Origin: Nocardioides baekrokdamisoli
Lineage (GTDB): Bacteria; Actinomycetota; Actinomycetes; Propionibacteriales; Nocardioidaceae
Reading direction: 5' to 3'
Assembly (NCBI RefSeq): GCF_003945325.1
Contig: NZ_AP019307.1
Coordinates: 1,116,001 to 1,180,000 of the forward strand
DNA length: 64,000 nucleotides
Notes under the pieces: model-generated
What the model was told of the DNA's origin: nothing
Seen by the model: only the letters and a program-made list of their open reading frames with translations
Databases searched by the model: none
Translations under genes and position numbers: made by a program
Part shown: one piece after another, positions 1 through 64,000 of the stretch
How positions within the stretch are numbered: the stretch's first letter is position 1
Layout: every line of letters starts with the position of its first letter

Positions 1-1
1 G

Positions 2-574
2 CAGCGTCACCACGCCACGCCGGCCTGGATCGTTCCGCTCGTCGGCCTGCTCGACATCCCACTCGCGGTGCCGGCGTTGAAGTTCAGCCACGAACCGCGG
101 GCGGTCATGATGTTCGGCCTGTCAGTCGGCTTGTTCTTCGCCATCCCACTGTTCACGATCATCTTTGCGCGGCTGATGTTCGAAGAGCCTCTGCCAGCAG
201 GCGGATCACCCGTACTGATGGTCCTCCTGGCACCGTTCTCCGTCGGCTTCTCCGCGTACGTGATCACGATCGGTCGGGTCGACGATCTGGCGAAGGGCCT
301 CCTGGCGATCGCCGGGTTCCTTCTCTTGGTGCTGCTCGGCCGATTGCGGCACCTCGCGAAGTGCTGCCCGTTCCGCGTCGCGTGGTGGACCGTGAGCTTC
401 CCGCTCGCCGCGACCGCCGGCGCGGCACTGCGTTATGCGACGCTTGCGCCATCGACTCTGGCCGACACCGCGGCAGTCGCGATGTTGACCTTGGCGACCG
501 TGGTCATCGCCGGCCTGCTCGCGCGTACGCTGCACGGCATCGCCCGCGGGGAACTGCAGGCACTCGCCGGCTGA
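2..574 (+). CDS. TehA/SLAC1-family transporter, C-terminal part
   Basis: The frame is open to the window edge, so only the last 190 residues are visible and the start lies upstream. The visible part is very hydrophobic, with about five membrane segments. Phrases such as HATPAWIVPLVGLLDIP, GLFFAIPLFTIIFARL and CCPFRVAWWTVSFPLAA are typical of the tellurite-resistance/C4-dicarboxylate (TDT, SLAC1-like) channel family, which passes anions across the inner membrane. The family assignment rests on these remembered signatures; the substrate cannot be told. Confidence 0.75.
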   Translation, partial: QRHHATPAWIVPLVGLLDIPLAVPALKFSHEPRAVMMFGLSVGLFFAIPLFTIIFARLMFEEPLPAGGSPVLMVLLAPFSVGFSAYVITIGRVDDLAKGLLAIAGFLLLVLLGRLRHLAKCCPFRVAWWTVSFPLAATAGAALRYATLAPSTLADTAAVAMLTLATVVIAGLLARTLHGIARGELQALAG

Positions 575-624
575 GAGCCGGCCGTTCGTTCGATGCCGGC
601 GTTCTCTGCCGAGGAAACGGCGCT

Positions 625-1062
625 CTACATCTCGTGTTCGATGTAGTGGCGCAGTTGGTCGAGTCCAGCGACGAGATGGCGCGAAACGATGCCCTTGGAC
701 ACGAACTGACTGATGCGACCGGTCAGTCCGCCGGCCAAACGGCTTTGCAGGTGGAATTCCACCACCGCACCGTCTGCATCAGGCTCCACGCGGATGTCCA
801 TCGAGTGATGGGTACCGCGCACCGAGCTCCACTGCAGGTGTCGTTCACCGAGCCGGACGACCTCCACCCGGCCGCCGACCTGGTTGGTTCCCAGATTGAT
901 GAAGACATCCCACAGCCCGCAGCCGGCGGCGTCGACATCCAACGGATCGAATCGCCCGAAGCCCCCGATGATCGGAAGGATCGTCAACGGGTCGGTGGCC
1001 ACCTTCGCAACGACGTCGAGGTCGCGGCGTACGAGCATTCGCTCGATGATCTCGCCGGACAT
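625..1062 (-). CDS. SRPBCC-superfamily protein
   Basis: This 145-residue protein has the lay-out of a START/SRPBCC (polyketide cyclase-like) small-ligand-binding fold: an N-terminal MSGEIIERMLVRRDLDVVAKVATD segment where such proteins have a first strand and helix, a central beta-rich part (GGRVEVVRLGERHLQW, GAVVEFHLQSR) and a long C-terminal helix (VAGLDQLRHYIEHEM). Its ATG overlaps the stop of the upstream acyltransferase by one base (TGATG), so the two are probably translationally coupled. That suggests a lipid-related role, but this is inference; no catalytic residues can be named. Confidence 0.7.
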   Translation of the reverse strand: MSGEIIERMLVRRDLDVVAKVATDPLTILPIIGGFGRFDPLDVDAAGCGLWDVFINLGTNQVGGRVEVVRLGERHLQWSSVRGTHHSMDIRVEPDADGAVVEFHLQSRLAGGLTGRISQFVSKGIVSRHLVAGLDQLRHYIEHEM

Positions 1063-1898
1063 CAGCCGAGCACCGGCAGCACGGTCTTGGCCGCGAGCGC
1101 CGACAGTTCGCGCTGCATCAGGCTCGTGACGTAGGCGTACGCCTGATCCCAGTCAGGATCGTCGCCATATTTTTCGCGGAGATCGATGGGCTCGAGCACC
1201 CGCATCCGAATCTTCGCCGGGAAGGGGAAGTGCGGGAGGCCTCCGGGGAGGAAGCCCCAGGGCATCGAGAACGTGATCGGCACACTCTTGATGCGCAGCA
1301 TCTTGTCGAACCGCATCAGCTTGGCCAGCGCCTTGCCGTCATTGAGCACCCAGAGGGTTTCCTGGCCACCGGTCGCAACGACCGGCACGATCTTGACGCC
1401 ATTGGCGTGCGCCAACTTGAGGAAGCCCTTTCTCCCGTCGAAGTTGAGCTTGTTCTTGTCGCGAGTCGGCCGCAACGCCTCGACGTCACCGCCGGGGTAG
1501 ACCAGTAGTGAGCCGCCTTCGCTGAACACCTGCTCGGCCGCTTCGTGGCCAGCGGTGACGGCACCGAGCTTGCGCAGCATGTGTCCGATGCCCGGGGTGG
1601 CGGTCAGAGCGCGGTGAGCCATCCCGATCATGGGACGCCCCTCAACCGTGAAGAAGGTGTTGTAGGCAAGCATGAAGATCCATGAGTCCGCCACCGTCGC
1701 GCCGCCACTGTGGTTGCCCACGAACAGCACTGGCTCGTCAGGGACGTTCTCGAAGCCTTCGACCTCGGCGCGGTGATAGACCTGTGCGATCAGCCACAGA
1801 CGGGGCAACTGGCGGCGAATGAACTCCGGGTCGCGCCCCTCGAGGCCCTCCGGGCTGGAGGTGAGGGTCTCCACGATCTTGCTGAGCGGTGATGCCAT
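1062..1898 (-). CDS. Lysophospholipid acyltransferase family protein
   Basis: 278 residues from the chosen ATG; an upstream in-frame ATG (1949) would add 17 residues of low-complexity sequence and overlap the region upstream of the MFS gene. Residues 58-75 carry an acyltransferase block, FVGNHSGGATVADSW, with His63 and a downstream Asp71 as in the LPLAT/MGAT-like branch, and a second block follows at LLVYPGGDVEALRPTRDKNKLNFDGRKGFLKLA (binding motif with the EGxR-like position replaced). It probably acylates a lysophospholipid or glycerolipid at the membrane. It is followed by an overlapping SRPBCC gene. Confidence 0.85.
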   Translation of the reverse strand: MASPLSKIVETLTSSPEGLEGRDPEFIRRQLPRLWLIAQVYHRAEVEGFENVPDEPVLFVGNHSGGATVADSWIFMLAYNTFFTVEGRPMIGMAHRALTATPGIGHMLRKLGAVTAGHEAAEQVFSEGGSLLVYPGGDVEALRPTRDKNKLNFDGRKGFLKLAHANGVKIVPVVATGGQETLWVLNDGKALAKLMRFDKMLRIKSVPITFSMPWGFLPGGLPHFPFPAKIRMRVLEPIDLREKYGDDPDWDQAYAYVTSLMQRELSALAAKTVLPVLG

Positions 1899-2053
1899 GA
1901 CGATTCCTGCTCCTCGTGCCGTCGAACTCCCGCGTGCATCATGCCGCATGCGCCGTGGGGAAGGGTCGACCCTGCAGCGGGCGACAGCGCGACGCGGCCA
2001 GCCGGTTTACTGGGAACCATGAGGCTGGCACTGACGGATCGAGGGCTGCGGCC

Positions 2054-3427
2054 GTGAACAAGTCCGCGAGATTGACGCCGCAACAGCGGGCATGGAACTG
2101 GTACGACTGGGCCAATTCTGCCTTCTATACGACGACTTTGGCGGTGCTGTTTGCGCCGTTCATGATCACGGTAGCCAGCCACGCCGCCGGCTGCGCTGAT
2201 GCCGAGGACACCTGTCGCAATCCAGTCAGCGTCTTCGGCCTTCACCTTGCGGCGGGGTCGCTGCCGAGCTACCTGATCAGCTTCGCCACGATCAGCAGCG
2301 CGCTGGTGCTGCCGGTGGTGGGTGCATTTGTTGACCGTAGCCCGCGCAAGAAGTGGCACATGGCGGGCTACGGCTGGGCAGCTAGTGCCTGTGCGGCGTT
2401 GCTCTTCTTCATGCAGGGCAGCCAGTGGCAGTTGGCTGCCTTCGCGATCGTCGCGGCGAGCGTGCTGGGCGGCTGCTCACTGGTGGCCTATTACGCGATC
2501 CTGGTCGACATCTCCACCGAAGACGAGCGCGACGCGGTGTCGTCGCGGGGCTGGGCCTGGGGCTACCTCGGCGGCGGATTGCTGCTTCTGATCAACCTTG
2601 TCATGGTCCAGGCTCACAGCAACTTCGGACTGAGCAAGGAACTCGCAGTGCGGCTGTCCCTGCTCTCTGCCGCTGTCTGGTGGGCAGCGTTCACCATCAT
2701 CCCGCTGGTACGCCTGCGCAACTACGCCCCGACGCGTGAGGCACAGACGGGGTCCTTGATGCAGCGCAGCTTCGGCCAGTTGTTCACGACCCTGAAAGAC
2801 ATGCGCGCATTTCCGCACACGCTCACCTTCCTGATCGCATACCTCTTTTACAACGACGGAATCCAGACAGTCATCGGCAGCGCATCGACCTATGGATCCA
2901 AGCAGCTGGGCATGAGCCAGACCGTGCTGATCAGCACCATTCTGATGATCCAGTTCGTGGCGTTCGGGGGCGCCCTCGCCTTCGGTCGGCTCGCGCAGCG
3001 GTTCGGCTCCTACCGACCGATTCTCTGGGGCACTGTCGGCTGGATGGTGATCGTGGTGTTGGCCGTGTTCGTTCCTCGCGGCAGTGTCGCGCTCTTCATC
3101 GCACTGGGGGTGTTGATCGCGATCGTGATGGGTGGAACCCAGGCGCTGTCCCGGTCCTTCTTCTCGCTGTTGATCCCGCGGGGGCGCGAGGGCGAGTACT
3201 TCGCCCTCTACAACGCGTGCGAGCGCGGCACATCGTGGTTCGGCACGCTGCTGTTCGGCGTGGTGTTTCAGGTCACCGGGTCGTATCGCCCGGCGATCGT
3301 CGCGCTGATTGTCTTCTTCATTCTCGGCGCGATCTTCTTGCTCCGGGTGGACCCGCGACGCGGCATCGAGGAGGCCGGCAACCGCGTGCCCGGGCAAGCG
3401 TTCGAGGCCTTGCGACCGGCGTCATAG
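2054..3427 (+). CDS. MFS transporter, UMF1 type
   Basis: 457 residues from the GTG at 2054, which is preceded by a GAGG-like ribosome binding site; the frame is open upstream to 1916, but those residues are not hydrophobic and look non-coding. The N-terminus LTPQQRAWNWYDWANSAFYTTTLAVLFAPFM is the hallmark of the UMF1 (Vacuole effluxer Atg22-like) branch of the major facilitator superfamily. About twelve membrane helices follow, with the loop DRSPRKKWHMAGYG after helix 2. The transported substrate is unknown. It is the last gene before the accessory region. Confidence 0.88.
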   Translation: MNKSARLTPQQRAWNWYDWANSAFYTTTLAVLFAPFMITVASHAAGCADAEDTCRNPVSVFGLHLAAGSLPSYLISFATISSALVLPVVGAFVDRSPRKKWHMAGYGWAASACAALLFFMQGSQWQLAAFAIVAASVLGGCSLVAYYAILVDISTEDERDAVSSRGWAWGYLGGGLLLLINLVMVQAHSNFGLSKELAVRLSLLSAAVWWAAFTIIPLVRLRNYAPTREAQTGSLMQRSFGQLFTTLKDMRAFPHTLTFLIAYLFYNDGIQTVIGSASTYGSKQLGMSQTVLISTILMIQFVAFGGALAFGRLAQRFGSYRPILWGTVGWMVIVVLAVFVPRGSVALFIALGVLIAIVMGGTQALSRSFFSLLIPRGREGEYFALYNACERGTSWFGTLLFGVVFQVTGSYRPAIVALIVFFILGAIFLLRVDPRRGIEEAGNRVPGQAFEALRPAS

Positions 3428-3456
3428 GCGACCGGGATCGCTGCCGCCGAGTTCCG

Positions 3457-3720
3457 TCACGAATAGGCGTCACGTCGATGCCGCACAGTGATGACGCGTA
3501 CGAGGACACGTTCGTCATGAATCTCGTAGATGACCCGGAACTCCCCGCGCCGAGCGGAGTAGCGGCCTTCCAGTTCGTCGCGCAACGGCTTGCCGACGCG
3601 GTACGGACTTTCGGCCAGCGGCCCGAAGATGAACTGTGCACATGCTGCGGCAACGGCCTCTGGCAGGTCGACGCTCAACGAGCGCCGCGCTCGCGGCGAC
3701 AGGGAGATCGCGTACGTCAC
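3457..3720 (-). CDS. RelE/ParE-family toxin
   Basis: 87 residues starting at GTG 3720 (VTYAISLSPRARRSL). Its start overlaps the antitoxin stop by four bases (GTGA), the usual toxin-antitoxin arrangement. The fold signature is clear: the SPRARRSL motif on helix 1, PLRDELEGRYSARRGEFRVIYEIHDERVLVRVITVRHRRDAYS at the C-terminus, with the RxG-x-YRVIYEI and HRRDAY segments of the mRNA-interferase RelE group. It probably cuts ribosome-bound mRNA when freed from its antitoxin. Confidence 0.9.
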   Translation of the reverse strand: MTYAISLSPRARRSLSVDLPEAVAAACAQFIFGPLAESPYRVGKPLRDELEGRYSARRGEFRVIYEIHDERVLVRVITVRHRRDAYS

Positions 3721-3998
3721 CCGCGCAGTCGCCCTGCAGCTCGCAACTCGGCCTGGACCACATCCCCGGGGATCCACTGGTCGTCCGCCAGCGCCTCCGA
3801 CTCGCGGATGGCAGCCATCGCCTCGGCGTCGCCAAGGATGTCGAGAGTCTCCATGAGTGAGTCATAGTCATCTGCGCTCAGGATGACCGCTGCGCGCCTA
3901 CCGTTCCTCGTGACCTCGACGCGTTCATGGGTGCGCATGGCTTCGTCAACAAGTTGCGAAAGTTGCGCACGTGCAGTGGCGAGAGGGACGGTATTCAT
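3717..3998 (-). CDS. Phd/YefM-family antitoxin
   Basis: 93 residues from the ATG at 3998; in-frame ATGs at 4004 and 4010 would add two or four residues. The sequence MNTVPLATARAQLSQLVDEA is the Phd/YefM DNA-binding N-terminus, and RRAAVILSADDYDSLMETLDIL is the conserved end of that domain; the charged C-terminal tail (DDQWIPGDVVQAEL) would wrap the toxin. The start lies inside a perfect 12-bp palindrome, consistent with autorepression. Confidence 0.9.
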   Translation of the reverse strand: MNTVPLATARAQLSQLVDEAMRTHERVEVTRNGRRAAVILSADDYDSLMETLDILGDAEAMAAIRESEALADDQWIPGDVVQAELRAAGRLRG

Positions 3999-4011
3999 GT
4001 ACATGATCATA
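3995..4011 (-). promoter_or_regulatory. Operator palindrome and -10 of the toxin-antitoxin operon
   Basis: TCATGTACATGA (3995-4006) is a perfect 12-bp palindrome covering the antitoxin start codon. On the minus strand TATGAT (4011-4006) is a good -10 hexamer that would place transcription start about at the ATG, giving a leaderless mRNA. No good -35 is visible. Function is inferred from position. Confidence 0.5.
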
Positions 4012-4046
4012 GCGAGAATTGGTTCGCCATTCGGGCGCCGCGTTCC

Positions 4047-4544
4047 CTACCCGATGAGGTAGGCCATCCCCCGACCTTCCGATGCCAAACAACTGACGAA
4101 CTCGCCAGCCCGCCTGAGGTACTGCTCCACGTAGAGCTTGTCCGGGTCGCCCACTGTCTGCAGCCCACCCGATTCGATCTCGCTCACCATTGCCGCGACG
4201 TCGGGCGCGATCTCGGCAACCTCAGCCGGCGTCAACGCGTGAACATACGGATCCCAACCCATGCCGGTGAATGTCACGGCGCCTTCGAACATTCGATACG
4301 CGGGCCGCGGACCCTTCTCGGCCGTCGGGCCTGACAGCCGCTGGAGATAACTCCATGCCTTGTCGAGGTATGCCATGTCTCGCTCCGGAGTTGTCTGCTC
4401 CATGGTCGCGATCCCGACGTACGCGTGCGGCTCCATGCCCCACGCATCGGCGAACGGATCACTCGAGATGTAGTTGCGCGGATTCGCGAGCACCTCATCG
4501 GTCTGGTCGCGGTCGAAGGCATATGCGTAGTAGCGGATCCCCAT
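4047..4544 (-). CDS. DUF1877 (YfbM-like) family protein
   Basis: 165 residues from ATG 4544. The start MGIRYYAYAFD, the central LDKAWSYLQRLSG (compare LDKRWDFLHFGLTG in E. coli YfbM as I recall it), FEGAVTFTGMGWDPYVHALTPAEVAEIA, and the final GMAYLIG fit DUF1877. This family has no established function; members are common in accessory DNA beside toxin-antitoxin and contact-dependent systems. Here it sits between two toxin-antitoxin pairs. Confidence 0.7.
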   Translation of the reverse strand: MGIRYYAYAFDRDQTDEVLANPRNYISSDPFADAWGMEPHAYVGIATMEQTTPERDMAYLDKAWSYLQRLSGPTAEKGPRPAYRMFEGAVTFTGMGWDPYVHALTPAEVAEIAPDVAAMVSEIESGGLQTVGDPDKLYVEQYLRRAGEFVSCLASEGRGMAYLIG

Positions 4545-4647
4545 ACGGCAACGATCAGGCTGGCGATGTCCGAGCGAAAGTAGAGTGAGCGGCCCTGTGG
4601 AGGAGCGCTGCTTCATCGAACGCTGTGGAGAAAACCAGGTTGATCGA

Positions 4648-4665
4648 GCTACACATTGAAGCGGA
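4648..4665. repeat. Outer copy of ychF-tail repeat (candidate old att site)
   Basis: The 18 bases GCTACACATTGAAGCGGA match 17 of 18 bases of 5301-5318. On the minus strand they read CGC TTC AAT GTG TAG, i.e. RFNV-stop, the natural end of YchF. The copy lies 653 bp outside the inner one and the HigBA pair fits between them, so this may be an attachment site left by an earlier insertion at the same target. Confidence 0.55.
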
Positions 4666-4695
4666 CGACGAGCGGATCGGGCTATGCACAAGCAG

Positions 4696-4989
4696 TCAGG
4701 CCGACTGAAGCGTTTCGACCTTCGGAATGCCTGCCTTGCGTTCGGCAGCGAGGTCGTGGGCGCTCTGCATGGCGAGCCACACCCGCGCACTGCTCAGCCC
4801 TGCAGCCTCCAGACGGAGGGCGAGGTTGGGCGAGATCGCCGAGTGCTCATGAAGTACGCGGCTCAGCGTCACGCGCGACACTCCCAGGTGCTCCGCCACA
4901 GCCGAGACGCTGAGCCCAAGTTCGGGCAATACGTCCTCACGGAGGATCGCGCCCGGATGAGTCGGGATCCGTACAACCATGTCTGCCAC
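4696..4989 (-). CDS. higA: HigA-family antitoxin (XRE helix-turn-helix)
   Basis: 97 residues. IPTHPGAILREDVLPELGLSVSAVAEHLGVSRVTLSRVLHEHSAISPNLALRLEAAGL is the standard HigA/VapI helix-turn-helix domain (residues 8-66), ending with the RVWLAMQSAHDLAAE segment. It would bind and neutralise HigB and repress the operon. It lies three bases downstream of the toxin gene, in the toxin-first order typical of higBA. Confidence 0.93.
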   Translation of the reverse strand: MADMVVRIPTHPGAILREDVLPELGLSVSAVAEHLGVSRVTLSRVLHEHSAISPNLALRLEAAGLSSARVWLAMQSAHDLAAERKAGIPKVETLQSA

Positions 4990-4992
4990 CTC

Positions 4993-5271
4993 CTAGTGAT
5001 AGTCCTGATAGTCGACGAGTTCGACGTCCTCGCCGATGAATCTGAACGTGACCCGCCAGTTGCCGTTCACCCACATCGACCAGTGCCCGGCCAGATCTCC
5101 GTGAAGTTCGTGCGCCCGGTAGCCCGGAAGCATGACGTCGGCCGGCTCGGACGCAACGTCGATGAGGTCGAGCATGCGCAACAGTTTCGGTGCATGGCTG
5201 GGCTGCACTCCCCGCTTGGACCCGGTGCGAAACAACGCCTCAAGTCCCTCGTGACGGAAGGTGACGATCAC
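4993..5271 (-). CDS. higB: HigB-family mRNA interferase toxin
   Basis: 92 residues. MIVTFRHEGLEALFRTGSKRGVQPSHAPKLLRMLDLID, the LPGYRAHELHGDLAGHWSMWVNGNWRVTFRFIGEDVELVDYQDYH end and overall length match HigB/RelE-like ribosome-dependent ribonucleases. It forms an operon with higA, and its start faces the serine integrase gene across a 76-bp region. Confidence 0.93.
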   Translation of the reverse strand: MIVTFRHEGLEALFRTGSKRGVQPSHAPKLLRMLDLIDVASEPADVMLPGYRAHELHGDLAGHWSMWVNGNWRVTFRFIGEDVELVDYQDYH

Positions 5272-5281
5272 ACGATCGACT

Positions 5282-5298
5282 GTATCACGTAACGATAC
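5282..5298. promoter_or_regulatory. Inverted repeat upstream of higBA, candidate HigA operator
   Basis: GTATC (5282-5286) and GATAC (5294-5298) are perfect 5-bp inverted arms separated by seven bases, 11 bp upstream of the higB start. HigA proteins repress from such sites; the assignment is positional. Confidence 0.4.
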
Positions 5299-5300
5299 GC

Positions 5301-5318
5301 GCTACACGTTGAAGCGGA
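5301..5318. repeat. Inner copy of ychF-tail repeat
   Basis: GCTACACGTTGAAGCGGA, matching 4648-4665 at 17 of 18 positions. It contains the displaced stop codon and last codons of the native ychF and abuts the attL core. Confidence 0.6.
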
Positions 5319-5350
5319 ACTCCACCACATTCCGTTATGCTTAGTGAGTG
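5302..5350. other. attL of the integrative element
   Basis: Bases 5302-5328 on the minus strand read VVEFRFNV-stop, the usual C-terminus of YchF, although the ychF gene lies 12 kb away. The 14-bp core CGGAACTCCACCAC (5315-5328) recurs at 17502-17515 inside the true end of ychF. To the right of the core the sequence is element DNA and ends in GTGAGTG (5344-5350), which overlaps the integrase start codon. This is therefore the chromosomal left junction next to the recombinase gene. Confidence 0.85.
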
Positions 5351-6754
5351 AAGGCTTCCGACAAGGCTCTGACCAGCGCAGATGCACTCATCCGCACAGC
5401 AAGAGCGAAGTCGTCGGCCACGGTCCCAGGGGCACGCCGAGCGGCGCTCTACCTGCGGCAGTCCCCTACCCGCAACGGCGAAGACGGCATCGAGCGCCAG
5501 CGCGAACGAACAACCGCTCTCGCGTCCTCTCGCGGTTGGCGCGTTGTCAGTGAATACGTCGACCTCGACGTGTCGGCATCGAAGACCCGTGGCAAGGGCA
5601 CGGACTGGGCACGAATGCTGACCGATCGATCCGCCGGTCTGATCGATGTCGTCATCGCCGTAGATCTCGACCGACTCCTCCGCTCGACTCGCGACCTCAA
5701 CGCGCTGATCGACGCCGGGCTGATGGCGGTGACGGTCGACGGCGAGATTGACCTCACGACCGCTGACGGTGAGTTCAGAGCGACGATGCTCGCAGGCATC
5801 GCGCGGTTTGAAGTGCGCCGGAAAGGCGAGCGCCAATCGCGCGCCAACCAGCAGCGAGCCGAACGGGGCGGCGTTCCCAAGGGCACCCGCTGCACGGGCT
5901 ACAACACAGACGGCACCGTGCGTGAGGACGAGGCAGAGACGGTGCGGGCACTGTTCAACGAGTTCGCCCAGGGAGACACCCTGCGCACTCTCTCGCGCCG
6001 CTACGAGCTGACCCCGTCCTCCGTGCGCACGATCCTCACCAACCCGCGCTACGCAGGACGACGGACCTATAAGGGCAAGGTAGTTGGGGATGGCTCGTGG
6101 ACGGCGCTGGTAGATCCGGTTGCTTTCGACCTCGTCAACGCCAGACTGGCCGACCCACGCAGAAAGACCAACGCGACAGGCACGACTGCTCGGAAGTACC
6201 TGGGCAGCGGGCTGTTCAGATGCGCGTGCGGTGATACTCGGCGGATCGTGTCCGGCGGGTCCGGTGGCACTCGCTACACCTGCCGAGGCTGTTACATGAC
6301 ACGCAACCGTGAAGCCGTCGATCAGTATGTGTTGGCTGTCCTGGCAGCACGGCTGCGTCAGCCTGACGCACTCGCTGCGCTTCGCCCAGGAATCGAGGGC
6401 CGCGACGATGCAGTCGACCTACTGGCCGAGCACACCGCACTTCGGGAGCGGCTGACCGGACTCGCGGCGCTCGTTGCCGATGGGACATTGACCCCCGACG
6501 ACGTGCGAGAGGCCGTCGAGCCGCTACGCGCGCGTCTGGCTGACGTTGAGACTGCATTGGCGGAACACGCACGAACGCCCGTGCTCGACGGCCTGGAGGG
6601 CGTACTGGACAAGCTCGACGAGGCGTGGCCGACGATGACGACCGACAGGCAACGAGCACTGGTAAGCCTGTTCATGACGGTCACCCTTCATCGCGCACAG
6701 CAAGGGCGAAAGGGTTTCGACCCGGAGACCGTGACGATCGATTGGACCCGATAG
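5348..6754 (+). CDS. Large serine recombinase (integrase) of the element
   Basis: 468 residues from GTG 5348. Residues 32-170 form the resolvase catalytic domain with the nucleophile Ser39 in YLRQS, then SIERQRE-like GIERQRERTTALA, YVDLDVSASKTRGKG, and DVVIAVDLDRLLRSTRDL. A recombinase domain follows (TRCTGYNTDGTVREDEAETVRALFNEF), and a zinc ribbon with Cys pairs in FRCACG and YTCRGC, then a coiled-coil segment. It would integrate and excise the element by recombining attP with attB in ychF. The start codon lies in the outer arm of the att site, so integration and expression may be linked. No ribosome binding site is obvious. Confidence 0.95.
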   Translation: MKASDKALTSADALIRTARAKSSATVPGARRAALYLRQSPTRNGEDGIERQRERTTALASSRGWRVVSEYVDLDVSASKTRGKGTDWARMLTDRSAGLIDVVIAVDLDRLLRSTRDLNALIDAGLMAVTVDGEIDLTTADGEFRATMLAGIARFEVRRKGERQSRANQQRAERGGVPKGTRCTGYNTDGTVREDEAETVRALFNEFAQGDTLRTLSRRYELTPSSVRTILTNPRYAGRRTYKGKVVGDGSWTALVDPVAFDLVNARLADPRRKTNATGTTARKYLGSGLFRCACGDTRRIVSGGSGGTRYTCRGCYMTRNREAVDQYVLAVLAARLRQPDALAALRPGIEGRDDAVDLLAEHTALRERLTGLAALVADGTLTPDDVREAVEPLRARLADVETALAEHARTPVLDGLEGVLDKLDEAWPTMTTDRQRALVSLFMTVTLHRAQQGRKGFDPETVTIDWTR

Positions 6755-7249
6755 CAATCACCCAAGTTTGGTGCGGAATCCGTCCGAGCACAGGGATCTC
6801 ACAGTCCAGGCCACAGCACCGCACATACCTGCACATCCCTGCTGAGCGGGACGAGAACAGAGCGCACACCCCAGCACACCTCAACGTCAGATCCGGTGTG
6901 CGGATGCGCGCGTACCTAGAAGTACGCGCAGCACAGCGAGAGGGCACATCAGGCGGAACCTCGTTCAATCCATACGCCAGGCGGCGGAGAGTTGAGAGGG
7001 GACGAATCGACGACTAAATGCCCTAATGGGGCTGATATCGTTGCCTCAGCAACAAACTGTCCGGGTAGCTCTCGTGCGCTAGTCCCGGGTCACAGTTCCT
7101 GTGGGCACCCGGAGCACCCGGCGCGGCGCAGAGACACGAGTAGCGACCTTGGCCACCCGGCCCTGGCAGGTGCGAAAAATCAGAAGCAATGGACATGGTG
7201 CCTAAAATCCTGGCGACCGGAGCTTCGCATCCCCGCCAGGGACAGCACC
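6755..7249. other. Gene-free regulatory stretch between integrase and replication genes
   Basis: No convincing gene is seen in these 495 bases. Open frames here lack protein-like composition. A perfect 8-bp hairpin GCGCGTAC...GTACGCGC (6908-6929, 6-base loop) could end the integrase transcript, GTTGC-ctca-GCAAC (about 7040-7053) is another small hairpin, and a tandem GCACCCGGA GCACCCGG lies near 7104-7120. It is a plausible site for an origin of replication for the adjacent prim-pol protein or for promoters, but this is not shown by the sequence. Confidence 0.4.
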
Positions 7250-7492
7250 GTGACCATCAAGACCAGCGCCTCCCGGCGCTCCAACGCCGACCCACACGGG
7301 CGGTATCGCGCAGCGGGCCGCGTGGCGCGCGCATCATCGCTCGGAACAGACGCGACTGAGGCTCGCCGCGATCTCGCTGCCGCCCAGATCGCCTGCGCGA
7401 TCGACAAGGCTCTAGCGGACGCTCCCCCGTTGACGAAGGCCCAGCGCGCCCACCTCGCCGGTCTGCTCGTGGACGCGGGCGGTGACGCGTGA
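7250..7492 (+). CDS. Small element-borne protein upstream of the replication gene
   Basis: 80 residues from GTG 7250 (VTIKTSASRRSNADP), chosen because only the C-terminal part of the open frame looks like protein. The end, ARRDLAAAQIACAIDKALADAPPLTKAQRAHLAGLLVDAGGDA, is of a type commonly found just before prim-pol genes in actinobacterial integrative elements. Its stop overlaps the next start by four bases (GTGA). The function is unknown; it is possibly a replication accessory protein. Confidence 0.65.
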   Translation: MTIKTSASRRSNADPHGRYRAAGRVARASSLGTDATEARRDLAAAQIACAIDKALADAPPLTKAQRAHLAGLLVDAGGDA

Positions 7493-9519
7493 GCACGTTC
7501 AAGGACCCCGCTCTCGGGTGGACGAAGCGAGGCGCATTCGTCTTCCCCCTCCGGTCAACCAAGAGGCCCAACGGCCAGAAGGGATGGCGCGAGCGCGGAG
7601 CGACGCCAGAGCAGATCGCCGCCTGGCCCTCGTCTGTGACCGGATACGGGATCGACTGCGAGAGCGCTCGCCTCGTCGTGCTGGACGAGGACAGGCCGGG
7701 CGCGGTCGCTGAACTTGAGCAGCTGCTGGGGATCTCGCTCCCACCAACTCTCACTGTCAGTACAGGTCGTATCGGTGGAGGCAGGCACGTAATCTTCGAG
7801 CACGACCACGAGGTGTGCAGGATCGGGAATCGTGAGCCTTCAGGGTGGCCCGACGGCCTGAATATTCGAGGCGCTGGTGGCTTCATCGTTGGCACCGGCT
7901 CGCAACACTTCGACAGCAGGAACCAGCCAACCGGCAACTGGTACGAGGTCGCCGAAGACGTCCCCATCGCGCCACTACCCAGCGAGTTGGCCGACTGGCT
8001 AAGTACTGGCTCAGCCACCAAAACCGTTCAGACCGAGGATGGCTGCGAGATGGAGTCAAGCGACCGCAGTTGCACAGAGACCGAACGAGAGTGGGCCGAC
8101 AAATACCTCCGAGAAGCGTGCGATCGAATCCGCTCAGCTCAGGAAGGCACACGCAACCAAACCCTCCGGGACAAGGCGTTGCCCGTGTGCTCGTTGGTCA
8201 AGGCGGGATACCTCGATTCACACGACGCAGAGACGGCATTGGCTGATGCTGCGGCCGACGCCGGACTGCCGCCGGGCGAGGTAGGGGCGACCATCACGAA
8301 CGCGATCAAGGACGCCGATCCCGAGCGTGGCCCCCGCCCGTCGCTATCCGTTGCCGAGATGTTCGACGTTCTGGATCCCCTGCCGCCCATGCCTGACGAA
8401 GCCGACGTCCAGCGCGAGCTTCGACTTCTACGAGCCAGGACCGAAGCGAGGCGCCGGTTCGCCACCGAGTCTGTCGGGGCGGCTGACCGACATAGCGACT
8501 ACATGACTCTGGACGACCTCGATGCCCTGCCCGCAATGCCTTGGTTCATCGATGGCCGACTGCCCGAGGGCTATGCCTTGCTCACGGGTCGTGACGGGAC
8601 ATTCAAGACTTTCATCGCCCTGGACATGGCGTTGAGCATCGCCGCGGGAATCCCCTGGCAGGGCAGGGCTGTAACACAAGCGCGGGTGCTGTATGTGGCA
8701 GGTGAGGGCGCGCGCAACATCAACAACCGAGTACGGGCCTGGCTCACGGCTCACCCTGAAGTAGCCCGCGCCGACCTCGTCGATCAGTTCACTGTCCGCA
8801 CTAGTGCGCCGAACTTCTACGCCGCCGGTACGAGCTACGAGGACCTGCTGCACAACGCTTCCGGCTACGGCGTGGTCGTCCTAGACACCCTTCGGCGGAT
8901 CTCGGGAGCTGCAGACGGAAACGGGTCGGATATGGCGACGGTCGTTGATCGAATCGCCGATCTCGTCCGGGTGCTAGACCACGGAACCGGTGGACTCGCC
9001 CTGGTGATCGCGCACACCCAGAAGAATGACACTGACACCCGCGGCTACTCCGGCATCGAGGACGACGCCGACGCCGTCCTCCACACGAATCGACAGGGCG
9101 CGTCAATGCACGTGACCGTAGAGGTGTCCAAGCAGAAGGACGGGGAAGACGGCGCGAAGGACCACCTGACCCTCATGTCCGTGACCCTCAGCTCCACTGA
9201 TTCCTCGCTGACCGTTGATCCGCAGTCGTTGCAACCGATGCCGAACGAGACTCCACGCCAGGAGCGCGAGCGGCTGATCTTGGAGCATCTCGATGCAGTC
9301 AGGAACATCGGCGCGGCAGCGGGCGAGGTCGTCGCCGCATTGGGAGGAGGACACAACCGCACGACCATCAACAAGCACTTGAGTGAACTAGTCGGTAAGG
9401 GCCGAATCGAGAAGCAGGGTCAGCGCTACTACCCCGGCTCTACGGAGTCTGAGGCCATTGCGCTCGGATTCCGGATCGAACCCGATGTGTCCGACGCTGA
9501 CGAGGAGATTGATCGATGA
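7489..9519 (+). CDS. Bifunctional prim-pol / RepA-like ATPase replication protein
   Basis: 676 residues. Residues 1-165 form a bifunctional primase-polymerase (prim-pol) domain, with the metal-binding DED at 66-68 (VVLDEDRPGA) and STGRIGGGRHVIF containing His100. After a linker, residues ~340-560 form a RecA/RepA-like ATPase with Walker A GRDGTFKT (367-374) and Walker B VVVLDTL (~462-468), then AHTQKND and SGIEDDADAVL. The C-terminus (NRTTINKHLSELVGKGRIEKQGQRYY) is a winged helix. It should prime and unwind the element's own origin, so the element probably replicates after excision. It is coupled to the upstream (GTGA) and downstream (ATGA) genes. Confidence 0.9.
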   Translation: MSTFKDPALGWTKRGAFVFPLRSTKRPNGQKGWRERGATPEQIAAWPSSVTGYGIDCESARLVVLDEDRPGAVAELEQLLGISLPPTLTVSTGRIGGGRHVIFEHDHEVCRIGNREPSGWPDGLNIRGAGGFIVGTGSQHFDSRNQPTGNWYEVAEDVPIAPLPSELADWLSTGSATKTVQTEDGCEMESSDRSCTETEREWADKYLREACDRIRSAQEGTRNQTLRDKALPVCSLVKAGYLDSHDAETALADAAADAGLPPGEVGATITNAIKDADPERGPRPSLSVAEMFDVLDPLPPMPDEADVQRELRLLRARTEARRRFATESVGAADRHSDYMTLDDLDALPAMPWFIDGRLPEGYALLTGRDGTFKTFIALDMALSIAAGIPWQGRAVTQARVLYVAGEGARNINNRVRAWLTAHPEVARADLVDQFTVRTSAPNFYAAGTSYEDLLHNASGYGVVVLDTLRRISGAADGNGSDMATVVDRIADLVRVLDHGTGGLALVIAHTQKNDTDTRGYSGIEDDADAVLHTNRQGASMHVTVEVSKQKDGEDGAKDHLTLMSVTLSSTDSSLTVDPQSLQPMPNETPRQERERLILEHLDAVRNIGAAAGEVVAALGGGHNRTTINKHLSELVGKGRIEKQGQRYYPGSTESEAIALGFRIEPDVSDADEEIDR

Positions 9520-9737
9520 GCGCCCGACGCAGTCAACGAATGCGCGACGCCCGCAGGGCCGCCAAGACGATCTCTGCCCATGCGGATGGCATCCCAGCCT
9601 GCCCCGACTGTCCCGCGACGGCAGCGCCTTGGGAGCAGTCACCCGGCGTCGTGGTGATCAAAGTGGTGCACGATCTAGATTGCCCGTGGTTCAAGGCGCA
9701 CGAAGCTCGGAACCATCGGCTAGGCGAGGCTCGGTAG
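9516..9737 (+). CDS. Small CxxC protein of the element
   Basis: 73 residues, start overlapping the replication gene stop (ATGA). It has a basic N-terminus (SARRSQRMRDARRAAKT), then CPDCP and DLDCPWFKAHEARNHR, which may make a zinc-binding site with a histidine. I do not recognise a family. Position in the operon suggests a replication or regulatory accessory role. Confidence 0.6.
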   Translation: MSARRSQRMRDARRAAKTISAHADGIPACPDCPATAAPWEQSPGVVVIKVVHDLDCPWFKAHEARNHRLGEAR

Positions 9738-9783
9738 CGGCCGGAACGCCGCGGAAAGACGCGCTGACGATCAGGCGTTGTTT

Positions 9784-10059
9784 TCAGCTGTCGGACGACG
9801 GGGCCCGAGGCTGGCTACGCATTGGCAGCAACGCACTCGGCTCGAGATTAAGGCCGTCGGCAAGCCGGGCGATCTGATCGAGGGTCGGGTTGGCCTCGCC
9901 ACGTTCGATTCCGGACAAGTAGCGGCGACTCATGCCGATGTCGTGGGCGAGCGCCTCTTGGCTGATGCCCACAGCCTCGCGGGCCGCACGGAGGGATTGC
10001 CCGAAAGCCACCCGATAGTCAGTCAGCGGAGGCCGCGACTGCTTACCCGGTGAGCGCAC
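9784..10059 (-). CDS. XRE-family transcriptional regulator of the element
   Basis: 91 residues from GTG 10059. FGQSLRAAREAVGISQEALAHDIGMSRRYLSGIERGEANPTLDQIARLADGLNLEPSALL (residues ~19-78) is a complete Cro/C1-type helix-turn-helix domain with the typical SQEALA and YLSGIERGEANPT motifs. It is transcribed opposite to the replication genes and is a candidate repressor controlling the element's integration or copy number. A palindrome that could be its operator lies 36 bp upstream. Confidence 0.92.
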   Translation of the reverse strand: MRSPGKQSRPPLTDYRVAFGQSLRAAREAVGISQEALAHDIGMSRRYLSGIERGEANPTLDQIARLADGLNLEPSALLPMRSQPRAPSSDS

Positions 10060-10094
10060 ACATGCACGTTGCCCTTACGGGTTTCTGGAAACCA

Positions 10095-10108
10095 CGCTAT
10101 ACATAGCG
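10095..10108. promoter_or_regulatory. Palindrome upstream of the XRE regulator
   Basis: CGCTAT-AC-ATAGCG is a perfect 6+6 palindrome in the leader of the divergent XRE gene. Autoregulated XRE repressors bind such sites; no experiment or second copy supports this here. Confidence 0.4.
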
Positions 10109-10165
10109 CAGACAATTACAGTTTCGCACTTCCCAATCGAAGTGCGGCGTGAAGTGGGCGGCGCG

Positions 10166-10252
10166 ATGAACGACCTCAAGGCAATCAGGATCCTTCTGGG
10201 GATCATCGTCATCATCCTGGGCCTCTGGATGGCAGGCCTCGTCGGACACTGA
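10166..10252 (+). CDS. Predicted 28-residue membrane peptide
   Basis: The short frame MNDLKAIRILLGIIVIILGLW... ends at the TGA of 10250-10252. It encodes a basic N-terminus and a single 18-residue hydrophobic helix, ending LVGH. In-frame GTGs at 10142 and 10154 could extend it by four to eight residues. It lies in the 359-bp space between the XRE gene and the next predicted membrane protein. The strongly hydrophobic, in-frame composition argues for a real small protein, but there is no strong ribosome binding site. Confidence 0.35.
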   Translation: MNDLKAIRILLGIIVIILGLWMAGLVGH

Positions 10253-10347
10253 CGCGGCCGACGGGTTGTCGATCCGAGCAGGGGTCTCACGTTCTGACGC
10301 TCCCGCTCGCGGTGCCTCCGGCGCTTGCTGGGAGCGTAGCACGGATA

Positions 10348-10361
10348 TCTTGACGTCAAGA
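10348..10361. promoter_or_regulatory. Perfect 14-bp palindrome, likely operator
   Basis: TCTTGACGTCAAGA is a perfect palindrome 57 bp upstream of the next gene. It also contains TTGAC, as in a -35 box, so a repressor bound here could block the promoter. The protein that would bind is unknown. Confidence 0.45.
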
Positions 10362-10418
10362 GACTCCGTGGTCAGACAAGGGTAAGTCGGACACGACATT
10401 GAGTAGAGGGAGCTGCAC

Positions 10419-10781
10419 ATGAAGAAAAGAGGGGTCGCCGTGATGATCGGCGTTGCGATTGCCCTGCTTGCGGTCGCGGGGTTCCTTGTCTTCAAGTTCG
10501 CCATTGGCGGGAAGTACGGCACTGGCGGCGACAAGTCCGCAGCTTGCTCGGCGGCTTGGGCATACGAGCAGAGCGCTGGCGAGGCGTCCACGGCCCTCCC
10601 CGGCAATCTGTCTACCGCCTTTGCCTCAGTCGGAGACGCATTGAATCAGCTTGAATCAGTAGGGCCGTCCAAGGTCGCAGCCGCCGCCAGGACACTATTG
10701 ACCGCGCCGATGTCCAGCCTCGATGCCGCCAAGGCGAACACGTTGATCACCGAGTACGTCCACGACAAGTGCGGCCTGTAA
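10419..10781 (+). CDS. Small membrane-anchored or secreted protein of the element
   Basis: 120 residues. ATG 10419 follows GAGGGAG at good spacing. One membrane segment (about residues 7-28, AVMIGVAIALLAVAGFLVFKFAI) is followed by an extracytoplasmic helical domain rich in Ala, Ser and Thr with two cysteines (ACSAAW and the near-terminal DKCGL) that could form a disulfide. I do not recognise the family. It stands alone, preceding the four-gene operon by about 200 bp. Confidence 0.7.
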   Translation: MKKRGVAVMIGVAIALLAVAGFLVFKFAIGGKYGTGGDKSAACSAAWAYEQSAGEASTALPGNLSTAFASVGDALNQLESVGPSKVAAAARTLLTAPMSSLDAAKANTLITEYVHDKCGL

Positions 10782-10979
10782 CTGGCCGCTGCTCCGGCTA
10801 GAGCTGATGCGTGGCAGGGCATGACGCCTTTGCGCTTCGATCGCGGCGAGATCGCAACCTGGTTGGATCGAACGGAATCGCAAATTGCCTGGAGTTCGCG
10901 AGCGACGGGCGGCCAGATTCTGTCTACGGCTGGAGCTAGGATCGCACCATCTGCAAGAGGGATGGAGCCGTCACCCAAC

Positions 10980-11537
10980 ATGAGCAACAAGCCGGAGATG
11001 GGCATCGATGACGCCATCGTGCTGCTGCTTGGGGCCCCCGGAAGCCCCGGCTCAGTCCCGGGCCGCTTGAACGGCATCACCCGCCTAGAGAAGCTGGTGT
11101 TCCTCCTTGAGAAGGAGACGCAAGCCCCAGAGTGGTTGACCGAAGAAGCGAACTTCGAGCCGTACAACTTTGGCCCGTTCTCAGCAGAGGTCTACAAGGC
11201 CGTGGACATGCTTTCTGCGGCCAAGCTCGTCGTCGACAGCGGCAGTAAGGCTGCGTCCGACGAGGACACCTGGGAGCAGCGCAACATGATCGGCGGAGAG
11301 CTAGCCGGCGATGATCCCTACGCAACCCGCGATTTCGAACTCACTGATCGCGGTTGGCGTTACTTCCACGCGCTCGCTGCCGAGTTGCCCGACGGCGCGA
11401 TCGAAGACGTAGCGGGCCTCAAGCAACGTTTCGCCCGTTTGCCGCTGCGGCAGCTCGTCCGGTACGTCTACCAGCGATACGAGGACTACACCACGAAGTC
11501 GATAATCCGAGACGACATTCTCGGACGTCGCCCGTGA
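10980..11537 (+). CDS. SocA/Panacea (DUF4065)-like protein, operon gene 1
   Basis: 185 residues from ATG 10980, which has GGAG 12 bases upstream; ATG 10962 and a more distant ATG at 10821 are alternatives. ITRLEKLVFLLEKE (33-46) and FEPYNFGPFSAEVYKAVDMLSAAKLV (59-84) resemble the LQKLLY...YGPFS...EVY pattern of the Panacea/SocA antitoxin domain, followed by FELTDRGWRYF and a helical end (RYVYQRYEDYTTKSII). In toxin-antitoxin pairs that domain inhibits diverse toxins. It starts a run of four genes whose ends overlap, so it may be the control subunit of that system. Family match is by pattern memory only. Confidence 0.7.
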   Translation: MSNKPEMGIDDAIVLLLGAPGSPGSVPGRLNGITRLEKLVFLLEKETQAPEWLTEEANFEPYNFGPFSAEVYKAVDMLSAAKLVVDSGSKAASDEDTWEQRNMIGGELAGDDPYATRDFELTDRGWRYFHALAAELPDGAIEDVAGLKQRFARLPLRQLVRYVYQRYEDYTTKSIIRDDILGRRP

Positions 11538-12103
11538 ACCCCGATCTCCGAGTAGCCATCATCGGGGTTGGGGTGGCGGTGGCAACTCCGGCCATCGCGG
11601 CGATTTGGCGGACTGCAACGCTGAGAGGCGATACGTTAGAGAAGCTTGGCGATCGGGTGGAGATCGCACACTCGGGCCTCTCAGAACTCGCGCTCGAACG
11701 CCTTCGGAACGTTCAGGAGAAGACGGACCAGCACTTGGGTGAGGTTGACGGCTCCTTCAGCCCTGAGTTCGTAGTGGCAGATCCGGGCGAGATTGTCAGC
11801 CTGACCCGTGACTTCGAGAGTGCGATCAAGATTCGCGATACCTTGCGCGATCGCTTTCAAGCCCTGCTGTTCATCTGCAAGTGGGCCTGGGTTCCTGCTG
11901 TCATCTACCTTGCGGGAGTCGTGCTGATTACAGCGCTCTGCGCGACGGATACCCATACGCGCCTTTGGCGAACCTCAGCCTTCACAGTCGTCGGTGTCGG
12001 CGTTCTACTCGGAGCAGTTGTCGTCATCTGTTACCACTATCTCCACGGCGAGATCACCTCAGCTGAGCTCCTTGCCCGGCCGAAAGGGGTGCGGCATGAC
12101 TGA
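11534..12103 (+). CDS. Three-segment membrane protein, operon gene 2
   Basis: 189 residues from GTG 11534, which overlaps the previous stop by four bases (GTGA). Hydrophobic segments lie at about 5-24, 117-136 and 148-168. Between the first and second is a soluble, probably helical region of ~90 residues (ERLRNVQEKTDQHLGEVDGSF...FESAIKIRDTLRDRF). No known family was recognised. A membrane effector or sensor in an operon with a nuclease would be typical of a defence system, but its role here is inference. Confidence 0.7.
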   Translation: MNPDLRVAIIGVGVAVATPAIAAIWRTATLRGDTLEKLGDRVEIAHSGLSELALERLRNVQEKTDQHLGEVDGSFSPEFVVADPGEIVSLTRDFESAIKIRDTLRDRFQALLFICKWAWVPAVIYLAGVVLITALCATDTHTRLWRTSAFTVVGVGVLLGAVVVICYHYLHGEITSAELLARPKGVRHD

Positions 12104-12536
12104 AGCTCCCCGCCCGTCATTTGCAGCCGAAGGCGAGATGGTCACTCCCCTACTTGAATGGCTCAGGCGTACTCGCCGCGCGCCAAGAGGAACGGAAGTT
12201 CGCTTCGAGCTGCCCTGGAGGGGCCGACGAGTCGATGTAGCCACATTGACGCGAAGCGGCTCCTTGAGCGCATTCGAACTTAAGCTCGGCGGCTTCTCCC
12301 GCGTTCTTGAGCAAGCGATCTACAACAGCATGAGTTTCGAGCGCAGTTGGATCGTTGTTGAATCAGCACCGAACCCGGACAACGTTGAGGTAGCTCGACG
12401 CGAAGGTATCGGCATTATCCAAGTCGGCGCGCGGGCGCATGCCCTCCTCCTGCCACACGAAGAGCGAATCAACCCGCTCGTTCGACAACGGTTGCGCCAA
12501 GTATTCGACCGGACGGGGGGGCACCAGATTGTTTGA
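12096..12536 (+). CDS. PD-(D/E)XK nuclease-like protein, operon gene 3
   Basis: 146 residues from ATG 12096 (AAAGGGG ribosome binding site; overlaps the previous gene by 8 bp). The core GRRVDVATLTRSGSLSAFELKLGGF gives Asp47, Glu61 and Lys63, spaced as the D-(X)n-ExK active site, with VEQ-like LEQAIYNSMSFERSWIVV (Gln73) after it, as in restriction-endonuclease-like folds. A helical N-terminus containing Glu14 (AEGEMVTPLLEWLRR) supplies the usual first motif. It may be a DNA or RNA nuclease; the substrate is unknown. Confidence 0.72.
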   Translation: MTEAPRPSFAAEGEMVTPLLEWLRRTRRAPRGTEVRFELPWRGRRVDVATLTRSGSLSAFELKLGGFSRVLEQAIYNSMSFERSWIVVESAPNPDNVEVARREGIGIIQVGARAHALLLPHEERINPLVRQRLRQVFDRTGGHQIV

Positions 12537-13764
12537 CACCTTCGACCACTACCTGAGTTACGGCGCCGCCGATCAACAGACGGCCCGTGAACTCACCGGA
12601 GACTACGACGGCCTCCTAGTGCCAGGAACAGTCGCCGCCTTCCAGAAGGATGGCACCAAGGGGTTTGTACTAACGCTCTCGGCTTCGCCCGCTAGCCCGC
12701 CGAGATACGTCATTGATCCACGGTTCCCCCTGTTTCATCAGGCGCTAAGCCGACCCAAGAAGTCTCACATTTCGCTCGCGGAAGTCCTTGGAGATCCGGG
12801 GCTCGTCTCGGGCTTCGAGTTCGACCCGGAAGAGTTCGAGACGGGGCGGCTGCAGAACATCGCCACCCACTGGGTGCAGTTCAATCTCGGGTACACGGAA
12901 CTCAACTCGAAGCACTTTGACAAGTACGCCCAACGACTCGGGGAGGCCGTCGTTTCGGAAGACGCGACGCTGCCTGAAGCGATCCTTCCCCCCTACCTAA
13001 TGGCCAGCTCGACGGATGACCCGCGCTGGACCATTTCGAGTGAGCTTTGGCGACTGACGCAGGAGGAGCTTGCAGCGCGCTCCGCCCAGGTCCCCGCGTT
13101 TCGGGTGGTGGCTGCGGAGACCGCGCCAGCACTCGAAGGACTGTTGGCGTCGGCACCAGAGTCGCGCGTCGTTATCTGGGTCGATAGCCTGGACGAGCTC
13201 CAGGTCGACTTGGCGGGGCGGGCTCGGCTCGTCGCATACGGGCGGGCAATACGAGCTGCCTCACAGTCTGGGAAGAAGATGTTCGCGCTGTACGGCGGGT
13301 ACTTCGCAGTGTTGCTCGGATCGGTCGGCTTGAACGGCTGCTCGCACGGTATCGGATTTGGCGAAAATCGGGCCTACGTCGAGCTGCCCAACTCCGGGCC
13401 TCCGCCCGCGCGTTACTACCTTCCAGCCGTCCACAAATACATCAGCCAAGACCTAGCCCAGTACCTGTACCTCTACGCGCCAGCCCTATTGGACTGCACC
13501 TGCCGGGAGTGCGCCGACCTCGGGCCAGGCGACCTGGACTATCACAGCCTGATGAAGCATTCCGTCCACGCCCGAGCCAACGAGGTGCGCGCCGCCAGCG
13601 GGAAGAGCGCAGCGACGCTCGCGGACGAGCTCGCCGATTCAGCTCGGTTCATCGCCCGCACGCTCAGCTCGGTCGGATTCCCGAAGAACCTCGACCGACA
13701 AGTGCAGACCCTCTACAGCCACCTCGACCCGTGGGCGGCTTGCCTCCGAGAGATCGCCGACTGA
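12529..13764 (+). CDS. Large enzyme with tRNA-guanine-transglycosylase-like zinc motif, operon gene 4
   Basis: 411 residues from TTG 12529, which overlaps the previous stop by 8 bp and follows a G-rich ribosome binding site. The N-terminal 300 residues look like an alpha/beta barrel (VPGTVAAFQ, FVLTLSASPASPPRYVIDPRFPLFHQAL, NIATHWVQFNLGYTEL, VVIWVDSLDELQ, ALYGGYFAVLLGSVGLNGCSHGIGFGENRAYVELPNSGPPPARYYLPAVHKYIS). Near the C-terminus DCTCRECADLG has Cys323, Cys325 and Cys328 in a CxCxxC arrangement, with His339/344/347 after it, as in the zinc site of tRNA-guanine transglycosylases. The TGT catalytic aspartate motifs are not evident. Assignment to that superfamily is a hypothesis. Confidence 0.6.
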   Translation: MFDTFDHYLSYGAADQQTARELTGDYDGLLVPGTVAAFQKDGTKGFVLTLSASPASPPRYVIDPRFPLFHQALSRPKKSHISLAEVLGDPGLVSGFEFDPEEFETGRLQNIATHWVQFNLGYTELNSKHFDKYAQRLGEAVVSEDATLPEAILPPYLMASSTDDPRWTISSELWRLTQEELAARSAQVPAFRVVAAETAPALEGLLASAPESRVVIWVDSLDELQVDLAGRARLVAYGRAIRAASQSGKKMFALYGGYFAVLLGSVGLNGCSHGIGFGENRAYVELPNSGPPPARYYLPAVHKYISQDLAQYLYLYAPALLDCTCRECADLGPGDLDYHSLMKHSVHARANEVRAASGKSAATLADELADSARFIARTLSSVGFPKNLDRQVQTLYSHLDPWAACLREIAD

Positions 13765-13832
13765 GAGATCCAGACGAGCCACGCCCACGCCCATCAAGGA
13801 AGGACCACAGGCGCGGCGCCACGTGCGAGTTG

Positions 13833-14204
13833 TCACGAACCAAGACGCGCGATCAACTTTTCGACAAGAACCACGTCGTCGAGATCCAACTCATCGATGG
13901 TCGGCGCGAGCCGCTGCACTGTTGCCGAGTATCCGGAGCCCGTATCGACGCCGTAGAAGTCGGCGCAAACCATTGAGGCAACCTGCTCACGGCTCGTACC
14001 CAGTAGCTTCGCAAGCCCGCCGAAATCATCCGGCGTCGGCGGCCCAACTCGACCAGCCCCAGCCGACCCCCACGCCCCCCTCTCAGCCATGTTCTTGAGC
14101 CAGGAATGCGAGCGGACGCGGTCGGCGTCAACCGACATTTCGATCCAGTCCTTCCCGGAGGCACGGACCTTCTTGAGCGAATCCTGCAAAGGCGTTGCGG
14201 TCAT
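13833..14204 (-). CDS. Uncharacterised protein, possible regulator
   Basis: 123 residues. It contains a predicted helix-turn-helix-like stretch, PTPDDFGGLAKLLGTSREQVASMVCADFYGVDTGSGYSATVQRLAPTIDELDLDDVVLVEKLIARLGS. Its layout (a short N-terminal region, a helical DNA-binding-like core, and a conserved-looking acidic tail) is reminiscent of small XRE-like repressors in actinobacterial elements. It is transcribed away from the GmrSD gene, sharing a 238-bp divergent region, so it may control that gene. Family identity is not certain. Confidence 0.5.
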   Translation of the reverse strand: MTATPLQDSLKKVRASGKDWIEMSVDADRVRSHSWLKNMAERGAWGSAGAGRVGPPTPDDFGGLAKLLGTSREQVASMVCADFYGVDTGSGYSATVQRLAPTIDELDLDDVVLVEKLIARLGS

Positions 14205-14442
14205 AGTGTCAGGCTAGCGCTTATGGCCTCGCATCACAATGACTGTCATACCTATATGTTGGTTGGCACTATTCTTATTCGCTGAGTACCGCTCGGGCTC
14301 CGTCCGAAGCACCCCGATGCCCCGTGCCCCGCTTCATCGGGGAAGCCTCTATTCGCGCCCTCGACGTCGGCTGCCGCCACACATCGAACCCCTCGGTCGT
14401 GTTAACAGCACACGTGTCGATCGGCTGCGGCATGATGCGTCC

Positions 14443-16263
14443 ATGAAGGCTGAGGAGACACTCGTAGCGAATCTGTTCGAGAGCAAGCAGCAGGTCCGCG
14501 TCCCCGTCTGGCAGCGTCGCTACAGCTGGGACAAGTCGGACTGGCGAGACCTCTGGGACGACATCGTCCGGGCGCGCGACGAGAAGCGCACCCACTTCTT
14601 GGGCAGCTTTGTCTTCATGACTCACCCGGTGAGCGGAATCCCATCTGAGGCCAAGCGGTTCGACATCGTCGACGGCCAACAGCGCACCATCACGCTGTTT
14701 CTCTTGGTCGCAGCGATCCGCGATGCGGTGGTCGCGCTCGGAGCGGACGAGGACCAGAGGGCAACGGAGTTTCAGGACTACACGTCGCAGTTGCTGATGA
14801 ACGCGAACCTGAAGGATGGCCATCGCGAGCGCCTGGTCCTACAACTGTTCGACGATCCCAGCTTCGCTGCGATCGTGGCTGGAGACACGACTACATCCGC
14901 TGAATCACCCGTGACCAAAGCCTACGGATACTTCAGGGGCGTGTTGGCCCCACTGACCCGGGATCAGCTCGATGCGACCCTCGCGGCGATCCTGACCAAA
15001 CTTGAAGCTGTTTGGGTGACCCTCGCTGAGAACGACAATGCTCACCGCGTTTTCCAGACCCTCAACGCTGGCGGCAAGCCGCTTCGCCAGTCCGATCTCG
15101 TGAGGAACTACTTCTTCCTGCTGCTTGGAGAAAAGGGAGCGAGCTTCTACGAGACGCAATGGTCCAAGATGGAAAGCCACGTGTCGAGCCGCGAAATCGA
15201 ACGATACTTCTCCGCATGGAGCATTAGTCAAGGGCATTCTGGCAGTACCGAATCAGTGTTCAGCTACTTCCAAAAGGACTTGGCCAACCATGAAACCGAT
15301 TCGGCCAATGTACTGGCTTACGGAGCCGCCCTCATCGAGGCGGCAACTCTATTTTCGTGGATTCGCCAACCCAATAGCTGCCCGATCACTGCGGCGAAAC
15401 GTGCGCTAACCGACCTTCACCATTGGGGCAGCCTTCCGGCCGAGGGTTTGGTCCTGTACCTCTTGCGCAGGCACCGAGCAGGGTCACTCAGCGGAGATGC
15501 GCTGTCTGATTGCATCCACTTGATTCTCTCCTTCATGGCCAGGCGAATGCTGGCGGGCTACGAGCCGAACCTTCACAAGTCGATCTTCGTCGGAGTTGCG
15601 CGGAAGCTCCGCGCTGAGGAGCATCTCAGCGACGCGGACGTCGCCACCTATCTACGGCTGATCCTGTCCTCAGGACAGGATGTTCGAACTTGGCCTAACG
15701 ACGATGCGGTCAAGCACTACGCAAGCCAGAACCCGATCTACTTGAAGTCTCGCCAGCATTGGGTCTTCGGAGTTCTAGAGCGTCTCAACAGTTCGCTGAT
15801 CAAATACTCCAAGCACAAGCCAGATTCGCTTGACCGCAACAAGTACCAGGTTGAGCACGTCATGCCACAGAAACTCACCACTGAGTGGGAGGGCGACCTG
15901 ACGTCCTGGGGTTCCGAGAATGCAACACAAACCCATCAAACGTTGGCTCACGTCCTTGGCAACCTGACGTTGACAGCGATCAACCCACAGCTGAGCCAGA
16001 AGCCGTTTGGCGAGAAAAAGCCGATGCTCCAGGACGACTGGCTAAAGCTGAACTCCGAGATCGCGCTCCTAGATGAATGGTCCGAGGCGCAAATCGTGGC
16101 ACGCTCGGGCGAATTGGCCGAACGTGCTTGCGCCGAGTACCCCGCTCCCTATGCATTCGACGAGTTGGAAAACGTGAAGACCCACCTTGGGCTAGGCCAG
16201 GTTCCGACGCTGCCTGAAGAAGACGACCAAACCACGGACGAGATCCTTCTGGATGAGGATTGA
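14443..16263 (+). CDS. GmrSD-like type IV restriction enzyme (DUF262-DUF1524 fusion)
   Basis: 606 residues from ATG 14443. The N-terminal DUF262 domain has VPVWQRRYSWDKSDWRDLWDDI (20-41) and FDIVDGQQRTITLFLL (73-88), the DGQQR signature of ParB/sulfiredoxin-like GmrS. The C-terminal DUF1524 domain has YQVEHVMPQKL (about 468-478) and GNLTLTAINPQLSQKPFGEKK (about 505-525), the HNH-type GmrD nuclease. GmrSD enzymes cut DNA with modified (glucosylated hydroxymethyl) cytosine in phage genomes, powered by nucleotide hydrolysis. Here it is probable phage defence cargo. Confidence 0.9.
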   Translation: MKAEETLVANLFESKQQVRVPVWQRRYSWDKSDWRDLWDDIVRARDEKRTHFLGSFVFMTHPVSGIPSEAKRFDIVDGQQRTITLFLLVAAIRDAVVALGADEDQRATEFQDYTSQLLMNANLKDGHRERLVLQLFDDPSFAAIVAGDTTTSAESPVTKAYGYFRGVLAPLTRDQLDATLAAILTKLEAVWVTLAENDNAHRVFQTLNAGGKPLRQSDLVRNYFFLLLGEKGASFYETQWSKMESHVSSREIERYFSAWSISQGHSGSTESVFSYFQKDLANHETDSANVLAYGAALIEAATLFSWIRQPNSCPITAAKRALTDLHHWGSLPAEGLVLYLLRRHRAGSLSGDALSDCIHLILSFMARRMLAGYEPNLHKSIFVGVARKLRAEEHLSDADVATYLRLILSSGQDVRTWPNDDAVKHYASQNPIYLKSRQHWVFGVLERLNSSLIKYSKHKPDSLDRNKYQVEHVMPQKLTTEWEGDLTSWGSENATQTHQTLAHVLGNLTLTAINPQLSQKPFGEKKPMLQDDWLKLNSEIALLDEWSEAQIVARSGELAERACAEYPAPYAFDELENVKTHLGLGQVPTLPEEDDQTTDEILLDED

Positions 16264-16506
16264 TCGCCTTCGGCGAGATGCCCTTCGCCGCCTACGCGGC
16301 GGAGCGTCGTAGGACGCAGTATTAGTTGCGTTGGGACGAGTCATACAGGTCGACTATGGCGCGCGTTTGACCATGCGAAGGTGGGCGCTACGCTCCATAG
16401 CCACCTGCAGTGGAGGAACTCCACCGCGCTCGAGCCAGTCGCCTCGGATGTCCTGCCCCAGACGCGCGCTTAGTATTTGGTGCGATCGCCCGTGCCCCTC
16501 AAGGGC
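16264..16506. other. Intergenic region between convergent defence genes
   Basis: This 243-bp space holds a CGCCGC-ctac-GCGGCG hairpin near 16287 and related short inverted repeats just after the GmrSD gene stop; these could form a terminator. Nothing else is recognised. Confidence 0.35.
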
Positions 16507-17280
16507 CTACGAGGCCTCTCCGCCCCTCACTGCTTCAGCTTGTGCGACCCATCGCGCGAACAGGCTCCAAGTCGCCAGCGTCTCCAGCGCCTCTTGCTCG
16601 GTGAGCCCGTCTGCCCCGACGTGGTTCAGCGGGTTCCGCACACCAGAAAAGAGACCCTGCCCGAGCATGATCGCTCCGATGTGCCGGTCCTTGAACAAGT
16701 CGGGGTTCGACTCGTCGCACAGACGTAGGCGCACCTTCCCGGGCTCGGGAAATGACGTACCGAATGCCTCTTGCACCAACTTCGTCTCGCCGAGATCGGG
16801 GCGCTCAATCTTCGCCTTCAACTGCGAGTTGACATTGATCGCGGCGGCCCAGACAGAGGCGTCGTGATTGTTGCTCTCCCAGTGCGGTCGGGCAGCGTCC
16901 CAGACCCAAGGGTGCAGTGCATCAGCCGCAATAGCTGGGCCGGGTGACAACAAGCCGAGGCGCTCGCGGACCGCATAGCCTTCCTCCAACTCGAAAATGA
17001 GCGAGCGAACGTCTCCGGCTTCAAGGCGCCAGCGGTAACCGTTGTTCCACTTCTCCCAGACCGCGTCGGCAACAAGGCGGACACGATTCCCCACGCGGTT
17101 GCGCGCTTCCTCCGTCCCTCGGGTCCGTGTCTTCGGCGCACCCGGTTCGCGCTTATCCTCGGGAATCGGTACGCGCTCCTGAAGCCGAAGCCACTCTCGG
17201 CACTGCTCGATCGCCCACTCGGTATCCACGCCTGCGATTCTCGCAGCGAGCACCGACAACCCCAGGCGTGGCCCAGCCAC
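16507..17280 (-). CDS. Ymh-domain (TIGR02391) protein
   Basis: 257 residues from GTG 17280; an in-frame GTG at 17229 (VDTEWAIEQ) is an alternative start. The C-terminal half, LHPWVWDAARPHWESNNHDASVWAAAINVNSQLKAKIERPDLGETKLVQEAFG, then HIGAIMLGQGLFSGVRNPLNH and EALETLATWSLFARWV, fits the Ymh/TIGR02391 family, whose RNP-[LA]xH motif is seen in several HEPN-like RNase domains. The NxxxH in VRNPLNH is suggestive of an RNase site, and such proteins are frequent in defence islands. The exact function is unknown. Confidence 0.75.
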   Translation of the reverse strand: MAGPRLGLSVLAARIAGVDTEWAIEQCREWLRLQERVPIPEDKREPGAPKTRTRGTEEARNRVGNRVRLVADAVWEKWNNGYRWRLEAGDVRSLIFELEEGYAVRERLGLLSPGPAIAADALHPWVWDAARPHWESNNHDASVWAAAINVNSQLKAKIERPDLGETKLVQEAFGTSFPEPGKVRLRLCDESNPDLFKDRHIGAIMLGQGLFSGVRNPLNHVGADGLTEQEALETLATWSLFARWVAQAEAVRGGEAS

Positions 17281-17485
17281 GGAACCGTACGCGGGCTATG
17301 GGCATTGGTGTCGCCTACATGATGTGTCACAACATGCAGACGCACGAACGAGTATCGGATGCGGTCGACCTTCGTTGCCCGGCCAGCCTCATCTTCGGCG
17401 TTGCGCAGGGGGACCGGGGCTCTGCGAAAATGGTCTAACCCGCACCCACGGTTAGGCGGTCAAACCGGTCCAGAAGTCCCGCCAT

Positions 17486-17517
17486 CACTCACGTGTTGTG
17501 ACGGAACTCCACCACGT
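17486..17517. other. attR of the integrative element
   Basis: The core CGGAACTCCACCAC (17502-17515) lies in the last codons of ychF. To the left, element DNA starts with CACTCAC (17486-17492), the inverted complement of GTGAGTG at 5344-5350. Joining 17486-17515 to 5329-5350 recreates a 52-bp attP with matching outer arms; joining 5302-5328 to 17516 onwards recreates an uninterrupted native ychF end (attB). Confidence 0.85.
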
Positions 17518-18562
17518 CGCCGTCCTTCATCACGTAGTCCTTGCCCTCCATGCGGGCCTTGCCGACCTCGCGAGCCTTGACCACGGAACCGGCAGTCATC
17601 AGATCATCGAAGGAGATGACCTCCGCCTTGATGAAGCCCTTCTGGAAGTCCGTGTGGATCACGCCGGCAGCCTCAGGAGCAGTGGCGCCCTTGCTGATCG
17701 TCCAGGCGCGTACCTCCTTGGGACCAGCGGTCAGATAGGTCTGCAGGCCGAGGGTGTCGAAGCCGACCCGGGCGAGCTGGTTGAGCCCGGACTCGTCGAT
17801 GCCGAGGTCGTTCAGCATTTCCAGGGCTTCCTCGTCGGTCATCTCGACCAGCTCGGACTCGATCTTCGCGTCGAGGAAGATCGCCTCGGCCGGAGCGATG
17901 AGTTCGCGCATCTGAGCCTTGAGGTCCTCGTCGGTGAGCTCGTCGGTGTCGCAGTTGAAGACGTAGATGAACGGCTTGGCCGTCAGCAGCGACAGCTCGC
18001 GCAGGAGTTCGCGATCGATCTTGGTGGCGATGATCGGCGTACCCGACTCGAGCGCCTCCTTGGCCTCCTTGGCGGCCTCGAAGTTGGCGGCGAAGTCCTT
18101 GTTCTTCTTCGCCTCCTTCTCCAGACGTACGACGGCCTTCTCGACCGTCTCGAGGTCGGCGAGGATCAGTTCGGTCTGGATCGTGGAGATGTCGTTGCCC
18201 GGGTTGACCTCGCCGTCGACGTGCGTGACGTCCTCGTCCCGGAAGACCCGGGTGACCTGGCAGATCGCAGCCGACTCGCGGATGTGAGCGAGGAACTTGT
18301 TGCCCAGGCCCTCCCCCTGCGACGCACCGCGGACGATGCCGGCGATGTCGACGAACTCGACCGTCGCGGGCAGCAGCCGCTCAGATCCGTAGATGGTGGA
18401 CAGCTTCGCCAGGCGATCGTCCGGAACGCCCACGACACCGACGTTCGGCTCGATCGTGGCGAACGGGTAGTTCGCCGCGAGCACGTTGTTCTTGGTCAGG
18501 GCGTTGAAGAGCGTCGACTTGCCCGCGTTGGGGAGTCCGACGATGCCGATGGTGAGAGCCAC
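17489..18562 (-). CDS. ychF: Redox-responsive P-loop GTPase/ATPase YchF
   Basis: 357 residues, the normal size. GLPNAGKST (residues 8-16) is the Walker A, followed by PFATIEPNVGVVGVPDDRL, DIAGIVRGASQGEGLGNKFL and the C-terminal TGS domain (AWTISKGATAPEAAGVIHTDFQKGFIKAEVISFDDL). YchF binds ribosomes and is an ATPase. Its last residues have been altered by the integration: the C-terminus is VVEFRHNT rather than the VVEFRFNV stranded at attL, with HNT and the stop written by element DNA. The reading frame is preserved. Confidence 0.97.
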   Translation of the reverse strand: MALTIGIVGLPNAGKSTLFNALTKNNVLAANYPFATIEPNVGVVGVPDDRLAKLSTIYGSERLLPATVEFVDIAGIVRGASQGEGLGNKFLAHIRESAAICQVTRVFRDEDVTHVDGEVNPGNDISTIQTELILADLETVEKAVVRLEKEAKKNKDFAANFEAAKEAKEALESGTPIIATKIDRELLRELSLLTAKPFIYVFNCDTDELTDEDLKAQMRELIAPAEAIFLDAKIESELVEMTDEEALEMLNDLGIDESGLNQLARVGFDTLGLQTYLTAGPKEVRAWTISKGATAPEAAGVIHTDFQKGFIKAEVISFDDLMTAGSVVKAREVGKARMEGKDYVMKDGDVVEFRHNT

Positions 18563-18626
18563 GGGCCGAAACTCTACGGCGCTGCGTACGCCCCGAACGA
18601 ACCCTCAGCAGGTGTTGGATGGAGGA

Positions 18627-19043
18627 ATGACGCTGAAGATCACCACCGCGACCTTCGACTGCGACGAAGCGCTTCCCCTGGCGCAGTTCTGGGCGAGCCT
18701 GCTCGGGTGGCACGTGTTCTCCGATGCCGACCCCGAGATCCTCGTGGCACCGTCCTATCCGCCGCCGCCCGGGATGTGCCTGCTCTTCATCCCGGTGCCC
18801 GAGGGGAAGACCGCGAAGAACCGGATCCACTTCGATCTGACTCCCACCGACAGCACCCGCGACGCCCAGGTCGAGGTCGCGCTCGCTGCCGGCGCGCAGA
18901 TGATCGACGACCGCCGCGCGATCCAGGGTGACGGTGGTTGGGCTGTCCTCGCCGACCCAGAGGGCAACGAGTTCTGCATCCTCCGCTCGGACGCGGAGCG
19001 TACGACCAGGCCCAGCCGGACCTTCCGGATCGAGGAACTCTAG
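18627..19043 (+). CDS. VOC-family (glyoxalase-like) protein
   Basis: 138 residues from ATG 18627, which directly follows GGAGGA. Paired beta-alpha-beta modules are visible: FDCDEALPLAQFWASLLGW and RIHFDLTPTDSTRDAQVEVALAAGAQMIDDRRAIQ, then GWAVLADPEGNEFCIL, the typical second half of actinobacterial VOC proteins. Function (isomerase, dioxygenase or resistance) cannot be told. Its end overlaps the convergent potassium channel gene by four bases. Confidence 0.9.
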   Translation: MTLKITTATFDCDEALPLAQFWASLLGWHVFSDADPEILVAPSYPPPPGMCLLFIPVPEGKTAKNRIHFDLTPTDSTRDAQVEVALAAGAQMIDDRRAIQGDGGWAVLADPEGNEFCILRSDAERTTRPSRTFRIEEL

Positions 19044-20776
19044 GTCGCGAGAGCGTCACCGCGCAGCAGCTGCAGCAACTCCTCGTACGGGCCCACGAGG
19101 TAGGCCGTGTCACCGGCCTCGAAGCGGGTGTCGCGGCGAGGCGCGAGGTCGCTGGCTCCATCGGCGCGGAGCAAAGCCACCACGCGGATCTGGGCCGAGA
19201 GGTCACCCATCGCACGCCCGGCGAGCCCGTCCTTGGACACCGTCATCCGCGCCACCAGCATCGGCCGATCAGCCACGTAGAACGTGTCGATCACGTGCAG
19301 GCCGAAGGCCGCGCCGACGAACCACGGCGCCGCGAGGGCGGCCGGCGAGCGTACGAACCCGAAACCGAAGGATGTGGTGACGGTCTTCATCAAGCGCGGT
19401 TCGAAGAGTCGCAGGACGACCGGGACCTTGGCCCATCGCTCCCCCAGCATGTCTCGGATCGCGAGGCCGGTCTCGATGTTGGCCAGATCGTCGGAGGTCA
19501 GGACGGCGACGCCGCGGGCGCGGTCCAGACCCGCGTCGGACAGGGTCTCGGGCTGGGTCGCATCCGCGATGACGACCGGGACCTTCTTGTCCCGCAGGTG
19601 GCCGAGGTACCGATTGCTGTCGTCTGCGTCGATGACGACGACGTCCTTGCCCCGCTCGACGAGGCTGTCGACCACGGCGACGCCGACCGAGCCTGCGCCG
19701 ATCACGATCACGTGATCCACCAGACCGGTGATCCGCCGACGACCCAGCGTCTCGGCGAGCCGACGAGTGACCAACATGTTCGTGAGCATCGCGAAGAACA
19801 CGGTGGCGAGGATCGCTCCGACGATCATCAAGCCGATCGCCCAGATCCGGAGCCATTCGGGCTGGTCCCGGAAGTAGAAGTCACCGAAGCCGACCGTGCC
19901 GATCGTCTCGACGGTGAAATACAGCGCATCGAGGATCGACATGTGACCGCGACCGTCGTGGTAGCCGAGCCGGAGGACCGCGACCGAGATCAGGACCAGC
20001 CCCATCAGGGCGGTGAGGGCGTACCGGACCGGACGGTCGACGCCGGCGACGACGTCTCGTACCAGCGATCGACGGGCGTCCCGCGATTCGACGACGCTGA
20101 TGTGGCGCTTCCGCTGCCCCAGACCTGCGCCCTCGATCCCTGCCGGCGAACCGATCATGACGACGCGCTCACCCACGGACACCTCGGTGTCGCGTCCGGG
20201 CGAGAGTTCTGTGGTGCCGTCTGGACGCATGATCGCCAGCGGGGCGAGGTCGCCGTAGAGCGACCGCAAGGACCCGTCCCGGCGCACCTTGGCGTTCGCG
20301 ACGGCGAAGGCGTTCGGCCCGAGCTGCAGTTGGCGTACGCCGTGGCCCAGAGCTGCCTCGATGATCGACGCCGACGCCAGACGGGCGACATCAAGGACGG
20401 AGGCGTTGATCGCGCCGAGGGCGCGACCGACGGAGGCGTTGTGGACCTGGACCACGACGCGGATCCCCGGATGGAGCTCGTGGGCGAGCAAGGCTGTCGC
20501 CAGGGTCAGCAGGTCGTCAGACCCGATGCAGACGATCGCCGAGGCACGCCGCGCCCCGGCTGACTCCAGCGTCTCCGGCAGCCGAGGGTCGGCCTTGATC
20601 AGCGGAATCCCGAGCGCCTCGAGTTCGCGGGGCGTGGCCGGTGCCGGGGATTCGTCGACCACGACGACGCGAGCACCGGCGGCATCGAGCTGCTCGACGA
20701 CGCGTACGCCGTCGTCATCCAGGCCGCAGACGATGACATGACCCGCCCAGTTGCGGGGATCGTCACCGGCCGTCAT
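19040..20776 (-). CDS. Two-pore-helix K+ channel with flanking RCK (TrkA-N) domains
   Basis: 578 residues from ATG 20776; a longer frame extends antisense into xthA and is rejected. An N-terminal TrkA-N/RCK domain (HVIVCGLDDDGVRVVEQL, residues 12-~135, plus a TrkA-C-like part) precedes two membrane segments around the selectivity filter TVGFGD (294-299). A second TrkA-N domain (HVIVIGAGSVGVAVVDSL) and TrkA-C follow. It is probably a ligand- or nucleotide-gated potassium channel in the inner membrane. Having RCK domains on both sides of the pore is uncommon. Confidence 0.88.
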   Translation of the reverse strand: MTAGDDPRNWAGHVIVCGLDDDGVRVVEQLDAAGARVVVVDESPAPATPRELEALGIPLIKADPRLPETLESAGARRASAIVCIGSDDLLTLATALLAHELHPGIRVVVQVHNASVGRALGAINASVLDVARLASASIIEAALGHGVRQLQLGPNAFAVANAKVRRDGSLRSLYGDLAPLAIMRPDGTTELSPGRDTEVSVGERVVMIGSPAGIEGAGLGQRKRHISVVESRDARRSLVRDVVAGVDRPVRYALTALMGLVLISVAVLRLGYHDGRGHMSILDALYFTVETIGTVGFGDFYFRDQPEWLRIWAIGLMIVGAILATVFFAMLTNMLVTRRLAETLGRRRITGLVDHVIVIGAGSVGVAVVDSLVERGKDVVVIDADDSNRYLGHLRDKKVPVVIADATQPETLSDAGLDRARGVAVLTSDDLANIETGLAIRDMLGERWAKVPVVLRLFEPRLMKTVTTSFGFGFVRSPAALAAPWFVGAAFGLHVIDTFYVADRPMLVARMTVSKDGLAGRAMGDLSAQIRVVALLRADGASDLAPRRDTRFEAGDTAYLVGPYEELLQLLRGDALAT

Positions 20777-20809
20777 GAAGGTCACGCTAGTGCCCGGTAG
20801 TTTTGCCTC

Positions 20810-21592
20810 GTGCGAATTGCCACCTGGAACGTCAACTCTGTCCGCAGCCGCATCGACCGGGTCGAGGCGTTCCTCGAGCGCAACGACATCGACGTGCTTG
20901 CGCTGCAGGAAACGAAGGCCGTCCCCGACCAGATCCCGACGATGAACCTCGAGATCGCCGGGTACGAGGTCGCCGCGGTCGGCTACGACCAGTGGAACGG
21001 CGTCGCACTCGTGTCGCGGGTCGGCATCGAGGACATCAAGGTCGGCTTCCCGGGCATGCCGGAGTTCAATGGCAAGGCCGAAGCCCGCGCGTTGGGCGCG
21101 GTGTGTGGCGGCGTCGGGATCTGGTCGCTGTACGTACCCAACGGCCGCAAGCCGGACGATCCGCACTACGCGTACAAACTCGAATGGCTCGCTGCACTGA
21201 AGGCCGCCTCGTCCGAGTGGCACGGCACCCCGACCGCGCTCGTCGGCGACTGGAACGTCTGCCCCTTCGACGAGGACTGCTTCGACCCCTCGCAGTTCAA
21301 GAACTCCACGCACCTCACCCAGCCCGAGCGCGACGCGTTCTTCGCGATCGAGGCGGACTACCGCGATGTCGTACGTCCGCACGTGCCGGGTCCTGAGAAG
21401 TACACGTACTTCGACTACTACCGCCAACGCTTCGAACGGAACCGCGGGTTGCGGATCGACTTCGTGCTGGGGTCACCGACCTTCGCGGAGCGGGTGACGG
21501 GCGCGTTCGTGGACCTCGAAGAGCGCGACCCCGCGAAGTTCGCAGGCGCGCCATCCGACCACGCGCCGGTCGTGGTCGATCTGGCAGATTGA
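20810..21592 (+). CDS. xthA: Exodeoxyribonuclease III
   Basis: 260 residues from GTG 20810 (MRIATWNVNSVRSR). Conserved motifs are in order: WNVNSVRSR, ALQETK with the metal-binding Glu, GVALVSR, YVPNG, GDWNVCPFDEDCFDP, and the GLRIDFVLGSP and PSDHAPVVVDL end of the exonuclease III/AP endonuclease family. It removes abasic sites and 3' blocks in base-excision repair. A fragment resembling its 3' end recurs about 350 bp downstream. Confidence 0.96.
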   Translation: MRIATWNVNSVRSRIDRVEAFLERNDIDVLALQETKAVPDQIPTMNLEIAGYEVAAVGYDQWNGVALVSRVGIEDIKVGFPGMPEFNGKAEARALGAVCGGVGIWSLYVPNGRKPDDPHYAYKLEWLAALKAASSEWHGTPTALVGDWNVCPFDEDCFDPSQFKNSTHLTQPERDAFFAIEADYRDVVRPHVPGPEKYTYFDYYRQRFERNRGLRIDFVLGSPTFAERVTGAFVDLEERDPAKFAGAPSDHAPVVVDLAD

Positions 21593-21598
21593 CCCGCG

Positions 21599-21856
21599 AT
21601 GTTCCCCGGACTGCCACTGCCAACCCAAATCGCGCTGATCGCGATCGAGTTGCTGGTCTTCGGCGCATGGATGGCGGCTTGGTTCAGCGCCATCTTTACA
21701 CCTACCGAAGTGTGGAGCGCGTCAGGTCAGCGCAAGTGGGTCATCGTCTTGGCCCTCATCTTCTTGGGACCGCTCCTTGCGTCGCTCGCGTATTGGCTCG
21801 GCTTCTGGCGCGCATTGCGTCGGCGCACATTCGTACGCGAACCACTGTCGGGCTGA
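21599..21856 (+). CDS. Small two-segment membrane protein
   Basis: 85 residues. Two hydrophobic helices (IALIAIELLVFGAWMAAWFSAIF and KWVIVLALIFLGPLLASLAYWLGFW) bracket a short loop, as in PLDc_N-like small actinobacterial membrane proteins. The start is seven bases after the xthA stop. Its function is unknown. Confidence 0.65.
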   Translation: MFPGLPLPTQIALIAIELLVFGAWMAAWFSAIFTPTEVWSASGQRKWVIVLALIFLGPLLASLAYWLGFWRALRRRTFVREPLSG

Positions 21857-21947
21857 GGCGCCTCCGCCGGTCCGGCAGCACCCTGACCGGTGCATCTTCG
21901 ATCTGGACGAGCGCGACCCGGCACCGGCGATCTGGCAGATTGGTCAT

Positions 21948-22886
21948 GTGAGCCACGATCACGACCACGGGTCCTCGCACGGGCACGACCACGGCATCTC
22001 CGAGAACGCCGACGGCCGCTACCTCGCAAGCGCCCTCGGCCTGCTGGTCGCGTACATGGTCGGCGAGGTCGTCGTCGCGTTCGTCTCGCACTCGCTGGCG
22101 CTGCTCTCCGACGCCGGCCACATGCTCACCGACGCCGGTGCGATCGGTGTCGCGATCTGGGCGATGCGACTGGCTGCTCGTCCGGCGCGTGGCGCCTGGA
22201 CGTTCGGCTGGAAGCGCGCGGAGATCCTCTCCGCCCTCGCCAACGGCGTCTCCATGCTGGTCATCGCCGCCGTCGTGGCGGTCGAGGCGATCCGCAGGCT
22301 CGCCACCACCAACACCGCCGTCAACGGCACGGCGGTGCTCGCCACGGCGTTGGTCGGTGTCGTCGTCAACATTGCTGCCGCTTGGCTGCTCGCCAGGGCA
22401 AACCGATCGAGCCTCAACGTCGAGGGGGCGTACCAGCACATCCTGACCGACCTGTACGGCTTCATCGGCACGATCATTGCTGCGGCCGTGATCCTCACCA
22501 CCGGCTGGGCGAAGGCAGACGCGGTCGCGTCACTGGTCGTCGTCGCACTGATGCTGAAGGCCAGCTGGGGTCTGCTGCGCGACTCAGGTCGCGTACTCCT
22601 CGAGGCCGCTCCGGCACACATCGACATGGACGCGATCCGGGAGCACCTGCTGGCCGTCGATCACGTCACCGACGTCCACGACCTGCACGTCTGGACGGTC
22701 ACCTCCGACCTCCCCAGTCTGTCGGCGCATCTGGTCATCCAGGACGGGTGCTTCAACGACGGTCACGCGGCCGAGATCCTCGCGCAGGTGCACCAGTGCC
22801 TCGACGGGCACTTCGAGGTCGACCACTCCACGTTCCAACTCGAGCCCGAGAGCCACGGGGAGCACGAGCACACCGTGCACGCCTGA
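21948..22886 (+). CDS. Cation diffusion facilitator (zinc/cobalt exporter)
   Basis: 312 residues from GTG 21948. The N-terminus is rich in histidine (SHDHDHGSSHGHDHG), then six membrane segments follow. HSLALLSDAGHMLTDAGAIG carries the DxxH...D metal site of helix 2, and AYQHILTDLYGFIG the HxxxD of helix 5. A C-terminal cytoplasmic domain (HLLAVDHVTDVHDLHVWTVTSDLPSLSAHLVI) and a His-rich tail (ESHGEHEHTVHA) follow. It exports Zn2+ or similar ions using the proton gradient. Confidence 0.93.
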   Translation: MSHDHDHGSSHGHDHGISENADGRYLASALGLLVAYMVGEVVVAFVSHSLALLSDAGHMLTDAGAIGVAIWAMRLAARPARGAWTFGWKRAEILSALANGVSMLVIAAVVAVEAIRRLATTNTAVNGTAVLATALVGVVVNIAAAWLLARANRSSLNVEGAYQHILTDLYGFIGTIIAAAVILTTGWAKADAVASLVVVALMLKASWGLLRDSGRVLLEAAPAHIDMDAIREHLLAVDHVTDVHDLHVWTVTSDLPSLSAHLVIQDGCFNDGHAAEILAQVHQCLDGHFEVDHSTFQLEPESHGEHEHTVHA

Positions 22887-22960
22887 ACCTGACGGATCAC
22901 GCGTCCCGACTGGGTACGATCGCGCACGACCCACCAGCCGACACGAAGTCCTTCCCACTC

Positions 22961-24307
22961 ATGCATCTGACGCTCATCCAGCCTGCCGGCAACCGGCTGC
23001 CTGATGCTGTCCTGAAGCGGCTCGCGGGCCATCGGTGCAGCGTGATCACCGAGCCGCATCACGAGCAGCAGTACCCGGCTGACATCCGGTGCATCACGGT
23101 GTGGAGCCTCCACGACATCGCGGCAGTGACGGAGGCGTACGAACGGATCCTGCGCACCGGCCCGGTCGATGCCATCGTCGCGCTGTTCGAGATCGGTCAA
23201 CCGGCCGCCGGCCACCTCCGGTCGCGCTACGGCCTACCCGGCACCTCGTACGACGTCGCGAACCGGTTCAGCAACAAGCTCCTCACCAAGCGGGCGTACG
23301 CATCCGCGGGACTGCCGACCGCCCACGCCCACCTTGCGCCGAGCCCGGAGGACGTCGCCACCGTCGCCGAAGGCATGGGCTGGCCGGTGATCGTGAAGCC
23401 GACGCTCGGCGGTGGGGCAGTCCAGGTCTTCGAAGTCGCCGGACCGGACGACCTGGCCCGCCGCTTGTCGACCTCGGGCCCGCTCGGCCTCAAGTCGGTC
23501 GACGTCCCGCTGATCGTGGAGCCATTCCTCACGGTGCTGGACGAGTTCCACTGCGACAGCGTTGTCATCGACGGCACCGTGGTCTTCTCGGCCGCCTCCC
23601 AGTACCTCGCCCCGTTGCTGAACTGCCCGGTCGCACAGAACGGCTCGTTCCTCCTTCCGGACTCCTCCGAACTCGCGGCCCAGATCGGGCGACTCAATGA
23701 AGCTGCAGTCGCGGCGCTCGGCCTTCGTGACGGCGTCACGCACATCGAGTTGTTCCGTACGCCCGACGGCCTGGTCCTCGGAGAGGCCGCATGCAGACCT
23801 GCCGGCGGCGGCATCCCCGATGCCATCCGGCTCGCGTACGGCGTGGACCTGTGGGACCTGATGATGCGGCTGACCCTCGGCGAGAGCGTGGAGGTCTCCG
23901 CGACCACACCGGAGTCGGTCGGGGTCAACTACCACCTGCCGGTGCAGCCCGGAAGGATCAAGGCGCTCAGCTCCGCCTCAGACCTCGCCGCTCTCCCGGG
24001 CGTGATGGAAGTCGACATGCACCACCGTGTCGGCGATCGCATCCCCGACACGGTCAACTCCAGCTACACGACCGGCGTCGTCCACCTCGCCGTGCCCGAT
24101 GTCGCGTCAGTCCCGTCGGCGATCACCGAGGTCCTGGATCACTACGTCCTGGACGTACGTCCGCGACCGTGGGTGAGTCGATCGCTTCGGCGGTTGGCCC
24201 ATCGGTTGCTGCATCTGCTCCCCCGACCACGGCGTACGCCACTCCTCGAACCGGCGATCCTCGGCCCGGGCACGCCGGACGGACCGATCTCAGCGTCCGC
24301 GTCCTGA
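22961..24307 (+). CDS. ATP-grasp domain protein
   Basis: 448 residues from ATG 22961. It has the lay-out of ATP-grasp carboxylate-amine ligases: SNKLLTKRAYASAGLPTAHAHL, then MGWPVIVKPTLGGGAVQVFEV (ATP-binding lysine and Gly-rich loop), VDVPLIVEPFLTVLDEFHCDSVV, and LVLGEAACRPAGGGIPDAIRLAYGVDLWDLMMRL. It would ligate an amino group to a carboxylate, possibly making a peptide. The C-terminal ~45 residues are basic and Pro-rich. Substrate unknown. Confidence 0.85.
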   Translation: MHLTLIQPAGNRLPDAVLKRLAGHRCSVITEPHHEQQYPADIRCITVWSLHDIAAVTEAYERILRTGPVDAIVALFEIGQPAAGHLRSRYGLPGTSYDVANRFSNKLLTKRAYASAGLPTAHAHLAPSPEDVATVAEGMGWPVIVKPTLGGGAVQVFEVAGPDDLARRLSTSGPLGLKSVDVPLIVEPFLTVLDEFHCDSVVIDGTVVFSAASQYLAPLLNCPVAQNGSFLLPDSSELAAQIGRLNEAAVAALGLRDGVTHIELFRTPDGLVLGEAACRPAGGGIPDAIRLAYGVDLWDLMMRLTLGESVEVSATTPESVGVNYHLPVQPGRIKALSSASDLAALPGVMEVDMHHRVGDRIPDTVNSSYTTGVVHLAVPDVASVPSAITEVLDHYVLDVRPRPWVSRSLRRLAHRLLHLLPRPRRTPLLEPAILGPGTPDGPISASAS

Positions 24308-24844
24308 CCGCCTGCGATCGGGCGAGAGTCGCAGCGTCATCAACGTCGTCGCGAGCATGTCGTAGTGACCGATGAGCAGGACCACCTCGAGCGCCCCGCG
24401 CTCGTCGTACGCTCCGCGCAGCCGCTCCCAGGTCGCATCCGACAGGTCCTTGGTGGTGACGAGTTCCTCCGCAGTCTGCATCAGGAGTTGCTCGGCCTCC
24501 GACCATCGGTCAGCACCCGACCCCTCGCGCACGCGTACGAGATCCTCGGCGCTGACCCCCGCACGCCTGCCCAGCAACGAGTGGTGCTCGAACTCGTACG
24601 CGCAGTCGCGGAGCGCCGCCACCCGCAGGATCACCAACTCGGTCTGGCGACGAGGCAACGTGCCGCCCGGCATCAGCTTGCCGGCGAAGTGCAACCAGCC
24701 CCAGAACAACCCTCGACCGCGTCCCAGCGTGGTGAAGATCGCCGGAGGTTCGGTGTCCGTCACCCGTCCCGCGATCCGGGAAAAAGTCCAGATCGGCAGG
24801 CCGAGTTCGCGTACGCCACCGGGCGCGATCCGCGGGGCGTTCAC
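24290..24844 (-). CDS. Carboxymuconolactone decarboxylase-family protein
   Basis: 184 residues from GTG 24844, overlapping the stop of the SDR gene by four bases. The core PRRQTELVILRVAALRDCAYEFEHHSLLGRRAGVSAEDL contains the family's E...CxxxxxH signature (DCAYEFEHH), a site used by AhpD-like peroxidase/decarboxylase proteins; the second Cys usual in AhpD is missing. It is coupled to an SDR enzyme, so both may act on a hydrophobic metabolite. Its end overlaps the convergent ATP-grasp gene. Confidence 0.88.
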   Translation of the reverse strand: MNAPRIAPGGVRELGLPIWTFSRIAGRVTDTEPPAIFTTLGRGRGLFWGWLHFAGKLMPGGTLPRRQTELVILRVAALRDCAYEFEHHSLLGRRAGVSAEDLVRVREGSGADRWSEAEQLLMQTAEELVTTKDLSDATWERLRGAYDERGALEVVLLIGHYDMLATTLMTLRLSPDRRRSGRGR

Positions 24845-25719
24845 TCCTCCACCCGAACCGCGCGCTTGACGGCCGGCAGGGCGAGATTCGCGGCGCGATT
24901 GAGGATCGTCATCGCCAGGACGTAGCCCGGCGGGAAGTACCGCTGCAACAGGTGCGCGAGCCGGATGTCGGTCGAGGTGTAGACCCAGAAGCGGTTCTTC
25001 TTCATCCCCCGCAGGATCGACGCGGCCGCCCGGTCCGGGCTGACGGCGTGCTTCCGGAAGCCCTCCCGCAGCTTGAGGAACCGCGGGCTCGCCTTGTCCA
25101 CCCCGGCGATCTCGATCGTGCGCACCAGCCCGGTGTCCACCCCGCCCGGGCAGACCAGACTGACCCCGATCCGGTGCCGGGCGAGGTCGAAGCGAAGCAC
25201 CTCCGAGACTCCGCGGAGCCCGAACTTCGAAGCCGAGTACGCCGCGTGCCAGGGCATCCCGATGATCCCCGCGGCGGAGGACACGTTGACGATCTGACCG
25301 CCGCGACGGGCTTCGATCATCGGAGGCACGAAGTATTCGAGGACGGCGATCGGGCCCATCAGATTGACGTCCACGATCCGCCGCCACGTGCTGTGCGGCA
25401 TTGCCGAGATCGTCCCCCACGACGAGATGCCGGCAACGTTCATCACCACGTCCATCGACCCGACCTCGGCGGTCAACCGTTCGGCCCAGGCGCGTACGAC
25501 CACGTGGTCGCTGAGATCCAGAGCCGTAGCGTCCACCACGTCATGACCCGCAGCCATCAACTCGGCAGCGAAACGGCCCAGCTCGACGGCGTTGATGTCG
25601 GTCAGGACGAGGCGTGCGCCCTCAGCCGCGCTCCGACTCGCCACAGCGCGACCGATGCCGCTGGCAGCTCCCGTCACCAGGACCAGCGCACCATCCACGG
25701 ACTTCACCGGAGGTCTCAT
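24841..25719 (-). CDS. Short-chain dehydrogenase/reductase
   Basis: 292 residues. TGAASGIGRA (16-25) is the Rossmann TGxxxGIG, Asp40 in the VLTDINAVE stretch argues for NAD(H), MNVAGIS replaces the usual NNAG, and Ser...YSASK gives the catalytic Tyr-Lys. A hydrophobic C-terminal segment (YFPPGYVLAMTILNRAANLALPAVKRAV) is present, as in membrane-associated SDRs of actinobacteria. Substrate unknown. Confidence 0.92.
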   Translation of the reverse strand: MRPPVKSVDGALVLVTGAASGIGRAVASRSAAEGARLVLTDINAVELGRFAAELMAAGHDVVDATALDLSDHVVVRAWAERLTAEVGSMDVVMNVAGISSWGTISAMPHSTWRRIVDVNLMGPIAVLEYFVPPMIEARRGGQIVNVSSAAGIIGMPWHAAYSASKFGLRGVSEVLRFDLARHRIGVSLVCPGGVDTGLVRTIEIAGVDKASPRFLKLREGFRKHAVSPDRAAASILRGMKKNRFWVYTSTDIRLAHLLQRYFPPGYVLAMTILNRAANLALPAVKRAVRVEE

Positions 25720-25841
25720 ACCGAGAGACTAAAGGCGATCGACGGCCATCCGTCTCCTCCACGTCGCCTCACCGTCACCTGGGACCGATTGGCTCCGTGC
25801 GCCCCCTGCCAGTTGCGGCAGCTCGTACGAGGAGAAACCCC

Positions 25842-27359
25842 GTGAAGCGTCCCACCCGCGCAACCCTCGCCGCCGCAGCTGTTGCGGCCGCAGCCACGGT
25901 CGTGGTCGTCCCGATCGTGGCCAGCGCCACCACCGATCCCTCGGCCGTCTGCGCCCCGCAGACGGCGTACCTGACCCACACCCAGCAGATGGTGCAGCAG
26001 AGCACCGCCGTCCTCGTGGCGGCGGAGTCCCTGCCTGGCGCGACTCCGTTCCAACGCACCCACAAGGCAGCGCTCATCACGGCCGCCAAGGCCGGGCTGG
26101 CCGCCTGGTCTGCCCAGAACACCAAGGCGCAGGCGGCGCTGATCGCGTGCGAGGTCGCGGCCAAGCCGGCTGTCACCACCACCGCCACCGTGACGGCCAA
26201 CACCACCACGACCGCGACGGCCACGGCGACCGCGACGACCACCACGACGGCGACGGTCACGGCCGCACCGACCTTCGGGCCGATGACACTCGCCGTGGTC
26301 GGCGACACCGCGTGCATGCCCGACGACCTCACCAACTCCGGCATCTCGACCGGCAAGTGCGACGGATTCAGCATCGGCGACAACGAGGCGGCGCCGCCGA
26401 GCGGATCACCGACCCCGAGCCCCGCACCGAACACCGCCACCGGCATGGCCGGCGCGTACGCGACGGTCGACCAGATCGAGGGATGGAAGCCCGCCGCCGT
26501 CGCCCTTCTTGGCGACGAGCAGTACCAGACCGCCAAGCTGTCCGACTTCCAGGAGTCGTACGACAAGGACTACGGCGCCCTCAAGTGGCTCACCCGCCCG
26601 GCCCCGGGCAACCACGAGTACTACGGCAACAACGCCAAGTGGGGCGGCGAGGCGCCGCAGGACGGTCTCGGCTACTTCTCCTACTTCAACGGCATGGACG
26701 CGAACGGCAACCCGCGCGCCTGGGGTCAGGCCGGCGACTACAACCAGGGGTGGTACTCCTACAACCTCGGCAACTGGCACGTGATCTCGCTCAACGTCGA
26801 GTGCGGCGCGAAGACCTTCGGCGGTACGGGCGCTGCAGCCACGGCGTCGTCGACCACCTGCGACCCGACCGTTGCCGGCAGCGTCGCCAAGGCCGAGACC
26901 GACTGGCTGACCTCGGACCTGGCCTCCGACACCGCCACGTGCACCATCGCGTACTGGCACCAGCCGACCTTCTCGGCGAGCGGTTCGACGTCGGTCGAGG
27001 GCACCAAGCTCGGCGGTGCCTGGTGGAACCTGTTGTACGCCCACGGCCACGCGATCGTGCTGAACGGCCACGAGCACCTGTACGCACGGTTCGCGCCGAT
27101 GAATGCCTCGGGCGCCGCTGACTCCAAGGGCATCCCGGAGTTCATCGTCGGTACCGGCGGCGAGGCTCTCGACAAGCTGCCCGCCACCCCGGCTGCCAAC
27201 CAGGTCACCGCGCAGGCCAAGGCCTTCGGCGCCCTGAAGATGACGCTGAACGACAACGGCACGTACGCCTGGTCCTACCAGCCGTCGTCGGTCCCGGTCG
27301 ACGACGCGAACGCCGCGACCGACATGGCCTTCTCGGACTCGGGCACGGCCACCTGCTGA
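25842..27359 (+). CDS. Secreted metallophosphoesterase with Thr/Ala linker
   Basis: 505 residues from GTG 25842 (GAGGAG ribosome binding site). A signal peptide (residues 1-~29) precedes a helical domain with two cysteines (VCAPQTAYLTHTQQMV...), then a low-complexity Thr/Ala/Val linker at about 112-144, then a calcineurin-like phosphoesterase domain: TLAVVGDTACMPDD, LGDEQYQ, GNHEYYGN, YWHQPTFSAS and NGHEHLYARF. These are the GDxH/GD, GNH and GHxH metal-binding motifs with Thr replacing the first His. It is probably an exported phosphatase. Confidence 0.9.
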   Translation: MKRPTRATLAAAAVAAAATVVVVPIVASATTDPSAVCAPQTAYLTHTQQMVQQSTAVLVAAESLPGATPFQRTHKAALITAAKAGLAAWSAQNTKAQAALIACEVAAKPAVTTTATVTANTTTTATATATATTTTTATVTAAPTFGPMTLAVVGDTACMPDDLTNSGISTGKCDGFSIGDNEAAPPSGSPTPSPAPNTATGMAGAYATVDQIEGWKPAAVALLGDEQYQTAKLSDFQESYDKDYGALKWLTRPAPGNHEYYGNNAKWGGEAPQDGLGYFSYFNGMDANGNPRAWGQAGDYNQGWYSYNLGNWHVISLNVECGAKTFGGTGAAATASSTTCDPTVAGSVAKAETDWLTSDLASDTATCTIAYWHQPTFSASGSTSVEGTKLGGAWWNLLYAHGHAIVLNGHEHLYARFAPMNASGAADSKGIPEFIVGTGGEALDKLPATPAANQVTAQAKAFGALKMTLNDNGTYAWSYQPSSVPVDDANAATDMAFSDSGTATC

Positions 27360-27364
27360 TCCGG

Positions 27365-27406
27365 CGAAGCGCGCCCGGTGGTTTCAGGACCGCCGGGCGC
27401 GCTTCG
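27365..27406 (+). terminator. Hairpin after the phosphoesterase gene
   Basis: A 17-bp stem (CGAAGCGCGCCCGGTGG pairing with 27390-27406 with one G-U pair) and 8-base loop lie just after the stop. It has no clear T run, common for actinobacterial terminators. Confidence 0.75.
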
Positions 27407-27422
27407 GTGTTTGAATGACCGC

Positions 27423-28574
27423 ATGCTTCGCCGGTTGCTCCTCCCGCTCGCCCTCCTTGCCTCGGCGTTGGCCGTCGTCCAGCCGCAGGCTGAGGCGTCG
27501 ACGACGCCTGTCGGGACGACGTTGAGCGTGAGCAGCCTCCCGCCGACACTCTGGGTCCCCGGGACCCGCCAGGGGTGGCGGATCACGTACACGAGCACCG
27601 ATGCCTTCGGTCACGTCGTCCCGGTCACCGGTGAAGTGATGATTCCGAACGGCACGCCGCCACGCGGCGGCTGGCCGGTGATCTCCTGGGCGCACGGCAC
27701 CTCCGGCCTCGCCGACGCCTGTGCCCCCTCACGCGTCGGTCCGGCCGACAAGGCTCGCGACTTTGCGTACCTCAAATCCTGGATGAGCCAGGGGTACGCA
27801 GTGGTCGCGACCGACTACGCCGGCCTCGGTACGCCGGGCGTCCCCGCGTACCTGCACGGGCTGAGCGAGTCCCACAACATCGTCGACATCGTGAAGGCAG
27901 CGCGTACGTTCGCCAACGCCGGGCCCGCGTGGCGTCAGTTGGCACGCAAGTACGTGATCATCGGCCAGTCACAGGGCGGTGGAGCGGCGATCTACGCGGC
28001 GCGGTACGCCACCCAGTTGGGCGGCAGTGCACTCGACTATCGCGGCGCCGTCGGCACCGGTACGCCGGCGAACATCGAGAAGACGATGCTCATCCTCGGC
28101 CCGCACATCCCGCCGGTGGCCGCGTTACCTGCCGGGATCACGTCCTACATCGGCTACATCCTCGCCAGCCTGCGGCACGTGCACCCCGAGCTCGGCATCG
28201 ACTCGATCCTCACCGCCGAAGGCAAGAAGTACCTCGCGCTGGCCGAGCAGCAGTGCGTCACGCAGTACGAGACGACTGTCGGCGCGACCAACCTCGGTGA
28301 CTGGTTCACCGCGCCGACGCTGAGCCTGCCGAACTTCGCAGACGTCGTCTCGAAGTACATGGCCATGCCGACGAGCGGATACGACAAGCCATTCTTCATG
28401 GCCAACGGCCTCATCGACACCGACGTCCCGATGGCCATCACGCTGGCGTACGTCCTCCAGTTGGTCCTCAACCACCAGCCGGTCACGTTCCACACGTACC
28501 CGACCGACCACAACGGGACGATGGCGGCGTCGCTGCCCGACAGCGAGCCTTTCGTACGCACTCTGCTCCGATGA
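27423..28574 (+). CDS. Secreted lipase/esterase, LIP (secretory lipase) family
   Basis: 383 residues from ATG 27423. The signal peptide is MLRRLLLPLALLASALAVVQPQAEA. VISWAHGTSGLADACAPS, GYAVVATDYAGLGTPG and the nucleophile elbow IIGQSQGGGAA are typical of the secretory lipase family and alpha/beta hydrolases; PFFMANGLIDTDVPM and the final HNGTM supply acid and His. It probably hydrolyses esters outside the cell. Confidence 0.88.
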   Translation: MLRRLLLPLALLASALAVVQPQAEASTTPVGTTLSVSSLPPTLWVPGTRQGWRITYTSTDAFGHVVPVTGEVMIPNGTPPRGGWPVISWAHGTSGLADACAPSRVGPADKARDFAYLKSWMSQGYAVVATDYAGLGTPGVPAYLHGLSESHNIVDIVKAARTFANAGPAWRQLARKYVIIGQSQGGGAAIYAARYATQLGGSALDYRGAVGTGTPANIEKTMLILGPHIPPVAALPAGITSYIGYILASLRHVHPELGIDSILTAEGKKYLALAEQQCVTQYETTVGATNLGDWFTAPTLSLPNFADVVSKYMAMPTSGYDKPFFMANGLIDTDVPMAITLAYVLQLVLNHQPVTFHTYPTDHNGTMAASLPDSEPFVRTLLR

Positions 28575-28575
28575 T

Positions 28576-28977
28576 TCAGGCCCGGGGCTTCACCACGCCG
28601 AAGTTGTAGTACCGCGAGAACCCGCCGTGGTGGGTCCTGACCAGGACCTTCACGCTCAGGTTCTTGCCCACGCAGGACCAACCGATGCCGTAGTAGTGGT
28701 GGTCGTAGTGGTAGACGGTGCCGACCTTCCACGCATACGTCACCGTCATCCCGTCGGACACGACCGGCGCGTCCACAGCCACGACCGAATGGACCTGCGG
28801 CATCCCGTGCTGCCGGCCCCAGACGATCATGCCGTCGCAGGTCACGATGAACGTGGGGGTCATTGTGATGAAGCATCCGGTCGGCGGCCGGGTGTCGGCT
28901 CCGGCCGACGCCTGCCCCACGGCGAACGGGACGGCGATCATCGCGGAAACCCCCACGAGCGCGCGCCTGAAATGCAT
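28576..28977 (-). CDS. Secreted hypothetical protein
   Basis: 133 residues with a signal peptide (MHFRRALVGVSAMIAVPFAVGQASAGA). The mature part is beta-rich with three cysteines (GCFITM, VTCDGM, WSCVG) and a His/Tyr-rich stretch (YHYDHHYYGIG). No family recognised. Its stop is two bases from the convergent lipase stop. Confidence 0.65.
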   Translation of the reverse strand: MHFRRALVGVSAMIAVPFAVGQASAGADTRPPTGCFITMTPTFIVTCDGMIVWGRQHGMPQVHSVVAVDAPVVSDGMTVTYAWKVGTVYHYDHHYYGIGWSCVGKNLSVKVLVRTHHGGFSRYYNFGVVKPRA

Positions 28978-29078
28978 CGGCCACCTCCCCAGCGTGATCG
29001 GAACCCGATCACCGTAAGTCGGCTGGCCGCGGGCCTGCAGTCGAACGTCTGGCGACCCCCTGAAAGGGGGACTCTTGC

Positions 29079-29681
29079 CTAATCCCGTTCTGAGGCGATG
29101 AACGTTCTTGCGCCGACCGCCAAGGCGAGCGCAGCCACGACGAGCGCCGCCGACGGATCAGCCCAGGCCCATCCGTACGCCTTCGTGAGCGCGAGCCCGA
29201 CCAGCGTGATGACGGCCATTCCGGCTCCCACGAGGGTGATGTGGCCGTCCACCTTCAGCGCCGCGCTGGGGACGGTGACGGCCAGGCGATACTTCGCCAC
29301 CGCGAAGAGCGGCAGGACCAGGACCGATGCGATCGGGATCGCCAGGCTCAGGACCGAGCCGTGAGCAGCCTCCCCAGAAGCCAGGCTGAGACTCGCGGCC
29401 ACCGCGATCCCCACCGCGACCAGGCACAGGGCCGCCGCCGCCACGCGCTCCGCGATGTGCTCGGCCTTCACGCCGATCGGGTGTCCGTTGATCTCGGCGC
29501 GGAAGCGCCAGACCAGGACGATCGAGGCAGCCATGTCGGCCAGCACGTCCGCGGAGGTGCCGACCAACGCGGTGCTGGCGGCCGAGACACCGACCACGAC
29601 GCCGACGACGCCGCTGACCAACGTCCACGCGATCGCTGCGTATGAGAGGTTGAGCGCCTGCTTCACAGCGGATTGCGTCAT
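29079..29681 (-). CDS. Membrane protein related to cation-efflux transmembrane domains
   Basis: 200 residues with about six membrane helices and no C-terminal soluble domain. LNLSYAAIAWTLVSGVVGVVVGVSAAS, LVGTSADVLADMAASIVLVWRF and VDGHITLVGAGMAVITLVGLAL resemble the helix order of CDF proteins (SADVLADM in place of DxxHxxxD; VDGHITLVG in helix 5), so it may be a truncated or divergent cation transporter. Confidence 0.7.
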   Translation of the reverse strand: MTQSAVKQALNLSYAAIAWTLVSGVVGVVVGVSAASTALVGTSADVLADMAASIVLVWRFRAEINGHPIGVKAEHIAERVAAAALCLVAVGIAVAASLSLASGEAAHGSVLSLAIPIASVLVLPLFAVAKYRLAVTVPSAALKVDGHITLVGAGMAVITLVGLALTKAYGWAWADPSAALVVAALALAVGARTFIASERD

Positions 29682-29690
29682 GGGCCGAGG

Positions 29691-29942
29691 CTACCGATCC
29701 TCGCCACCCACCTGCAGATCCACATTCCAGAACAGGTCGACCGGGCTGATGCCGATGGCCGCGGCGACGCGTACGTACTTGCTGATCCCGGAATCGGTCT
29801 CGCCACGCTCCATGCGAGCCAACTGGGTGACCGCCAGACCGGACCGACCGGCGACTGCCTCCTGGGTCAGATTTCGGCGTACGCGCTCGGCGCGCAGGTT
29901 CGCACCCAACGCAGCAAGAAGCGGTCCAAACTCCCCAGTCAT
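29691..29942 (-). CDS. XRE-family regulator
   Basis: 83 residues. LGANLRAERVRRNLTQEAVAGRSGLAVTQLARMERGETDSGISKYVRVAAAIGISPVDLF is a complete Cro/C1 helix-turn-helix domain. It lies just upstream of the transporter-like gene in the same direction (nine bases apart), and may regulate it. Confidence 0.88.
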   Translation of the reverse strand: MTGEFGPLLAALGANLRAERVRRNLTQEAVAGRSGLAVTQLARMERGETDSGISKYVRVAAAIGISPVDLFWNVDLQVGGEDR

Positions 29943-30069
29943 GACTCGATGAGCCTGCCAACCAGAACCGTACCAATCCAGCCCTAATACGGGTTGTCTT
30001 TACTCATATTTGTGTAGTCTCAGGTTTTGCTCAAATTTGAGCACCAACCCATGGGAGGGACCACTACAC

Positions 30070-30537
30070 ATGTCCGACGCACCTCAGCCGCCTCAGGCAC
30101 CGCAGACGATCATCATCAAGCAGAAGAGTCACTTCTTCCGGAACTGCTTGTTCGTGCTCCTCGCCGGAGTTGCGGCCATCGTCGTCATCGTCGTGGTGAT
30201 TGTCAGCGGCGCAAAGAAGGCGATTGACACGGCCAACAACACGTCCCACAAGGTGGAGTACATCGCAGGCGGAACGGCTGGCAGCGCGAGTCTGACCTTC
30301 ACGACCGACGGCTCGACCTCAACCTCCCAGTTGCAGGATCAGAAGCTGCCGTGGAACAAGGCGCTCAACATCAAGGGAGACCTGCTTGCCGTGTACCAGT
30401 TGATGGTCCAGAACACGAACATGAACAGCGGCAACTCGGCGACCGTGACATGCGAGATCAAGGTCGACGGCAAGAGCGTCATCAAGAACCAGAGCTCCGG
30501 CGTCGGAGCGATCGCAAGCTGCGACTACACCAAGTAG
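30070..30537 (+). CDS. MmpS-like single-pass membrane protein
   Basis: 155 residues from ATG 30070 (ribosome binding site GGGAGGGA). A Pro/Gln-rich cytoplasmic start is followed by one membrane helix (NCLFVLLAGVAAIVVIVVVIVSG) and an extracellular beta-rich domain (YIAGGTAGSASLTFTTDGSTSTSQLQDQKLPWNKAL...ATVTCEIKVDGKSVIKNQSSGVGAIASCDY) like mycobacterial MmpS proteins, including two cysteines and a C-terminal CDYTK. Confidence 0.8.
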   Translation: MSDAPQPPQAPQTIIIKQKSHFFRNCLFVLLAGVAAIVVIVVVIVSGAKKAIDTANNTSHKVEYIAGGTAGSASLTFTTDGSTSTSQLQDQKLPWNKALNIKGDLLAVYQLMVQNTNMNSGNSATVTCEIKVDGKSVIKNQSSGVGAIASCDYTK

Positions 30538-30541
30538 GCAC

Positions 30542-30585
30542 CACGAAGGGGGCCGTGCCGCTACTGCGGCACGGCCCCCTTCGTG
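30542..30585. terminator. Bidirectional terminator hairpin
   Basis: A perfect 19-bp stem (CACGAAGGGGGCCGTGCCG against 30567-30585) with a 6-base loop lies between the convergent MmpS-like and threonylcarbamoyl-AMP synthase genes. Confidence 0.88.
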
Positions 30586-30587
30586 TT

Positions 30588-31208
30588 CTACTCGAATCGG
30601 GTGACGTCCCCGGCACCGACCCGCAGCACCTCCGGCTCGCCCTCGCTGAAGTCCACCACCGTTGTCGGCACAGCCGGGCACTCGCCCGCCTCGACCACGG
30701 CATCGACGAGGTGGTCGAGCTCCTCCTTGATGTCCCAGCCCATCGAACGTGGCTCGGTCTCGCCCGGGAGGATCAGGGTCGAAGCCATCAGCGGCTCACC
30801 CATCGCCTCGACCAGGGCGTGCACGATCGCGTGATCGGGGATGCGTACGCCGACGGTCTTCTTCTTGGGGTGCATCAGGCGGCGCGGGACTTCCTTGGTC
30901 GCCTCGAGGATGAAGGTGTACGGACCGGGTGTCACACCCTTCACCGCACGGAACACGCTGTTGTCGACGTGGACGAACGTGCCGAGTTGGCTGAAGTCCT
31001 TGCAGAGGAGCGTGAAGTGGTGCTTGTCGTCGAGGCCGCGGATCGTGAGGATCCGGTCCTTGCCGTCGTGGTTGTCGAGCCGCGACACCAGCGCGTACCC
31101 GGAGTCAGTGGGCAGCGCGATCAGTTGATCGTCCTTGAGCAGCTCGACCAACTGGTCGATGACGCGCGGCTGAGGGTTGTCCGGGTGGACGTCGATGTAG
31201 CGGGCCAT
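30588..31208 (-). CDS. L-threonylcarbamoyladenylate synthase (YrdC/Sua5/YciO type)
   Basis: 206 residues from ATG 31208, which overlaps the ispH stop by one base. LPTDSGYALVSRLDN, LDDKHHFTLLCKDFSQLG, PGPYTFILEATKEVPRRLMHPKKKTVGVRIPDH, and PLMASTLILPGE are YrdC-fold motifs (the KPxx/KxR-S-T nucleotide site), closest to YciO/Sua5 from actinobacteria. It should make TC-AMP for t6A modification of tRNA. Coupled to ispH. Confidence 0.88.
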   Translation of the reverse strand: MARYIDVHPDNPQPRVIDQLVELLKDDQLIALPTDSGYALVSRLDNHDGKDRILTIRGLDDKHHFTLLCKDFSQLGTFVHVDNSVFRAVKGVTPGPYTFILEATKEVPRRLMHPKKKTVGVRIPDHAIVHALVEAMGEPLMASTLILPGETEPRSMGWDIKEELDHLVDAVVEAGECPAVPTTVVDFSEGEPEVLRVGAGDVTRFE

Positions 31209-32209
31209 CAGAAGGTGTGTCCGGCCGCAGCAGCCTTCATGTCGCGGCGCAGCTCCGCCGGCAACGAGAAGATCAGCGACTCCTCCGCCGACTGGACCGC
31301 TCGCGCATCGGGATAGCCATGAGCGGCCAGGTGTGCCAACACCCCCTCGACCAGCTTCTCCGGGACGGACGCCCCCGACGTCACCGACACGGTGCGTACG
31401 CCCTCCAACCAGGCGTCCTGGATCTCGTCGGCCGCATCGATCCGGTGCGCGGCAGCGGCTCCGGCCTCGAGCGCGACCTCGACGAGACGGACCGAGTTGG
31501 ACGAATTGGCGGACCCCACCACGATCACCAGATCGGTGCCCGACGAGATCTCCTTGACCGCCAACTGACGGTTCTGGGTGGCGTAGCAAATGTCATCGCT
31601 GGGCGGGTCCATGAGTTCCGGGAAGCGCTCGCGGATCGCCGCGACGGTGGCGAGGGTTTCGTCCACGGACAGCGTGGTCTGGGAGAGCCAGACCACCCGG
31701 GCCGGGTCGCGTACGACGATGTTGGCGACGTCCTCGGGTCCCTGCACGAGCTGGGTGTGCTCGGGCGCCTCGCCCATCGTCCCTTCGACCTCTTCGTGGC
31801 CCGCATGTCCGATCAGCAGGATGTCGAAGTCCTCGCCGGCGAACCGCTTCGCCTCGTGGTGGACCTTCGTGACCAGGGGGCAGGTCGCATCGATGGTCTT
31901 GAGATCACGCTCGACCGCCGCCGCGTGCACTGCCGGGCTCACGCCATGGGCTGAGAAGACCACGGTCGCGCCGGCGGGCACCTCGTCGAGTTCGTCCACG
32001 AAGATCGCGCCGCGGGCACGCAGGTCGCCAACCACGGTCTTGTTGTGCACGATCTCCTTGCGGACGTACACCGGCGCACCGTAGAGGTCGAGCGCCTTCT
32101 CCACCGTCACGACGGCGCGATCGACACCGGCGCAGTACCCGCGTGGCGAGGCGAGCAGCACCTGCTTCTCGTCATCGCTGAAGACTCGGGGCATCGCCAG
32201 ATCAGTCAT
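31208..32209 (-). CDS. ispH: 4-hydroxy-3-methylbut-2-enyl diphosphate reductase
   Basis: 333 residues. The three cluster cysteines are in [24 protein letters not shown] and [11 protein letters not shown], with [27 protein letters not shown], and [17 protein letters not shown]. This Fe-S enzyme is the last step of the MEP (non-mevalonate) isoprenoid pathway, making IPP and DMAPP. Confidence 0.96.
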
Positions 32210-32240
32210 GCCCCTCAGTCTACGAGGGCCGTACGCGCCC

Positions 32241-32666
32241 TCAGGCGAGCTCGGTGACGCGCAGGTCGTCGAACTTCCGGAAGTCTCGATCGAACGTCAC
32301 CACCGTGGCGCCGTAATCCATGGCTACCGCCGCGAGGTACGCGTCGGAAATGTCCGGCCCTGTCCGCCGAGCCTGGGTGGTGGCCGTCTCGCAGCGCATC
32401 AACGTGTCCGGTCCGGGTACGTGCTTGAGGCACTGCGGATGAGCCGACATGGCGCGTACGAAAGCCCACGCCTGGGCGAGGTCTGGGGCCTCGTCGTACA
32501 GCCGTCGATTGGTCACCACCCGCAGGAAGCCCGTCCACGCAACATCGGGAACCGTGAACGGTTCACCCTTCCTGACCGACTCGTCCCACCAGGCACGGGC
32601 GCGCGCGTGCTCGGGGCCGTCCTCGTGGAACAGGGCGACCAGGACGTTCACATCCGGGATGTTCAC
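32241..32666 (-). CDS. vapC: VapC-family PIN-domain toxin
   Basis: 141 residues. [17 protein letters not shown] has the first catalytic Asp, Glu-containing [10 protein letters not shown], then [28 protein letters not shown] with the later acidic residues of the PIN ribonuclease fold. It overlaps vapB by four bases (ATGA). It probably cuts tRNA or rRNA. Confidence 0.92.
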
Positions 32667-32932
32667 AGCACTCCGGTGGAGCGAAGGTGCTCGGTGTCCT
32701 CGTCGTCAAGGAACTCCTTGAGTGCCCGTGGCGACTCGACCACGGCACGTGCGCCCGGGCGGTAGGCACTACGGAAGACCGGGAGGAGCGGTGGAGCCTC
32801 ATCCACGATCTCGGCAGACAGATACGCCTGCAGCGACGTCTCGACCAACTGTCCCAGGGTGCAGTTCTTCTGCTGCGCCCGATGTTTGGCGGTTGCAAGC
32901 AGACCGTCATCGATCGCGAGCGTCGTTCTCAT
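32663..32932 (-). CDS. vapB: VapB-family antitoxin
   Basis: 89 residues. MRTTLAIDDGLLATAKHRAQQKNCTLGQLVETSLQAYLSA is the ribbon-helix-helix domain of VapB (MRTTLxIDDxLL), followed by an extended toxin-binding tail. The start is 56 bp from the divergent xseA. Confidence 0.92.
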   Translation of the reverse strand: MRTTLAIDDGLLATAKHRAQQKNCTLGQLVETSLQAYLSAEIVDEAPPLLPVFRSAYRPGARAVVESPRALKEFLDDEDTEHLRSTGVL

Positions 32933-32988
32933 CTGATGACGTTAGCATCAGGTCTGGAGCATCATCTGCATCAAAGTAAGGTGCACCC

Positions 32989-34230
32989 ATGGCTCTGGAG
33001 ACGACGTTGGAGGCTCCGGCCCCCGTACGCCGAATCGCAATGTTGCTCGACGAATACGTCAACCGCCTCGGGGTGATCTGGGTCGAAGGCCAGATCGCCC
33101 AGATCAACCGGCGGCCCGGCATGCAGACGGTCTTCATGACGCTGCGCGACACAGTCGCCGATGTGTCGATCTCGCTCACCTGTCCCCGGGTGATCTTCGA
33201 CAGCCTCAATCCCCCATTGGTCGACGGCGCATCCGTGGTCGTCCAGGCCAAGACCTCCTACTACGCCAACCGAGGCACCCTTTCGCTGGCAGTACGCGAC
33301 ATCCGCACGGTCGGGCTCGGCGATCTGCTCGCCCAACTCGAACGTCGTCGCCAACTCCTTGCCGCCGAGGGTCTGTTCGCTCGCGAACTCAAGCGACCGC
33401 TCCCCTTCCTCCCCACCGTCGTCGGACTGGTCACGTCCCCCAACTCCGCCGCCGAGCGCGACGTCCTGGATAACGCCCGCCGCCGCTGGCCACAGGTCCG
33501 GTTCGAGGTCGCGTACGCGGCGATGCAGGGACCGCGAAGCGCCACCGAGGTCATCGAGGCACTGGGCAGACTCGAACGCAACCCCGAGGTCGACGTCATC
33601 GTGATCGCCCGCGGCGGAGGATCCGTCGAGGATCTGTTGCCGTTCAGTGACGAGGCGCTGATCCGTGCGGTTGCCGGAGTGCGTACGCCGGTGGTCAGCG
33701 CCATCGGCCACGAACCGGATTCGCCGCTCCTGGACCTGGTGGCGGACGTACGCGCCTCCACACCGACCGACGCCGGCAAGTTGGTGGTGCCGGACGTCGG
33801 CGAGGAGCTACAACGCATCGCCCAGGCGCGGTCACGACTCACAAATGGCGTCGAATCGCTCATTGAACGCGAACAACTCCGGCTCGACACCCTCCGGAGC
33901 CGACCGGTCCTGGCCGACCCGATGAGCCTGATCGCCGGGCAGGCGACCGAGATCCAGTCGCTTCGGGATCGGGCGCGCCGACGGCTCGAGCACGGCATCG
34001 ATCGCGCCGGCGACGACATCCATCACTCCCGGGCGCGAGTTCGGGCACTGTCACCGCTCGAGACGCTGCGGCGCGGGTACGCGGTGGTGCAGGATGAGGC
34101 AGGCCACGTCGTGGCTTCCGTCAACGAGATCGCCGCCGGGTCACGGTTCGCGATCCGGGTGGCCGATGGCCACATTGCCGCCACCGCCGACGCGGTCCGG
34201 AAGATCGAGGAGCTCACCGATGCCGACTGA
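32989..34230 (+). CDS. xseA: Exodeoxyribonuclease VII large subunit
   Basis: 413 residues. Domains: OB-fold ([25 protein letters not shown]), then nuclease core ([105 protein letters not shown]), then coiled coil and C-terminal [16 protein letters not shown]. Works with XseB to degrade single-stranded DNA in repair. Confidence 0.97.
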
Positions 34231-34432
34231 CAAGCGCCCCACCGACGCGGTGCCGAGCTACGAGGCAGCCCGTGCCGAACTGGTCGAGGTCGTCCAGCAA
34301 CTGGAGGCAGGCGGCGTCACCCTGGAGGAATCCCTGGCGCTCTGGGAACGCGGGGAGGCACTCGCGAAGATCTGCCAGGAGTGGCTCGACGGGGCCCGCG
34401 AGAAACTCGCCGCAGCCCGTGGCGACGACTAA
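34220..34432 (+). CDS. xseB: Exodeoxyribonuclease VII small subunit
   Basis: 70 residues from ATG 34220, overlapping xseA by 11 bp. [51 protein letters not shown] is the whole XseB helix pair. Its last bases overlap the convergent DUF4245 gene. Confidence 0.96.
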
Positions 34433-34956
34433 CCCTTGAGTTTCGCCCTGGTCAACGACGCGACGAACTGATCCAGCGCCGCCTGACTGGTGGCGTGGGC
34501 GACGATCGTCATCCGGCCCGTCCCGGCGAGGGTCCTGGTGACCTCGCCGGAACCCACCACGGCCGAGATCAGCGTCCTGGCCGGAGCCTGCTCCTCGATC
34601 AGACCGGCGAACTGGCTGCAGTCGGAGTTGTGCGTACCGATCCGCCAGCGGGGCTGGCCGTTGACCGCGTCGTTGTCCCAGGCGGCGTTGGTGACCATCC
34701 ATCCGGCCGGCAACGACCCGGGGTAGTCCAGCAGTACGCCCGCCCCCTGGGCCTGGGTGAGCGTGGTCTGCCAATCCGGGACCGCCGAACACGCGGCGTT
34801 CGACACGGTGCTGTGGTTGACGTTCTGCAGGACGGCACATCCGCCGACCGCGACGACGAGGACCACCAGCGAACCGATCAAGCCGTTGAACGTACGCGGG
34901 TAACGCCTCGCGCCGACCATCCCGGGCTGGACGCTGGTCGGTTCCTGATCACTCAC
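34429..34956 (-). CDS. DUF4245 family membrane-anchored protein
   Basis: 175 residues from the GTG at 34956 ([15 protein letters not shown]); an ATG at 35013 extends it by 19 residues. One membrane helix ([25 protein letters not shown]) precedes an extracytoplasmic domain ([20 protein letters not shown]...[20 protein letters not shown]...[11 protein letters not shown]). The order xseAB-DUF4245-glpX is common in actinobacteria; here a molybdate operon separates the last two. Function unknown. Confidence 0.85.
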
Positions 34957-35034
34957 GGTCCCGATTCTCCCGTACGCCGCCGGCCCGGCTGACGGTGAGG
35001 TCGTGAGCGACACGAAATTCCGCGTTTGCGACCC

Positions 35035-35040
35035 TAATAT
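35035..35040 (+). promoter_or_regulatory. Possible -10 of the molybdate operon
   Basis: TAATAT lies 41 bp ahead of the regulator start; no matching -35 at standard spacing. A short CCGCA..TGCGG inverted repeat (35051-35062) follows and could be an operator. Confidence 0.35.
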
Positions 35041-35075
35041 CGCCAGACGTCCGCATGTGCGGAAGGATGCCTAGT

Positions 35076-35465
35076 GTGCCCGCCTACCGGATCAGCGAAG
35101 CCGCCGAACTTCTCGGCGTCAGCGACGACACTGTCCGACGCTGGATCGACTCCGGGAGGCTGCCGACTGTCGGCGGTGACGGCCCCACCGAGGTCCCCGG
35201 CGCGGCGCTCGCCGCCTTCGCCCTGGAGCTGGCCGAGCTGCCCGATGGCGAGCGGCGTACGCACTCCAGCGCTCGCAACCAGCTCCGCGGACTCGTCACC
35301 CGCGTCGTCATCGACACCGTGATGGCCCAGGTAGAGCTCGTCTGCGGTCCGTACCGGGTGGTCTCGCTGATGAGCGCCGAAGCCGCCACCGAACTCGGCC
35401 TCCAACCCGGAGTGACGGCCATCGCCAGCATCAAGTCCACCAACGTCGTCATCGAGACACCATGA
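35076..35465 (+). CDS. HTH-TOBE molybdate-responsive regulator
   Basis: 129 residues from GTG 35076, nine bases after GGAAGG; ATG 35067 is an alternative. Residues 1-50 are an excisionase/MerR-type helix-turn-helix (AYRISEAAELLGVSDDTVRRWIDSGRLPTVGG). The rest is a mop/TOBE molybdate-binding domain (SARNQLRGLVTRVVIDTVMAQVELVCGPYRVVSLMSAEAATELGLQPGVTAIASIKSTNVVIE). It takes the role of ModE and overlaps modA (ATGA), so it probably represses its own operon when molybdate is plentiful. Confidence 0.9.
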   Translation: MPAYRISEAAELLGVSDDTVRRWIDSGRLPTVGGDGPTEVPGAALAAFALELAELPDGERRTHSSARNQLRGLVTRVVIDTVMAQVELVCGPYRVVSLMSAEAATELGLQPGVTAIASIKSTNVVIETP

Positions 35466-36226
35466 AAAGGACCCTCGTGAAGAAGATCGCCCTGTCCCTC
35501 GCCCTCGCGGCCGCCGCCGGTTCGACGTTGACGGCCTGTGGTTCGTCCTCCTCTGCCGGCGAGAAGACCCTGACGGTCTTCGCGGCCTCCTCACTCAAGG
35601 GGACCTTCACCTCGCTGGCCGCGACCTTCGAGGCCTCGCACCCGGGCGTCAAGGTCGTCTTCGACTTCGACGGCTCCGCGGCGCTCGTCACGCAAATCAA
35701 GGCTGGTGCGCCCGCCGATGTGTTCGCCAGCGCCGCCACCAAGAACATGACCGCGCTCGGCGCCACGGCAGTGTCGCCGAAGGACTTCGCCACCAACGTC
35801 CTCGAGATCGCCGCCCCGAGCGGCAACCCGGCCCACGTGACCGACCTCTCGGACCTGGCGCGCTCGGGTCTCAAGCTCGTCGTCTGTGACCCCGCCGTCC
35901 CGTGCGGAGCAGCGGCGGCCACCCTCGCGACGAAGAACCACCTCACCCTCTCCCCGGTCAGCAAGGAGCAGTCGGTGGCCGGGGTGCTGTCCAAGGTCGA
36001 GACCGGACAGGCCGACGCCGGCCTGGTCTACGTGACCGATGTGAAGAGCGCCGGGAGCAAGGTCGTCGGGATCGCCATACCGAAGGCCGACAATGTGACG
36101 AGCACGTACCCGATCGCCGTCCTCAGCAGCGCAGCTCAGACCACGCTGGCCCAGCAGTGGGTGGCCTTCGTCCTGAGCAGCGAGGGTCAGAAGGTGCTGC
36201 ATGATGCAGGGTTCGGCGCTGCCTGA
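35462..36226 (+). CDS. modA: Molybdate-binding lipoprotein
   Basis: 254 residues. The signal peptide ends in a lipobox (TLTAC). LTVFAASSLKGTFTSLAATFEASHPGVKVVFDFDGSAALVTQIKAGAPADVFASA is the ModA/AlgQ-type oxyanion-binding domain, with Ser residues for molybdate contact; YVTDVKSAGSKVVGIAIPK follows. Binds MoO4(2-)/WO4(2-) outside the membrane for ModBC. Confidence 0.95.
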   Translation: MKRTLVKKIALSLALAAAAGSTLTACGSSSSAGEKTLTVFAASSLKGTFTSLAATFEASHPGVKVVFDFDGSAALVTQIKAGAPADVFASAATKNMTALGATAVSPKDFATNVLEIAAPSGNPAHVTDLSDLARSGLKLVVCDPAVPCGAAAATLATKNHLTLSPVSKEQSVAGVLSKVETGQADAGLVYVTDVKSAGSKVVGIAIPKADNVTSTYPIAVLSSAAQTTLAQQWVAFVLSSEGQKVLHDAGFGAA

Positions 36227-37013
36227 GCCGCGAAGGTCCGGTCTTCCGCGCTGGCTGTGGCTCCCCGCGGCCGTCGGTGCGGCGTTCATCGCGGTCCCGG
36301 TCGGGGCGATGGTCGAGCAGGTCGACTGGCGTCATTTCGGCTCGCTGATCTCGACGGAGTCGAGTCGTGACGCACTGCGGTTGAGCCTGGAGACATCGGC
36401 CATGAGCACGCTGCTCTGCGTCGTGATCGGCACACCGATGGCGCTCGTCCTGGCGCGCACCCGGTTCCCCGGCCAGCGCGTGGTGCGGGCAGTCGTCCTG
36501 CTCCCGCTGGTGCTGCCGCCGGTCGTCGGCGGCCTCGCGCTCCTGGAGGCCTTCGGCCGTCGGGGGTTGCTGGGGCACACCATGGACGTGCTCGGGATCG
36601 ACATCGCCTTCAGCACCACCGCGGTGGTGATCGCCCAGACGTTCGTGGCGCTGCCGTTCCTGGTGATCAGTCTGGAGGGGGCTTTGCGTACCTTCGGGAC
36701 CCGCTACGACGACGTCGCGGCCACGCTGGGAGCTGCACCGACGACCGTGATGCGGCGGGTCACGCTGCCGCTGGTAGGCCCAGCGATGACCGCCGGGATC
36801 GTTCTGTGTTTCGCCCGCGCCCTGGGTGAGTTCGGCGCCACGATCACCTTTGCCGGGTCTCTCCAGGGACGTACGGCGACGATCCCGGTGCAGATCTACC
36901 TCTCCTTCATCGACGACTCGCCGCAGGCGACCGCGCTGGGGGTGGTCCTCATCGGCGTCGCGGTGGTGGTCATCGCCGTGGCTGGACGCAGGATCACCGG
37001 CGGCACGCCATGA
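36201..37013 (+). CDS. modB: Molybdate ABC transporter permease
   Basis: 270 residues, starting 26 bp inside modA. Several membrane helices and the EAA loop (FRTFGTRYDDVAATLGAAPTTVMRRVTLPLVGPAMTAGIVLCFARALGEFGATITFAG) typical of ModB are visible, as is RDALRLSLETSAMSTLLCVVIGTPMALVLAR. Confidence 0.95.
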   Translation: MMQGSALPEPRRSGLPRWLWLPAAVGAAFIAVPVGAMVEQVDWRHFGSLISTESSRDALRLSLETSAMSTLLCVVIGTPMALVLARTRFPGQRVVRAVVLLPLVLPPVVGGLALLEAFGRRGLLGHTMDVLGIDIAFSTTAVVIAQTFVALPFLVISLEGALRTFGTRYDDVAATLGAAPTTVMRRVTLPLVGPAMTAGIVLCFARALGEFGATITFAGSLQGRTATIPVQIYLSFIDDSPQATALGVVLIGVAVVVIAVAGRRITGGTP

Positions 37014-38080
37014 CGTTGGACGTACGTGCCATCGTTCCGGACCGCGGTCTGGACATCGCCTTCACTGTCGGCGACGGCGAAACCGTCGCCCTGATGGGAC
37101 CGAACGGGGCAGGTAAGTCGACCGTGCTCTCGATCATCGCCGGCCTCATCCGCCCGACGTCGAGCCACGTCCACATCGACGATCGCAACCTCGACCGCGA
37201 ACCGCCCCACCGCCGCGGGGTCGCGCTGCTGTCCCAGGACCCCTTGCTGTTCCCGCACCTGAGCGCGGCCGACAACGTCGCATTCGCGCCTCGGGCGGCC
37301 GGGAACCGACGACGTACGGCACGAAGGATCGGCGCCGACCACCTCGACCGGCTCGGGATGAGTGCGTACGCCTCCCGGCGACCGCGTGAACTGTCGGGAG
37401 GTCAGGCCCAACGCGTCGCCATCGCCCGGGCGCTCGCGGCCGATCCCCGCGTTGTTCTCCTCGATGAACCATTCGCTGCGATCGACGCGGAGAGCCGCCC
37501 GCACCTGCGCCACGACCTTCGCAAGGTACTGGCCGGCCGGACAGCGATCGTGGTCACCCACGACGTACTCGACGCACTCGCCCTGGCCACCCGGGTGATC
37601 GTGCTCGAGGCTGGTCGGATCGTGGAGGACGGACCGACTGCCGAGGTGCTGGGTCGCCCGCGGTCTGCCTTCGCGGCCGGCCTCGCCGGCTTCAACATCG
37701 TCCCGGGGACCTGGACCGGGACGTCCGTGGCCACCGCCGCCGGCGAGCTCTACGGAACGCCGACCGAAGACCTGACTCCGGACTCACCGGCAGTGGTGCT
37801 GACGCGGCCCGGCGCGGTGTCGGTCTTCCTCGAGCCGGCGCACGGATCGATGCGCAACCACCTCACCGGACCGATCCGGGTGCTGGAGCCCCTGGGCGAC
37901 CGCGTTCGGGTCCGGATCGATGCATCCGGGATCCCGTACGCCGCCGACATCACGCCTGCGGCGGCCGCTGAACTCGCCCTTCGCGTGGGTGCCGTCGTCA
38001 CCTTGTCGGTGAAGGCCACCGAAACCATGGTCCTGGCCGAGGCCACTCCACGCGCGTCGGCCCCGACGACCGGGCTCTGA
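37010..38080 (+). CDS. modC: Molybdate ABC transporter ATPase
   Basis: 356 residues, ATGA overlap with modB. Walker A GPNGAGKST, Q-loop LLSQDPLLFPHL, signature LSGGQAQRVAIARAL, Walker B VVLLDEPFAAID and His switch VVTHD are all present. The C-terminal TOBE domain (MRNHLTGPIRVLEPLGDRVRVRIDASGI...LALRVGAVVTLSVKATETMV) would sense molybdate. Confidence 0.96.
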   Translation: MTLDVRAIVPDRGLDIAFTVGDGETVALMGPNGAGKSTVLSIIAGLIRPTSSHVHIDDRNLDREPPHRRGVALLSQDPLLFPHLSAADNVAFAPRAAGNRRRTARRIGADHLDRLGMSAYASRRPRELSGGQAQRVAIARALAADPRVVLLDEPFAAIDAESRPHLRHDLRKVLAGRTAIVVTHDVLDALALATRVIVLEAGRIVEDGPTAEVLGRPRSAFAAGLAGFNIVPGTWTGTSVATAAGELYGTPTEDLTPDSPAVVLTRPGAVSVFLEPAHGSMRNHLTGPIRVLEPLGDRVRVRIDASGIPYAADITPAAAAELALRVGAVVTLSVKATETMVLAEATPRASAPTTGL

Positions 38081-38107
38081 CGGATACGCACCGGTAACAT
38101 TCGCCCC

Positions 38108-39136
38108 ATGTCGTCGCTTCTGCCTGAGCCGCTCACCGTCGCCCCGACCGCGCCGGACCGCAACCTCGCCCTCGAGCTGGTACGCGTCACCGAGGCCGCC
38201 GCGATGGCGGCAGCCCCGTGGGTGGGTCGTGGTGACAAGAACGGTGCCGACGGCCGTGCCGTCAACGCGATGCGGGTGATGGTCTCCACCGTCTCGATGA
38301 ACGGCGTCGTGGTGATCGGTGAGGGCGAGAAGGACGAAGCCCCGATGCTCTTCAACGGCGAGCACGTCGGTGACGGCACCGGCCCCGAGGTCGACGTCGC
38401 GGTCGACCCGATCGACGGCACCACGTTGTGCGCCAAGGGCATGAACAACGCCATCGCCGTCCTCGCGGTCGCGCCGCGCGGCTCGATGTACGACCCGAGC
38501 GCCGTCTTCTACATGGAGAAGCTCGTGACCGGCCCCGAGGCCGCCGACGTCGTCGACATCCGGATGCCGGTCGCCGACAACATCAACGCCGTCGCCAAGG
38601 CGAAGGGCATGCGCCCCAGCGAAGTGACCGTGACCCTGCTCGACCGACCGCGTCACGCCCAGATCGCTGAGGACGTACGCGCTGCCGGCGCGCGGATCCG
38701 GTTCATCTCCGACGGCGACGTCGCCGGGGCGCTGCACGCCGCGCGCTCGGGCAGTGGTGTCGATCTGCTGCTCGGCATCGGCGGTACGCCGGAAGGCATC
38801 ATCGCCGCCGTCGCGATGAAGGCCATGGGCGGCACCATCCAGGGCCGACTGTGGCCCCAGAACGACGAGGAGCGCCAGCGCGCACTCGACGCCGGCCACA
38901 ACCTGGACAGCGACTTCGTGCTGCACACCAACGACCTGGTCAAGGGCGACGACTGCTTCTTCGTCGCCACCGGCATCACCGACGGTGACCTGATGAAGGG
39001 TGTGCACTACGAGCACGGCATCTGCATCACCGACTCGCTCGTCATGCGTGGCCGCAGCGGAACGATCCGCAAGGTCACCAGCGAGCACCAGTTGGCCAAG
39101 CTGCAGGCGTACTCCGCGATCGACTTCGGCCGCTGA
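38108..39136 (+). CDS. glpX: Class II fructose-1,6-bisphosphatase
   Basis: 342 residues. [35 protein letters not shown] and [17 protein letters not shown] hold the metal- and substrate-binding residues of GlpX (type II FBPase), the usual gluconeogenic enzyme of actinobacteria. [28 protein letters not shown] also matches. Confidence 0.97.
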
Positions 39137-39138
39137 CC

Positions 39139-40050
39139 GTGGGCGTCGCGGTCTCCGAGGAGCAGTTCGCCGAGGTCGGCGACCTGTCGCTCTGCTACCA
39201 GACCTTCGGGGATCCTGCCGACGAGCCGCTGCTGCTGATCATGGGACTCGGCGGCCCGATGACCTGGTGGGACCCGGAGTTCTGCACGATGCTCGCGGAG
39301 CGCGGCTTCTTCGTGATCAGGTTCGACAACCGTGACATCGGGCGGTCGACCCGGCTGTCCGGCCGGGTGAGCCTGGGCATGCTGGTCCAGGCCTTCCTCG
39401 GCCTACCCGTCAGGGCGCCGTACTCGCTCAAGGACATGGCCGCCGACGCGGTCGGTCTTCTCGACGCGCTCGGGATTGAGGCCGCTCACGTCACCGGCGT
39501 CTCGATGGGCGGCATGATTGCCCAGACAATCGCGATCGAGTTCGGTGACCGCGTACGCAGCCTGACCTCGATCATGTCGACCACCGGCAACCGGCTCGTC
39601 GGCTGGCAGCACCCGAAAATCTTCCCGACGCTGCTCCAGCCGGCCCGGGGGCGCGAGGAGTACCTCAAGGCCTCGGAGAGCGTCCTGAGCCGGATCGCGT
39701 CGACCGACTATCCGATGGCCCCGGACTACAACCGCAATCGCGCCGAGGTCACCTGGGAACGCGGTGTCAACCCGGCCGGCGTCGGTCGTCAGATGCTGGC
39801 GATCATCACCCAGCCCGACCGCACGACCGCGCTGGGATCACTCACGATGCCGGTCTCAGTGATCCACGGCCTGTCCGACGTGATGGTCAACGTCTCGGGT
39901 GGACGCGCCACGTCTCGGGCGATCCCCGGTTCGGAACTCCTGCTCATCAAGGGCATGGGCCACGACATCCCGCGGCCGCTGTGGCCCACGTTCGTGTCGG
40001 TGATCCGCCGGACGGCCTCGCGGGCAACCGCGACCGAGTCCGCCGCCTGA
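39139..40050 (+). CDS. Alpha/beta hydrolase
   Basis: 303 residues from GTG 39139, two bases past the glpX stop. IMGLGGPMTWWDPEFCTML oxyanion loop, FDNRDIGRSTR, nucleophile elbow TGVSMGGMIAQ and GMGHDIPRP (catalytic His). The fold matches actinobacterial hydrolases of unknown substrate, including the lipase/esterase HsaD-like types. Confidence 0.9.
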   Translation: MGVAVSEEQFAEVGDLSLCYQTFGDPADEPLLLIMGLGGPMTWWDPEFCTMLAERGFFVIRFDNRDIGRSTRLSGRVSLGMLVQAFLGLPVRAPYSLKDMAADAVGLLDALGIEAAHVTGVSMGGMIAQTIAIEFGDRVRSLTSIMSTTGNRLVGWQHPKIFPTLLQPARGREEYLKASESVLSRIASTDYPMAPDYNRNRAEVTWERGVNPAGVGRQMLAIITQPDRTTALGSLTMPVSVIHGLSDVMVNVSGGRATSRAIPGSELLLIKGMGHDIPRPLWPTFVSVIRRTASRATATESAA

Positions 40051-40092
40051 ACCGGCCCCGCCGGCTTCCTGCGCCAGGACCCCCTCCCGAAT

Positions 40093-40209
40093 CTTCCGAA
40101 CGTTCGGAAGGTACCGACGCCGTCCGTCCGAACGTTCGGAAGATGGGGGCACCACTCGTCCGAACGTTCGGAAGATGGAGACACCACGTTCGGAAGATGG
40201 AGACACCAC
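40093..40209. repeat. Tandem palindromic repeat array at a convergent junction
   Basis: Three copies contain the palindrome TCCGAACGTTCGGA (first copy 40093-40110 is a perfect 18-bp palindrome, others at 40127-40142 and 40159-40174), and a fourth partial copy starts near 40186. Copies 2-4 continue as a directly repeated GAAGATGG(G/A)G(G/A)CACCAC. It may be a bidirectional terminator or a short repeat family. Confidence 0.8.
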
Positions 40210-40212
40210 CCG

Positions 40213-40560
40213 TCAGTCCGGGTCCTCCACGAGCACATGGGCGGCGGCGAGCCCGGCGTCGTGGCTCAGACTCAGATGCACGCGCCCGGCACCGACCGCC
40301 GCAGCAACAGCACCGGTCAATACAAAGATCGGCGCACCGCCGGAGGTGACCTCCGCCTCGTGCCACGACAGACCGGCCGGTACGCCCAACGCCTTCGCGA
40401 GAGCCTCCTTCGCCGCGAACCGTGCCGCCAATGAGGCGAGCGGAAGATCCCGTTCCGCCGGGGTGAAGGCCCGTTCGAGCAGTGCAGGCGTACGCGACAG
40501 TGCCGCCTCGAACCGCGCGACATCGACGAGATCGACGCCGATCCCCCGGATCACGACCAA
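40213..40560 (-). CDS. acpS: Holo-[acyl-carrier-protein] synthase
   Basis: 115 residues. [18 protein letters not shown] with the Mg-binding Asp, [15 protein letters not shown] with Glu, and [18 protein letters not shown] match AcpS. It attaches 4'-phosphopantetheine to ACP. It is transcribed with glmS, 22 bp downstream. Confidence 0.95.
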
Positions 40561-40582
40561 CCGCCGATCGAGCTCGCCGAGA

Positions 40583-42427
40583 TCACTCGACGGTGACCGA
40601 CTTCGCGAGGTTGCGCGGCATGTCCACGTCGTGGCCCATGGCGGTGGCCAACTCGCACGCGAACAGCTGCAACGGCACCGTCGCGACCAGGGGCTGCAGG
40701 AGCACCGGGACCTTCGGCAAGGTGATCAAGGTGTCCGCGTACGGCTTGATCAGCTCGTCGTCCTCTTCGGCCAGGCAGATCGTCCGGGCGCCACGGGCGC
40801 GTACCTCCTGGATGCCGGAGATCATCTTCTCGTGGAGCTGATCGCGACCGCGTGGCGGAATCACACAGAAGATCGGCAGACCCTCCTCGACCAGGGCGAT
40901 CGGGCCGTGCTTCAACTCCCCCGCGGCGAAACCTTCGGCGTGGATGTACGCGAGTTCCTTGAGCTTGAGCGCCCCCTCCAGCGCGACCGGGTAGCCGGCG
41001 TGACGACCGAGGAACAGCACTGACTTCGTGGACACATAGTCCCGCGCCAAGGCATAGACGGACTCAGCATCCGCGAGGACCGATTCGATCGCAGCGGGGA
41101 TGCCGTCGAGTTGGTCGAGGATCCGTGCGATCTCGTCGTCGAACTTCACCCCGCGCACCTGCGCCAGATACAGCCCCAGCAGGTAACAGGCCACCAACTG
41201 GGTCAGGAAGCCCTTCGTGGAGGCCACACCGATCTCCGGGCCTGCATGCGTGTAGATGACTGCGTCGGACTCGCGCGGGATGGTCGAGCCGTTGGTGTTG
41301 CAGATCGCCAGCACCTTGGACTTCTGCACCCGCGCGTGCCGGATCGCCTGCAGGGTGTCAGCGGTCTCCCCGGACTGGGAGATCGCCACGACGAGCGTCC
41401 CGTTGTCGAGGATCGGATCGCGATAACGGAACTCCGAGGACAGCTCGACCTCGACCGGGATCCGGCACCAGTGCTCGATGGCGTACTTGGCCACCATGCC
41501 GGCGTAGAACGAGGTGCCACACGCGATGATGATGATCTTGTCGATGTCGCGTACGTCCTCGTCGGACAGACGCATCTCGTCCAGCGCGAGTTGCCCGTTG
41601 AGGCCGCGACGGCCGAGCAGCGCGTCGGCCACGGCCTTCGGCTGCTCGAAGATCTCCTTGCGCATGAACCAGTCGTAACCGTCCTTCTGGGCGGCCGACA
41701 GGTCCCAGGTGACCAGGAACGGTTTCCCCTCGGCGGGGTTCCCGTCCAGGTCGGTCACCGTGACGGAGCCGGCGCGGATCGCGACGACCTGGTCCTGCTC
41801 GAGTTCGAGCGCATTGCGGGTGAACTCGATGAATGCGGCCACGTCGGAGCCGAGGAAGTTCTCGCCCTCACCCAGGCCGACGACGAGCGGACTGTTGCGG
41901 CGGGTGGCGGCGATGGTGTCCGGCTGGAGCGCGTCCATGGCGAGCAGGGTGAAGGACCCGACCAGGCGCTTGGCGACCGTACGCAGGGCGTCCTCGACCG
42001 ACCGTCCGGCCTCGACCTCGAGCTCGACGAGATGTGCGGCGATCTCGGTGTCGGTGTCGGAGGAGAAGTTGTGCCCGCGGTCCTCGAGCTGAGCGCGGAG
42101 CTCGGCGAAGTTCTCGATGATGCCGTTGTGCACCACCGCAACGCGACCGTTGCGCCCCACGTGCGGGTGCGCGTTGCGGTCCGTCGGTCCGCCATGGGTG
42201 GCCCAGCGGGTGTGACCCATGGCGATCGTCGAGGCCGGAAGCGGCTGCTCGGAGAGCAGCTTCTCGAGGTTCGCGAGCTTGCCGGCCTTCTTCTGCACCC
42301 GCAACACGTCGCCAGCAACCAACGCGATCCCGGCGGAGTCGTACCCGCGGTACTCCATCCGGCGCAGACCCTCGACCACGACACCTTCGGCGGAACGGTT
42401 TCCGACGTAGCCAATGATTCCGCACAT
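40583..42427 (-). CDS. glmS: Glutamine-fructose-6-phosphate aminotransferase (isomerizing)
   Basis: 614 residues from ATG 42427 ([17 protein letters not shown]). Cys2 is the glutaminase nucleophile; [19 protein letters not shown] and [10 protein letters not shown] follow. Two SIS domains ([64 protein letters not shown]) bind the sugar phosphate, and the protein ends [13 protein letters not shown]. First step of UDP-GlcNAc synthesis. Confidence 0.97.
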
Positions 42428-42549
42428 GCGGGCAATGCTACTGGCACCGTTGCGGCGCTCCTGGTCGTCAAACCTGACGTACGCCTCTACGCTGCCGAGT
42501 GTCGGCGGCAGATCGCCGTCCCCGGTCAATTGCTGCATTTGGAGCCGTC

Positions 42550-43839
42550 GTGCGAGGACGCCGTACCGCCCTGACCATCGCTGCCACCGCGACGCTCCTC
42601 AGCGGCCTGCTGACTGGGTGCGGGAGCACTCAGCACACATCGCATCCGACGACGACACCATCCACCCCATCGGACGAGTCGCAGGTCGCCGCCGCCTTGC
42701 GGCTCGCCGCAGAGTACGACTACCCGGCGGCGGCTCGTCTTCTCAAAGGCGACCCTTCGGTCGCGGCGCACAACGCCCTCAAGGCAATTTCTCTCGCGCA
42801 GAAGCGCGCTCGGCCATGGCCGACTCCACTGGAGGTCTCGCACCTCTTCTACCACTCGCTGATCGTCGACCCGGCCCGCGCATTTGCGAAGAACCAGCCC
42901 CAGCGTGTGGGCTACGCGCAGTACATGGTGACGCTGAGCGAGTTCCGGGCCCAGCTGCAGCAGATCTACCGGCACGGGTACGTGCTGGTGCACCCGCAGC
43001 GACTGGTCGCCAAGGACGCCGCCGGCACCATGCGGCCAGCCACGCTGATGCTCCCTCCAGGCCGGAAGCCACTGGTCCTGTCGATCGACGACGTGAACTA
43101 CTACACCTACATGGACGGAGCCGGCTTCGCGTCGAACCTCACCGTGAGCGGGGGCCAGGTGACCAACACCTACGTCGACGCCCAGGGGGTCACACACCTG
43201 GGCGCGTACGACGTGCCGACCGTGATCGATGAGTTCGTGCGACAGCACCCCGACTTCTCCTACCGCGGGGACAAGGGCAGCATCGCGGAGACCGGCTACA
43301 ACGGCGTCCTGGGCTATCGCAGCTCGATTCGGGAGTACGGGGACACACCGCACACGCGTGAGCAGGCTGCGCAGGCGAAGGCGGTCGCAACGGCACTCAA
43401 GGCCGAGGGATGGCATTTCGCCAGCCACAGTTGGGGCCACATCAGCTTCACCACCAGCTCGATGGCGCAGATCCAGTTGGACACCAAACTCTGGGACGCG
43501 GAAGTACGCCCCTTGGTCGGCCGGACGGACGAGTTCGTCTATCCGTTCGGCGCGGACATCAGCGGGATGGCGACGTACTCCTCGGCCAATCCCAAGTTCC
43601 ACCTCCTCCACGACGTCGAGGGGTACGACTACTTCTTCCCGATCGATGCGACGAAGGCCTCGTGGTCGCAACTCACCCCGAATTCCTGGCGCCAGGCGCG
43701 GATCAACATCGACGGCATCTCGATGCAGCGAGAGCTGTCAGGCATGAAAACGGCGCTGGAGAACTTCTTCATCACCCGCAGCACCATCGATCCGCTGCGG
43801 CCCCTCCCGACGCCCACGGGGCAGACCGCCCAGCACTGA
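42550..43839 (+). CDS. Polysaccharide-deacetylase-like lipoprotein
   Basis: 429 residues from GTG 42550 (GGAG six bases upstream). Signal and lipobox: TLLSGLLTGC. The catalytic-like part has LVLSIDDVNYY (metal-binding Asp-Asp), FASHSWGHISFT (HSWGH as in the polysaccharide deacetylase HxxxH), and EFVYPFGADISGM. About 130 residues precede it, including VTLSEFRAQLQQIYRHGYVLV. It is probably an exported carbohydrate deacetylase; the substrate is unknown. Confidence 0.85.
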   Translation: MRGRRTALTIAATATLLSGLLTGCGSTQHTSHPTTTPSTPSDESQVAAALRLAAEYDYPAAARLLKGDPSVAAHNALKAISLAQKRARPWPTPLEVSHLFYHSLIVDPARAFAKNQPQRVGYAQYMVTLSEFRAQLQQIYRHGYVLVHPQRLVAKDAAGTMRPATLMLPPGRKPLVLSIDDVNYYTYMDGAGFASNLTVSGGQVTNTYVDAQGVTHLGAYDVPTVIDEFVRQHPDFSYRGDKGSIAETGYNGVLGYRSSIREYGDTPHTREQAAQAKAVATALKAEGWHFASHSWGHISFTTSSMAQIQLDTKLWDAEVRPLVGRTDEFVYPFGADISGMATYSSANPKFHLLHDVEGYDYFFPIDATKASWSQLTPNSWRQARINIDGISMQRELSGMKTALENFFITRSTIDPLRPLPTPTGQTAQH

Positions 43840-43910
43840 TCCGACGGATCCTGGCTCCATCGGACGCCCCGCGATGCGCGCAGGGGCTCCATGCTGAGAG
43901 AATCCTCTGC

Positions 43911-44885
43911 ATGTCGGTCGAGTCGGGTCAGGCACGCCTGTCGGCAGGTGAGGAATCCTCCCCCTACATCGAGATCGACCGCGACGCCTGGGCCCAGCTG
44001 GCACCAGGATCCGTCAGCCCGCTGAGCTCGGAGGAGATCGCCTCCCTCCAAGGCCTCGGTGACTACCTGGACCTCCACGAGGTCGAGCAGATCTACCTGC
44101 CGCTGTCGAAACTGATCTCGCTGTACGCCGAGGCTGCCGGCCGGTTGCACCGCAAGCAGGAGGAGTTCCTCCACGACCGGATCCCGGCGCGTACGCCGTT
44201 CGTGATCGGGCTCGCCGGATCCGTGGCGGTCGGCAAGTCCACCGCGGCTCGCGTCCTGGCCCAGACGCTCGCCCATTGGCCGCAGCACCCGAACGTCGCC
44301 CTCGTGACCACGGACGGCTTCCTCTACCCCAACTCCGAGCTCGCGCGCCGCGGCCTGATGGAGCGCAAGGGCTTCCCCGAGTCGTACGACCGGCGGGCGC
44401 TGATGAAGTTCGTCGTCGACATCAAGTCCGGGCGCGAGGAGGTCTGGGCGCCGAAGTACTCACACCTGGTCTACGACGTGACGGACGAGCGGACCGTGAT
44501 CCAGCGCCCCGACATCGTGATCGTCGAAGGCCTCAACGTGCTGCAGCCCGCGCGCGTACGCGACGACGGCCGCGCCGGCCTCGCGGTCTCGGACTTCTTC
44601 GACTTCTCCATCTACGTCGATGCGGCGACCAACCACATCCAGGACTGGTACGTCCAGCGGTTCCTGCGGTTGCGCGAGACCTCCTTCCGCAACCCCGACT
44701 CGTACTTCCAGAAGTACGCCGCTCTCACTGAGGACGAAGCCGTCGAGGAGGCGTTGCGGATCTGGGGTCGGATCAACGGGCCGAACCTCCAGGAGAACGT
44801 CCTGCCGACGCGCTCGCGAGCCACCCTGGTGCTGCGCAAGGACCACGACCACTCCGTGCGGTACGTCCGCCTGCGCAAGGTCTGA
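43911..44885 (+). CDS. coaA: Type I pantothenate kinase
   Basis: 324 residues from ATG 43911. VIGLAGSVAVGKSTAARVL is the P-loop, VTTDGFLYPNSELARRGLMERKGFPESYDRRALMKFVVDIKSG is the pantothenate and feedback site, FFDFSIYVDA and YVQRFLRLRETSFRNPDSYFQKYAALT follow. Catalyses the first committed step of coenzyme A synthesis. Confidence 0.97.
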   Translation: MSVESGQARLSAGEESSPYIEIDRDAWAQLAPGSVSPLSSEEIASLQGLGDYLDLHEVEQIYLPLSKLISLYAEAAGRLHRKQEEFLHDRIPARTPFVIGLAGSVAVGKSTAARVLAQTLAHWPQHPNVALVTTDGFLYPNSELARRGLMERKGFPESYDRRALMKFVVDIKSGREEVWAPKYSHLVYDVTDERTVIQRPDIVIVEGLNVLQPARVRDDGRAGLAVSDFFDFSIYVDAATNHIQDWYVQRFLRLRETSFRNPDSYFQKYAALTEDEAVEEALRIWGRINGPNLQENVLPTRSRATLVLRKDHDHSVRYVRLRKV

Positions 44886-44888
44886 CGG

Positions 44889-44981
44889 CCGAAAGGTGAA
44901 GAAATCCCGGTCGAGAGGTGAGTGAATCACCCAGCCGACGAGACAACTTCACCTCTCGACCGGGATTTCTTCACCTTTCGG
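44889..44981. repeat. 33-bp inverted repeat between coaA and glmM
   Basis: Arms at 44889-44921 and 44949-44981 are perfect 33-bp inverse complements, with a 27-base loop. The right arm includes the last codons and stop of glmM. Too long and perfect to be an ordinary terminator, though it may serve as one for both convergent genes. Confidence 0.9.
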
Positions 44982-46314
44982 CGGAGACGACGGCAGCGAG
45001 GCGTTCGGCGACCTCGGTCGCACGGCGCTGGGTCGACGCCTCGACCATCACCCGGATCATCTCCTCGGTGCCGGAAGGGCGCAGCAGCACCCGACCTGCA
45101 GATCCCAGAGCTGCTTCTTCCACAGCCACAGCGGCCGAAACATCGGCGTCCGTCGCCCGTGACCGCGGTACGTCGCGGACGTTGATGAGTACCTGTGGCA
45201 GTCGATCCATCACGGCCGCGAGGTCCAGCAGTGAGTCGCCGGTCTTCTTCATCCGCGCCAGGACCTGCACCGCCGTGAGGGTGCCGTCTCCCGTGGTCGC
45301 GTACTCGCTCATGATCAGGTGGCCGGACTGCTCACCACCGAGGCCGAAGCCCCCCGCGCGCATCTCCTCCGCGACATAGCGGTCGCCGACGGCCGTACGC
45401 CGCACCTTGATGTGGTGTGCCTCCATGGCGTGCTGGAAACCCAGGTTCGACATCACCGTCACGACGACGGTGTCGGAGGGCAGTCGACCTTCTTCACTCA
45501 GCCCGACGGCGAGCAGCGCGATGATCGCGTCGCCGTCGATGATGTTGCCCTCGCCGTCGACACCGATGCAGCGGTCCGCGTCGCCATCGAAGGCGAACCC
45601 GCAGTCGGCGCCGTGCTCGACGACCTTGCGCTGCAGCAGTTCCGGGTGGGTCGCGCCGCAGTGCTCGTTGATGTCGGTGCCGGACGGCGTGTTGTTGATC
45701 GGGATGACGCGCGCACCGAGCTTGGTCAGTGCCAGCGGCGCGGACACAGACGCTGCGCCCTGGGCGCAGTCGAGGACGACGGTCAGTCCGGACAGAGATC
45801 CCTCGACCGTCGACGCGAGGTGCTCGGCGTAGTCCTCGACTGCTGTGGCGTGCGACCGGATCCGGCCGACAGCGGCGCCGGTCGGGCGTTCCCAGACCTC
45901 GCCGAGGCGGGACTCGATCTCGTCCTCGAGGGAGTCGTCGAGCTTGATGCCGCCACGCTGCAGGAACTTGATGCCGTTGTCGGGCATCGGGTTGTGGGAT
46001 GCGGTGATGACGACCCCGAGGTCGGCGCCCAGAGCGTCGGTGAGGTACGCGATCCCCGGCGTCGGAATGACCCCGAGCTGGACGACGTCCACGCCGGCCG
46101 ATGCCAACCCGGCCATGACGGCGGCTTCGAGGAACTGTCCGCTCACCCGGGTGTCGCGGCCGACCACGGCGACGGGCCGGCGACCGTGATAGTCCTCGTG
46201 GGACAGCAGCGTGCGGGCTGCAGAAACAGCGAGGTCCAGGGCCAGCGACGCGGTGAGAATCTCACCGTTCGCCAGGCCCCGGACCCCATCCGTGCCGAAA
46301 AGGCGCATGCGCAA
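44971..46314 (-). CDS. glmM: Phosphoglucosamine mutase
   Basis: 447 residues; ATG 46308 is an alternative start two codons in. LFGTDGVRGLAN, the active-site TASHNPMPDNGIKF with phosphoserine, the metal loop DGDADRC and RPSGTEEMIRVMVEA are all present. It converts GlcN-6-P to GlcN-1-P, the step after GlmS. Confidence 0.97.
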   Translation of the reverse strand: MRMRLFGTDGVRGLANGEILTASLALDLAVSAARTLLSHEDYHGRRPVAVVGRDTRVSGQFLEAAVMAGLASAGVDVVQLGVIPTPGIAYLTDALGADLGVVITASHNPMPDNGIKFLQRGGIKLDDSLEDEIESRLGEVWERPTGAAVGRIRSHATAVEDYAEHLASTVEGSLSGLTVVLDCAQGAASVSAPLALTKLGARVIPINNTPSGTDINEHCGATHPELLQRKVVEHGADCGFAFDGDADRCIGVDGEGNIIDGDAIIALLAVGLSEEGRLPSDTVVVTVMSNLGFQHAMEAHHIKVRRTAVGDRYVAEEMRAGGFGLGGEQSGHLIMSEYATTGDGTLTAVQVLARMKKTGDSLLDLAAVMDRLPQVLINVRDVPRSRATDADVSAAVAVEEAALGSAGRVLLRPSGTEEMIRVMVEASTQRRATEVAERLAAVVSAER

Positions 46315-46326
46315 AAAGGTACGCGA

Positions 46327-46833
46327 TCAGCGCTTCGAGAACTGCGAAGCCTTGCGGGCCTTCTTGAGACCGGCCTTCTTGCGCTCGACCACACGCGAGT
46401 CGCGGGTCAGCAGGCCCGCCTTCTTGAGCGTGGCGCGGTAGAGCTCGGTGTCGATCAGGTTGAGCGAGCGAGCGACGCCCAGACGCAGCGCGCCGGCCTG
46501 ACCGGTGATGCCGCCGCCGTGGATGCGGGCGATGACGTCGAAGCGGCCCTCGAGGCCCAGAGCCGCGAACGGCTCGCTGGCGACCTGCTGGTGCAGCTTG
46601 TTGGGGAAGTAGCTCTCGAAGGAGCGACCGTTGATGGTCCAGTTGCCGGTGCCCGGCATGATGCGGACGCGAGCGACGGCCTCCTTGCGACGGCCAGTGC
46701 CGGCGCCCGGAGCAACGGTGACCGGGCGAGCCGGGTCAACAGCGGCGGCGACAGTCTCAGAGGTGTACGCGACGCCTTCGGCGTCGGTCTCGTACTCGGC
46801 CTCGAACTCGGTGTTCTCAGTGTTCTCAGTCAT
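46327..46833 (-). CDS. rpsI: 30S ribosomal protein S9
   Basis: 168 residues from ATG 46833. [37 protein letters not shown] and the terminal basic [23 protein letters not shown] are diagnostic. It has an acidic N-terminal extension of about 45 residues before the core, common in actinobacteria. Confidence 0.98.
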
Positions 46834-46850
46834 GTTGGTTCTCAATCGCC

Positions 46851-47294
46851 TTACTGGGAGACCTGGGTGATCTCGAACGGAACGACCTGCTGGGCCGCGT
46901 GGGGGTGCGTCGGGCCGGAGTACACCTTGAGCTTCGTGAGCATCTGGCGTCCCAGCTTGTTCTTCGGGAGCATGCCCCACACAGCACCCTCGATGACCTT
47001 GCGAGCGTCCTTGTTGAGGGTCTCGCCGATCGGGGTCGCCGTCAGACCGCCCGGGTAACCCGAGTGGCGGTAGGTGAGCTTGGTCTTGAGCTTGTTCGCG
47101 GAGAGCGAGATCTTCTCGGCGTTGATGATCACGACGAAGTCGCCGGTGTCGGCGTTCGGCGCGAAGATCGGCTTGTGCTTGCCGCGGAGGAGGTTGGCGG
47201 ACTGGACCGCCAGGCGACCCAGACGTACGTCGGTCGCGTCGATCACGTGCCAGGCGCGCTCGATGTCGCCCGGCTTCGGAGCGTAAGTGCCCAC
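46851..47294 (-). CDS. rplM: 50S ribosomal protein L13
   Basis: 147 residues from GTG 47294 (AAGAAGG ribosome binding site). [56 protein letters not shown] and [29 protein letters not shown] match L13. It is 17 bp ahead of rpsI in the usual operon. Confidence 0.98.
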
Positions 47295-47568
47295 AGGAGC
47301 CTTCTTCGTTCGTTGTTCCTGGACGGCGGTCCCGGCCAGGGATGTAGCGATGATTTCTGACGAACACAGCCGGGTTCGGCCTCACGAGGAGGAATTACCG
47401 GTCTGCCCCTGGCGCTGTTTCAGAAAATGTCACAGTGCAGAAGCGGCAGGAATCAACCGCTGAAGCGTACGTGCATGTATGTACGAGGGTCAAAACCCCG
47501 ACCGTCGGACGCGAAGCCACTCAGAAACGGCAAGGCAGGTCTCAGGATGGCCTCCTAGCGTCAGTCCC

Positions 47569-48018
47569 ATGAACACGACCAAGACCCTCACGGCCACTGT
47601 CGCCGTCGTCGCCGCTGTCACCCTGTCCGCCTGCGGCTCCTCGAAGTCCTCGGCCCCGAACTCCGCAGCCTCGGGCACCCCGTCGAAGACCACCATCGCG
47701 CAGCGCCTGTCCGCCGCCAAGCAGTGCGCTCCCGCACTGAAGCCGCTGGCTCAGCTGCAGTCGGTCGGCACTGACTTCGCCACCAAGAAGATCACCGCGA
47801 CACAGGCCGCTCAGCGGCTCGCCCCGATCCAGAAGGCTGTGGCCGACGCTGCTGCCAAGAACGCCACCAGTAAGCCGGGTACGGCCCTCAAGACGCTCTC
47901 CGATGACATTGCCAATCTGCAGGCGAACCCGCCGAAGGACCCGGCCTCGGTGAAGCAGGCCGTCGCGACCCTCACCAAGGACGGGCTCGCCGCCGTCAGC
48001 GCCTGCACCGGCAGCTGA
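47569..48018 (+). CDS. Small lipoprotein of unknown function
   Basis: 149 residues from ATG 47569. The signal peptide ends in a lipobox (TLSAC at about residue 21), then a Ser/Ala linker and a helical Lys/Ala-rich domain (IAQRLSAAKQCAPALKPLAQLQSVGTDFATKKITATQAAQRLAPI...). Two cysteines remain (QCAPAL and ACTGS). No family recognised. Confidence 0.75.
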   Translation: MNTTKTLTATVAVVAAVTLSACGSSKSSAPNSAASGTPSKTTIAQRLSAAKQCAPALKPLAQLQSVGTDFATKKITATQAAQRLAPIQKAVADAAAKNATSKPGTALKTLSDDIANLQANPPKDPASVKQAVATLTKDGLAAVSACTGS

Positions 48019-48027
48019 CGTACGAAA

Positions 48028-48069
48028 ACGAAAGAGGGCGGGGCCAGTCGGCCTCGCCCCTCTCTCGTC
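48028..48069. terminator. Imperfect hairpin at a convergent junction
   Basis: Complementary arms GAGGGCGGGGCC and GGCCTCGCCCCTC, with flanking acgaaa/tctcgt, form a stable stem with a bulge between the lipoprotein gene and the following convergent gene. Confidence 0.7.
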
Positions 48070-48085
48070 GTGTCGATGACTCCGG

Positions 48086-48478
48086 TCAGCCGCTGACCTT
48101 CGGCGACGCGGAGGGAGTCGGCGCCTTCGAGGTATCCGGGGCGGGTTGTCCTGGCGGAATGATCATCTGGCCACCGGGGCTGCCGTATGTGCCCCCCTGG
48201 AAGCCGCCGTACCCGTAGCCGCCGGGGCCGCCGGGGCCGCCGGGGCCGCCGCGGAAGTGCATCATCCGGTCGTCACGCGGGTGGTGGTGATGGTGACCCA
48301 CGCTGCCGATGCCGACGCCGCCGAGGCCGCCGAGGATGAGTCCGCCGATGAAGATGACGACTGCGCTCTTCCAGCCGAAGATGACGTCGCCGATCCTGGT
48401 CTTCGTGGCCGCCGGAGCCGGCGGAGCCTCCGTGGGAGCCGGCGGGGGCGTCTGGGGGGTGGGTGTGTCCTCGGTCAT
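48086..48478 (-). CDS. Gly-rich single-membrane-helix protein
   Basis: 130 residues: Pro/Ala-rich start, one helix (SAVVIFIGGLILGGLGGVGIGSVG), a GHHHHHPRDDR segment, then a (GGPGGPGG)n tail and Pro/Ser-rich end. No known domain; it could be an envelope or metal-binding anchor. Confidence 0.6.
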   Translation of the reverse strand: MTEDTPTPQTPPPAPTEAPPAPAATKTRIGDVIFGWKSAVVIFIGGLILGGLGGVGIGSVGHHHHHPRDDRMMHFRGGPGGPGGPGGYGYGGFQGGTYGSPGGQMIIPPGQPAPDTSKAPTPSASPKVSG

Positions 48479-48574
48479 GAGTGCAGCATGCGCCTCTTTG
48501 CTGTGTCAGGCCTATGAATGGGCTCGGTCACACACCGCGACAAGTATCCGCGACATTGTGTAGCGTCCATCGGC

Positions 48575-49408
48575 ATGAAGACTTTGAAGGACAAGGTTGT
48601 CGTCATCACCGGTGCCGGTTCAGGCATCGGTCGGGCTCTCGCGATCAACTGCGCCAAGCGCGGCTCCCTGCTGGCGCTCTCCGACGTCAACGAGATCGGC
48701 CTCGCCGAGACCCGTGACCTCGCGGTCGCGGCCGGCGCGGCGAAGGTGCGTACCGACAAGCTCGACGTGGCTGACCGAGCCGCATTCGAGGCGTACGCAA
48801 AGGCCGTCATCAAGGACTTCGGTCGCGTGAACGTCGTCATCAACAACGCCGGCGTCGCCCTTGCAGGCGACTTCGTCGATCTCGAGTTGACCGACATCGA
48901 CTGGATCCTCGGCATCAACCTCTTCGGTGTCATCCACGGCACCAAGTTCTTCCTGCCGGCGATCATCGAGTCCGGCGACGGCCACGTCGTCAACATCTCC
49001 TCGCTCTTCGGGCTGGTCTCGATGCCGGGCCAGTCGGCCTACAACGCCTCCAAGTACGCAGTCCGTGGCCTGACCGAGGCCCTGCGCGAGGAGATGCTCA
49101 TCGCCGGCAACAAGGTCGGTGTCACAGCTGTCCACCCCGGCGGCATCAAGACCGCGATCGCCCGCAACGCGCGTACCTCGGCCAAGGAGGACGCTGCTGC
49201 GACGGCCAAACTCTTCGACGAGGTACTCGCCCGGACCACTCCGGAGAGTGCCGCCGAGACGATCGTCAAGGGCATCCTGAAGAACCAGGCTCGAGTCCTG
49301 GTAGGCCTCGACGCCCACGCGATCCACAACTTCGGCAAGTTCACCGGCTCGAAGTATCAGGACATCATCGCCCTCGGCGCCAAGCGGGTCATGCCCAAGA
49401 AGATCTGA
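48575..49408 (+). CDS. Short-chain dehydrogenase/reductase
   Basis: 277 residues from ATG 48575. VVITGAGSGIGRALAI (Rossmann), Asp36-type SDVNEIG, NNAGVALAGD, Ser-YNASKYAVRGLTEALREE catalytic Tyr-Lys, VTAVHPGGIKT. Probably NAD-dependent and part of lipid or steroid metabolism; substrate unknown. Confidence 0.93.
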   Translation: MKTLKDKVVVITGAGSGIGRALAINCAKRGSLLALSDVNEIGLAETRDLAVAAGAAKVRTDKLDVADRAAFEAYAKAVIKDFGRVNVVINNAGVALAGDFVDLELTDIDWILGINLFGVIHGTKFFLPAIIESGDGHVVNISSLFGLVSMPGQSAYNASKYAVRGLTEALREEMLIAGNKVGVTAVHPGGIKTAIARNARTSAKEDAAATAKLFDEVLARTTPESAAETIVKGILKNQARVLVGLDAHAIHNFGKFTGSKYQDIIALGAKRVMPKKI

Positions 49409-49433
49409 CCGAGCCGGAGCGAGGTCGGTCAAG

Positions 49434-49496
49434 CAATTCAGGACATGTGACGCCTCGAGGGCATATATCCCTCGGGTCCCCACGTGTCCTGAATTG
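49434..49496. repeat. Compound hairpin at a convergent junction
   Basis: Outer arms CAATTCAGGACATGTG (49434-49449) and CACGTGTCCTGAATTG (49481-49496) match with one mismatch; within the 31-base spacer CGAGGG (49456-49461) and CCCTCG (49469-49474) form a nested stem. Confidence 0.8.
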
Positions 49497-49521
49497 TTTC
49501 GCCCCTCGCGGGTCGGGGCGT

Positions 49522-50655
49522 TCAGGGCGTACGCGGGGCGACCGGCGGCAGGGCGTCAGTGGCCTCGATCTGGCTGAACCCACAGATCTCGAGCAGATCG
49601 ACCACGATGGTGCGCATCTGCACCAGGACGGCATCGGCACTCACCGAGGTCCCCCGCGGCAGGTGCCGGGTCGCATCGGCGATCCGCATCAACTGTGGGA
49701 TCGCCTGCTCCACCGTGTCGTAGGCGAGTCCGCCACCGATGGTCTCCGCGGCTGCAGCAATCTCGGCCAGCACTTCGGCGTACGCCTCCGGGATCACCCG
49801 GCCGCGGTGCGCGGCGACCGCGGTCATCCGGACCAGCACACGGGTGGACCGAAGCGCCCGGTCGAGCGGATCGACGATGGCGGCTACGTGGCGTACGTGC
49901 TCCCGCTGCCGGATGCGGAACGGCGACATCCCGACCACCGCGAGCCCGTCCGCGGCTGCGGCGCGCAGGCTGACCACGAGGGCGTCGGTCGCCCGGGCCT
50001 GGGCAAGAAGTTCGAACCCGTGGTCGCCGGGCTCGCCGACCACGATGCCCGCCGCTGCTCGCACCAGCGCGGCGATCCGGTCGAGCACGGCACCGGCCTT
50101 GACCGCCGGCTGACGGAACGCCTCCGCGGGTACGAGCATCGCGGCGACCAGGGCGACCGCTCCACCGACGAGCGCATCGATCCACCGCGACCAGACCGCG
50201 CCGTGCACCGGGACCACCGCGGCAACGAAGATCGACTGCACCGCCACCTGATTCACGATGAGGGAGCCCGTGTCCATCAGGACAGCCACCGACATGCCCA
50301 GCGCGACGATGACCCCGATCTGCCAGGCCCCACGCCCGATCCCGGCCACCAGCAGGTCTGCCAACGCGACACCGACGCTGACACCCACCGCGACCTCGAG
50401 CACGCGGCGCAGCCGCTGACCGTACGACGTGCCGAGACTGACCACGGCTGCAACCGGCGCGAAGAACGCGGCGGCGTGGCCCAACAGGTCGTGGGCGATG
50501 AAGAACGCCACCCCGGCTGCGGCCGCGCACTGGAGGATCGCCCAGCGTTTGGACTGCCAGCGGCCGACCCGCGCCCGCAGGCTCGGGCGTACGCGCTGCT
50601 GGACGAACTCGGCCGCGAACTCTGCCGACGGCGACTGAGTCAGCGGGAGTTCCAT
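49522..50655 (-). CDS. FUSC-family membrane protein
   Basis: 377 residues from ATG 50655. Six or so membrane helices at the N-terminus (WAILQCAAAAGVAFFIAHDLLGHAAAFFAPVAAVVSLGTSYGQRLRRVLEVAVGVSVGVALADLLV; GAWQIGVIVALGMSVAVLMD) match the aromatic acid exporter/FUSC fold, followed by a cytoplasmic helical domain. The start overlaps the divergent mug frame region. Probably exports aromatic acids. Confidence 0.85.
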   Translation of the reverse strand: MELPLTQSPSAEFAAEFVQQRVRPSLRARVGRWQSKRWAILQCAAAAGVAFFIAHDLLGHAAAFFAPVAAVVSLGTSYGQRLRRVLEVAVGVSVGVALADLLVAGIGRGAWQIGVIVALGMSVAVLMDTGSLIVNQVAVQSIFVAAVVPVHGAVWSRWIDALVGGAVALVAAMLVPAEAFRQPAVKAGAVLDRIAALVRAAAGIVVGEPGDHGFELLAQARATDALVVSLRAAAADGLAVVGMSPFRIRQREHVRHVAAIVDPLDRALRSTRVLVRMTAVAAHRGRVIPEAYAEVLAEIAAAAETIGGGLAYDTVEQAIPQLMRIADATRHLPRGTSVSADAVLVQMRTIVVDLLEICGFSQIEATDALPPVAPRTP

Positions 50656-50701
50656 GACGCGCACATTAGTGCTGAGCGCGGGGGTGATCGAGACTATTCC
50701 T

Positions 50702-51274
50702 ATGCCTCGGTTCACTCGCGCTGAGTTGGACGCGTTCCGCGGCGTGACCGTGCCTGATCTGTTGCCGGACGGCGAGCTCAAACTGCTCTTCGTCGGGATC
50801 AACCCAGGACTGTGGACGGCGGCGGTCCAGACCCACTTCGCACACCCAGTCAACCGGTTCTACCCGGCGCTGTACGAGGCCGGCATCATCACCGAGCGCA
50901 TCGACCCGGCAGCCGGTACTACTCCGGCTCAACGTGACCACATCACCGGTCGCGGTGTCGGGATCTGCAATCTGGTGCAGCGCGCGACGGCACGGGCGGA
51001 CGAGTTGTCGAAGGCCGAGTTGATCGAGGGCGCCGCGGCGCTGGCCGACCTCGTCACGTGCCGCCGACCGCTGGTGGTCGCCGTCGCGGGCATCACCGCG
51101 TACCGCGTCGCCTTCGCACGCCCGAAGGCCGCGGAGGGCCGTCAGCCGGTGATGATCGGTGACTCGATCCTGTGGGTCGTCCCCAACTCCTCCGGCCTCA
51201 ACGCGCACGAGACAGTGGCTTCGTTGGCGATCAAGTACGCCGAGCCGGCCCGCGTTGCGGGCGTGCTGAGCTGA
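50702..51274 (+). CDS. mug: G/U mismatch-specific DNA glycosylase
   Basis: 190 residues from ATG 50702; a more distant ATG at 50654 is the ORF start. LKLLFVGINPGLWTAAVQTHFAHPVNRFYPALYEAGI (GINPG motif) and ILWVVPNSSGLNAH (NPSGLN-like) are the two diagnostic uracil glycosylase motifs. It removes U or T opposite G. Confidence 0.93.
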   Translation: MPRFTRAELDAFRGVTVPDLLPDGELKLLFVGINPGLWTAAVQTHFAHPVNRFYPALYEAGIITERIDPAAGTTPAQRDHITGRGVGICNLVQRATARADELSKAELIEGAAALADLVTCRRPLVVAVAGITAYRVAFARPKAAEGRQPVMIGDSILWVVPNSSGLNAHETVASLAIKYAEPARVAGVLS

Positions 51275-51284
51275 CCCGTAGGAA

Positions 51285-52457
<1,173 letters not shown>

Positions 52458-52508
52458 GGGGTGCAGCCTGTCAGGGGTGGGCGCGGAGCGCGACCGACAC
52501 GCCCCGGT

Positions 52509-53486
52509 TCAGCGGACCGCGCGGTCGCCTCGGACGGCCCGAAGCGCCCGCTTGGCGAGATACATGTCGGCGTCCGCGGCCAGCAGGGCATCTGCCAGTC
52601 CGGTGACCGACGACAACGGTTCGACACCGACACTGGCGCTGTCTCCGAGAGCAGCGGTCAACCGATCCCGCAACGCGTGGGCATCGGTCCCGACCGCGAA
52701 CACGGCGAACTCGTCGCCGCCCAGGCGTCCGACCACGTCCCCGGGACGTACGGCGCCCCGCACGGTGAAAGCCACGTGCTGGATGAGGAGATCCCCCTCC
52801 GGGTGGCCCAAGGAGTCGTTGACGGTCTTGAGCCCGTTGACGTCGACGAAGGCGACCGCGCCGCCGCTGGGGGCGTCCTCGAATCGCGCCGTGACCTCCG
52901 CCGCGAAGCCCCGGCGATTGAGGAGGCCGGTCAGTTCGTCGGTCTGTGAGAGCAGGAAGGCGTCCTTGGCGAGCTGCACCTCACGCTGCAGCTCGTCGTG
53001 GACCGACACCTTCTCCAGAGCCAGCGACGTTGCTTCAGCGAGCGCTCGCAACAGGCTGATCTCGGCCTCGGTCGCTTCGTGGTTTTCTGCCCAGTACGCA
53101 CCCAGCGCACCGATCGGCGCGAGCGTACGGATCGGCATCATCACCAGACTGCGCACGAACGTGGGCCGGTACGCGTCGTGCGGGATCCGGGGGTCGACGT
53201 AGATGTCCGGAATGACGGCCTGCTCCTTGTTGAGCATCGCCCATCCGCTGATGCAGGCTTCCAACGGGAACCGCATCCCCTTCCACAGCGGCGAGATCGC
53301 GTCCTCGTCGGCGTAGTAGCAGAGGTCGCCATCGCGGAGCACGAACGTGGCCCCGTCACAGTCAGCGAGGCTGCGTACGCCCGCGCGGACGATCTGCTGC
53401 ACCTGGGCCAGGGTCGTGGCAAGGGAGAGCTCCTGGATCGCGGTCAGGAGTCCGGCGATCCCGTGATCGTCGTCAAGGCGGGTCAT
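52509..53486 (-). CDS. GAF-GGDEF diguanylate cyclase
   Basis: 325 residues. The N-terminal half is a GAF sensor (VQQIVRAGVRSLADCDGATFVLRDGDLCYY...ISGWAMLNKEQAVIPDIYVDPRIP). The C-terminal GGDEF domain has TDELTGLLNRRGF, FVDVNGLKTVNDSLGHPEGD and GRLGGDEFAVF (intact GGDEF), so it should synthesise c-di-GMP. Followed upstream by a Rieske gene in the same direction. Confidence 0.95.
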   Translation of the reverse strand: MTRLDDDHGIAGLLTAIQELSLATTLAQVQQIVRAGVRSLADCDGATFVLRDGDLCYYADEDAISPLWKGMRFPLEACISGWAMLNKEQAVIPDIYVDPRIPHDAYRPTFVRSLVMMPIRTLAPIGALGAYWAENHEATEAEISLLRALAEATSLALEKVSVHDELQREVQLAKDAFLLSQTDELTGLLNRRGFAAEVTARFEDAPSGGAVAFVDVNGLKTVNDSLGHPEGDLLIQHVAFTVRGAVRPGDVVGRLGGDEFAVFAVGTDAHALRDRLTAALGDSASVGVEPLSSVTGLADALLAADADMYLAKRALRAVRGDRAVR

Positions 53487-53532
53487 GGGCGCAGATTATC
53501 GGCGAGCGCAACTGCCCTCATCCTCCGAAAGG

Positions 53533-53856
53533 TCACCCTTCGTCGACCACCACGTTCGCCCGGCCCAACGGCCACACCTTGGTGAGCTGCGTGAAGGCCC
53601 AACTCAGACCCGGGTACTTGTTGAACGGCTCCTGCGGCCCGCGGACCATCCGGCCGGTGGCGGTGTCGTACTTCGCCTTGTGCCACGGGCAGACCAGGCA
53701 GCCGTCGTCGTCGATGCTGCCGTTGGCGAGATCGGCGCGCAGGTGACGACAGCGCCGGGTGACGGCGAAATGGTCACCGTTGTTGCCGACGGCGTACGCG
53801 CCGTTGCCCTCGACGGTGCCCTCGGGAAGCGGATGCGGAATGTGAACGTCGGCCAT
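53533..53856 (-). CDS. Rieske [2Fe-2S] protein
   Basis: 107 residues from ATG 53856. TRRCRHLRADLANGSIDDDGCLVCPWHKAKYD gives the CxH-x16-CxxH Fe-S ligands of the Rieske fold. No oxygenase part is attached, so it is probably a soluble ferredoxin-like electron carrier. Confidence 0.93.
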   Translation of the reverse strand: MADVHIPHPLPEGTVEGNGAYAVGNNGDHFAVTRRCRHLRADLANGSIDDDGCLVCPWHKAKYDTATGRMVRGPQEPFNKYPGLSWAFTQLTKVWPLGRANVVVDEG

Positions 53857-53981
53857 GTGCCCACTCTGCCGGTGTCTGTACCGATCTCCAATGGTCTCCG
53901 GGATGTTTGGGCCCGGACGACAAGCGAGCCGGGCGGAGATTTTCGGACGATGGAGGTCCCCCACCTGAGACGGAGTGTCCG

Positions 53982-54179
53982 ATGACGTTCATGTTCTGGC
54001 TGTTCTTCGCGATGTTGACCCCGGTCTGGATTCCTGTCATCGCCACTGTCGGCGGCGGCATCGCGGATGCCGTCCAGCGCCGCCGCGGCACCCACGCCCC
54101 GACCGGGGCGGCGGCGATCGTCGCCCAGCTGCAGACGAAGGCTGGGACCGCCGCCATCAGCGACGCCGTCGCTGCCTGA
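53982..54179 (+). CDS. Small membrane protein
   Basis: 65 residues from ATG 53982, preceded by GGAG. One hydrophobic N-terminal helix (FMFWLFFAMLTPVWIPVIATVGGGIADAV) and a polar helical tail. No family recognised. It precedes a PucR-like regulator. Confidence 0.6.
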   Translation: MTFMFWLFFAMLTPVWIPVIATVGGGIADAVQRRRGTHAPTGAAAIVAQLQTKAGTAAISDAVAA

Positions 54180-54215
54180 TTGCCAGTACGACGTCGTTCT
54201 GCTTGATTCGTCCCT

Positions 54216-55442
54216 GTGGCAGAACCAGGTCCTTTCGACACGATTGTCGAGCAGTTCGTCTCCACCCAGTCGACCGCGGAAGCCGTGGACGGTTGGGCCG
54301 ACCGTGTCATGCAACGCATCGGCGCCGAGATCCCGACCATTGCTGACGACGCGGTGCTCGCCAAGGCCGTGGAGATCTCGGCGCGTACGCAGTGGACCGC
54401 GTTCCTGGGAAGCATCCGCTATCCCGAGCGCGAGATCCCGATGCTCCCGACGGCCGCGGAGGTGGCCACCGAACTGGCTCGCCGAGGTCATCCGTTGGCG
54501 GTGCTGTTCCGGATCTACCGAGTCGCGCGCCGAGCCATCTGGGACTACATCACCGACGTGCTGACCACGGTTGCTCCGCAGTCCGAGGAGTCGCAGTTCC
54601 TGATCTTCTTCTGGAACCGGGCCAGCACGTGGATCGACGCCGTCGTCGAGGCATCGACCGCCCTCTTCGAGGCCGAGCGCGACAAGGTCCGTCAGGGGGC
54701 GGCAGCCCAGAAGCTCGTGGCCGTACGGGCACTCATCGAAGGTGAGGGGACGCTGAATCCTCGCGAGGCCTCAGCCTCTCTCGGTGGGCACCCGCTCTCC
54801 GGCATCAACACGGCCGTACTCCTGCACGCCACCGACATCCAGCGAGTCACCGAGCTGCGCGACGGCGCGCTGGAGTTGGCACAACTGGCTGGGGCACGGA
54901 ACCCGTTGATCGTCTCGCCGGGCGGGCGCGATCTGTGGATGTGGATCGCCTCGAAGGCCGCCCCGACGACCGACCGTTTCGGATCGCTACGAACCTGGCT
55001 GGACGAGCGCGGCATCGTGGTGGCCGTCGGCAGCCCGGTCGAGGGCATCGACGGATTCCGGCTCAGCCATCTGGAGGCCCAGCGGGCCCAGCGGATGGCA
55101 TTCGCATCCCAGCGGCTGCCCAACCCACTTCTGTTCGGTGAGGTCGAAACGCTGGCCATGCTGCGGCAGTCACCGGAGGACGCCGCCCGGTTCGTCGCGC
55201 GTACCTTGGGGCGCCTGGCCGAGGACACAGACGCGATGGCCCGCCTGCGGCAGACAGCGCGGGCCGCGCTCGAGGCAGAGAACCTGGAGAAGGCCGGCGA
55301 GGCCCTGATCGTGCACTCCAACACGGTCCGCTACCGACTCGGCCAGATCGAGAAGATCATGGGCCGCTCCATCAACGAACGATCCTCCGACCTGGCGCTG
55401 GCGCTCGCGTACCACCATGCGTTTCTCGCTGACGGGACCTGA
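54216..55442 (+). CDS. PucR/CdaR-like transcriptional regulator
   Basis: 408 residues from GTG 54216. A helical N-terminus (~170 residues) and a GGDEF-like degenerate domain precede a C-terminal helix-turn-helix of the PucR type (RLRQTARAALEAENLEKAGEALIVHSNTVRYRLGQIEKIMGRSINERSSDLALALAYHH), whose HxNTVRYRLxxIE is the family signature. The ligand is unknown. Confidence 0.9.
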   Translation: MAEPGPFDTIVEQFVSTQSTAEAVDGWADRVMQRIGAEIPTIADDAVLAKAVEISARTQWTAFLGSIRYPEREIPMLPTAAEVATELARRGHPLAVLFRIYRVARRAIWDYITDVLTTVAPQSEESQFLIFFWNRASTWIDAVVEASTALFEAERDKVRQGAAAQKLVAVRALIEGEGTLNPREASASLGGHPLSGINTAVLLHATDIQRVTELRDGALELAQLAGARNPLIVSPGGRDLWMWIASKAAPTTDRFGSLRTWLDERGIVVAVGSPVEGIDGFRLSHLEAQRAQRMAFASQRLPNPLLFGEVETLAMLRQSPEDAARFVARTLGRLAEDTDAMARLRQTARAALEAENLEKAGEALIVHSNTVRYRLGQIEKIMGRSINERSSDLALALAYHHAFLADGT

Positions 55443-55448
55443 GGTCGC

Positions 55449-55853
55449 TCAGGCAGTCCGCCGGCGACGGAGAGCCGCCAACGCGAGAACGGCAACGGCC
55501 GCTTCGGAGAGAACGGATACGACGCCGAGCGGTTCGAACCAGTTGCCGACGTCGTCGGAGAGTTGGGGGAATGCGATCAGTCGCGTTGCTCCGTACACGA
55601 GGACGGCGCTCCCGCAGACGACGGCGGCGAAGCGGTACGCCCAGGTCTGTCCGGTGGCGGCGATTGCCACCCCCAGCGCGACACACACGCCCGTGAACAC
55701 CACGAAGAGCACGCCCATGTAGGGAGCTTCCTTGAGGTGCGGGGCGATCACGGGCACGTGGGCGACGGCGGCGACCCCGATGGCGGCGACGACGGCGACC
55801 CGGAGAGTCGAGTCGATGATCGTGGGCGTTGGGTGCAGTGACGTCGTACTCAT
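55449..55853 (-). CDS. Four-helix membrane protein
   Basis: 134 residues from ATG 55853 (MSTTSLHPTPT); an upstream ATG at 55901 adds 16 residues. About four membrane segments (STLRVAVVAAIGVAAVAHVPVIA, VLFVVFTGVCVALGVAIAAT, AYRFAAVVCGSAVLVYGATRLIAF, VLSEAAVAVLALAAL). Unknown function; it continues the run of exported/membrane genes near sigK. Confidence 0.7.
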   Translation of the reverse strand: MSTTSLHPTPTIIDSTLRVAVVAAIGVAAVAHVPVIAPHLKEAPYMGVLFVVFTGVCVALGVAIAATGQTWAYRFAAVVCGSAVLVYGATRLIAFPQLSDDVGNWFEPLGVVSVLSEAAVAVLALAALRRRRTA

Positions 55854-55879
55854 GGGATCCACCTCAGTCGGTTCGATGC

Positions 55880-55915
55880 GATCCCTGCCCCGGGGTTTCA
55901 ACCGGGGCAGGGATC
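55880..55915 (-). terminator. Hairpin after the duplicated-domain lipoprotein gene
   Basis: A perfect 14-bp stem (GATCCCTGCCCCGG with 55902-55915) and an 8-base loop lie just 3' of the lipoprotein gene and before the membrane gene in the same direction. Confidence 0.8.
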
Positions 55916-55937
55916 AGATGTGGAGCGGAGCCTGGGC

Positions 55938-57197
55938 CTAGCCGAGGTTCTTGTTCGCCGCGATACCGCCAGCGAGGATCTTCGCGGTCCCGGGCATGTG
56001 CATGGCGGCCATGTCCAGGTCGGCGAAGACCTGGGGGTTGCCGGCGACCAACGCGTCGATCGTGTCGAGCAGCGTCTGCACGTGCGGCACCAACTCCTGG
56101 GCAACAGCGTCAGCAGGAAGCTGCGGAACGACGGAGTTGATCAGCTGACCGAACGAGGTGCGGTACCCGTTGAGGTCCGACTTCGCCTTGTCAGCCATGG
56201 CCGTGTTCTTGGTGGCCTTGCCGAGCGTGTAGTTGACGAAGAACCCGATGTGCTGACGCCACGACTGCAGGAACGGGGTCTCGGCTGCCGGGTAGACAGA
56301 TCCGACGGCCTTGGAGAGGGCCACCGAGTTCGCATCCAGAGCGTTGACCGCAGCGACCACGGTCGGGTCCTTGAGGTTGCCACCCTTGCTGACGGCCTGC
56401 GTCAGCGCGATGCCGGCGAGGTCGACGTGGGCGTCAAGCAGGTACGTCAGACCCGAGCGCAGACCCGAGGCGGCGTCGTTGGGGTCACCCGCGAGGTGCT
56501 TGTCCTGAGCGATGCCGGTGGCCAAGATGCTGGCGGTCATCGGCATGTGGTCGGCGGCCTTGGAGAGCAGCGCGAAGGCGTCGCCCTTGCCACTGACCAG
56601 CGCGTCGATGGTGTCGAGCAGCGTCTGGACGTGCGGGATGAGCTCCTGGGCAACAGCGTCGGCCGGCAGTTCCGGTACGACGGAGTTGATCAGCTGGCCG
56701 AACGAGGTGCGGTAGCTGTTGAGGTCCGACTTGGCGTTCTCAGCCATCGCCGTGTTCTTCGTGGCCTTGCCCAGCGTGTAGTCCACGAAGAACCCGATGT
56801 GCTGACGCCACGACTGCAGGAACGGCTTCTCGGCCGCCGGGTAGACGGATCCGATCGCCTTCGAGAGTGCGACCGAGTTCCCGTCGAGGGTGGTGACAGC
56901 CGCCACCACGGCCGGATCCTTGAGGTTGCCGCCCTTGTCGAGCGCCGTCTTCAATGCGATTCCAGCGAGGTAGACGTGCTGGGTGAGCAGGTCGGTCAAT
57001 GTGGCGCGGAGGCCAGCGGCTGCGGTGGTGGTGGCCGCTGCACCTGTCACACCAGACGCAGTGCTGGGCATGCCCGACATGGAGTCCGAGGGCGCCGGCG
57101 AGCTGGTGGAGCTGCCGCAGGCGGTCAGTGTCAGCGTCGCCAGGGTGGCAACGGCCGCGACGGCGAGCCGAGCCTTTCCGGAGGTGGACCTGTTCAT
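55938..57197 (-). CDS. Lipoprotein with tandemly duplicated domain
   Basis: 419 residues from ATG 57197. Signal peptide with lipobox TLTAC (Cys27), then Ser/Pro linker. Two copies of a ~175-residue helical domain follow (about 62-235 and 245-419), each with LRxxLTxLLxxHVxLAGIAL, KGGNLKDPxVVAAVxxLDxNSVALSKAxGSVYPAAExPFLQSWRQHIGFFVxYTLGKATKNTAMA and SFGQLINSVVPxLPADAVAQELxPHVQTLLDTIDAL. The two are near identical at the protein level. No family name recognised; it sits in a run of envelope genes next to sigK. Confidence 0.8.
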   Translation of the reverse strand: MNRSTSGKARLAVAAVATLATLTLTACGSSTSSPAPSDSMSGMPSTASGVTGAAATTTAAAGLRATLTDLLTQHVYLAGIALKTALDKGGNLKDPAVVAAVTTLDGNSVALSKAIGSVYPAAEKPFLQSWRQHIGFFVDYTLGKATKNTAMAENAKSDLNSYRTSFGQLINSVVPELPADAVAQELIPHVQTLLDTIDALVSGKGDAFALLSKAADHMPMTASILATGIAQDKHLAGDPNDAASGLRSGLTYLLDAHVDLAGIALTQAVSKGGNLKDPTVVAAVNALDANSVALSKAVGSVYPAAETPFLQSWRQHIGFFVNYTLGKATKNTAMADKAKSDLNGYRTSFGQLINSVVPQLPADAVAQELVPHVQTLLDTIDALVAGNPQVFADLDMAAMHMPGTAKILAGGIAANKNLG

Positions 57198-57271
57198 GTT
57201 GTGCTCCTCATTCTGGTTCATCTGATGGTTGGGTGAAACGGGTCGACGGTTGCGACGACGCGATGTTGGGT

Positions 57272-57763
57272 TCATGGGGTCACGACGATCTCGCCGGACA
57301 TGCCCTTGTGGATCGAGCAGTAGTAGACGTACTTGCCGGGCTTGGTGAAGGTGAACGTGACGTTCTTGCCCGGACTGAGCGGCATGTTGATCACACCGTC
57401 CGGGTTCTCGGAGGTCCGCAGACCATCTGATCCCACAACGAACGTCCCTGTCGTGACGGTGTGCGCGATGGAATCGGTATCGGTCCAGGTGACCGTGCTG
57501 CCCGCCTTGACCGTCAACGTTGCTGGCATGAACGAGAGCAACGAGGTCCGGACCGTGGTGGCGTTGTCGAGAGTCGCACCGTTGCCGGCCCCCGAGCTCC
57601 CGGAGGTGCCACAGGCGGTGGCCAACGCGAGAGTGAGGGCGGAGGCGGCGAGGATGCCTGCCTTGGTTCGCGGCCGGAGGGCGGTGGTTGAGGGAATCAC
57701 GTCATGCATTCGATGCGGTGAACCAAACAGATTGGACCGGTACTGCAGGTTCACGGTTTTCAT
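57272..57763 (-). CDS. Cupredoxin (plastocyanin-like) lipoprotein
   Basis: 163 residues from ATG 57763, which overlaps the stop of the upstream gene; ATG 57709 would give a more usual signal peptide. Lipobox ATAC (Cys51). The cupredoxin domain has DSIAHTVTTG and the copper ligands in GKYVYYCSIHKGMSGEIVV (His...Cys-x-x-His-x4-Met), so it is a type I copper protein for electron transfer or copper homeostasis. Confidence 0.9.
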   Translation of the reverse strand: MKTVNLQYRSNLFGSPHRMHDVIPSTTALRPRTKAGILAASALTLALATACGTSGSSGAGNGATLDNATTVRTSLLSFMPATLTVKAGSTVTWTDTDSIAHTVTTGTFVVGSDGLRTSENPDGVINMPLSPGKNVTFTFTKPGKYVYYCSIHKGMSGEIVVTP

Positions 57764-58209
57764 GCCGCCCGGCCCGCCTTGCGGCCTCGGTACGCCGCCA
57801 CCAGGAGCACGCAGATCGATGCCGCTGTGGCGATGGCCTGAGCAATGCAGGTGTCGACCTTGTCCGGGTACCAGGCGGGTTCGTACATCGGCGGCAATGG
57901 ACCGATGGCACCGAGGTCGGCGTACCGATAGACCAGCAGCGCCGCCAGTCCGCCTCCGGCGACCGCCGCAGCGAAGAAGTCAGTGAAGCTCTTGCGGACC
58001 AGCAGGATCAGAACCGCCGCTGCGATCGCGAGCCCGGCTTCGATCCGGAAGAGGTCGCCCTGGCTGACGGCGCTGCTCCTGATCGAGTCGTAGGCGCCGG
58101 CGAGCTTGAGGTGGACACGGGCGTCGACCACCAGCCCTGCGGCAGCGGCGAGGCGGAGCAGCATGGAGATTGAGAACAACCTGGCTGCGCGAGTGGTGAA
58201 GGACGTCAT
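57760..58209 (-). CDS. Membrane protein upstream of the cupredoxin
   Basis: 149 residues with about four helices (MLLRLAAAAGLVVDARVHLKLAGAYD, IEAGLAIAAAVLILLVR, FAAAVAGGGLAALLVYRYADLG, AQAIATAASICVLLVAAYRG). Coupled to the cupredoxin by a four-base overlap. It may share function with it, but the family is unrecognised. Confidence 0.75.
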   Translation of the reverse strand: MTSFTTRAARLFSISMLLRLAAAAGLVVDARVHLKLAGAYDSIRSSAVSQGDLFRIEAGLAIAAAVLILLVRKSFTDFFAAAVAGGGLAALLVYRYADLGAIGPLPPMYEPAWYPDKVDTCIAQAIATAASICVLLVAAYRGRKAGRAA

Positions 58210-58283
58210 GTCCCGTGTTCGTCACCGCCGGCGAAACAGATTTGTCCGCCGGGGCGGCGTCGGGTTTGGGCGGGTAGGACTCG

Positions 58284-58985
58284 CTACGCCCGCGCGAACG
58301 CCACCAGGGCGAGCGGAGTGGTCGTCGGCCTTGCGCTTCCTCCGGCCGGCTCGACCGTGATTCCGGCACCCAGCGCGGTACGCGCTTGGCCGGTCAGGAC
58401 CACGGTGGTGGCGCCAGCAGGCAGGTACCCGGCTGGAGCCATCGAGCGATCGGGACGCTGCAGCCACAGCTCGTACACCTGGGAGTTCGGTAGCGGCTTG
58501 AGGCCCCCGGAGGTGACGACCGCGCGACCCACTGAACCGGATCGGTACCAGGTCAGCGATCCGCCGCCGACGACGGCACTGCGCACGACTTGGACGTCCG
58601 CCGCCGACATCACCCGGTCCGCCGCAGACATGCTCACATGCGAACTCGGCCACGGGTGGGAGACAGCCACTGCCGATGCCACCGACGCTGCCAACACCAA
58701 CGAACCGGCTGCCCAGCGGCGGCGCGTACGCCCCGCCCGGGAGACCGACACCAGGGGCGGAAGCGGGCGGACTTCGCCGATCCCGGCCAGGACCGCTGCC
58801 CGCAGCCGGTCCGACGGCGCCGTCTCCACGGCTCCGGACAGTGCGGCGGCGGCTTCGCGGAGGCTGTCCACCTCATGCTGGCAACTGACGCATTCGGCCA
58901 AGTGCCGTTCGAACTCGGCGCGCTCGGATCCGTCGAGGGCGTCGACCGCGTACGCACCCGATAGCGCGTGAATGTCGATGCTCAT
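58284..58985 (-). CDS. rskA: Anti-sigma-K factor RskA-like protein
   Basis: 233 residues. The N-terminus MSIDIHALSGAYAVDALDGSERAEFERHLAECVSCQHEV contains the ZAS motif HxxxCxxC (His28, Cys32, Cys35); one membrane helix (about 88-108) leads to an extracytoplasmic RskA domain (SQVYELWLQRPDRSMAPAGYLPAG...VTVEPAGGSARPTTTPLALVAFARA). It overlaps sigK by four bases (ATGA), so it is co-transcribed and should hold SigK at the membrane until proteolysis. Confidence 0.95.
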   Translation of the reverse strand: MSIDIHALSGAYAVDALDGSERAEFERHLAECVSCQHEVDSLREAAAALSGAVETAPSDRLRAAVLAGIGEVRPLPPLVSVSRAGRTRRRWAAGSLVLAASVASAVAVSHPWPSSHVSMSAADRVMSAADVQVVRSAVVGGGSLTWYRSGSVGRAVVTSGGLKPLPNSQVYELWLQRPDRSMAPAGYLPAGATTVVLTGQARTALGAGITVEPAGGSARPTTTPLALVAFARA

Positions 58986-59593
58986 TGCGCCCCCACCCCC
59001 ATCGTGTCTCGTAGTCGAATCAGACCATCCCTGATCCGTGTCTTGGCGGTGCCCAAGGGAAGGTCGAGCATCGCCGCCACTTCTGTATGTGTATATCCGC
59101 CGAAATAGGCCAGTTCGATGGCCTCACGCTGCGCCCCCGTCAGCCCCTGCAGTGCCGCCCGCACCCGGCGAGCCTCCATCCGGGCTTCTGCGGCCTCCTC
59201 GGTGGAATCATGCTCCACCGAACGATTCGACCGCTCGTAGTGGACGTCTCGACGATCCGAGGCCTCGACCGCCCTGACCCGGTCCACTGCCCGGCGATGC
59301 GCGACGGTCAGCATCCAGGCGAGCGCGCTCCCGCGAGCCGGCTCATACCGGGCCGCCTGACGCCAGATCTCCAGATAGCACTCCTGGCTGACCTCCTCGG
59401 CCATCGCCGGATTGCGGAGCACGCGCAGGACCAGGCCGTACACCTTGGTCGAGGTCGCGTCATACACGCGAGCGAAGGCTTGCTGGTCGCCCCGTGAGGC
59501 CGCCCTCAGATCGGCTGCGAGGTCGCTCGCGACATCGGCTGCGCCGAGCAAGGCAGGAGTGGCGTCGCCTGCCCGCGCGCTCTGGTGATCCAT
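58982..59593 (-). CDS. sigK: ECF sigma factor SigK
   Basis: 203 residues from ATG 59593 (ribosome binding site GGCGGAGA); ATG 59614 adds seven residues. Region 2 LRAASRGDQQAFARVYDATSTKVYGLVLRVLRNPAMAEEVSQECYLEIWRQAARYEPARGSALAWMLTVAHRRAVDRVR and region 4 LTGAQREAIELAYFGGYTHTEVAAMLDLPLGTAKTRIRDGLIRLR are complete. The downstream anti-sigma gene and a likely SigK promoter upstream support the name. Confidence 0.93.
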   Translation of the reverse strand: MDHQSARAGDATPALLGAADVASDLAADLRAASRGDQQAFARVYDATSTKVYGLVLRVLRNPAMAEEVSQECYLEIWRQAARYEPARGSALAWMLTVAHRRAVDRVRAVEASDRRDVHYERSNRSVEHDSTEEAAEARMEARRVRAALQGLTGAQREAIELAYFGGYTHTEVAAMLDLPLGTAKTRIRDGLIRLRDTMGVGAQ

Positions 59594-59732
59594 GTCTCTA
59601 GTCTCCGCCCACACTCACGGGACCGCGACAAGGACGAGGGCAAGCATCGGCGTGTTCGCAGCGGCGCCGCCACCTCGACGAGGAGAAGTCACGTTGATCG
59701 TCCTTCCGGAACTGGCATCGGTTGTGTGAGGT

Positions 59733-59759
59733 GTTCGGAGCGCGGCGTGGAACGGATGG
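59733..59759 (-). promoter_or_regulatory. Candidate SigK promoter driving sigK-rskA
   Basis: On the minus strand CCATCC (59759-59754) is followed after 15 bases by CCGAAC (59738-59733). As I recall it, mycobacterial SigK promoters read CCATCC-N15/16-CCGAAT, so this differs at one base. It would make sigK autoregulated. Confidence 0.65.
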
Positions 59760-59782
59760 GTCCGAATTCTTCACGGCGGAAC

Positions 59783-59809
59783 CCATCCGCGCCGTCCGCG
59801 GCTCCGAAT
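59783..59809 (+). promoter_or_regulatory. Candidate SigK promoter of the FAD-DUF1365/cfa operon
   Basis: CCATCC (59783-59788), a 15-base spacer, and CCGAAT (59804-59809) match the recalled SigK consensus exactly. It is 48 bp ahead of the flavoprotein start, giving a short leader with a good ribosome binding site. Confidence 0.75.
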
Positions 59810-59856
59810 GAGTTGCGTAGTCCGCGAGCCGCGGACGTCGACCCCACGGAGAACTG

Positions 59857-61842
59857 ATGACTGTCAGCACCCCGCCACCGCGCCTGGCCGTGATCGGCTC
59901 CGGGGTTTCTGGACTGGTGGCGGCGTACGCGGCCACGCGCGCCGGCGTCCAGGTCACCGTCTTTGAAGCTGATGAACGGCTGGGCGGCCATGCGGACACC
60001 CACGCCGTGACGGAGGCCGGCCGCGTACTGCAGATCGACACCGGATTCATCGTGCACAACCGGCAGACGTATCCGGTGCTGTGCCGGCTGTTCGAGGAGC
60101 TCGACGTCGCGACTCAGGACTCGGAGATGTCGATGTCGATCCGCGACGACCTCACCGATCTGGAGTGGGCAGGTGCTCGGGGGCGTCGGGGCCTGTTCCC
60201 ACGCAGGTCGAACGTGTTCAACGCGCACTACCTACGGATGCTCACCGAGATCCCCCGATTCCATCGGCAGGCACGTGCGGTCCTGGCTGAGACCGCGCCC
60301 GACCGGACGCTCCACGACTTCGTCCTCGAGCACGGTTTCAGCACCTACTTCGTCCAGCACTTCCTGGAACCTCTGGTGGCCGCGGTCTGGTCCTGCGACC
60401 CGACCCTCGCAAGCCGATACCCGGCGCGCTACCTGTTCCAGTTCCTCTCCCATCACGGGATGCTCAGCGTCACCGGAAGCCCGACCTGGCGCACCGTCAC
60501 CGGCGGGTCGCACGCGTACGTGAATGCCGTCGCGGAGCGTCTCGACGAGGTCCTGTACTCGACCGCCGTCACCGCCGTGCTCGAGCGCGAGGATCGCGCC
60601 AGCGTGGTCGATCACCACGGCGTGGAGCGCGACTTCGATCAGGTGATCATCGCGACTCATCCCGACCAGGCCCTGGCCATGCTCAAGGACCCGACAACCG
60701 CGCAGCAAGAAGTCCTCGGGGCGATCACGTATTCCGCGAATGTCGCCCTGCTGCACACCGATACCTCGCTGATGCCGAGGGCCGCCGGTGCCTGGAGCTC
60801 CTGGAACTTCCGGCGGGTACGCGGCGAGGCGGCGCCGGTGACAGTGACGTACGACCTGACCCGACTGCAACAGCTGCCAACCCGGACGCACTATCTCGTC
60901 ACGATCGGCGGTGAGGATCTCGTGGACCCGGGTCAGGTCATTGCTCGCCGGGAGTACGCACACCCGCTCTATACGCCGGAATCGGTGGCCGCTCAGGGTC
61001 GGCTCAGTGAGATCGGGACCGACCGGGTCGCCTTCGCTGGCGCGTATCACGGCTGGGGATTCCACGAAGACGGCGCCCGATCGGGTCTGGCCGCCGCCGA
61101 ACGGCTGGGCCACCACTGGCCGGAACCGACCCGGCCCGCTGAGCACGCGATCGGCGCCTATCGGACGACGATCTGGCACGAACGCCAGCAACCCTGGCGC
61201 CGTACGTTCCGACACCGCTCAACGATGTGGGTCAGCGACATCGACGGGCCGGCCAGTTCTTCACTCTGGGGGCGACTCGCCCACGGGCGTCACGAAGCCC
61301 GCGACCACCTCGGCCGTCCTGATCGATCGCTTCGCGAGAACGTCGCATCGTTCCTCGGCCGACGCGGGATCGAGTTGGGTGACGCGCAGGTGCTGCTCGC
61401 TGCGCATCCCCGAGCGTGGGGCTACTGCTTCAACCCGATCAGCGTCTGGTGGTGTCTGCGTGGGGACGGCTCGGTGCTCGCCACGATCCTTGAGGTGCAC
61501 AACACCTATGGAGATCGACACGCGTACCTGATCGAAGGACCGGCACTCGACGCCGTCGTCCAGAAGCAGATGTACGTGTCTCCCTTCCACCCCTCCACCG
61601 GCATCTATCGCGTCCACGCTCCGGTGCCGAGAGGCAAGCTCGACATCCGGGTGGAGTTGCGTTCTCCGGACGGCGCCAACTTCCGAGCGGACCTCTCCGG
61701 TGAACGCTGTACGACTGCTCCCCGGCTCTCAGGACTGTCCGCGCTGCGCGACAGCGCCCTGATCCGGTTGCACGGCCTCGTCCTGTGGGCCCATCGCCTT
61801 CCGATCCAACCCCGCCCAGCCCATCAGCAGGAGGACGTATGA
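59857..61842 (+). CDS. Flavin-dependent oxidoreductase fused to DUF1365
   Basis: 661 residues. The first ~425 residues form an amine-oxidase-like FAD protein: LAVIGSGVSGLVAAYAATRAGVQVTVFEADERLGGHADT with dinucleotide GxGxxG, IDTGFIVHNRQTYPVL, VTGGSHAYVNAVAERL, HPDQALAML and AYHGWGFHEDGARSGLAAAERLG. From ~432 it is a DUF1365 protein (FRHRSTMWVSDID, AHPRAWGYCFNPISVWWCLR, LEVHNTYGDRHAYL, KQMYVSPFHPSTGIYRV). Usually these are two neighbouring genes. Coupled to a cyclopropane synthase (ATGA). Confidence 0.92.
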   Translation: MTVSTPPPRLAVIGSGVSGLVAAYAATRAGVQVTVFEADERLGGHADTHAVTEAGRVLQIDTGFIVHNRQTYPVLCRLFEELDVATQDSEMSMSIRDDLTDLEWAGARGRRGLFPRRSNVFNAHYLRMLTEIPRFHRQARAVLAETAPDRTLHDFVLEHGFSTYFVQHFLEPLVAAVWSCDPTLASRYPARYLFQFLSHHGMLSVTGSPTWRTVTGGSHAYVNAVAERLDEVLYSTAVTAVLEREDRASVVDHHGVERDFDQVIIATHPDQALAMLKDPTTAQQEVLGAITYSANVALLHTDTSLMPRAAGAWSSWNFRRVRGEAAPVTVTYDLTRLQQLPTRTHYLVTIGGEDLVDPGQVIARREYAHPLYTPESVAAQGRLSEIGTDRVAFAGAYHGWGFHEDGARSGLAAAERLGHHWPEPTRPAEHAIGAYRTTIWHERQQPWRRTFRHRSTMWVSDIDGPASSSLWGRLAHGRHEARDHLGRPDRSLRENVASFLGRRGIELGDAQVLLAAHPRAWGYCFNPISVWWCLRGDGSVLATILEVHNTYGDRHAYLIEGPALDAVVQKQMYVSPFHPSTGIYRVHAPVPRGKLDIRVELRSPDGANFRADLSGERCTTAPRLSGLSALRDSALIRLHGLVLWAHRLPIQPRPAHQQEDV

Positions 61843-63092
61843 CCATCACCAACCTTGCCCCGGCACGTGTCCGAATCGACCTCGACCCGATCGACTCGGG
61901 ACTGTCGACCGCGATCTCCGCACGGGTCGCGAGGGCCCTGTTCGTACGCGCCGTCTCCGGCTTGGACGTGTCGGTCCACCTCGAGGGGCGTACGTACGGC
62001 CGGGGCGGACCGGAGATGATCATCCGGCGCCCGGACGAGTTCTTCGCCCGCCTCGGACGGGACAAGAACATCGGGTTCGGCGAGGCCTACCTCTCCGGCG
62101 CGTGGGACGCGCCCGACCTGGCGTCGTTCCTGACGGTGCTGTGCGCACGGATCGCGACCCTGGTCCCAGCCCCGCTGCGAGCGCTTCGCGGAGCCGTCGT
62201 ACCTCGGCCTCCGCGCGATGAGCGCGGTGCTCAGGACGACACGCAGCGGGTGATCGCCCACCACTACGACCTGTCGAACGATCTGTTCGCGCTCTTCCTG
62301 GACCCGACCCTGATGTATTCGGCGGCGCTGTTCCGGACCGACGAATCGGGCCGTCCGATCACCGGCGACGACCTCGAGACCGCCCAGATCCGCAAGATCG
62401 ACGCAATGCTCGATCTTGCAGAGGTGGGTGAGGGCACCCGTCTGCTCGAGATCGGCAGCGGCTGGGGCGCCCTCGCGATCCGTGCAGCCCGACGCGGAGC
62501 GATCGTTCGCACGATCACCCTGTCCACCGAGCAGCGTGACCTCGCGATCGGGCGTGTCGCGGCTGCCGGACTGGCCGATCGGATCGGCGTCGAACTATGC
62601 GACTACCGAGACGTTCGTGGGACGTACGACGCCGTGATCTCGGTGGAGATGATCGAGGCCGTCGGATGGCGGTACTGGTCGTCGTACTTCCAGACCATCG
62701 ACCGTGTGCTCGCCCCGGGCGGCCGTGTCGCGATCCAGGCGATCACCATGCCGCATGCACGCATGCGCGCCACCCGGGAGACCTACACCTGGATCACGAA
62801 ATACATCTTCCCCGGCGGTTTCCTGCCCTCGGTGACCGCACTCAAGCAGGTCACCGAACGTGACACCCGGCTCCGCCTGCGCAGCAGCACCTCGCTCGGA
62901 TCGCACTACGCCGAGACGCTGAGGCAATGGGACCAGCGGTTCCTGGCAGCCCGCGCCGATTGGACCCGCCTGGGCTTCGACGAGACGTTCGGCCGACTGT
63001 GGCACTTCTACCTCTCGTACTCGCGCGCAGGATTCGCCTCCGCCTACCTCGACGATCTGCAACTGCTCTTCACCCGGGACGCAGCCCGATGA
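61839..63092 (+). CDS. Cyclopropane-fatty-acyl-phospholipid synthase family methyltransferase 1
   Basis: 417 residues from ATG 61839. HYDLSNDLFALFLDPTLMYSAALF is the CFA-family signature, LLEIGSGWGALAIRAARRGAIV (~201-222) the SAM-binding motif, SVEMIEAVGWRYWSSYFQTIDRVLAPGGRVAIQAITM a family region, and AGFASAYLDDLQLLF the end. It probably adds a methylene group to membrane lipid double bonds, as part of the stress response. Confidence 0.93.
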   Translation: MTITNLAPARVRIDLDPIDSGLSTAISARVARALFVRAVSGLDVSVHLEGRTYGRGGPEMIIRRPDEFFARLGRDKNIGFGEAYLSGAWDAPDLASFLTVLCARIATLVPAPLRALRGAVVPRPPRDERGAQDDTQRVIAHHYDLSNDLFALFLDPTLMYSAALFRTDESGRPITGDDLETAQIRKIDAMLDLAEVGEGTRLLEIGSGWGALAIRAARRGAIVRTITLSTEQRDLAIGRVAAAGLADRIGVELCDYRDVRGTYDAVISVEMIEAVGWRYWSSYFQTIDRVLAPGGRVAIQAITMPHARMRATRETYTWITKYIFPGGFLPSVTALKQVTERDTRLRLRSSTSLGSHYAETLRQWDQRFLAARADWTRLGFDETFGRLWHFYLSYSRAGFASAYLDDLQLLFTRDAAR

Positions 63093-64000
63093 TCGGCATC
63101 GCGACCGCTCTCGCCGACGCCCTGTCGCCGGTCGTCCCGGAGTTGCCCGTCCGTCTGATCGCCTGGGACGGGTCGTACGTGGGACCCGATGGCGCGCCGC
63201 TGGTGGAACTGCGGTCGCCGGACGCGCTGCGTCGCCTGCTCTGGCATCCCGGTGAGCTCGGCGCCGCGCAGGCGTACGTCACGGGCGAAGCGGAGATCCA
63301 CGGTGACCTCGACGAGGCGCTGGCGGCGATCCTGACCCCGTCGCGCACGTCGACTGTGACCACGGCCGCGCGGCTCACAATGGCGTCGCGCGTGGCTCGA
63401 TTGCTGCCGTCGTTGGGAGTGATCGGGCCGCCGCTGCCGGCGCCGAGATCCCAGGCGACGATCAAGGGTCGACTGCACTCCAAGGTTCGCGACCGTGCCT
63501 CGATCCATCATCACTACGACCTGTCGAACGAGTTCTACTCCCTGATCCTCGACCCGTCGATGGCGTACTCGTGCGGATATCACGCGACGCCGACAACGAC
63601 GCTGGCCGAGGCCCAGCGAGCCAAACTCGACCTGGTCTGTACGAAGTTGGGACTCGAACCGGGGATGACCCTGCTCGACATCGGGTGCGGCTGGGGCTCG
63701 TTGTCCTTGCACGCAGCCGAACGCTTCGGTGCGCACGTCACGGCGATCACCATCGCCGCCGAGCAGCAGCGGTTCATCCAGGAACGCATCGACGCCCGCG
63801 GGCTGGGCGATCGGGTCACGGTGACGCTGTGCGACTACCGCGACGCCGAGGGGAGCTACGACGCCGTGTCCTCGATCGAGATGGGCGAACACGTCGGCGA
63901 GCAGAACTACGCCACGTACGCACGGGTCATCCACGACCGGGTGCGTCCCGGCGGCCGGGCCCTGATCCAGCAGATGTCGCGCACCGGCCGACATCCGGGC
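63089..64000 (+). CDS. Cyclopropane-fatty-acyl-phospholipid synthase family methyltransferase 2, truncated by the window
   Basis: From ATG 63089 (ATGA overlap with the previous gene) the frame is open to the window end, giving 304 residues. HHHYDLSNEFYSLILDPSMAYSCGYH and LLDIGCGWGSLSLHAAERFGAHVTAITIAAEQQRFIQERI are unmistakable, then DYRDAEGSYDAVSSIEMGEHVGEQNYATYARVI. It is a paralogue of the preceding gene; both probably act on membrane phospholipids in the same stress response. Confidence 0.93.
   Translation, partial: MIGIATALADALSPVVPELPVRLIAWDGSYVGPDGAPLVELRSPDALRRLLWHPGELGAAQAYVTGEAEIHGDLDEALAAILTPSRTSTVTTAARLTMASRVARLLPSLGVIGPPLPAPRSQATIKGRLHSKVRDRASIHHHYDLSNEFYSLILDPSMAYSCGYHATPTTTLAEAQRAKLDLVCTKLGLEPGMTLLDIGCGWGSLSLHAAERFGAHVTAITIAAEQQRFIQERIDARGLGDRVTVTLCDYRDAEGSYDAVSSIEMGEHVGEQNYATYARVIHDRVRPGGRALIQQMSRTGRHPG

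Follow-up and report, generated by a model that had tools for sequence, protein, structure and literature searches.

Four overlapping genes, shared by distant bacteria and related to a form in an archaeon, as a possible undescribed anti-virus system

Introduction

Antitoxins with a Panacea domain neutralise unrelated toxins by binding to them; several of these toxins depolarise the membrane (PMC8832971, PMC10440598), and the Panacea domain has been proposed as a sensor (PMC10440598). In the published screen, a locus was kept only if the conservation of its neighbourhood gave no hint of an operon of more than three genes, so a four-gene architecture would fall outside it. TGT-fold proteins are known, with other partners, in Dpd and BREX-related (BRC) systems (PMC12839542), and SIR2 proteins in abortive systems (Thoeris ThsA, Dsr, SIR2-HerA).

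Here we describe four genes in a 64,000-nucleotide stretch of the Nocardioides baekrokdamisoli genome (contig NZ_AP019307.1; the whole stretch is called the window, and positions are counted from its first base). Like PanAT loci (Panacea/DUF4065 antitoxin), the cassette begins with a Panacea-like gene that overlaps the next gene, and the partner is swapped; several published PanT toxins are also membrane proteins that depolarise the cell (PMC8832971, PMC10440598). Unlike the two- to three-gene PanAT loci, it has four conserved genes, two of which encode extra proteins of nucleic-acid type that are retained more consistently than the 'toxin'. The Dpd 7-deazaguanine and BRC systems likewise place a TGT-fold protein in a conflict system, but DpdB, DpdC, PglZ and HerA, the partner types named in PMC12839542, were not recognised among the four cassette genes, and the exchangeable part of the cassette is a membrane or SIR2 protein. 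The SIR2-based abortive systems resemble the cassette in that its putative alternative effector is a SIR2 protein, which here is partnered instead with Panacea-like, PD-(D/E)XK and TGT-like genes. In literature searches of open-licence PMC papers (main texts without supplementary files), no description of this gene combination was found among the papers listed.

Results

Layout of the cassette

The four genes were read from the window as follows, with the evidence for each naming in brackets.

10980..11537, + strand: gene 1, Panacea/SocA-like putative control protein, 185 aa (hhalign to Panacea; partial PADLOC match to PDC-M19A)
11534..12103, + strand: gene 2, predicted three-helix membrane protein and proposed effector, 189 aa, GTG start (hydropathy)
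12096..12536, + strand: gene 3, predicted PD-(D/E)XK nuclease-fold protein, 146 aa (fold and invariant residues)
12529..13764, + strand: gene 4, predicted TGT-fold protein, 411 aa, TTG start (fold and zinc motif)

The open frames at 10980-13764 overlap successively by 4, 8 and 8 bases, as the original prediction, made from the DNA letters, had described. A possible upstream start for gene 1 lies at 10821, and the stretch that aligns across homologues starts at about residue 8 counted from the start at 10980. None of the four window proteins passed the curated Pfam or NCBIfam cut-offs, and with E up to 1 allowed, genes 2-4 matched no PADLOC 2.0.0 model. The PADLOC matches of gene 1 were partial for PDC-M19A (1.7e-9) and for a type I specificity subunit (6e-7), and weak for Cas12i (E 0.012).

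Recurrence and co-inheritance

At least 297 proteins were homologous to gene 4 at E <= 0.001, the scoring having covered the 7995 candidates with most words in common. A further search gave 111 homologues, some of which may be the same proteins; Planctomycetota and Acidobacteriota are among the sources of the homologues. As a single-sequence query against a genome collection of one genome per species (84,980 species), gene 4 found no relative; scanning the same collection with a 30-sequence alignment (gene 4 and 29 chosen homologues) yielded 11 loci, ten of them close. Genes 1-4 were present in identical order and strand in all nine close loci that extend far enough in the 5' direction (L002-L009 and L011), the tenth, L010, being left out of this count as it starts within gene 4. 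The hosts of the close loci include Mycolicibacterium, Arthrobacter, Glaciibacter, Conexibacter, Solirubrobacterales, Acidimicrobiaceae and a Chloroflexi MAG. All four genes, each annotated as hypothetical, were also found on plasmid pSI-1 of Arthrobacter sp. AK-1, so that with the window and pSI-1 counted the arrangement holds in 11 of 11 assessable close loci. With start codons selected by the analyst from the candidate starts, neighbouring genes share 4 bases or more at 28 of the 36 junctions of 12 loci. Of the other eight junctions, five have a 1-base overlap, one is flush, and two leave 7 and 13 bases between the genes.

Pairwise amino-acid divergences over the 12 loci were correlated in all six gene pairings (r 0.70-0.92; 0.69-0.79 when the distant L013 was removed), and in a permutation test none of the 5000 permutations run for each pairing gave a correlation as high as the one observed. 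Such correlation is expected if the four genes are inherited as a unit; together with the recurrence in nine of nine loci and on pSI-1, it indicates that the association is more than chance. The prediction of one overlapping operon unit is thereby supported across the close loci, and the four families do co-occur elsewhere, which had been proposed as a check.

The cassette family is rare and patchy in its distribution. It was found in 1 of 58 relatives, namely the window's own genome, and in 2 of 396 genomes of its phylum, the second being G239, which carries the SIR2 form described below. The GC content of the cassette was lower than that of its surroundings in all ten loci measured, the difference ranging from 0.8 to 18 points. 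A search of a phage collection with a distant gene 4 (P0148) as query gave no match.

Mobile element and defence surroundings

The cassette of the window lies between two repeats together with the following features.

5315..5328: left boundary of the element, marked by a 14-base repeat in the displaced 3' end that ychF originally had
5348..6754, + strand: large serine recombinase (Resolvase and Recombinase)
7489..9519, + strand: Prim-Pol / AAA protein
9784..10059, - strand: HTH_3 regulator
14239..16263, + strand: GmrSD-type (type IV) restriction enzyme adjoining the cassette (scanned from 14443)
16507-17280: Hypoth_Ymh gene
17502..17515: right boundary of the element, where the 14-base repeat recurs within the 3' end of ychF

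The ychF gene at 17489-18562 now ends in VVEFRHNT before its stop codon, and the minus strand at 5302-5328 reads VVEFRFNV and a stop codon, which is the displaced original end; we take YchF to end normally in FNV. The 14-base repeat is not significant by itself (26 of 500 Markov simulations shared a 14-mer); the boundaries were accepted from the in-frame ychF ends and the position just before the recombinase. With the repeats at 5315 and 17502 marking its ends, the element is about 12.2 kb long. The recombinase, the ychF boundaries and the GmrSD-type enzyme bear out the earlier description of a defence-carrying element.

Elsewhere, the copy at L008 lies near SIR2+HerA, an integrase and a serine recombinase, that at L006 near Shedu, that at L009 near a type ISP restriction enzyme and Multi_ubiq/ThiF genes, and those at L004 and L007 near phage-type integrases. 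Defence genes were found near four of the nine chromosomal copies with listed flanking ORFs, only part of these ORFs having been scanned (Pfam scan of 16 proteins from six loci, none from L003 and L011).

Genes 1 and 2

In hhalign, the gene 1 family matched 14 Panacea-type proteins at probability 88.9 and E 2.4e-6, with 112 columns aligned; E was 0.25 and 0.28 in two unrelated pairings. None of seven scanned members passed the curated cut-off of PF13274 (25.7 bits); five gave sub-threshold scores of 16.3-22.6 bits across most of the domain, and two, the window's own protein among them, gave no match. Gene 1 thus appears to be a remote homologue of the Panacea domain, and the predicted Panacea-like control protein stands at the level of remote homology only. 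The membrane protein expected in gene 2 agrees with its hydropathy peaks at residues 7-25, 120-138 and 148-166; the protein is poorly conserved (13-30% identity).

Gene 3

The pattern E...D...ExK...Q of gene 3 (E12, D47, E61, K63 and Q73) was invariant in 21 of 21 aligned sequences, with D47, E61 and K63 at the places originally assigned to them. Its modelled structure shows the PD-(D/E)XK fold, and the nearest named folds are mainly those of DNA endonucleases. As had been proposed, gene 3 is thus a predicted PD-(D/E)XK nuclease, which would be expected to cut nucleic acid.

Membership of the sce7726/sce7725 pair (NF033832/NF033831) was considered but not supported. The likeness consists in a weak match of gene 3 to NF033832, which prompted the comparison, and in the arrangement at L038, where an ORF with an ExK motif (read by eye) is followed by a 316 aa sce7725-family protein. 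However, gene 3 scored 18.5 of the 70 bits needed, gene 4 had no match, and hhalign against single sequences gave no convincing similarity (probability 0.6 for gene 4 and sce7725, and 5.4 for gene 3 and the upstream partner of sce7725).

Gene 4

In TGT, the CxCxxC...H residues are zinc ligands, and the nucleophile Asp sits between a GGxxVGE-like motif and the zinc cysteines. The zinc motif of gene 4 is C323/C325/C328/H344, its CxCxxC part being that originally noted; each Cys was retained in 60 of 62 aligned sequences and the His in all 62, and the invariant pocket-motif residue D63 and the zinc site together were kept in 60-62 of 62. In the stretch from the GxGE motif to the zinc cysteines no Asp was conserved, the best column reaching 34 of 62; as this count is by alignment column rather than by residue-level structural alignment, a shifted Asp may exist.

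For the gene 4 model the nearest folds were tRNA-binding TGTs, archaeal ones first, with middling Foldseek TM-scores (0.42-0.51 by query length); DpdA (7ui4) was match 42, and a fold search of BFVD yielded loose matches only, among them proteins labelled as phage queuine tRNA-ribosyltransferases. Gene 4 thus shares fold and zinc site with TGT (PF01702), but differs from the archaeal TGT 1iq8 in having 12% identity to it, no Pfam match in seven members and no conserved nucleophile Asp. Against PF01702 no match was obtained for gene 4 of the window, L012, L013, L016, L017 and L018 at E up to 1, or for the remote L034 protein at E up to 0.01, and against NCBIfam none for the window, L013, L018 and L035. 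A profile-level link to bacterial TGTs was rejected, as it comprised just 13 zinc-site columns at E 0.27, the TGT profile being shallow (8 of 16 fetched TGT loci passed the motif filter and were included). Because profile similarity is limited to the zinc site, the kinship to TGT rests on fold and zinc motif, and to that extent the TGT likeness in the original prediction is supported. PDB sequence searches with the gene 4 (A1), gene 1 (A4) and A6 alignments gave nothing convincing; the best match, of A6, comprised 36 residues of a designed repeat protein and did not pass as a stretch.

The further suggestion of a base-modifying type of enzyme was not supported as stated. Besides the missing conserved Asp, the window genome had no TGT match and a single short match to QueC, an enzyme of preQ0 synthesis (61 of 210 positions, 20.4 bits). 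Of the 11 host genomes, 9 have an ordinary TGT, which implies some metabolism of 7-deazaguanine there. QueC (PF06508) exceeded its low cut-off in five of the 11 host genomes and was not matched in six; it was full-length in G453 alone, the other four matches, including the window's, being short (20-30 bits).

Exchange of the membrane gene for a SIR2 gene

Distant relatives of gene 4 (L012 has 21-25% identity to five close members) were connected with the close group by hhalign at probability 100 and E 5e-42, and they occur in two architectures. The IMG/VR contig L013 carries gene 1, membrane gene, gene 3 and gene 4; the contig L014 is near-identical to it. In the SIR2 form, gene 3 comes directly after gene 1, and gene 4 and a SIR2-family gene come next. 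This form occurs at three loci: L012 (an Ignavibacteria MAG, G453), L016/L035 (G239, of the window's phylum) and L018 (plasmid pHsi540 of Haloarcula sinaiiensis). At these loci there is no space for a membrane gene between genes 1 and 3, and no match to the membrane gene was found, the comparison at L012 and L016 having been made with the window's gene 2 alone.

The Haloarcula SIR2 protein is strongly assigned (PF13289 at 86 bits; ThsA match at E 3e-18; candidate PDC-S25 match at 6.5e-70); this copy was found by tblastn at 19% identity, its operon membership being based on profile matches and the labels of the record. Assignment at L012 and L016 is weaker (PADLOC SIR2 models at E 4e-6 and 1.4e-4, a sub-threshold PF13289 match for L016, and GAG and LHG-type motifs read by eye in these weaker proteins). 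A search of 345 genomes with G453 at the centre gave four matches (G453, G630, G549 and G497). G630 (L034) has a real but remote TGT-like protein with a PIN gene alongside and without genes 1 and 2, and was not counted as this system; G549 and G497 were judged to be chance matches, one lying in a frame opposite a 1020-codon ORF and the other covering 42 residues of a 229 aa secreted-looking protein.

Genes 1, 3 and 4 were present in every examined locus of the system and the fourth component varies. By sequence comparison, the membrane gene is the exchangeable part, with a SIR2 gene in its stead at other loci, a feature absent from the original prediction. This pattern is the strongest single argument for the membrane protein as effector, and that role is proposed for gene 2.

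Discussion

The comparison suggests that the cassette belongs with modular Panacea-type toxin-antitoxin or abortive defence. We somewhat favour the reading that it is a modular, horizontally moving abortive-infection system with genes 1, 3 and 4 as core and an exchangeable effector. The core would consist of gene 1 as Panacea-like control or sensor, gene 3 as nuclease and gene 4 as TGT-fold protein. At rest, the effector would be held silent by gene 1, perhaps also by a gene 3/gene 4 complex. The TGT-like pocket of gene 4 may bind nucleic acid, which gene 3 would cut; alternatively, the gene 3/gene 4 pair may detect phage-altered DNA or tRNA. Cutting or detection would alter gene 1 and free the effector, whereupon gene 2 would depolarise the membrane or the SIR2 protein destroy NAD. 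Against this reading weigh the sub-threshold or absent Panacea matches of gene 1, the limited sequence similarity of gene 4 to TGTs and its middling fold scores, the poor conservation of gene 2, the finding of defence neighbours at four of nine chromosomal copies with part of the flanking ORFs scanned, and the remote gene 4 relative at L034 that has a PIN gene in place of genes 1 and 2. A tentative extension, which we think could be true though it probably is not, is an immune system of bacteria and an archaeon in which a TGT-fold sensor without nucleophile would recognise phage-modified or damaged nucleic acid, accompanied by a dedicated PD-(D/E)XK nuclease and a Panacea switch licensing interchangeable membrane-pore or SIR2 NADase killers.

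Part of the same evidence could be read as a Panacea toxin-antitoxin module that has been enlarged and serves to stabilise mobile elements; in it gene 1 would neutralise gene 2 or SIR2, genes 3 and 4 would be accessory, and phage defence would not be the selected role. The first place of gene 1 and its 4-base overlap with the membrane gene agree with this, antitoxin-first order being the commoner one in PanAT pairs, as do the copies on plasmids and on an integrative element. However, genes 3 and 4 occur more consistently than the supposed toxin and are kept where gene 2 is absent and SIR2 present, and we regard this explanation as unlikely.

Two further readings make gene 4 an enzyme. In a restriction-modification-like system, which we think quite improbable, gene 4 would act like DpdA, inserting a modified base into DNA, and unmodified DNA would be cut by gene 3. 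The predicted TGT/DpdA fold of gene 4, the restriction-type nuclease fold of gene 3, the ordinary TGT of most hosts and the proposal of TGTs as marking enzymes of BREX-related systems (PMC12839542) fit such a system, but the unconserved nucleophile position, the lack of a TGT match in the window genome, the full-length QueC in one of 11 hosts, with short matches in four others, and the absence of any recognised Dpd-type partner among the four window genes argue against it, and an exchange of SIR2 and membrane effectors is not expected in a marking system. Still less probable is a tRNA-directed system, in which gene 4 would bind tRNA or exchange its base, gene 3 would cut tRNA and translation would stop, with the membrane or SIR2 protein as second layer of killing. 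Its appeal lies in the tRNA-binding TGTs, archaeal first, as nearest predicted folds and in the retained zinc site and D63, against which stand the mainly DNA-endonuclease folds near gene 3, the same unconserved position and, the TGT fold aside, the lack of a recognised RNA-binding domain.

If the abortive-infection reading is right, the cassette would represent a modular family of defence systems, scattered in its distribution and overlooked by existing models. The TGT fold, otherwise familiar from the exchange of bases in tRNA and DNA, would then serve in the core of an abortive-infection system. A cassette with swappable effectors would also offer a concrete setting for the proposal of Panacea as a sensor (PMC10440598).

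Integrative element around the cassette

An integrative element of about 12.2 kb (window 5315-17515), with a serine recombinase aboard, was found inserted at the 3′ end of ychF, and the original end of this gene, although displaced, is still legible at window 5302-5328. The following genes lie around the four-gene cassette.

Window 10419-10781: small ORF 5′ of the operon, with a hydrophobic stretch at its N-terminus
Window 13833-14204: small ORF inside the element, with no family above the cut-off
Window 14239-16263: GmrSD-type (type IV) restriction enzyme, adjoining the cassette
Window 16507-17280, - strand: Hypoth_Ymh protein, inside the element

The top PADLOC models for the GmrSD-type enzyme were Orf5 and HEC-06. 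The small ORF preceding the operon had no counterpart among the related loci compared, and for this reason it probably lies outside the four-gene system.

Neighborhoods of other loci

In the close cassette locus L009, two ORFs (851-6301) together correspond to one split type ISP restriction enzyme, and Multi_ubiq and ThiF genes flank the cassette on the side opposite from this enzyme. A trypsin-like protease gene (10129-11451, - strand) is located close to the cassette of Mycolicibacterium hippocampi (L002). At L038 (14-3482), a sce7725-family gene is accompanied by an ORF with an ExK motif on its 5′ side and an ORF of 343 aa on its 3′ side, and these genes are preceded by a stretch that, by eye, resembles the last part of a type I specificity gene.

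At L034 (5528-7843, genome G630), the gene for a remote TGT-like protein and a PIN-domain gene share a 4-base overlap, and possibly constitute a separate pair. An ORF on the opposite strand hit the gene 3 profile with 35 bits, and the genes nearby include ThiF and a small ORF of the YukD-like (ubiquitin-like) type.

Among the distant SIR2-bearing forms, the SIR2 protein of the Haloarcula sinaiiensis plasmid pHsi540 (L018, 9363-10850) hit ThsA, the SIR2 protein of Thoeris, and the candidate defence model PDC-S25, and shared only 21% identity with that of the Ignavibacteria MAG (L012). Judging from these sequence comparisons, the SIR2 part itself may therefore have been swapped out more than once.
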